Assembly: GCA_009602725.1 (NCBI GenBank) | Contig: WELB01000126.1 | Span: 104,229 to 138,416 of the forward strand | Direction of reading: 5' to 3' | Source of the DNA: Spirogloea muscicola | Taxonomy: Eukaryota > Streptophyta > Zygnematophyceae > Spirogloeales > Spirogloeaceae | Length of the DNA: 34,188 bases | Shown here: one piece after another, positions 1 through 34,188 of the stretch | Numbering within the stretch: the first letter of the stretch is position 1 | Layout: the number at the start of each line of letters is the position of its first letter | The notes under the pieces: generated by a model | Told to the model about the DNA's origin: nothing | Database searches by the model: none | The model's input: the letters and a program-made list of their open reading frames with translations, nothing else | Position numbers and translations under genes: made by a program

Positions 1-357
1 TTGCTCCTCTCGCCGTCTCCTTCCCTCACTCCGCCCCCCCCTCACCCCTCGCTGTGGGACAAGGTGTCCAGTGGCCTCCTCCGACGTCTTCCGCCAGCGT
101 CTGCGTCTCTCTGCTGAGACACGCTTTCCATGTCAATCACATGTATTTCCCCCTCCAGAGCAGCTCGCAGCTCGCAGCTCGCACTCTCAATTCTACGACT
201 TGCAACTATCAAGAGCAAAATGGCAACCAGTCCTGGGCGTCCTCTGGCAGCAGCTGAGCAAGCACAAGCCTTGGCACCGCCTCGGCCAAAGCGAGACCGC
301 TTCTGCGGCTTAGGAGCGCTCAGCCCTTGACCGATGGGCTCTTCACTGCTCCACCAG
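1..357. other. Sequence upstream of the first supported GH31 exon
   Basis: The 357 bases before the first alpha-glucosidase exon are probably intron and possibly part of an undetected upstream exon. A pyrimidine-rich stretch and the acceptor CCACCAG lead into the exon at 358. I looked for the N-terminal beta-sandwich segment of plant GH31 enzymes in all three forward frames and did not recognise it. A heptamer close to CGCAGCT is repeated about three times near 160-183. No other gene is visible. Confidence 0.5.
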
Positions 358-3300
358 GTACGACAGCCGCGAGCGCCTCCACGTCCAGATTGCCGGGGCT
401 CAGCCCCGCTGGGAGGTGCCTGGCGACCTCTTGCCGCGCGACAACATCAGCGACCAGAATGCGGCATGCAGCGCCGACCTGCTCCGGGCCAGTGGCGAGG
501 CTGCCGCCGAGCCCTCCGAGGACGACCTGCCGGGGCCGCAGACCGTGTTTGGTGGGCCCCCAGGCCTCGACTCGCTGCTAGTCTTCTCGTACACTGCGCA
601 GCCCTTTGGCTTCGCCGTGTCACGCGGCGACACAGGCGAGGTGCTCTTCAACACCACCCCATCGTCAGCGACGTGCCCCTTCCACCGGGGCACGGTGGCC
701 GTTCAGCCGCTTGTCTTCAAGGACCAATACCTCAGCCTGTCGACGGCACTGCCGCGTGATGCGCACGGCCTGTATGGCCTCGGCGAGAGCACGCGGCCAA
801 GTGGCCAGCGGCTCTCGCCCGGCGGCCGGTACACGCTCTGGGCGTCCGACATTGCATCGAGCTCACCTAGTGTCAGCCTCTACAGCTCCCACCCCTTCTA
901 CCTGGACCTGCGCCACAGCGGCAGCGCACACGGCGTGCTGCTGCTCAACAGCAACGGCATGGACGTGGAATATGGGCACGGCAGCTTGACGTACCGCGTT
1001 ATCGGCGGCATCCTCGACTTCTACTTCTTCGCAGGCCCATCGCCGCTTGCCGTCGTGGACCAGTACACGGCGCTGGTCGGCCGCCCAGTCATGCCGCCCT
1101 ACTGGACGCTAGGTGAGCCATAGGCGGAGCCCTTTTTGCCTATGACATCAGCTTCGCAGCAGGCTTGCTGATCTTGTGGTTTGCGAGCAGCCACAGAGCA
1201 CTGTGGATGCCAAAACTTTATATCGTTGCTGGTGCGCGCAGGCTTCCATCAGAGCCGGTACGGATACAGGGACTTGGAAGAATTAGGGGGAGTTGTGGCC
1301 CGCTACAAGGAGGCCAGGATCCCCCTGGAGGCCATCTGGAGTGACATCGACTCTATGCATGACTGGAAGGACTTCACACTTGACCCGGTCAACTTTCCCG
1401 AGGCTGGCATGCGCGAGTTTGTGGACAAGCTACACCGAGAGGAGCAGCACTTCATTGTCATCATCGATCCAGGTCCGCCTGCTGGCACCTTGCAGGCCGG
1501 CGGCAAGACTGTGAGAGTGGTCAGGGCTCTCGCCCAATGTCAAGCCTTTCGATGTGCCTTGTCGCGTGCCTCGACATGCTGATCAGGGGTGCTCCCTGCT
1601 CCAAGCCAGAATGATTAATCAGACATTTAGCTAGATCAAGACATGGCAGACTAGAAGTGCTTAGCCAGCAACTTCTCTTTCTATTAAGTGGACACTGATA
1701 ATCTTGTGGATAGCAAGGGATGGAATGCACACCTGCAGTGACCATAAATGTAGGATTGGCAGGCATTAAGGTGGAGCAAGGCTACCCGGCATATGAGCGC
1801 GGGCTCGCAGAAGGCGTGTTCATCCTGGACCGGCAGGGCGCGCCGTATCTCGGCCAGGTGTGGCCGGGCCCCGTGCACTACCCGGACTTCCTGCACCCCG
1901 CGATCGAGGCGTACTGGGCGCGTGAGATTGTGGAGTTCCACGGCCACCTACCCTTTGACGCGCTCTGGATTGACATGAACGAGCCGTCAAATTTCTGCAC
2001 CGCGATTGCGGCCTCGCTGCCTGAAGACCGCCCCTGCCCAGTCAGCTCAGCCGATGTCCTGACTTGCTGCCTAGTCCTCAATGATACCGACCCCTCGCTG
2101 TGGGACCGGCCTCCGTATGACATCAACGCCGGCGGCAGCCAGCTGCACCTCAATTACCGGACCGTGGCCATGAGCGCGACCCACTACAATGGCGTTTTGG
2201 AGTACGACGCGCACAACCTCTACGGCCTCGCCGAGGCAAAGGCCACCAGCGCGGCCATGTGGCGCATCCTCGGCCGCCGCCCATTCGTGCTGTCGAGGTC
2301 CACGTTTCCGGGCGCCGGGCGCTTTGCCGGGCACTGGACGGGCGACAATGCAGCGACCTGGGAGGACCTGTACTACTCCATCCCTGCTATCCTGGACATG
2401 GGCTTGTTTGGCATCCCGTTTGTCGGTGCTGACATCTGTGGGTTCGCGGGGAATACCACTGAGGAGCTCTGCAGCCGGTGGGCACAGCTGGGCGCCTTCT
2501 ACCCCTTCAGCCGCAATCACGGGGCGATTGAGTCTTCCCACCAAGAGCTCTACCTGTGGGAGAGCGTTGCCGCGGTCGCCAGAAGCGCTCTGGCGCTGCG
2601 ATACCGACTGCTGCCATACTTGTATACGCTCTTCTATGAGGCGCATGTCTTTGGCCACCCAATGGCTAGATCCCTGTGGATGCACCACTCGCACGACTCA
2701 CAGACCATTGGCATTGATAAGCAATTTCTTCTGGGGCGTGGACTTCTTGTGACGCCAGTGCTGATCAAAGGGGCTGTGACTGTGGAGGGCTACTTCCCAA
2801 ATGTGACCTGGTACAGTCTCGTGGATAGGTCGCACATCTGCAGCATCGGCGAGCATGTGCAGCTGGAGGCGCCTCTAGACACAATACACGTGCACGTTGC
2901 GGCTGGAAGTATTATCCCTATGCAGCAGAGCGCCATGACTACGGAGGCCTCCCGGCGAATGCCCTTCGAACTTATTGTTGCTTTTCAGATGGACGTAGAT
3001 GATGTTCAGGCAGGTGGCGCTCAGCTTGGCATCTCGTCCCAGGAGGTGACACACGAAGCACACGGCCAGCTATATTGGGACAAGGGTGTGGAGCGCGAAC
3101 TGGACCTTGGCAAGGGCAGCTTCACGCTTATCCAGTACAATGCTACCATCAGCATTTCTTGTGACCTCACATATTCAAACCTCTCGCAAATGCGTGGCAG
3201 GCTTGAGTCGAGGGTTGACAAGGGAGGCATCATTGGTGATTACTCCATTGCCTTGGAAGCTGTCACAATTCTTGGAGTTCCCATGAGGCCATCTTCAGTA

Positions 3301-3444
3301 TTTTTAGTTGATGGGTCTAAGGCATTGGAGCTTGACATACTCCACTATGATTGGCCGAGGTTGCACATTGCAGGCTTGACCTTGCCAATGGAAGCAGATT
3401 TTGTGATTGAATGGGAGCACGTTGCTCCATCGAACCTTGTCTGA
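358..3444 (+). CDS. GH31 family alpha-glucosidase (C-terminal 888 residues, 5' incomplete)
   Basis: Exons are 358-1112, 1242-1472 and 1763-3444, and the frame is continuous through both GT-AG introns to TGA at 3442-3444. The product is a glycoside hydrolase family 31 retaining alpha-glucosidase, which releases glucose from alpha-linked oligosaccharides. Visible landmarks in order are an N-terminal beta-sandwich (RWEVPGDLLPR; HGVLLLNSNGMDVEY), the start of the barrel (GFHQSRYGYRD), DFTLDPVNFPE, the nucleophile motif WIDMNEPSNF (Asp codon 1972-1974), the acid/base motif HWTGDNAATWEDL (Asp codon 2344-2346), then FVGADICGF and the C-terminal beta domains. It closely resembles the plant secreted or vacuolar alpha-glucosidase type (about 900 aa), so roughly the first 80-100 residues, including any signal peptide, are missing. 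Coding exons are much more GC-rich than the introns. Its end faces the MOS14 gene. The family call is secure; substrate preference (maltose versus xyloglucan) is inferred. Confidence 0.95.
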
Positions 3445-4845
3445 CAGTAGCTGGAGACATTCTCCAAAACCACGAAAGACAATTACAACCTCTGTACATC
3501 ATGTCATACCCACTAATTCAAACATCCTTTCACTTATTGTTGTGCCCCTATGAAATGCAAGTGTATTGTCTATGAACCTCCCCTGGCTACTCATCAGATT
3601 CGCAGGTCTCACTATTGCTTGCCAAACAGTGGTTTGAATGAACAACCGACTCCGTTGCTGAGCCCATGGTCATCTCGTACTCCTTTCTGGTCACCGAGGA
3701 GTACCCTGCTCTAGAGATCATCAAATTGGTTGGACACTTGTCTGCTGTGTTTGGATGTGGGCATGTTTTAAAGTAGGCACTCTCAATCTATTCTTTTCTC
3801 GTGCCTCACTGCCGCGTGCCACCGTCTCATGGTACTGGTTGCTGTTTGAAAGTACGTACACTTAAGGAGGCTTGGGGACCATAGTAACTCTTTTGTTCCT
3901 CCTGGCAGTTGCAGGAAGTTTTCTGTGTGAGATTCTTATCTTATGCAAGTAATTCTGGTTGTAATGATCGTTGGGTTGTCTTGACCTTGTTGATGAAAGC
4001 TCATTCTACATTACATCACAAAGAACATTTGTTCAGTGGGCGGGCCAACATGAGCTCAGCCGTGGCTGCTGCATCTTGTGCCTGACGTTACCTTACAGTC
4101 CTCTCGCTGCGCTGCTTGCCCATGGTGTTGGAGATGCACAACTCTGTATTGTCGATTTGCACAATTCTTTAGTAACCTGATGTTCTGGTCAGACAAGACA
4201 AACCAGGTGGCCTTGTCGTGGGTCCTGAGTGTAGGCAAGAACCTATTGGGCAGCACAAGCCAAGGTCTGTGTATGAAGGTTGCGCATTCATGGGGATGCA
4301 CATCCTGGGACTGCATGCATACCCCAAAGATGATCCTGAACGACCTCTTACCCATGCACAGAAGGGTTTGACAAAGGCAGCACTGGCTGTGCTGGACCTG
4401 TACAAAACACTGGAGCAACATTGGGTTGGGCAGCACACAAAGGTCGGTCTATGCAAGCATGCATTGAAATGTCACCTTTCTGCACGCATGCACACGTGGT
4501 GTATTGTGCAAGCCGCCTTCGGCTTGGCTGACACAGAGTCACCCTAACCACAAACCCAAACAGCTGTTACAGCCCATTAGCTTGTCGTAAACGGCTGTGT
4601 TTCACAGGTTGTTTGAAGTTGCAAATGTATTACTAAGTACGTGGGAGGACATTGCCCTAACAGGAACTTGAGATCAATGTGATATTGACTACAGAAGGTA
4701 CGAGGAAGAAAGAGCAAAGGCAGTCAACATGCCATCTGCTTCGGTGATCTGTTGGTTTTCGAAGTGAAGGTTAGGGGGGGGGCAGCTCCACCGAACAAGC
4801 TTGCAAGAGTCACAGCAGGAGAGAAACAATGAAGTTCGTGGGAGG
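3445..4845. other. Convergent intergenic region (3' UTRs)
   Basis: This 1.4 kb lies between the stop codons of the GH31 gene (+) and the MOS14 gene (-), so it should hold both 3' UTRs. No open frame resembles a known protein. A segment near 4247-4290 reappears, diverged, near 4427-4470 (both start TTGGGCAGCACA and share AGGTC and a TATG block), suggesting an old local duplication of about 180 bases. A G-run occurs near 4771-4781. TGTAA-type pentamers occur on both strands but are too short to call as polyadenylation signals. Confidence 0.5.
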
Positions 4846-7800
4846 TCAAGTCAAGACAAGCTCGGTAGGTCTTAGAGCTGCCTGAGCCATGTCCCTGATC
4901 CTTCGATTTCGGCGACATGAGTCGCTCAACTCCTCTAAGGTGTCCAGCAATGAGGGCTCCTGTGCGCCGCTGGCTGTTGCTGCTACTGCCGTCAGCATCT
5001 TTGTTTTCTCCTCTTCACTGGCAGCGGCAGAAGGAAGAAGGGCTGCTGCTTGATGGAACCACTGCACGGCACTTTGACTGCACAGCCTGGCCAGAGCAGC
5101 AACGACATCCACCAACTGCATCAACAACACAGCGTCAATAGCAGTAACGATGTCATTGGGCAGGCATGTAATTATGCAGGCCTGCATAACGTCTGTCCTA
5201 GAAAAGTACTGTGTGATCGCAGACACGACCAGGCGGACTAAATGATTGTATACATGATTGTAAACAATCATGTATTGTATGCATGATTGCTTGTAAGCAC
5301 TGAGTCTCCAATCACCTCTACTGTCCGAGACTCCGGTAAGGCCCCTGTGAGAGCAGCCAGAAGGAGACGTGCCAGCGAACCACCGCGGATGGATAACTCT
5401 GCCTCGGCAAAATCTCTGAACCCACCAGAGCCATCCTTCAGAGGCAACTCTAGGGCATCACGGAGGAAATTCAAGAGAGAGCGGCACGCTTCCCTGCGCA
5501 ACAGCAACACAGGGTCCTGCTGGTGAGCAGAGTTGAGAAGCAGATTACGCACGTATCTCAACATTGTATGTCAGAAGCGAAGAGAATTGATGTCAGAAGC
5601 AACAGGAAGCAAGTACGCGGTGTTATGCAGAAACAGGTGAGACGAAAAAGTGAAATTTCTCCTGTGGCAGAATTTCCAACTGTGGATGGTGTACCCTCCT
5701 TGATGGAGCTCCAACAGGAACCCTGGCCACCCTTGCATATAATGGGCGACAAAAGTCAATGCAAGCTAGCAAAACAGGCTCCGGTTTATACCTGTGCTGG
5801 AGAGTGATGCCTCTCATTGAGCAGTCAAGAAGCTGCCCAAAATAGGAGGCGTTGTACATCAAGTGGGGACAATATCGTATACACCGGGAAGCCAATAGGA
5901 AACAATCATCCACTAAGTCTGGATGCTGTGTGAAGTCCTGTCGCCAAGTACATCTGAGGTAAGAAACGTGAAGATGTAGAGTATGCACAAGTAGAAGAAG
6001 CAGACAACCTACAGGTAAATCGGCACGCACAAACCAAGCAGCCCGGAAGCCCTAAGCTGGCCCAGCTTACTTCGGTCGTTTTGAGTATGCGTATGCACTC
6101 CCCAAAGAGGGAGGCCAGGAGGAAAGAGAGGGGGCTGGAGCAGGAACCGTCACTGCCAAAGACCTGAGTGCAAAGCAAGAAGGCTGAGTCGGTCATAATG
6201 AGCGACCATCTTATTGAGACGTCTATGACATGCTTAGTGGCACTGCAGAGCCAAATCACGTCCACAGTAGGGCACCGGGGTGCTGAGTCTTTAACACTCT
6301 TTGGGGTTTACTGACAGGGCACTTTGATTGTCAAAGTGTGCAAGTAAGGCAGACCTTGACTGCCTCGCTAGCCACGTAGAGCAGGCAGGGCTGATGAGGA
6401 GGCTGGCGAAAGTTTTTCTCTATCTCCTCCATTATGGTACCCAAAAATGGCCCTATTGTCCGACCAGCATTTCGTATCTGGCAGTAATTACAGCAACCAA
6501 AGCCAGTAAGGAGGTCATTGCATCTTCAAGAAGACCTGACAACAGCTTTACTTCTGCTGAGCGTCTTCCAACTTATAATTGCCAAGTGTATCAACGGATG
6601 GATTAGACGCAAGTAAATGCAGGGCAGGGTGGAAATTTGTCATGAGTGCATTGATGACCTTGCAGCAACCTCTGCAATTCAAATGGCCCTGAGACTACTT
6701 TCGGAGGGCTTACTGCATATTTACAAGCTCGGCAGAGTCTCTCCATGACACGGTCGTCAGAGCCTTTCCTGAAAGAGTATGCTCCTATCAGTCAGGGCAA
6801 GCACTGCACGTTATCCTCTACAGACTTGTCATTCTGCACAAGTGTGCATACTTGCTTGGCATACATGTTGATAGATACTATCTCAATGCACTTCGAAGGT
6901 ACTACCTATCTGCAGGAAAAGTATCTCACAATGCAAAAACAGATTGAAGAAGTGGCCACATTTGTTGGAAAGCTTCCACCACCAAAGAGGGTTGCGTCAC
7001 GTATCTGATGAGCCAAGATGGATGACCATGAATATGTACAGAATATTGCAGGTTGCATGCGTGCTCGATACCTTCTGCTACATGATCAATCTCTTGCTAT
7101 CCTTTCTTTGACATGAAGGCATTACTTTATGAAGGCAGTACCTGAAGATGTTAGCTATGCGGTCTATCAAGACGGAGAACTGTCCGCTGACAGAGCTGCT
7201 CTGCTCAACAGGCATTGCTTGCTGTTGAGCAGCAAGTACTGCTTGCTGCAATTAGGAGCCGATGCAAGCTGTCAATCTCTAGCTTCAACTCTTTCCCAAA
7301 CGACAGAGCAAGAATGATGCTGGATCTGTAGATGGCCAGCCAACAAGTATGCGCTTGCAATAATCTGGATGGACAAATTGTCCAAAAACGGATATAGATC
7401 CTATAAGGCTAGCAAAGACTAATTAATGATGTCGCACATCTATTTAAGAGCTCCATGAGCACTTCCAGAAGGAAACTTTTTGGGCTATGGGCACAACACT
7501 GAGCCCATGTATGTAGAAAGGAGAGGGACACAGAACCTGCAAGGCACTCGAGATTGGGAAGCAGATGGCATGCAACGCTCCAGAAGCCCCATCAGCTGGA
7601 AGAGCACTGACCACCATACTGCTCTACATTGCCACATGACAGAAGAGTAGTGAAGTGTTACATTCAGAAGTCATGTAGCAAGGCGAATTTCTGAAGTGAC
7701 ACAAGTAGCAATTTCAAAGGCTCCACTTCAAGATACTGGGCACATGGATGGCAGGACTCAAATACAACCGAAGCATGACAGATATTCTTGCAAGAAGCTG

Positions 7801-10800
7801 CCGGTGGAAAGTGATGGCAGAGGACGAATGCAGAGCTCCCTGCCTCGTCCAGGTCTATGAGCTGATTGGAAGCGCTGTGAATCTTGCCTGCAGCAGCCCA
7901 CCTGATTCCTTCAATGATCTGAAGCTCATCAGCTGCAGTCAGATGAACAGCTTGATTTGCTGTGTTTGTTGACACCATGGGATGTGCAGCTAACACCTGA
8001 TGGTATAATTGTATAAGTGGATCAATTGACACCACCAACTGCTGTCGACAAGCTGCAGGATGACAGGCAGCATCTAGTCAGCATCACAACACCACAGTTC
8101 TGACGACCGTGAGCTGCCTGCTTCGCACCTACAGATGTGGCATTCCTGCTACAGTAGGTCCAATGAATTGCACATGAGAGGGGCACGGCTGTCTGATTGA
8201 AAGCTTGCATGATCTTGAAATGATGGTTCCAGTAATGACCAACTGCCCACCAGCGTTGGTAAGGCAGAGGTTTGTACAAGGTATCCATGCCACTCTTTGA
8301 GGGAGGAACAATTACCATCACAGACATGCTTAAGAGCCAAAGCGGCTGCTGGAGGTGCATCGTCTGGAGCTGAAAGACTCTCAGTCAAGAGAGCAAGAAC
8401 ACTTGGCAGAAGGTTACTGTGACCATGTTGTTGTGCTGCTCCCGCCAGCCAGTCAGAGTAGGCAGCTATCATGAGTGAAACTGGAGAGAGGAGTACAAGA
8501 GGAGAACATACAAAGAGGAGAGGAGAACATAAGAGGAGAGAGGAGAGAGGAGAGAGGAGAAGAGAGAGGAGAACATACAAAAACACAGTCAACCAAATGT
8601 GAATTGGCGGCAAGTCACATTATAGGCCATGATCAGCAGCTTCAGCTGAAAGACTGCCAGCCACACCACCACCAACAGCCAGTCTATCACTCTAAACAAG
8701 AACAGGATGGTTGTCCGACCAAGTAAAAGACAGGAATGTGAGGAGATCACGTGATCTGCGAAAGCAATGCCTCTGCTGACCTGTGTACAGCAGCTGGGGC
8801 TGTCGAGGCAGCTGAGGGAGCAATTCCATGACCTGCTCACAAAATGATGGCAAGCTTCTGTACGGGGCAGACGGTGCAATCACCACGAGATGTTTTGGCA
8901 GGACAACGTTGCCCTGACCTCAAGTTCCGCAATTGTACATGCTTAAACTTCTGACCTCACAAGCACACTGTGCAGCAGCTTAGATGCTTACAGAATGAAC
9001 AAAGAAGCTGGATCCTGGCTATGTGCATTGCTGCTGGTAATAATGGTGGACCTAAAGCGCAGCGAGCCAACCTGTGGTAGGACAGATCTTTCAGCTCGTG
9101 GTACGACATTTGCAATTGCTCGTATACAATAGATGGGGGCTTCTGCACTTGGCCACTCCAAGGCTCCAGCACTGGTCCCCTGAGTCAGCTGCTCAACAAA
9201 AGGCGTTCTTTGTAAAACCACGTATTGAGATTTTTACAAGCAGATACTGTGGGACTTAAGCCTGAAACCAACGCCATAAATTCCTCTTATATTCATTGAC
9301 AAAATGGTACAGCTTGTCTGCCCTTCTTGCACAATCAAACCTGCTAGAGACAGAAGGAAGTATACCTCCACCAGAGGACGTGCCAAAAGCTGCAGGGTAT
9401 GTTCCCCTCCCAAGACAGCAGCTGCATCCACAAGTATATCTGCAACGCCTGCACACAAGCCCCAACTTCCGATTGATTAGTCTGACGAGACGTTTGCCAG
9501 TAAAAGTACTGTGAAATATGCACATGTAGACAATTTGTGCAGCATTTGCGCAGCAGTCCCAAACAATGTACCATAACGTGTGTGCTTGAAATCAGCCTTC
9601 TCATCCCTTCTCCACTCGTCATACCCTTTAGGGTACTGCACCCTAAAGCTGACCTGCAGGTTCAAGTTACCCTACTCAGGTCAGCCTGGGAGATTCGGTA
9701 AGCTTGTGTTTTTTAATAAAGACTCAAACTGTAGAACTGCCAATACATGAGGATACTGTGCTAGTAAGCATAGGTCAATCACCAGCTGGACAAGGACCTC
9801 AAAAAGAGGCCTAAACAGCGCAAGTCGCCTGTTTCGCTCAGCTGTAGCAGCTACTGCCTCATCGGCATGACCATCATGCCTGCAGAAGGTGGATGACGGA
9901 GTAATCAGCAGGGGGTTTATGTTGGCGCTGGTCTTCTGCGTGTGATGTATTTGTAGTCAGAGATGCACTGTAATCTCAGAAATAACACATTTATCTGGAT
10001 CATCATAATGCACTTCAAGATTGAGCACTCGGATGAAAAAAGAAAATCCTGTAGAGAGGCAAACCTTTTAGAAAGACATCGGCTGAGATGATGCCAAAAA
10101 TTGAATGTAGTAGCAGCAATGCTGTCATCTGGATGGGAGGTCACTTCGATCAGGACCTCAGCCACGAGCAAAGCCTCGCTTGATCCACTTGCTATGAGAT
10201 CAACATAGGCCTCTCCCATCTCCGCAAAAAGGCGAGCCATGCCTTTGACGGTGTCATCGTCCTGGCAAGACAAGGACTACAATTCAGCAGATTCCTTGAG
10301 AAATCAGTGAGAATATCTGGGGGCGCACAACATCCTCATTGCGCTCACTGCCATATTCAGCTCAGAGCCTTGACCAACCAACTTTCCTGCATGTATCAGT
10401 TCAATGCCAAGATTTACCTCGTCTCCTCCACCATCGAGGCTAGTGTCTCCTATACTAGTTCTCCCTTGCTTCTCCTCTTGTGCAGCCTGTAGCAATCAGA
10501 AGCTTTCTGAATTGATAGAGGCAGAAGGCCCCAGATCAAGTAGGAAGACCTTCAAATAAGAACCAGCCAGATGCCTGCTGACGCATGAGGTGCCCATGAA
10601 TGCAGTTCATAACAGTTTCATAAGAGAGTGTGACATTTCGGACATTTTGAAAAATCAAGAGCAGAAGTTAGTAGCTTTCCTTCAGTGCTTTGTTGAATCG
10701 AGGTCGCAGAGCCATCAAACGAGGTACAAGTACTTGAATGAGTGGCATATTTGCCGCGATGTCTGCGCTGCTACTCCCTACCGAGAATCTGATGAGTTCG

Positions 10801-13198
10801 CAAACAGCTGCCAAAGCAACAACTGCAATAGTCAGTCACTGAGCTTCTAATGTCAAAGCAAGAGATCATGAGCATTGCTGCCAGTCTCAGCAACAAATTG
10901 GGCAGCTTAGAGGCTCACAAGACTTTTGGGTTGCGTGCAATTGTCAGAAGCCCTCGGCAGGTGCTGACCTTCAACAGCTGCATCAAAAGTTTCTGGTCTT
11001 GCAAGTCCATCTAGAGCAGAAATCGTAAGGGGATGAGATGCTAGCACTGATGCAGAGACATTCCTGCAGAAAAAGTGGTAATTGCCTTCTGGAGATCCTG
11101 AGATAGTGTTCTAAAGATTAAACTGCTTATACAGGCAGTGACAATGCAATGCTACCATGCATGCAGAGCAATGTACTGGTGCAGTTGTAACTCATGAGGC
11201 GCCCACAATACAACAAACAGCATACAGAAGAAATGTGCAGACATTGGGCAGGCATACCCATTACTGATGCGTAACCAAGCTGCAAAAGCCAAAAACACCT
11301 ACAAGCAATAGAGATTGAGTCAACGTCTCTCCATTGAAGTGAGAGGGTTTGCTGCCATTGCAATTGTGCAGTTCTCATTGCCATGTTGAGCCTGCGGAAG
11401 AGCACCAGGCACTCAACCTCCAAGACAGGTGCACACCTGCTCCTTTGCCCCACCACTGCCTTTCAACAGAGAAGCTGCCAACAGACTGAGAGCTTCAGGT
11501 ACAGCAGCAACAAGCTCTGAGATGAATTGTCGCCTCCTTTCTGGTCTGATTGCTATCTTGTAGCTGCTTCCTTCCTGCACAAATCAGCCTGTACTTGTCA
11601 ATTGCGCACATCCTACCACTGCCTCCCACGCCTAGATGAATAAGCAGGTACCCATGATCTGTCAACTCTGTGACATGCTGTTTGCTAAATTTGTGCATGG
11701 GGCAGTCAACAGAGATTCTACCTACTCAACAAAGCACCCATGGCAAGGGCACGTCAGGGGATGTTAGCATGCCTGGGGCAAGACCGTCAATAGCTCCAGA
11801 AGGCCAGCATATGCCTCAAGGTTTGAGCTGAGTTGATCCCCTAACCACGTCACAATACCTCCAGATTGACCCCACTTATCTTGGGGCAAATGTGCCGCAA
11901 CAGCTGCAATTGCTAGGCACAACTGCATGAGCAGAACAAACAGCAAATCAATGATGTAATGGGCAGGGAGTTCAGGGGCTCGCTGCTCTCAGTGGAAGAA
12001 ACCTCCAGAGGGTTGCTGCTTCTCTCTCATTGGGTAATAAGTGCTCATCTGAATATTCAATATTTGGAAGGAATCCGCTCATCTGGAAGAAAACGCTGTT
12101 GGCAGATCTCACTCATCTCAACGAGAGTGTATCCCTTGAGGAACCATACCTGTGTCCTTACAGCTGCAGGGCCTCCCAAGTATAAGAATTTAAATAGCAG
12201 GGCCTGGAGAGGCAGAGTCTAGCACTTCTTGAGAACAATGTGATGTGTGATTGAAGTTGCTTAGTCACATACATGCAAAACCCTCAAGCAGTGCTATGAA
12301 GACTGGCTGGTCAGCATTCGCAAGATCCGAGTCATTGTAGCGAAAGTCCAGGCAGCTGAACTAAGTACGTTACCATCATGTGTCAATAAACTCACCAAGA
12401 GTGAATCACGCAAGGAGACAGGAGCTCCTGGTGGCAGCTCCTCAAAGTCCCGCTGAATCTGCAGGTGCACAGCTGTTATCAAAGAACCATCTCTCGTTTT
12501 GACTCAACCAGCTGACACAATTGCTTCAAGGCATGCCTGGACTGGCCTACAGCAGATTGCTTATACTTGCATGCTGACTGCTATGACGGCATTCATATAA
12601 ACCCAGGGGCAAGCTGGGCTAACGGAAGTTGGCCAAACAACCCTCAAACGCAAACTCCTTGTAGAAGCACGTAAGCAGGGTGACGGACATACCTTCGTCC
12701 TCAGTGTCTGGGCACAAAAGTACTGCACCTCCAGCGAGCTGCTAGATGAATGCAACAAGCTGTCAGAGACCTGCATCCACGGCAAACCCGTAACCGGGAG
12801 TCAGAATGAAAGCAAAGGGAGGCTCGCAAGAGGCTGCGGACCGTATCCCGGTGTCAGCGGAAGCGCACAAGAGCTCGCCGAACGGGGAATTGTGGAGGCC
12901 AGCCGGACTGCTGCCTCCAAGCAGAGTGTCCAGTGGCAGAGCTGGCCGAGGCCACAAGCTGCGTAAGTGACAGCGAGAGCCAGCACTGTGCTTCTGCTCA
13001 ACGTCGCGGACTCACCTGCCACGCCTCCACAGTCTGCTGGAAGTCCTCCAGCCAGCGGTTGGCGGCAGACCGCACCTCCGGGTCAGGGTGGTGATACAGC
13101 GCCTGCAGCGCCTGCAAAAGCGTGGCCGCCGTGCCGCCGCCGCCTCCGCCGCCGCCGCCGCCGCCGTCGTCGGCGGCGCCGGTGGCGGCCTGCGCCAT
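4846..13198 (-). CDS. MOS14: Transportin-3/MOS14-type importin-beta (nuclear import of SR splicing factors)
   Basis: Twenty-six exons on the minus strand: 13016-13198, 12693-12770, 12396-12458, 12150-12203, 11773-11922, 11437-11574, 11258-11298, 10969-11063, 10680-10807, 10065-10261, 9783-9879, 9572-9653, 9366-9448, 9072-9188, 8781-8832, 8278-8480, 7902-8041, 7537-7618, 7142-7245, 6930-7004, 6714-6768, 6355-6477, 6071-6163, 5792-5937, 5301-5493, 4846-5115. They sum to 3042 nt, exactly 1013 codons plus stop; plant MOS14 is about 958 aa. Known family members carry SR-type splicing regulators into the nucleus with Ran. Landmarks are ALYHHPDPEVR, RDFEELPPGAP, VRTQLCLAIAAVAAHLP, FNFWHHLSRCLSKR, FRVQYPKGY, VDDCFLLASRCIRYCPHL and the C-terminal LEELSDSCRRNRRIRD. 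The N-terminus carries 11 consecutive glycines (residues 12-22) absent from relatives I remember. The first in-frame ATG is at 13198; the frame stays open upstream without another ATG. Intron 5 has a GC donor and intron 9 a GA donor. The exon 16/17 boundary (8278/8041) is the least certain. Confidence 0.93.
5251..5274. repeat. Perfect 11-bp inverted repeat in MOS14 intron 25
   Basis: TACATGATTGT (5251-5261) and its exact complement ACAATCATGTA (5264-5274) are separated by two bases, so either strand can fold into an 11-bp stem. Partial further copies of ATGATTGT and CATGATTG flank it (5242-5290). It lies in the last intron of the MOS14 gene, about 30 bases inside the 5' splice site at 5300. 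Confidence 0.85.
8480..8580. repeat. Homopurine/homopyrimidine low-complexity tract in MOS14 intron 15
   Basis: About 100 bases are almost entirely A and G on the plus strand, built from GAGGA/GAGAG units with a recurring GAGGAGAACATA motif (three copies near 8498, 8518 and 8566). On the transcribed strand this is a long pyrimidine tract ending directly at the exon 16 acceptor (CTCTCCAG, exon start 8480), so it doubles as the polypyrimidine tract of that intron. Confidence 0.8.
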
Positions 13199-13738
13199 GG
13201 CGGCGGAGCTCACAGGCGCAGCCAGCTGCAGCCGCCTTGCAGGCGGGGGCGGCGCGGGGGGGGTCCTGCCACCCTTCTCGTCAGACACCAACGGCAGGAG
13301 CCCCACTACTGCCGTCGGGCCCCGTCGTCGCGACGCTCTCCGGCACCGTAGAGACGAAGCGGGAGTCTCGTTGTATTCCGTCGTCAGGATGCGCCCCGAC
13401 GCCGCAGACGAGACGGGAGCGCCAACAGCTCCAGTGCCCTTCTGGCTGTTTCCTTTCTCTAGCGCCAGGAACTCCGCCGCCGCAGCCGCCGCCGCCGCCG
13501 CCGCCGACGCCGGCGCCGCCTCGCGGCGGGGCGTCGACTCAGAGACGGCGGCAGGACCTTCGGCCGTGCGCTCGTTAGGTCATCGATGAAAGCCTAGGCG
13601 CGGACCTCAAGCACTTGGCGCATGGACATCGTGCGCCGGGGCTCTCCCTGCGGGCCTCGCCGCGCCGCCTGCCGCGGCCTCAGCTCCGGCAGCTGAATCC
13701 GCTGCACACCTCAAGGCGCTCGGCAGCCGGCCCGTGAG
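13199..13738. promoter_or_regulatory. Shared divergent promoter region of MOS14 and PLAA
   Basis: Only 540 bases separate the start codons of two head-to-head genes, so both promoters and 5' UTRs must lie here. The segment is GC-rich, with GCC/GGC triplet runs (clearest near 13478-13515, continuing in type the glycine-coding run of MOS14 exon 1). Long open frames here follow from the GC-rich composition and lack family resemblance. No TATA box is evident. Confidence 0.6.
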
Positions 13739-16700
13739 ATGGCGGCTGCGGAGTCGAAGCCGGGTCCTGGCGCGGCCGCTGGCGAGGACTACCAGCTGCG
13801 GTGCGAGCTGCGGGGCCACGCAGACGACGTGAGCGGCCCTCCCTGCTGCAGCCGCCGCACACCCCGAGCTCGGCAGCTCGGGCATCTCGTGCAGCTCTGC
13901 CTCGGAAGCTCGTCGTACTGCCGGGAATCAGCGCCAGTCGCCGATCAGGTCCTGAGCCGCCGCTGCTGGCCACCCGTCGGTTGCGTTCCCGTAGGTGCGT
14001 GCTGTGTGCACCTTTGGCAAGGACGGCATCATCACGGCGTCCCGCGACAAGAACCTCTGCTTGTGGTCTCCAGCGGCAAGCGACGGCGGCCGTGGCTACA
14101 GTGTCGCGGTCACACTGGTGGGGCACACGAGCTTCGCGGGTGCGGTTGCTGAGGCGCCGCAGGGCCGTGTGGTATCTGGCAGCATGGACGCGCGGGTGCT
14201 GCTCTGGGACGCGCAGTCGGGCGCGTTGCTGCAGGACCTCCGGGGCCATGAGCTACAGGTGACTGGCGTCGCCATCACCGCATCAGGCGACGTCGCGTCC
14301 TCCTCGGTGGACAAGTTAGCGGCAAACCCTTAAGCCCTGGACGTCATGAAGACCAAGTCAGCCTCGACAGAGTCAGGAAGCGCAGTCTAAGGATTGGCAA
14401 GAGGGTGGCATGCCAGGACCGTGAGAGTTTGGCGCGACGGCAGCTGCATCAACGTCCTGCATGGACACGAGTCCTCTGTGCTCGCCGTACTTGCACTCCC
14501 TAGCGGCGAGCTTGTCAGCGGTGAGCACTGCTGCTGTTGGCAAGAGCCTGGAGGGTGCTGGTGGCGCAGGTGCCATGCAATAGCCAGGCTTGACGATCTT
14601 CATCCCTGAGCTTGCCTGGTTTGTGTCATCACTGCAGGCTCTGGAGACTGCACTGTGAAGGTGTGGCGAGGCTCGTCCTGCATACAGACCCTTCGTGGTC
14701 ACCAAGGTGCGAAAGAGCTGGCTTCCTGCCTCGGACTGCGAAGCTGCACTAATATGCTAGGATTCTTTTCTGTTTTCCCACAGAGCAGGAGTTGCTGACC
14801 TTCCTGTCCTGTATCAAAAGCTTCTGACTTGCCGGTTGGCTGCCTTCAAGGCTGAGGGTCCAGGCTTCAGGCAGGGTTCACAAGTCTCAAGCTTTGATTC
14901 TGGGTCACTCAATAGTTGCATGGCTTTTAGCAGCTCCAGGAAATGATCTGCTATACCCAGTAGCAGTCATGCCCCCTCTGAGGCACATAGGATATCGATT
15001 TACCAGAGGCCAAGCCTTTGGGCGGATGCAAATTTGCCTGAAGCCCAAAGCCCTATGCCCAAAGCGTTAGCCGCTTTAAGATGACAATACGTCTGAGATG
15101 GTTGCAGACTCCGTGCGAGGGTTGGCGCTCATGCCCGGCATAGGCATCCTCTCAGCCTCCCATGATGGGTATCTCACAAGCCTCTCGATGCATCTTACCG
15201 CCTGCTGCAGCCACCTTGACACCTGCTATCATTCGGCACCTTTGTCAATGGTTGTGATTGACAGCAACATATATCTGTGCAGTTTTGTAAGGCAGCTTGC
15301 AAATATTGGCACGACGTTGTGATAAATCACAGAAAGGATGTAGATAGTCAGTATGTCCTGCTCTTACCCGCCAATATTTTCATTATTGAGAAACCAATGG
15401 TCTTGCTGCTGCATGTGCTGTGCAGGTCCGTCCGCTTGTGGGCTCAGAGTGGTGAGCTGCTCCTGGAGATGGTTGGTCACAAGGCGCTTGTGTACTGTGT
15501 TGCGGCAGGCGCGGCTGGCGAAGTCGCCTCTGGCAGTGAGGACAATACTGCCCGGATATGGCAAGGTATGCTTGTCAGTGGAATTCACTCACTTTGTTCG
15601 ACATCACCACACTACATCTCAGCATGTAAAACTTGTAATCTTGTAAACACTGGAGTCTTCATGTCAACTTGAGCTGGACAACAGATTTCCTTGTCCTTTG
15701 GGGTCAAGAGATTGCTGCTCAAGTCACTCTAGGATTGAGGTGCTTAAGGCATTGCTGTCAAATATGCGGGGTGTTGCAGATGGGCAATGCAAGCAAACGA
15801 TCGACCACCCCGGTTGCATCTGGGCTGTGACATATCTTCCTGGCGGGGACCTCGTGACTGCGTGCTCCGATGGTGTTGCGAGGGTCTGGACAAGGGACGC
15901 CTCCAAGCGCGCTCCGCCTGATCAAATTGCTGCCTATGAGGCTCAGCTTGCCACACGCTCAGGGTGAGGGCAGGCAATGTCTACGCCCTGCTGCCAAGCT
16001 AGACTACTTGGAGCCATAATTTGGTGGTCAATGGTGGGACAGTTCTCCCGGCCAACTGATTATAGACTATTATGATCTGCGGTCATTTTCTCCACCTAAA
16101 GCTTGTGTGTCAGTGTGCGCCACAGCAAGACCGTGGGTGGCGTGAAAGTAGAGGACCTTCCTGGGCCGGAGGCCCTCAAAGAGCCAGGTGCCTGCTTGGC
16201 TGTGACATGCTACATAGTGTGCAAAGTATGAAAGTCGTTCAGTTTTTTATGCATACTCACTGTATCTGCACCTAAAAGATGGACTGGTGCTGGTTAATGA
16301 GGTGGACTTTGGATTGTTGATGTGCCCAAGCCCTGACTTCAAGCTCTATCTTTTCAAATTCTGCCAGGCAAAAAAGATGGTCAGATCAAAATATTCAGGG
16401 AAGGCGGCTCTGGTGTTGCTTTCTCTTGGAACGCAAAAGAATATCAATGGGACAAGGTAGGCATGGAAGGCTGAAAGCAATGCAGGTGTGCAAAGTCTGC
16501 TTGGTGAGAGCTTGGATGAAATATGTGAATCTGAAGATGTGTGTCTCTTCAGCTGGACTGACATGTCCAGCATTTTATTAGACGAATCACGTTTTGTTTG
16601 GAGATGAATGTAGAACAGCAGCCTGGATGCTCTGTTGTCCGCTTGCTCGTACTGATAGGCACATCAACCGCAGATTGGCGAGGTTGTAGATGGGCCGGAA

Positions 16701-19700
16701 GACGGATCGCAGGGCAAGGAGCTTGATGGAGTCACTTATGACTTTGGTGGGCCTCGCTGACACATACTGTACTTGGAAGGCCCTTCTTATAATTATAGAC
16801 AGTTGCAGGCAATGACTGGTTGCAAGTACTTGCACGCTGCAGAGTCCTAGGTCTTGCTGGGAGGAAGGACAATGTTCAGCGGTCTCTTTGGCGCTTTAGG
16901 GTATTATACATGTTGCGGCAAAGTACTACTTCTGTGTTTCTACAGGAGGAGTGCGATCTCCAGCAGTTCTTGGGTTGCTATACAATTACAGACTAAAGTT
17001 CGTATTCCCTGCCCGACATGTGCAGTGTTTGATGTGGACATTGGTGACGGTGTTCCCCACCGAAAGCTGCCGTACAACCGAAGCGGTACAAGACTTGCCT
17101 GCATCGAGCTGTACATAAGTGCCTTGCCTTGTTCAGCAAGGATGAAAGCAATAGCAAGAGAGCACACATGGGATTGAAAACGATGCACTTACTTGACTAT
17201 GCAACTCCACCTTCCGTGCAAGGTTGGCTTGGAGCAGCATGCCTGATGTAGGAAGTCTATTGACTTGAAGATTTCGAGCAGCTTGTGACATCCTATGGAT
17301 GCCTCGCATGTAGCAGCAATATGATGTGCTCAAATATTGACTTGTTGCAGAAAACCCATATACAGTAGCAGACAGGTGGCTGGTCGAGCAGGATCTGCCA
17401 ATGGGCTACAGGGAGCAAGTTGTTCAGTTTATCATTTCCAATTCAGGAGGCCCTTCTCCCAGCCTGGACAATACCGTTGCCAATCCCTATACAGGAGGTA
17501 GGTGGCACCTGACAGCAGCCTGCATGTCACTTTTGGCGTTCTAAGTGAAGGGAATATTATTTGAATCAATAACAATATGAGCTCCACTGGTCTGCGCTTG
17601 CGTTCAGGCAATGCATATGTGCCTTCAAGCAGACAACCTACATCGAGCTTTGGTATGTTCCTGTCCATCCCCTAAAGTGTACCTTGAGCAGCCAAAGCTG
17701 ATCTTTGCTTCTGTTGCTGCGTCTTGCTCATAAAGCAGTGGGTGCAGTTGGTGCATTGGTCTCCACTTTGTTGTTGACCTTATCAAGTGTATTTGCAGGT
17801 AGCACACCAATGGTCACAAATCCTGATCCTTACACTGGCAATCAGAGTGAGCATACACTCCGTCAAGGCTTGATATTATCTGGGCCTTTCAATAAATGTT
17901 CTGCATCCGATGGAGGCATATGAGACTGCCGTTTACCCTCATTGCACCAGGGCAGACACTAGTACTTGCTTCAAGCTTCAGCTTAGCATCCTTCCTTGCC
18001 TGCACTGCCTGGTGATTCAGGCACCCATCAACCAGCACCAGCAAGCAGCAATCAGAATGCGAGCCTTCTCCATATTCCCAAGGTTAGCAACAATAATAAT
18101 AACATTTGCCTTCAATGAGGATCTTGGAGGCAATGTCCCACTTTTCATTTGGTCATGAAGTCAGATATCAGGTTTTACATGCTTTAGCTAATATCTGTTG
18201 ATAAGACGCCCTTTATCAACCTTCTGCTCAAGCAGGTGCCCTGTGATTGTGTAGACACAGTGGTATGGAGGCTTGAATGTGGTCACAAGAAAAGATCTGA
18301 TTTCTGCATTCTACTCACTCAATATATTGCTGGACAATGCTGTGAATGAGTGCAGAGAGGGTATCTTGCTTTTGATACTGCACAATATGACGGGATACTG
18401 AAGAAGATGCTGGACTTCAATGCCACAATAGCAGCCTCTGACGATGTATTGCCACAACAAGCACAACTCGTTACTTTGGGTTGCTCTAGTTGCTGCTCTG
18501 AGCTGCAGTTTTGACATTTCTACCAGCAGTGCATACTGCCCAAGATGCTACTGTGGCCATAATTTACCCACCAATCAGTTGAATAAGCACCTGTGTGTGA
18601 AAGCACAGCTTGCAAGCCGCGTCCATCACTCATTTTTTTTTTCCTGTCATGCGGTCAGGTGTCAATCAGGACGTCAGCAATGGCAAACTCTGACTTGCTG
18701 AGATTGCAAGCCATGCTTGACGTCCTCAGGGAGAGCAGCCAAAGCCAGTCTTCTACATTTGCAGACGTGGATTTCACGCTGCTCATCAAAGTCCTCCTCT
18801 CTTGGCCTCCCACCAACTTATTTCCTGGCAAGTGAATGCACGGGCTGTACTCTGACTCTTCCGTTAAGAATCTGAATTATTGACCACCTTTGCTCTGCCT
18901 GTCTGGTGTCCACTGAATGAGATTGTTTTTGACCCTTGCTCCATTGCCCTTCTTACCATGCATGCACAGTGCTGGATGTCCTCCGTATGATGCTTCTCAA
19001 CCCCCAATGTGCTGAACATTTTGCATCACTATCGACCACACAAGGTGATGTAGTGCAATGTGCGGCACATATGAGTAGAAGTACTGGATTCGCAATGAAC
19101 ATCTTTTGCTTTACAAATACAAGATTGACACGGCACTTTCCTGGCAGCACAACTTCTGGCTATCTTGGTGTGCAAATTGGTCAGTAATAGGGCTCACTGG
19201 GTTGCAACGGCTATTTTGGCAGGCTTTCTTCCGCAGATTTTTCAGCGAGCTAGCTCTCCACCAGCACTTCCTGCAAATCTCTTGACAGCTATCAGGGCAG
19301 CTGTTAATTGCTTTAAGCAGGAACCCCTCAGGTTGTGGATGGGCAAGCATGCATCTGAGGTGTCCATCTGTACCCTCTCTCGATAGTTGGTACCTTGCAA
19401 ATTTGCTCTCAAAATGCACTTGTCGATTTGAGATTCTCAAGGGGCCGGGTAAAACACCTGTCTCATTTTATAACAATAGCGCACTTATTCTGTGAATACC
19501 CAATTTCCATTCCCAGATTCCTCATTGCTAGCTCAAAAAGCTGATGATGTCATGTCAAGCTCTGCTCTGGCTGTAAGCAAGGCGTTTATGGTTTTGTCAT
19601 GTTCTTTGAAACAGATATTAGATCTTTTTGCTGATTGTATGAATTCAGCCAATAAAAACATACGCCTGGCTATTTCAACCTTGATTCTCAAGTGAGTCCT

Positions 19701-20349
19701 TCATTCACATCCTGCCACAGAGCGTCACAGGCATAGCCTGTGGGCACTTGTATGACCCTGCTTGTGGCATGCTGATGCTGCCCCTTGTGCTGCCCAAATC
19801 ATTAGTAATTCGCAGCCAGTTCTGTGCATGAGCAGTTCCTCGTTGTTAGCTTTGGAGATTCAAGACAGCAGCTTGAAGGTGCAGACGCTTTCTGCTGCAA
19901 TGGAGGTAGGTATGGAGGTAGGTAGAGCGACGCAACATTTTGCGACCATTCATTGCTCTACAATGCAGCACACTGTCGTGAAGGGCTGGAGAAACGTCAT
20001 AAGCTGTTGCAAGCAGAACTGACGCTGCTAGAGGCTCTGCTTGGTTTATCAGATGTCTGCCTCATCCGATGATGATTCAGAAAGTCTTTTTCGAGCTCTT
20101 GTGGCTTTGGGGACATTGGTGAGTTGCTCTCTTAAGCATGACGGGCCACATGCTTCTTGTGTCGTAGTTTTGCGATCAAACTGTTGCATCACATGTGAAT
20201 TCGAAATCCTGTCACACCAGATTCACGGAGGCGATGTGAAGGATGTGGCATTGGACTTGGGAGTTGGGGACGTAGTCAAAGCACAGGAGAAGTCGGAAAC
20301 AGATAAGATTGCGCAAGTAGCAAAGGAGATAGCATTCCTGTTGAAATAG
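13739..20349 (+). CDS. PLAA: PLAA/Doa1/Ufd3 homologue: WD40-PFU-PUL ubiquitin and Cdc48 adaptor
   Basis: Twenty-three exons: 13739-13828, 13995-14314, 14417-14520, 14638-14706, 15108-15168, 15426-15565, 15780-15963, 16126-16187, 16368-16456, 16674-16746, 17026-17085, 17351-17497, 17608-17652, 17799-17846, 18021-18082, 18356-18445, 18659-18827, 18970-19044, 19223-19359, 19615-19691, 19836-19905, 20053-20118, 20221-20349. They sum to 2367 nt, 788 codons plus stop; human PLAA is about 795 aa. Family members bind ubiquitin and the AAA ATPase Cdc48/p97 in ubiquitin-dependent turnover. Domains: seven-blade WD40 propeller, about residues 15-305 (repeated SGSxDxxVxxW, e.g. VSGSMDARVLLW, ASGSEDNTARIW); PFU, about 350-465 (VFDVDIGDGVPHRKLPYN); PUL, about 520-788 (VLDVLRMMLLNP; NSANKNIRLAISTLILN; FRALVALGTL). 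NPYTG and DPYTG motifs occupy the linker. Intron 17 has a GC donor (G|GCAAGT). The exon 21 donor is tandemly duplicated, and its acceptor at 19836 is less certain than the others. Confidence 0.94.
19900..19923 (+). repeat. 12-bp tandem duplication covering the exon 21 splice donor
   Basis: ATGGAGGTAGGT occurs twice head to tail (19900-19911, 19912-19923). Each copy contains GAG|GTAGGT, so there are two identical candidate 5' splice sites 12 bases apart. Using the second would add four in-frame residues (VGME) to the PUL domain. Confidence 0.85.
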
Positions 20350-21690
20350 GCTTGCCAGGGCTGGAGGCCAATCAAACAGCACAGACAGTTACATGCACAT
20401 CAATAGACCTGAGTGGCTGGAAGCCATTTCCCAGAGTATGTAGAAAATTGCGGTGCCATTGCACCTCGGACTGTAAATTTCTCTGAGCCCAATCGGGCAC
20501 GCTGAGCTACAAGCTAACCAGGAGATCGTCTATATCATCCACAAACCTCACCTACGTTTTGCTCTTTGCAGCTAACACAAATCTCCTGACCTCCGTATGA
20601 CTCTAATGAAAATAACAGCAGAATAGATTGTTGCTTGTAAAGCATGAGGATGGCATCTGTGGCGGAGGCACTGAGAAGTCTCACAATGTGAATCAGCTCT
20701 GGCAACATCTAGGACTAGGTTGACATAAGAAAGAATTTGTGAGGGTAGATTGTGTACGCCGGCGGATAATAGTGGCTTCTGTAAGCAGCTGACAACACTT
20801 GCAGCTTTCACAACGTCAAGCCCTTACTGTTCAATTCAGGTGCTTGGTAGCAGGGTGTATTGTCTTGGAAGGAACCCGGCCTGTTATTACATCATTCAGT
20901 AGTCTCATAGCAGGGTCAGATATATGTAGCTGTTGCATCATTGATTATGCTGTGCGATTTATGCTGCTCGAAGCTCTCAGGACTGCCATCAGCACCCATC
21001 CTGGTTCTCAGACATGCTGCACACCGCCCGTCTATGCAGTTTCAGTCTGAGGCTCTCAGGCTCAGCTCTTGCTTCGGCTCTCTGAACAATGCATCTTCGG
21101 ACCTTCCAATGACATACTCTTTCCGGCTGGCCGTTCAGGAAGAGGCAGCAGCTCTTCCGAAGGGCCGTTCAGAGCAACCACGCAGTGGAGCCTGCCTGAG
21201 CGCTTGTGGAGGCCAGATGACCGCGCATGAGGCAAGGGACTGGTGCTACGCAATCCGACAAGGAAACAGAAAAGTGGCATCTGCAGCAGCGAAGTGGGAC
21301 TGAAGGAGGAGGCAAAATCGAGTGCATCAACAGCAATGTAAGCTGGCAGGGGGTCCCAGCCCAGGAGATGCAGCACCATTTATGGGATTTGTCTCTATCT
21401 TTCCTCTAAGAGTGTGTAAGCAGCTACTTCTGTTGAAGGGCGGCTGTGAAAGCGAGCCGCATGCATAGAAGAATGGATGCGCTCTAATTACGTATAGACG
21501 CATGCGAGTGCACGACACACAATCCCGAGGCAACCGATCCGCCTTGCGGCTTGCACCTTGCGGCTCCCTGCTCGTGGCGTGGCCAAGCACGGCTCAAGAG
21601 GTCAGCAGGTCGGGCGAGAGGCGCTGAGCTCCCAGCGTCCAGGCTCGGGCTGCTGCGGAGCCTGCAGCAGAGAACGGAATGGCGCCCCCT

Positions 21691-21740
21691 GAGAGAAGAG
21701 GGGCTAGCAAAGCCAGGCCCGAAAAGAATGGACAGAGACC
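21691..21740 (+). repeat. Dispersed short repeat, copy 1
   Basis: This copy reads GAGAAGAGGGGCTAGCAAAG followed by a CCAG block and AAAAGAATGGACA. It closely matches the reverse strand of 27061-27120, including the small inverted repeat CTxGCAAAGCCAG at its centre. The family is judged by eye from several copies in this window. Confidence 0.6.
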
Positions 21741-21888
21741 GCAGGCCTTCAACTCTAGGAGAGATGGCGACGTAGCATTCCCTTTCCTCAGCCCGTCCTT
21801 CCTACATTCACTCACGAAGTGACACCTCGTCCTGGCTGCCATTTACAGCCCCTCTATAAATGTCAGCAGCCTCCTTCTCTCTCACCCC

Positions 21889-21962
21889 GAGAGCAGCAAG
21901 CGCGGCCAGATTAACTGGTGGCTGGGAGAGGCCAGCCCAAAAGAATGGACAAGGTCTGAAGG
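21889..21962 (+). repeat. Dispersed short repeat, copy 2, with a 33-bp unit shared in inverted form with 26957-26989
   Basis: The first part (21895-21927) is identical over 33 bases to the reverse complement of 26957-26989. The second part carries the family signature CCAGCCCAAAAGAATGGACA followed by AGGTCTGAAGG. It lies about 220 bases upstream of the SICKLE-like start codon. Confidence 0.75.
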
Positions 21963-22179
21963 AGTCGGAGTGCTAAGGACTGAGACAGCAGTAAGCGAAC
22001 TCTCAGTAACCTCTCGTCAGTAGATGCAAATCTGAGTAGCTAGCAGGCGGAGAGCCCACAACGCCCAACTCGGCTCCGCCAGGGTCCCGCCGCTTCGTCG
22101 CCGCCGCCGCCGCCGCCGCCGCTGGTCCTGGCCTTGGGCCGCGGCCGGGCGGCCTGCCTCGCTTGGCCGGGAGGCGGCC

Positions 22180-23023
22180 ATGGAGGAGGCGGAGGCCCGC
22201 CGCGCGCGGCTGCGCGCCATGCGGCAGGCTGCAGATCGGAAGAGCGTCGTGTAGCCTTGACAGCGGCGCGGCAGCAGGCGCGGCGCAGGGCTTCGCATAC
22301 TACACAGACCCTCTGGCGGCATACGCGCCGAAGCCTGCTGGGGCCTCCATGCAGTGGCGAGGGCCCCAGGCTGCGCCACAGCAGCCTCTGATCGCGCAGC
22401 TGCCCGCGCCGTCACAGCCGGGTGCGCCCGTCTTTGCGCCGCCAGGGCGGCCAGAGAACCATGGTGGCGCAATGCCGGCTCCTGGGGACCCTCGTGTGGG
22501 AGCTGGCTTCGGGCGGGGAGGCCCGTGGCGGCCCCCCCATCAGCCGAGACCCCCTCGGTACTTCCGGCCTTACGTGGGCCACGGCCACGACGGTGCCGGC
22601 ATGGCTGGCCATGCTGGTGGCGACGGCAGCTTCGTGGGTCCGCACCGAGGCGCCTTCCCAGGTGGGGCTCAGCCTGGTGGTCAGCTCCTTCGCTCAGATG
22701 GGAGGCAGGACGGACGTTATCGTGGTGGTCGTGGTGGCGGGGGACCGTCGAGGGGCCCAAAGGCCCCGCGGCACGGCGGCGGCGGCGGCCGCGGCGGCGG
22801 CCATGGCGGCGGCGGCGAGGTGTCCGCACGAGAGAAGCCCCACCTGTTCTACAACAAGTCCATGGTGCAGGACCCCTGGAAGGACTTGCTCGCGGCCCTG
22901 CCCCCAGCTGCAGCACCCCCGTCGCACTCTACGCCACAAGCTGCGCCAAACGCTGGCCGTGAAAGCAGCACCAAGAGCTCTGAGGGCTTGGAAACAAATG
23001 CCGCCGCAAGCAATTTGACTTGA
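22180..23023 (+). CDS. Gly/Pro-rich protein with conserved termini, possibly SICKLE-like; reading frame interrupted by adapter sequence
   Basis: From ATG at 22180 the frame reads MEEAEARRARLRAMRQAA and then meets a stop inside a 22-base Illumina adapter match (22233-22254). Leaving those bases out, the frame continues directly into a second open frame (LDSGAAAGAAQGFAYYTDPL) and ends at TGA 23021-23023, giving 273 residues. The total is divisible by three only without the adapter. The protein has a basic N-terminal helix, an FAYYTDPLAAY motif, a middle rich in Pro, then RGG/GGGG repeats typical of RNA-binding low-complexity segments, and a C-terminal LFYNKSMVQDPWKDL. The combination of an N-terminal E/R-rich helix, a Y-TDP-A motif, an RGG stretch and a terminal SMV-DPWK motif recalls plant SICKLE (hydroxyproline-rich, small RNA and splicing related), but I recall that family imperfectly. 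It converges on CCaMK. Confidence 0.65.
22233..22254 (+). other. Illumina TruSeq adapter sequence (assembly artefact)
   Basis: Twenty-two bases beginning AGATCGGAAGAGCG and ending CGTCGTGTAG match the Illumina TruSeq read-through adapter known from standard library kits. They fall in the coding exon of the SICKLE-like gene, bring in an in-frame stop and shift the frame by one. Both defects vanish if the 22 bases are not genomic. Confidence 0.93.
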
Positions 23024-23942
23024 TGAAAAGCTCCGGCTTGCTTTGCTAGCCCCTGGCTACTTCTCGTTGAGCACAAGCACAGCAGCCTCGTCCTCGAAAG
23101 ACGTCCAACCAACACTACTACACTGCCTCTTGGTGAGCCCTCCCTTATCATGGGCACGCAGTCTACCCTGCCGCCAATGGCTTGCCTGAACTGTTGCACA
23201 TCGATTGGCTCTCTGACCTGCCTGCCACTCTCACCAGCTATCAGACCTTTTCGTCTGTTTCCAGGGGCGTGTTCCTGTAAAGGAGGAGCACGGAAGCTTC
23301 ACGACCTTACAGCATAGCCACCTGCGGATGACGTTGACCAGCTCAGCAGAGGGCTATGTGTTGCTCTGGACATAATGCATGATGGCCTTGCTCAGGCTAC
23401 GACACAGCCAACCGCGAGCCTGACGCAGGCTGAACAAAAGCTGTGGCAGATGCTGACTGTGCTCTCTAAGCTGCTGTTTCTGCACTGCAATGTGCAGTGA
23501 TATGATAGCAATTTTAAAAGCAAGGCATGGGCTGGTTCTCCATGCTTTGAGGGATTGCTAGATCAGCACAGCAAGTTGCAAGCTTAGAAGCAATCAAGCC
23601 AGGCAGGATCCTCATAATATTGCTCAGCCAGTCCTGCAAGCTAAGTGAGATGCAGAGCCAGGCACGGCACACTTGCAAGCACAAGGTCTCCTTCTTAGTC
23701 CTTTAAATGGACGCAGAAGAATATTCTGGTGCCTCCCTGATTGACAAGAGCGTGAGTCTATGTCCTTTAAGGAATATTTCTAGGAGCCCTGCATTACCAG
23801 GAGCCCTGCGAGTGTGCCTTGCAATGGGCGGCTCTTTCTTACGAGAGCTGGCCAATGCAAGCCATACTTGCCGCTCATGGTGCATGTGCAGAGGCGGCCA
23901 GAAAGCAATGTTATAACAGCTCCTACAACGGCCTGCAGTCTC
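23024..23942. other. Convergent intergenic region (3' UTRs)
   Basis: This 0.9 kb lies between the stop codons of the SICKLE-like gene (+) and CCaMK (-). It should hold the two 3' UTRs. No credible coding frame was seen. Short direct repeats occur near 23699-23810 (TCCTTTAA with GAATATT twice; GGAGCCCTGC twice). Confidence 0.5.
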
Positions 23943-26623
23943 TCATCTGCACCTCATCTGTCGCTTTGCGGATGCGGACGCCTTCTCCTTCGCTGAGGGA
24001 GAGATGCCACGCGCCGTCTGCAGCAGCGCATCCATTATGTACTTATCTGAGTGGAGGCCCGCACGGAATTCCTCGAAGCTCAGCCGCCCGTCGCTGTTGG
24101 CATCCATGCGGTCGAATAGGTCATCCAGCTCGCCCTGCTCTGTGATGTTTGACGGGAGGAACTCACACGGCAAGGCCTGCCCACATTTGCAGCAAGCTAA
24201 GTCAAATGCTATAAGCAACAGCATGACGATCTACTTCCTGTCCTTTAAGTGCAGCCAAACAAAAAGTAGCAGAGTCTAGTCCTCTTATACATGTTAAATC
24301 GCATGGACACACTAACCAAGTCCACATGTTGGCTGGCAAAGTTTGCCTTTCTTACTCGCAACATGCAAGCAAGCTCCTCCTTTGAAATGTGACCCGAATC
24401 GTCCAAGTCATACATCTGCAGCCAGTAAGGTTTCGTGAAGGAATCTCTTAAAAATGCACTATCGCCAAAGCTCAAATGCCTGCATGACCCAAGGAACACT
24501 GTAGAGATGTGCATTTCTGCTTCAACAAATTGCATGTGGGCACTGTACCTTGAAGCAGAACTTGAGGGCCTCCTCGCCCTCCGACTTCTTCAGAGATGCA
24601 AACCCGCACACAATCTCGCGCATGTCCACTGTGCCATCGCTGTTTGCGTCGAAGATGTCAAAGATGCGATGTGCAATGGGGGTCAGCGAGCCCATCTGCA
24701 TGCCCTGCAACACCTGCTCAAATGCTGGGAGTGTCAGGCTGGTCCCATCCCCTGCCCTGCAGCACAACAGGGACGTCGGCCATCAATGAGTTTGGTAGGC
24801 ACATGCAGGAATACTGCCCTGGATAATCATCTGAGCTCAGTTTGCACCAAAGTAGAGGTACCCCTGGTCGTACCTGAAGCATGTCACGACTAGCTGCCAT
24901 GCCAAGGGAAGATTGCTGCCGTGGTTGCAATGAGTGAATGAAGGCGACTAAAAGCCTCAAGATGCGCAAGCATCTGACTAGCCAGAACGTGATGAGGGAG
25001 GATATTGCGTACAAGCGTCTGAACTGGCTGTGCAGCATCTTGAGCTCCCCAGAACTTAGCCCCTCGCTGCCCATGAGTGACCGCAGCTGCTTGGTACGCA
25101 GCATGAACTGGCTGCTCACGATGCTGGCATAGGCAGCCGCACGGAACTTGCGGCGAGCATTGAAGGAGATGAGCCGACGGAAGATGTCCTCCTCCACTGG
25201 CTCCTGCTTTGCCACTTGGCCCGTCACCCAAGGATGCAGCAGCAGCTGCCACGCGGTACTAGCACCAGCCGATGAGGGCTCCTGAGACAGCTGAACAGAG
25301 TGGCAGCAGGAGCGGCAGCTGATTGATGGACGAGGCAGGAGTCCACAGCACACTACTAAACCCCTGTTACGAGCTCGCTCTTACCTCTGCAGCGCTTGGC
25401 CGCTGGCTGGCGTCCAACGTGAGGAGGCCCTCAATGAGCTGCTTGGCAGATGGCGACACGCTCTTCCACGTCTTCTCGTCAAAGTCAAAGGAGGCCTGCA
25501 CGCAAGGCCATAGAATCACAGATTGAAAGTACCTTATCTCAGTAAAGGGCTGATTCGCTATCTTGCTCTTGGACTTGCGTAAGTGCATGTTGGTACTTTC
25601 TTGACTCGGTGCGACGACTGCCATCCCGCTCAGTCTTGTCTTGAAGAGCAGCTGACAAGCACACAGAATCTGTGGCAGAGGCTTAGCTCAAGCTATGGTG
25701 GGCTCAGTGGCAGAAGCACCTACCTTCTGGATGAGCTGCTGCTTCTCCTTGGTGCTGCGGGCGTGGAAAGGAGGGTATCTGATCGAGGTCGACATGCAAT
25801 GCACGATGCCATAGAGTCAGGCTGGCCAGCAACTCGAGTGAGGCCGACACCCACGAACCGAATGGACACGTGATGTTGGGCTCAGGGGCAAGCGCTCAGC
25901 CGGCTCACTGCCAGCATCACAAGGGAAAAAGGTGGCCGTCCTTGCGGGCGCTCACCCACAGAGCAGGATGTAGAGGATGACGCCGAGGGACCACATGTCG
26001 CTGGCGGGGCCGAGGCGGCGCTGCTGCAGCGCCTCGGGCGGCACGTAGTCGATGGAGCCGAAGAGGCCGGCGAGCGGCCGGGTGGCGCCCTCGATCTGGC
26101 TCAGCCCGAAGTCCATGATCTTGAGCGGCGCCGCCTCGTCGGGCGTCAGGAAGAGGCAGTTCTCGGGCTTGAGGTCGCCGTGCACGATGTCCGCGGCGTG
26201 CAGGCTGGCCAGGCCGGCGGCGAGCTGCCGGATGACAGCGGCGGCGCCGGCCTCGGAGTAGCGCTCCTGCGACGCGATGCGGTCGAAGAGCTCGCCGCCG
26301 GAGCAGAGCTCTAGCACCAGGTGGACGTCCGCAGCGTCCTCGAACACGTCGCACAGGTGGATGACATTGGCGTGCGGCGACACCCGCTCCACCACCGCGG
26401 CCATCACCACCACCTCGTTCTCCACCATCGCCGCCGCCTCCGCGTGCGCGCCCCGCTTCCTCAGCGTCTTCACCGCCACCTCCCCGCCGCCGCCGCGGGC
26501 CACGGCGCGTCGCACCACGGAGAAGCCGCCGGTGCCCAGCACCTCCGCCAGCGAGTAGTGCTCCTCCAGGCGCCGCGGCGCGCCGTCGTCATCGTCGTCC
26601 TCGCTGGGGCTGCCGGCACCCAT
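23943..26623 (-). CDS. CCaMK: Calcium- and calmodulin-dependent protein kinase (CCaMK/DMI3 type)
   Basis: Seven exons on the minus strand: 25956-26623, 25724-25778, 25385-25495, 25013-25245, 24549-24756, 24356-24415, 23943-24176. They sum to 1569 nt, 522 codons plus stop, close to legume CCaMK (about 518-523). The Ser/Thr kinase domain spans about residues 23-285: GTGGFSVV glycine loop, ATP lysine K52, HGDLKPEN at 148-155, DFG at 171-173, PPEAL, EKTW with T250. A calmodulin-binding segment follows (FNARRKFRAAAYASIVSS, about 306-323; LRTK after it), then three visinin-like EF-hands with intact 12-residue loops (DANSDGTVDMRE 392-403, DLDDSGHISKEE 428-439, DANSDGRLSFEE 470-481). Three rather than four EF-hands, and the FNARRK segment in place of a CDPK junction, separate it from CDPKs. 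In land plants CCaMK decodes nuclear calcium spiking in symbiosis. T250 sits where the autophosphorylated Thr of DMI3 lies. The usual HRD arginine is Gly149. ATG at 26623 is the first in-frame ATG; N-terminal Gly2 is followed by an acidic run. Confidence 0.93.
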
Positions 26624-26943
26624 GCCGGCGCCCCAGGCGGGCGTGTCCGCAGGACCAGCCCGCGCGAGCCGCCGCCGCCGCTGCCGNCCGAAGGCCGCGG
26701 GGCCGCGAGGCGCCAGGCGGCCTGCAGGCAAGTGGCGGGAGGCGGTGCAGCGGCGCCGCCCAGTCGGCACGCCCCCCACGGGCTGGCCTGCGGAAGCGGA
26801 AGGCGGAGCGGTGCAGCTTCGCCTTCCGCAGCGAGCCCGGGCTCAGGCTCTGCTGACGTCTTGGAGGCTAGTATCCTGCTATTTGCGCCATCCAGCCCTT
26901 TCAGACCTACTCAGACCTGATGTTGCTCACTCGTGGGTACTGA

Positions 26944-27007
26944 GCTTCCCTCTGCATCCCAGCCACCAGTTAATCTGGCCGCGCTTGCTCTCGCTTCCCT
27001 CTGCATC
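26944..27007 (-). repeat. 34-bp unit flanked by 15-bp direct repeats
   Basis: GCTTCCCTCTGCATC occurs at 26944-26958 and again at 26993-27007. Between them are 34 bases that, read on the minus strand, match the repeat unit at 21889-21926 apart from a 3-base difference. The identity runs 33 bases (26957-26989 against 21895-21927), just entering the left repeat. The arrangement looks like an insertion with target-site duplication or like slippage. Confidence 0.75.
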
Positions 27008-27060
27008 GTCTATGTGTTCTGCAGTGTTTTGTAGTGTGGTCCTTTTTCCGGCTCCTCTTT

Positions 27061-27120
27061 CTTTGGCTTTGGACATTGCCCATTCTGTTTTGGGCTGGCT
27101 TTGCCAGCTCCTCTTCTCTA
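27061..27120 (-). repeat. Dispersed short repeat, copy 3
   Basis: The minus strand reads GAGAAGAGGAGCTGGCAAAG followed by CCAGCCCAAAACAGAATGG. It is the closest relative of copy 1 at 21691-21740. The centre GGCTGGCAAAGCCAGC is an inverted repeat able to form a 7-bp stem. Confidence 0.6.
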
Positions 27121-27186
27121 TGGGCGCGCACTTCTCTGTGCACTCCTTTGGGCACGCCTTCTTCTGCTTTGGGCACGCCTTGGCTG

Positions 27187-27689
27187 GCATTCGACAGTGT
27201 GACTGTGGTCATCGTTCGGAGGATGAGATCTATTTGGCAGCTCAAATGCTTCGATGTGTTGAGGGAAGTGAACGTAATGCCTCCCACAGTTTTCTCAGAG
27301 ACGCTATGTATGGCTTGGTGCGCGAGGCAGGTTACTATGCGGCTATGGAGGTGACGGGCATCGTGCGGGTACTCCAGAAACGCGGCAGGCCCTACATCAG
27401 GCGTCTGGACGTGGTTGCGACCCCCCGGAGCGGTGGGCCGCGTCTCCTCCTTGATGTCGTTCTCATCGACGCATTCCAATCAGGGCCACCCACACCGTCT
27501 GTGCCAGGTTGCGCGACACATCATGCGGAGAGGAAGAAGGAGAGGCACTGCAATGACCACCGCCGGGGCGACCACTGTTTCCCATGCGCCATGGACATAT
27601 ACGCGGCTACGGAACGAAGTGGTCTTCCCTCCTCCATCGCCTGGCTCTGCATGTCGATGCCCGGCGACGTAGTCGGGCGGGTAGCTTAG
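27187..27689 (+). mobile_element. Non-LTR (LINE-like) retroelement fragment, C-terminal end of the pol ORF
   Basis: The frame ending at TAG 27687-27689 encodes about 165 residues resembling the end of algal non-LTR reverse transcriptase ORFs. It has a Cys-rich CDCGHRSEDE...LRC segment, then an S-FLRDAMYGLVREAG block, then a restriction-endonuclease-like core (RRLDVVATPRSGGPRLLLDV) followed by AERKKERH and a CFPCAMDIYAA block. No reverse transcriptase domain lies upstream, so it looks like a 5'-truncated insertion, the usual fate of LINEs. Codon use is GC-rich. No poly(A) tail or clear target-site duplication was found. Family assignment rests on recalled pattern, not alignment. Confidence 0.5.
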
Positions 27690-28057
27690 GGCATTCTAGC
27701 GTCCCGCAAGCCATCGTTGCATGCTATAGAATGCGGCTATCATTGAGTTCCAGGCACTTGCGATACACCAGCGTGCTGGGCGTGCATTAGCCCAGGCTAA
27801 TGGCTTCCGTGGTTGTGGTTGGCTCCTCAGCTTAGCTTGTCAGATATGCATGTGCTCACTCGGGGATATAAGTGTCACCCTTAGCTAGCTCATTACCCCG
27901 TAATAGGACATTTGTAATGCTAGAATTGGCCTCACTTTCAATGTCATGCGCATCGCGCGCCTTCTCTCTTTGGGCACGCCTTTCACAGCCACTGCCTTAC
28001 AGTGCAAGAGCTGCTTCAGGCTCATGCCCTGCACCAGAAAGAAAGTGGCTCTCCCAA

Positions 28058-28112
28058 AGGGGGCAAGGGCTGTGAACAGTCAGCCCAAACAAAATTGACA
28101 AGGTCCGAAGGG
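28058..28112 (+). repeat. Dispersed short repeat, copy 4
   Basis: GGGGCAAGGGCTGTGA followed by CAGCCCAAAC, TTGACAAGGTCCGAAGG. Its first 16 bases are identical to the minus strand of 28726-28785, so the two copies form a widely spaced inverted pair. Confidence 0.6.
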
Positions 28113-28725
28113 ACCGAAAAGCGCTTGACGAGAAAGCTGGTCGAGCCTCAGCTGGTGGCACAAGGGCTTGTCAAGTGCCGTCCCCTATTTGGGCATTCAA
28201 TTACCGACCTCTATGTCCTGACTCGCGGTTACAGAGCGAGTCAGCTTTAGCAGCTGCTTATGTACACCTGTCGATGTGCTTGCCTCTGTACTTGACCACT
28301 CAGGCCCTCCATCAACCAATACACACTCCATACTGCAGCTCCTTCCAGTCTTCTTTGATATGCGTCTAGCCCTTTTCGGCATTGTCAATACCTTTTGGAA
28401 TGCCTTTTAGGATGGCCTTTCACAGCCTTTAGGAAATGCTTCATCTTGATTTTCAGTGATGCATTTCCAGACTCCGCTGGACCTTGTCCTCCTAAAAGCT
28501 GGCCCTTCTCTGCCTCGCCCCCCTTTGGAGAAGCTGCTCCTCGTACATAGCCCCATTCGGAAGAGCTTCTTTGTTCCAGCTAAGTCCGCTTCTTGGGCAG
28601 GTCTTTCATAGCCATCGCCTCATCCTGAACGAGCTTCTTTGTAGCTGCTATCTTCTAATCTGCGGCTATTGACTAGGGGTGTTTGAGGAGCCATCCTTAG
28701 GGGTCACTTGAGTGGTTTGCGCTTG

Positions 28726-28785
28726 CCGACCTCTGTAGACCTTGTCCATTTCTATTGGGAAGGCCTCTCACAGCCCTTGCCCCTC
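28726..28785 (-). repeat. Dispersed short repeat, copy 5
   Basis: The minus strand reads GGGGCAAGGGCTGTGAGAGG, then CCTTCCCAATAG and AAATGGACAAGGTCTACAG. It pairs with copy 4 in opposite orientation about 610 bases away. Confidence 0.6.
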
Positions 28786-29176
28786 TCTCAGCGAGCTTCT
28801 TGACTTTGAGCACCCTGCCGACCAATATGCGGGCATCGATCAGCAATCTCTGCCCCACAGCTACAGAGCGGGTCACTATAGGGGCAAACTGCCCACATTC
28901 ATGGACGTGCTTGCCTCAGTGCTTGGCTGCTCTTGCCCTGCGCCTTCATCTCTTGGCCTGCATCACACACCTTCCTCCCATCTCTTTCTCCTCCTCACGC
29001 CCTCCTTCTGCCGCTCAGGTCTACTCTCAACCGGCCCTCCCCATGGGATGGCGGACCAAGGCTCAGCAGCATCGCTAGGCACCCTGGGCCAAGCCCGAGT
29101 AGCACGGCGGCCTGGCCCGTCTCAGCTCCGGGTTGACAAGCATGCGCGTCTGCAACACCCGCTCCAAAATGCAGGC

Positions 29177-31970
<2,794 letters not shown>

Positions 31971-32166
31971 GGCTGGCTGCGGCGGCGCCAGGAGCCCTTC
32001 CTTCCTGCGCGCGGCGGCGCCGGCGGCGGTTGCGAAGAGCTGTGGGCCGGGACCTAGGGGTTCAGCGGGAGCAGGGTTCTGGGCTTCGCCCGAGCTGGAG
32101 GATTGGGCCTGACACCTGCCCGAGCCCAGCGATCGCAGGCTTCCTCAGCTGTGCTTAATGTCGTAA

Positions 32167-32226
<60 letters not shown>

Positions 32227-33558
32227 GGGGGAGATGGGAAGGCTTCCATGGCCATGTGCTTGTCATATGTCAGCCACTCCTTTTGGCTTGCATTTCCGCC
32301 TACAATACTTATAGAATTGAGTGTGTGCTGAATGATGGAGGGCCTGAGTGGCCAAGTACGAAGGCAAGCACAACCGCAGAAACGCCGCCTACCTCTGTAC
32401 AGAATCGTCAAAGGTAGGCAGAGCACAGCGGCTGAAACACAGGGCCAGCCACTTGCTCTAGTCAACCTCTTCCTGTTTGTGGGCTGGCCCATCTGCAGCT
32501 ACTTGCGGCTACTGGATCCTCTTTCGCACTTTCTAACAAGTCTATCGTGTCAGCGTGATGGACGAGGGGCTGTGAAAGCCAGCCTGAAGGACGGTGGTGT
32601 ACTCTGACATCAGCATATAGCTGATAGGCTGAGAACCGCATCTCACTTCGTATTCGCCAAGAGGACCTGTGGTTCGTCAATATTTCAGTAGCAACTTTTT
32701 CCATGTAGTCCCCTCCCATCAGCTGAGGTCACGGCCGGAGAATATTGCAGAGGCTTGAGGGTGTTGTGCTGCTGCCTGAAGCTCCGTATTGACAGTCGGC
32801 TACAGACTAAAGTCACAGATTTCATTCTTGCCTTCAGAGTCCACTTGTGAAGTACCAGCTATTTGTGGATGTCATGACCTCGGTCGTGATGTCCTGATTA
32901 ATGTGGGCAGTCAATGAGCCTGCAATTTCTAAGTGAGAGTAAATTGGCTGGTAGTCCAAGGCTGTGAGCTTGTCATTCACTTTGGCAAGCTCCTTAGATC
33001 AACATCTCACAAAAATACGACTATCCGATGAAGACATGCTGAAGCAACCGGTGGTGTGGCGTAGGAGGGGTCCAATCCCACAACAAGTAGCAGTGGCTAT
33101 TCCTTGCTCGTGTTAGACAACAAGCAAACTCGTGGTGTAAAGTACTGTGATGTGCTCACTGACAGCCCACAGCATCCTTGGCCAACTGGTTCTCCGCTCC
33201 AGAGAAAATTGACATGTGGGTGGCAACTAGTGGATAAGTTCGCTATGTATGCCTTGCCATGTTGCTAGACGCAGCATGGCGTACAACTTAAGTCTGTGTT
33301 GACAGGATAGCAAGAATAAGAGGAATGGGACTAAGGAATCGACGAGCTGGGGAAAATCTTATTTGCGGGACTGCAGTGCTCTGTTGCCCGTTCAAAGTGA
33401 CCAGCAATACAGAAGCTCTGCAGACATGCTGCAGAGAGTAGCCACCTCCACCAGCTTATCAGATGGTGCTCTCCATCCAAGCGGATGGGACAAAAGCGAC
33501 AATACTGGCTTGTCTTTCACTATGCCGAGATGAAAACTTGCGAAATCGTTCGGTCAGG
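31971..33558. other. Intergenic region between GSNOR and Tha4
   Basis: GSNOR (start codon 31970, minus) and Tha4 (stop at 33559, minus) are in tandem, so this 1.6 kb holds the GSNOR promoter and 5' UTR and the Tha4 3' UTR. A (GA)27 tract lies 200 bases upstream of the GSNOR start. A diverged copy of the dispersed repeat is at about 32563-32592 (GAGGGGCTGTGAAAGCCAGC). Between 32600 and 33558 I see nothing recognisable. Confidence 0.55.
32170..32223 (+). repeat. (GA)27 microsatellite upstream of GSNOR
   Basis: Fifty-four bases of uninterrupted GA dinucleotides, followed by a G-rich stretch. On the GSNOR coding strand it is a CT tract 200 bases before the start codon, so it may lie in the 5' UTR or core promoter. 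Its copy number is likely variable and collapse-prone in assembly. Confidence 0.97.
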
Positions 33559-34188
33559 CTATGGTTGCTCCTTATCCTCGGCCTTCGGCAGCTCTTTCAA
33601 CTCCCTGGTTGCATCCTCAGCTTTTGACTTGACTTCATTCGTGAACTCCTTGGCTGCCTGCAGACCCCGCAAAGGACTGAAGAAATCAGCGCTCTGGAGG
33701 GAGGACAGCAAGAGGCTCGCTGCTCGGAGCTGTGGTCATCCAGATTGTGACTTGCCAAGCCTAAATATCGGGTGCGAGCTGCAGAGAATGCAGAGAATGC
33801 AGATGATCAGATATTTCCAGATTCTAAACCCTGTGCCCGTACCACCGCGTCGATATCTTCCTCTGACAAGCTTTCTGTGAGGTATCCATATGGGCCATGG
33901 TCGGAGCACTTGGGGCGGCCCATGAGCGGACCTGCTGGAAGCTGTTGACGGTCTTCCCCAGCCGTTTCCCAATCTCCGGCAGCTTCTTGGGGCCGAAGAG
34001 CACGGTGGCTACGCCTCCTATGACCAGCACCTCCGCAATTCCCAGGCCAAACACCGCGCGGGCTGCATGGCGACGCCGGAGCGAAGCTGGGCTTCGGCGG
34101 GCGGTGAGGGCCAGCCGGGCGCCCGCAAGGCCACCGGCTCCGGCGCCGTGCACCGCCGAGGCGCAGAGGCCGCCGGCGGGGCGCGCCG
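33559..34188 (-). CDS. THA4: Thylakoid TatA/Tha4-type twin-arginine translocase subunit (5' end outside window)
   Basis: Two exons: 33932 to beyond 34188, and 33559-33657, ending in TAG at 33559-33561. The visible N-terminal part is rich in Ala, Arg, Ser and Gly, as expected of a chloroplast transit peptide, and has no ATG in the window. The mature part has the TatA signature: a short membrane helix with the conserved glutamate (GIAEVLVIGGVATVLFGPKK), the hinge FGPKKLPE, an amphipathic helix (IGKRLGKTVNSFQQAAKEF) and a short acidic tail ending EDKEQP. Tha4 oligomerises with cpTatC and Hcf106 to move folded twin-arginine proteins across the thylakoid membrane. The short tail favours Tha4 over Hcf106. 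Confidence 0.93.

Follow-up and report, generated by a model that had tools for sequence, protein, structure and literature searches.

A likely orthologue of land-plant CCaMK with three canonical EF-hands and land-plant intron phases in DNA of a probable green alga

The window, by which we mean the whole 34,188-nt stretch of DNA analysed here, carries a gene that we read as encoding CCaMK, the calcium-decoding kinase with which land plants admit symbiotic fungi and bacteria; the genes and repeats around it are collected in Table 1. Among the neighbours is a complete gene for GSNOR (S-nitrosoglutathione reductase / class III alcohol dehydrogenase), and the WD40 gene probably encodes PLAA/Doa1, an assignment that we make from its architecture. 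The gene with the MPLKIP-like motif is convergent with CCaMK, and a TGTAA is found on each strand (23276 and 23307-23311), about 30 bases apart. A 21-base piece of the 33-nt inverted repeat has no match in genome contigs or IMG/VR viral contigs, and scans of the window for Rfam families (gathering threshold) and for tRNAs find nothing.

Table 1. Genes, CCaMK exons and other features, with positions counted from the first base of the window
Feature	Position	Strand	Remarks
GH31 alpha-glucosidase-like gene	314-3444	plus	Pfam; very long open stretch 1714-3444
Importin-13/transportin-3-like gene	about 4846-12000, extent guessed	minus	apparently split into numerous short exons; Pfam match in 9920-10276, E 1.7e-16
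WD40 gene	about 13740-20349	plus	PUL domain weakly suggested (E 0.041, under the cut-off)
Inverted repeat pair, 33 nt	21895-21927 and 26957-26989		100% complementary; flanks the MPLKIP-CCaMK block
Glycine-rich protein gene with terminal MPLKIP-like motif	22040-23020	plus	22.7 bits, Pfam cut-off 28.9
CCaMK gene	26623-23943	minus	from the ATG (26623) to the final base of the stop codon (23943)
CCaMK exon 1	25956..26623	minus	start codon, acidic N-terminus, glycine-rich loop, catalytic loop HGD, DFG, bulk of kinase domain
CCaMK exon 2	25724..25778	minus	preceded by phase-2 intron; YPPFHARSTKEKQQLIQK
CCaMK exon 3	25385..25495	minus	T250, aligning with the autophosphorylation site T271 (Medicago) / T265 (Lotus)
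CCaMK exon 4	25013..25245	minus	kinase domain end; autoinhibitory/calmodulin-binding segment, FNARRK (306-311), S322, S323; acceptor picked from three in-frame
CCaMK exon 5	24549..24756	minus	most of the degenerate first EF-hand; canonical EF loop at 392, DANSDGTVDMRE
CCaMK exon 6	24356..24415	minus	canonical EF loop at 428, DLDDSGHISKEE; donor picked from two in-frame
CCaMK exon 7	23943..24176	minus	canonical EF loop at 470, DANSDGRLSFEE; basic C-terminal tail, stop
Undetermined base (N)	26687		no other in the window; 64 bases 5' of the CCaMK ATG
Inverted repeat pair, 67 nt	28268-28334 and 32313-32379		82% complementary
GSNOR gene	31970-29177	minus	complete, 10 exons
TatA/Hcf106-family (Tha4-like) gene	33559-34188	minus	Pfam; runs past window end

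The seven exons of the CCaMK gene splice to 522 codons without an internal stop, and both ends of the full-length, 522-residue CCaMK that had been proposed from the letters of the DNA are recovered exactly. The six introns (133-256 bp) are all GT-AG and have phases 2-0-0-2-0-0. Three acceptors before exon 4 and two donors after exon 6 leave the splicing ambiguous; all six combinations are open (522-550 aa) with identical phases throughout, and we prefer the 522-aa form because it is the sole combination with both of the land-plant spacings, RPSAAE-LLLHPWV and MLR-ALP. The GC content of the coding sequence is 0.644 (GC3 0.845) versus 0.516 for the introns, a contrast that argues for a coding gene under maintenance and not for a chance open reading frame. 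The predicted product, of 57.1 kDa and pI 5.39, fits in length, mass and pI the plant CCaMKs newly described in PMC4672059, which span 499-550 aa, 55.10-62.01 kDa and pI 5.05-6.30.

We find that the predicted protein consists of a kinase domain (Pfam Pkinase, E 5.7e-64), a calmodulin-binding segment (FNARRKFRAAAYASIVSSQF) with FNARRK at residues 306-311, a degenerate first EF-hand and three canonical EF-hands, in that order; Pfam EF-hand families match in up to three stretches, and no hub domain family is among the 12 Pfam matches. The pattern of a canonical EF loop occurs exactly three times, at residues 392, 428 and 470, and residues 349-376, the position of the first EF-hand in a CDPK, hold a degenerate one without a canonical loop. 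The land-plant CCaMK order of kinase, FNARRK and three EF-hands that the sequence-only reading had described is thus borne out. PMC4672059 defines CCaMK as a Ser/Thr kinase domain, an autoinhibitory/CaM-binding domain and then a visinin-like EF-hand domain, an order that the window protein follows by Pfam and by the PDB ranking of its EF region, and a degenerate first EF-hand is part of the description of CCaMK, group B5 of the calmodulin-fused kinases, in PMC5482843. When the EF region (327-522) is compared with PDB chains, calcineurin B (in a fusion chain), neurocalcin and hippocalcin come first of 386 matches, calmodulin ranks lower and no CDPK is found among the best 60 of the 386, a ranking that points to EF-hands of the visinin-like type.

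The sole CCaMK reference in our comparisons is a provisional Medicago DMI3 sequence, presumed to be correct, in which S9, T271 and S344 fall at the positions numbered in the literature. The window protein is identical to this provisional DMI3 at 278 of 485 aligned residues (57%), compared with 154/431 (36%) for 9vhu, the most similar of three CDPKs (the other two giving 137/429, 32%, and 146/436, 33%), 119/312 (38%) for CaMK1D and 117/297 (39%) for the kinase part of CaMKII. In a tree of seven rows, built without algal kinases and with the provisional DMI3 as its one CCaMK, the two proteins are joined at 100/100, apart from CDPK and CaMK; the other branching is partly unresolved, and the window row and 4mvf are flagged for odd letter composition. 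The intron pattern points the same way: in PMC4672059, six introns are found in 23 of the 34 CCaMK genes, and the phases are 200200 in all but one of these 23, so that the window gene has the usual land-plant CCaMK number and phases. This match, like the EF-region ranking, the degenerate first EF-hand and the F-N of the calmodulin-binding site, is independent of the provisional DMI3.

The top full-length PDB match is a CDPK chain (229 bits, 36% identity), as might be expected if a four-EF-hand CDPK, or a chlorophyte calmodulin-fused kinase of groups B1-B4, had been mistaken for CCaMK. However, none of the best 60 of 2967 matches is a chain with the name CCaMK, and the provisional DMI3 tops with the identical chain; the ranking is therefore no argument against CCaMK. 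With only three canonical loops, an EF region closer to calcineurin B and neurocalcin, the 100/100 grouping with the provisional DMI3, and a complete calmodulin-like domain retained in groups B1-B3 according to PMC5482843, we reject this alternative as highly unlikely. The tree, in which the protein does not fall inside the CDPKs, the visinin-like EF region and the intron phases thus support the earlier assignment of the gene as a predicted CCaMK and not a CDPK.

Most of the regulatory residues of CCaMK have counterparts in the window protein. Aligned with the provisional DMI3, T250 corresponds to T271/T265, and S322 and S323 to S337/S344; F306 and N307 supply the F-N of the calmodulin-binding site, which PMC4672059 reports as 100% conserved in plant CCaMKs. 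The hydrogen-bond network of S237, K264, E313 and R317 reads C222, K249, D298 and R302, with two residues kept and two changed, where K249 is placed by alignment and D298 and R302 are numbered from the F-N anchor; the same source reports Cys at S237 in lower plants and Asp at E313 in one moss CCaMK. The catalytic loop in exon 1 (IVHGDLKPEN, residues 145-158) has Gly where HRD has its arginine, and HGD instead of HRD makes the protein a non-RD kinase. This loop is compatible with putative control by the autoinhibitory segment instead of by activation-loop phosphorylation. It could stem from a one-base difference, and a sequencing error may thus be its source. The glycine-rich loop is present as LGTGGFSVV, and by the presumed Lotus numbering Ala40 probably stands at Lotus G30. 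According to PMC4672059, every plant CCaMK keeps that glycine except one, in which the glycine-rich region is deleted.

Published accounts of where CCaMK occurs differ in part. The sequence-only reading had placed the kinase in streptophyte algae and not clearly in chlorophytes. PMC5482843 agrees, tabulating group B5 in none of nine chlorophytes and in one of two streptophyte algae (present in Mesostigma, none in Klebsormidium), as does PMC4672059, where CCaMK is absent from the chlorophyte genomes covered (six species stated, seven named). Against this, PMC4873514 credits Delaux 2015 with potential chlorophyte homologues, PMC4754458 likewise speaks of chlorophyte homologues of common-symbiosis genes, and PMC5924475 limits CCaMK to land plants. 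For streptophyte algae, CCaMK accompanies POLLUX, CYCLOPS and a SYMRK pro-orthologue in Zygnema (PMC11096116), zygnematophycean CCaMK rescues Medicago mutants (PMC7289718), and CCaMK, CYCLOPS and a SYMRK pro-orthologue are reported in streptophyte algae by PMC11725925, according to which arbuscular mycorrhiza cannot do without CCaMK, be it in angiosperms or in a liverwort. An algal CCaMK would therefore not be new if the contig is from a streptophyte. In our search of the open-licence literature, we met no chlorophyte whose CCaMK combines three EF-hands with intron phases of land-plant type.

The neighbouring genes bear on the lineage of the host. The GSNOR introns have phases 1,0,2,1,0,1,0,0,0 and include one GC-AG intron. 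The encoded enzyme is 82% identical to 3uko, 81% to a second land-plant chain and 70% to 7aas, which we take to be the Chlamydomonas enzyme. In a GSNOR tree of six rows, one of them a provisional sequence and a single, divergent one from a chlorophyte, and hence at best a moderate test of lineage, the window GSNOR joins the land plants at 98/96, the p-AU for joining it to 7aas is 0.042, and the window row lies outside the land-plant pair 3uko-4dl9 at 83/83. GCAG at the 3' end of 10 of the 15 introns, a GC3 of 0.75-0.85 and the short introns of the window genes (100-362 bp) form a style that we presume to be chlorophyte-like. The polyadenylation signals were considered alongside it, TGTAA being the chlorophyte signal and AATAAA being enriched in Mesostigma according to PMC1868727. 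TGTAA lies no more than 650 nt from the stop in five of seven genes (p 0.043 with a post hoc cut-off, p 0.094 on the median) and at 944 nt for GSNOR and 3074 nt for Tha4, so that two of the seven genes (two of five stops in a smaller set) have none within 900 nt downstream; AATAAA is absent within 900 nt of all five stops examined. With seven genes, the post hoc cut-off and an assumed stop for the importin-like gene (4846), the poly(A) and splice-style tests are weak. Scans for relatives in genome contigs and IMG/VR viral contigs, each with a two-row alignment and two short peptide patterns, returned 172 and 27 matching stretches, none confirmed by tblastn.

We favour, without great confidence, a streptophyte alga, such as one at the grade of Chlorokybus or Klebsormidium, whose introns are short and whose codons are rich in GC; the gene would then be a further streptophyte algal CCaMK. 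This placement is consistent with the GSNOR identities and tree, with intron phases of land-plant type, with the CCaMKs reported from Mesostigma, Zygnema and Zygnematophyceae, and with the two of five stops that have no TGTAA nearby. It fits less well with introns far shorter than the Mesostigma mean of 1142 bp (PMC6947507), the missing AATAAA, the TGTAA near five of seven stops and the absence of a tabulated B5 kinase for Klebsormidium. A chlorophyte host, e.g., a trebouxiophyte or a deep-branching lineage, that keeps a true CCaMK is a less probable but substantial alternative, under which CCaMK would predate the chlorophyte/streptophyte split or have been transferred. The GCAG acceptors, GC3, intron lengths and TGTAA distances all speak for such a host, as do the chlorophyte homologues of the two reviews; set against it are the streptophyte lean of the GSNOR tree, the two genes lacking a nearby TGTAA, and the absence of CCaMK from the chlorophytes tabulated in PMC5482843 and the chlorophyte genomes of PMC4672059. 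That a chlorophyte carries a true CCaMK with both land-plant intron phases and a degenerate first EF-hand is put forward only tentatively. A land-plant contaminant would account for the similar length and the shared intron number and phases, but we reject it as most improbable, since the identity to the provisional Medicago CCaMK is only 57%, the GSNOR lies outside the land-plant pair and the catalytic loop is HGD. Land-plant CCaMKs are as a rule closer to each other, and we judge this figure low for a land-plant protein. The host described earlier as an apparent alga is therefore likely to be one, on the strength of that identity and the GSNOR position, while its assignment to streptophytes or chlorophytes stays split; the hope that CCaMK itself would point to the identity of the organism is not borne out, the gene fitting hosts of either kind.

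Taken together, we read the locus as a single intact nuclear gene, probably the orthologue of land-plant CCaMK (DMI3), in a green-algal host that is likelier a streptophyte than a chlorophyte, and give this reading a probability of roughly 0.87. The features on which it draws are seen directly in the gene: domain order, three canonical EF-hands and one degenerate one, a CaMKII-like segment, most regulatory residues and land-plant intron phases. How such a protein might work is suggested by the scheme for Lotus and Medicago CCaMK in PMC4672059. At resting calcium, the segment around residues 298-330 would hold the kinase inactive; calcium binding to the three EF-hands would lead to autophosphorylation of T250 and a higher affinity for calmodulin, Ca2+/calmodulin bound to the FNARRK helix would open the kinase to substrates, and autophosphorylation of S322/S323 would shut off the response. 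We know of no naturally occurring mycorrhiza-like symbiosis in green algae, and for this reason suggest that the protein, presumably soluble and possibly nuclear, may decode calcium signals of stress or development.

What the gene means depends on its host. In a streptophyte, it adds one data point to the known algal CCaMKs. In a chlorophyte, it would contradict the published absence from chlorophyte genomes and move the origin of CCaMK to before the base of the streptophytes: the complete symbiosis kinase would be older than the chlorophyte/streptophyte split, would have disappeared from model chlorophytes, and would survive, with its non-RD HGD loop, in a lineage where no mycorrhiza is known. 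CCaMK is older than arbuscular mycorrhiza, and an algal copy with all modules offers material on the first role of the kinase.

Compared with known systems, the window protein is closest to land-plant CCaMK/DMI3, with which it shares the kinase, the CaMKII-like FNARRK, a degenerate first EF-hand and three visinin-like EF-hands, the T271/T265, FN, R317, S337 and S344 positions, six introns of phases 200200, and length, mass and pI. It differs in reading HGD instead of HRD, with Cys at S237, Asp at E313 and probably Ala at G30; relative to the provisional DMI3, its N-terminus is about 11 residues longer and its basic C-terminus about 16 longer, whereas the stretch from the glycine-rich loop to helix C is about 32 residues shorter. 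The CCaMKs of streptophyte algae (Zygnema, Zygnematophyceae and Mesostigma), set against the window gene through literature descriptions only, are alike in their reported algal presence. CDPKs (9vhu and the apicomplexan 4mvf and 3lij) likewise combine a kinase and EF-hands in a single chain, but have four EF-hands, a different junction and 32-36% identity to the window protein. Animal CaMKII has the FNARRK calmodulin-binding segment together with a hub (association) domain and no EF-hands; the window CCaMK, in contrast, carries EF-hands and is 39% identical to it over the kinase part.
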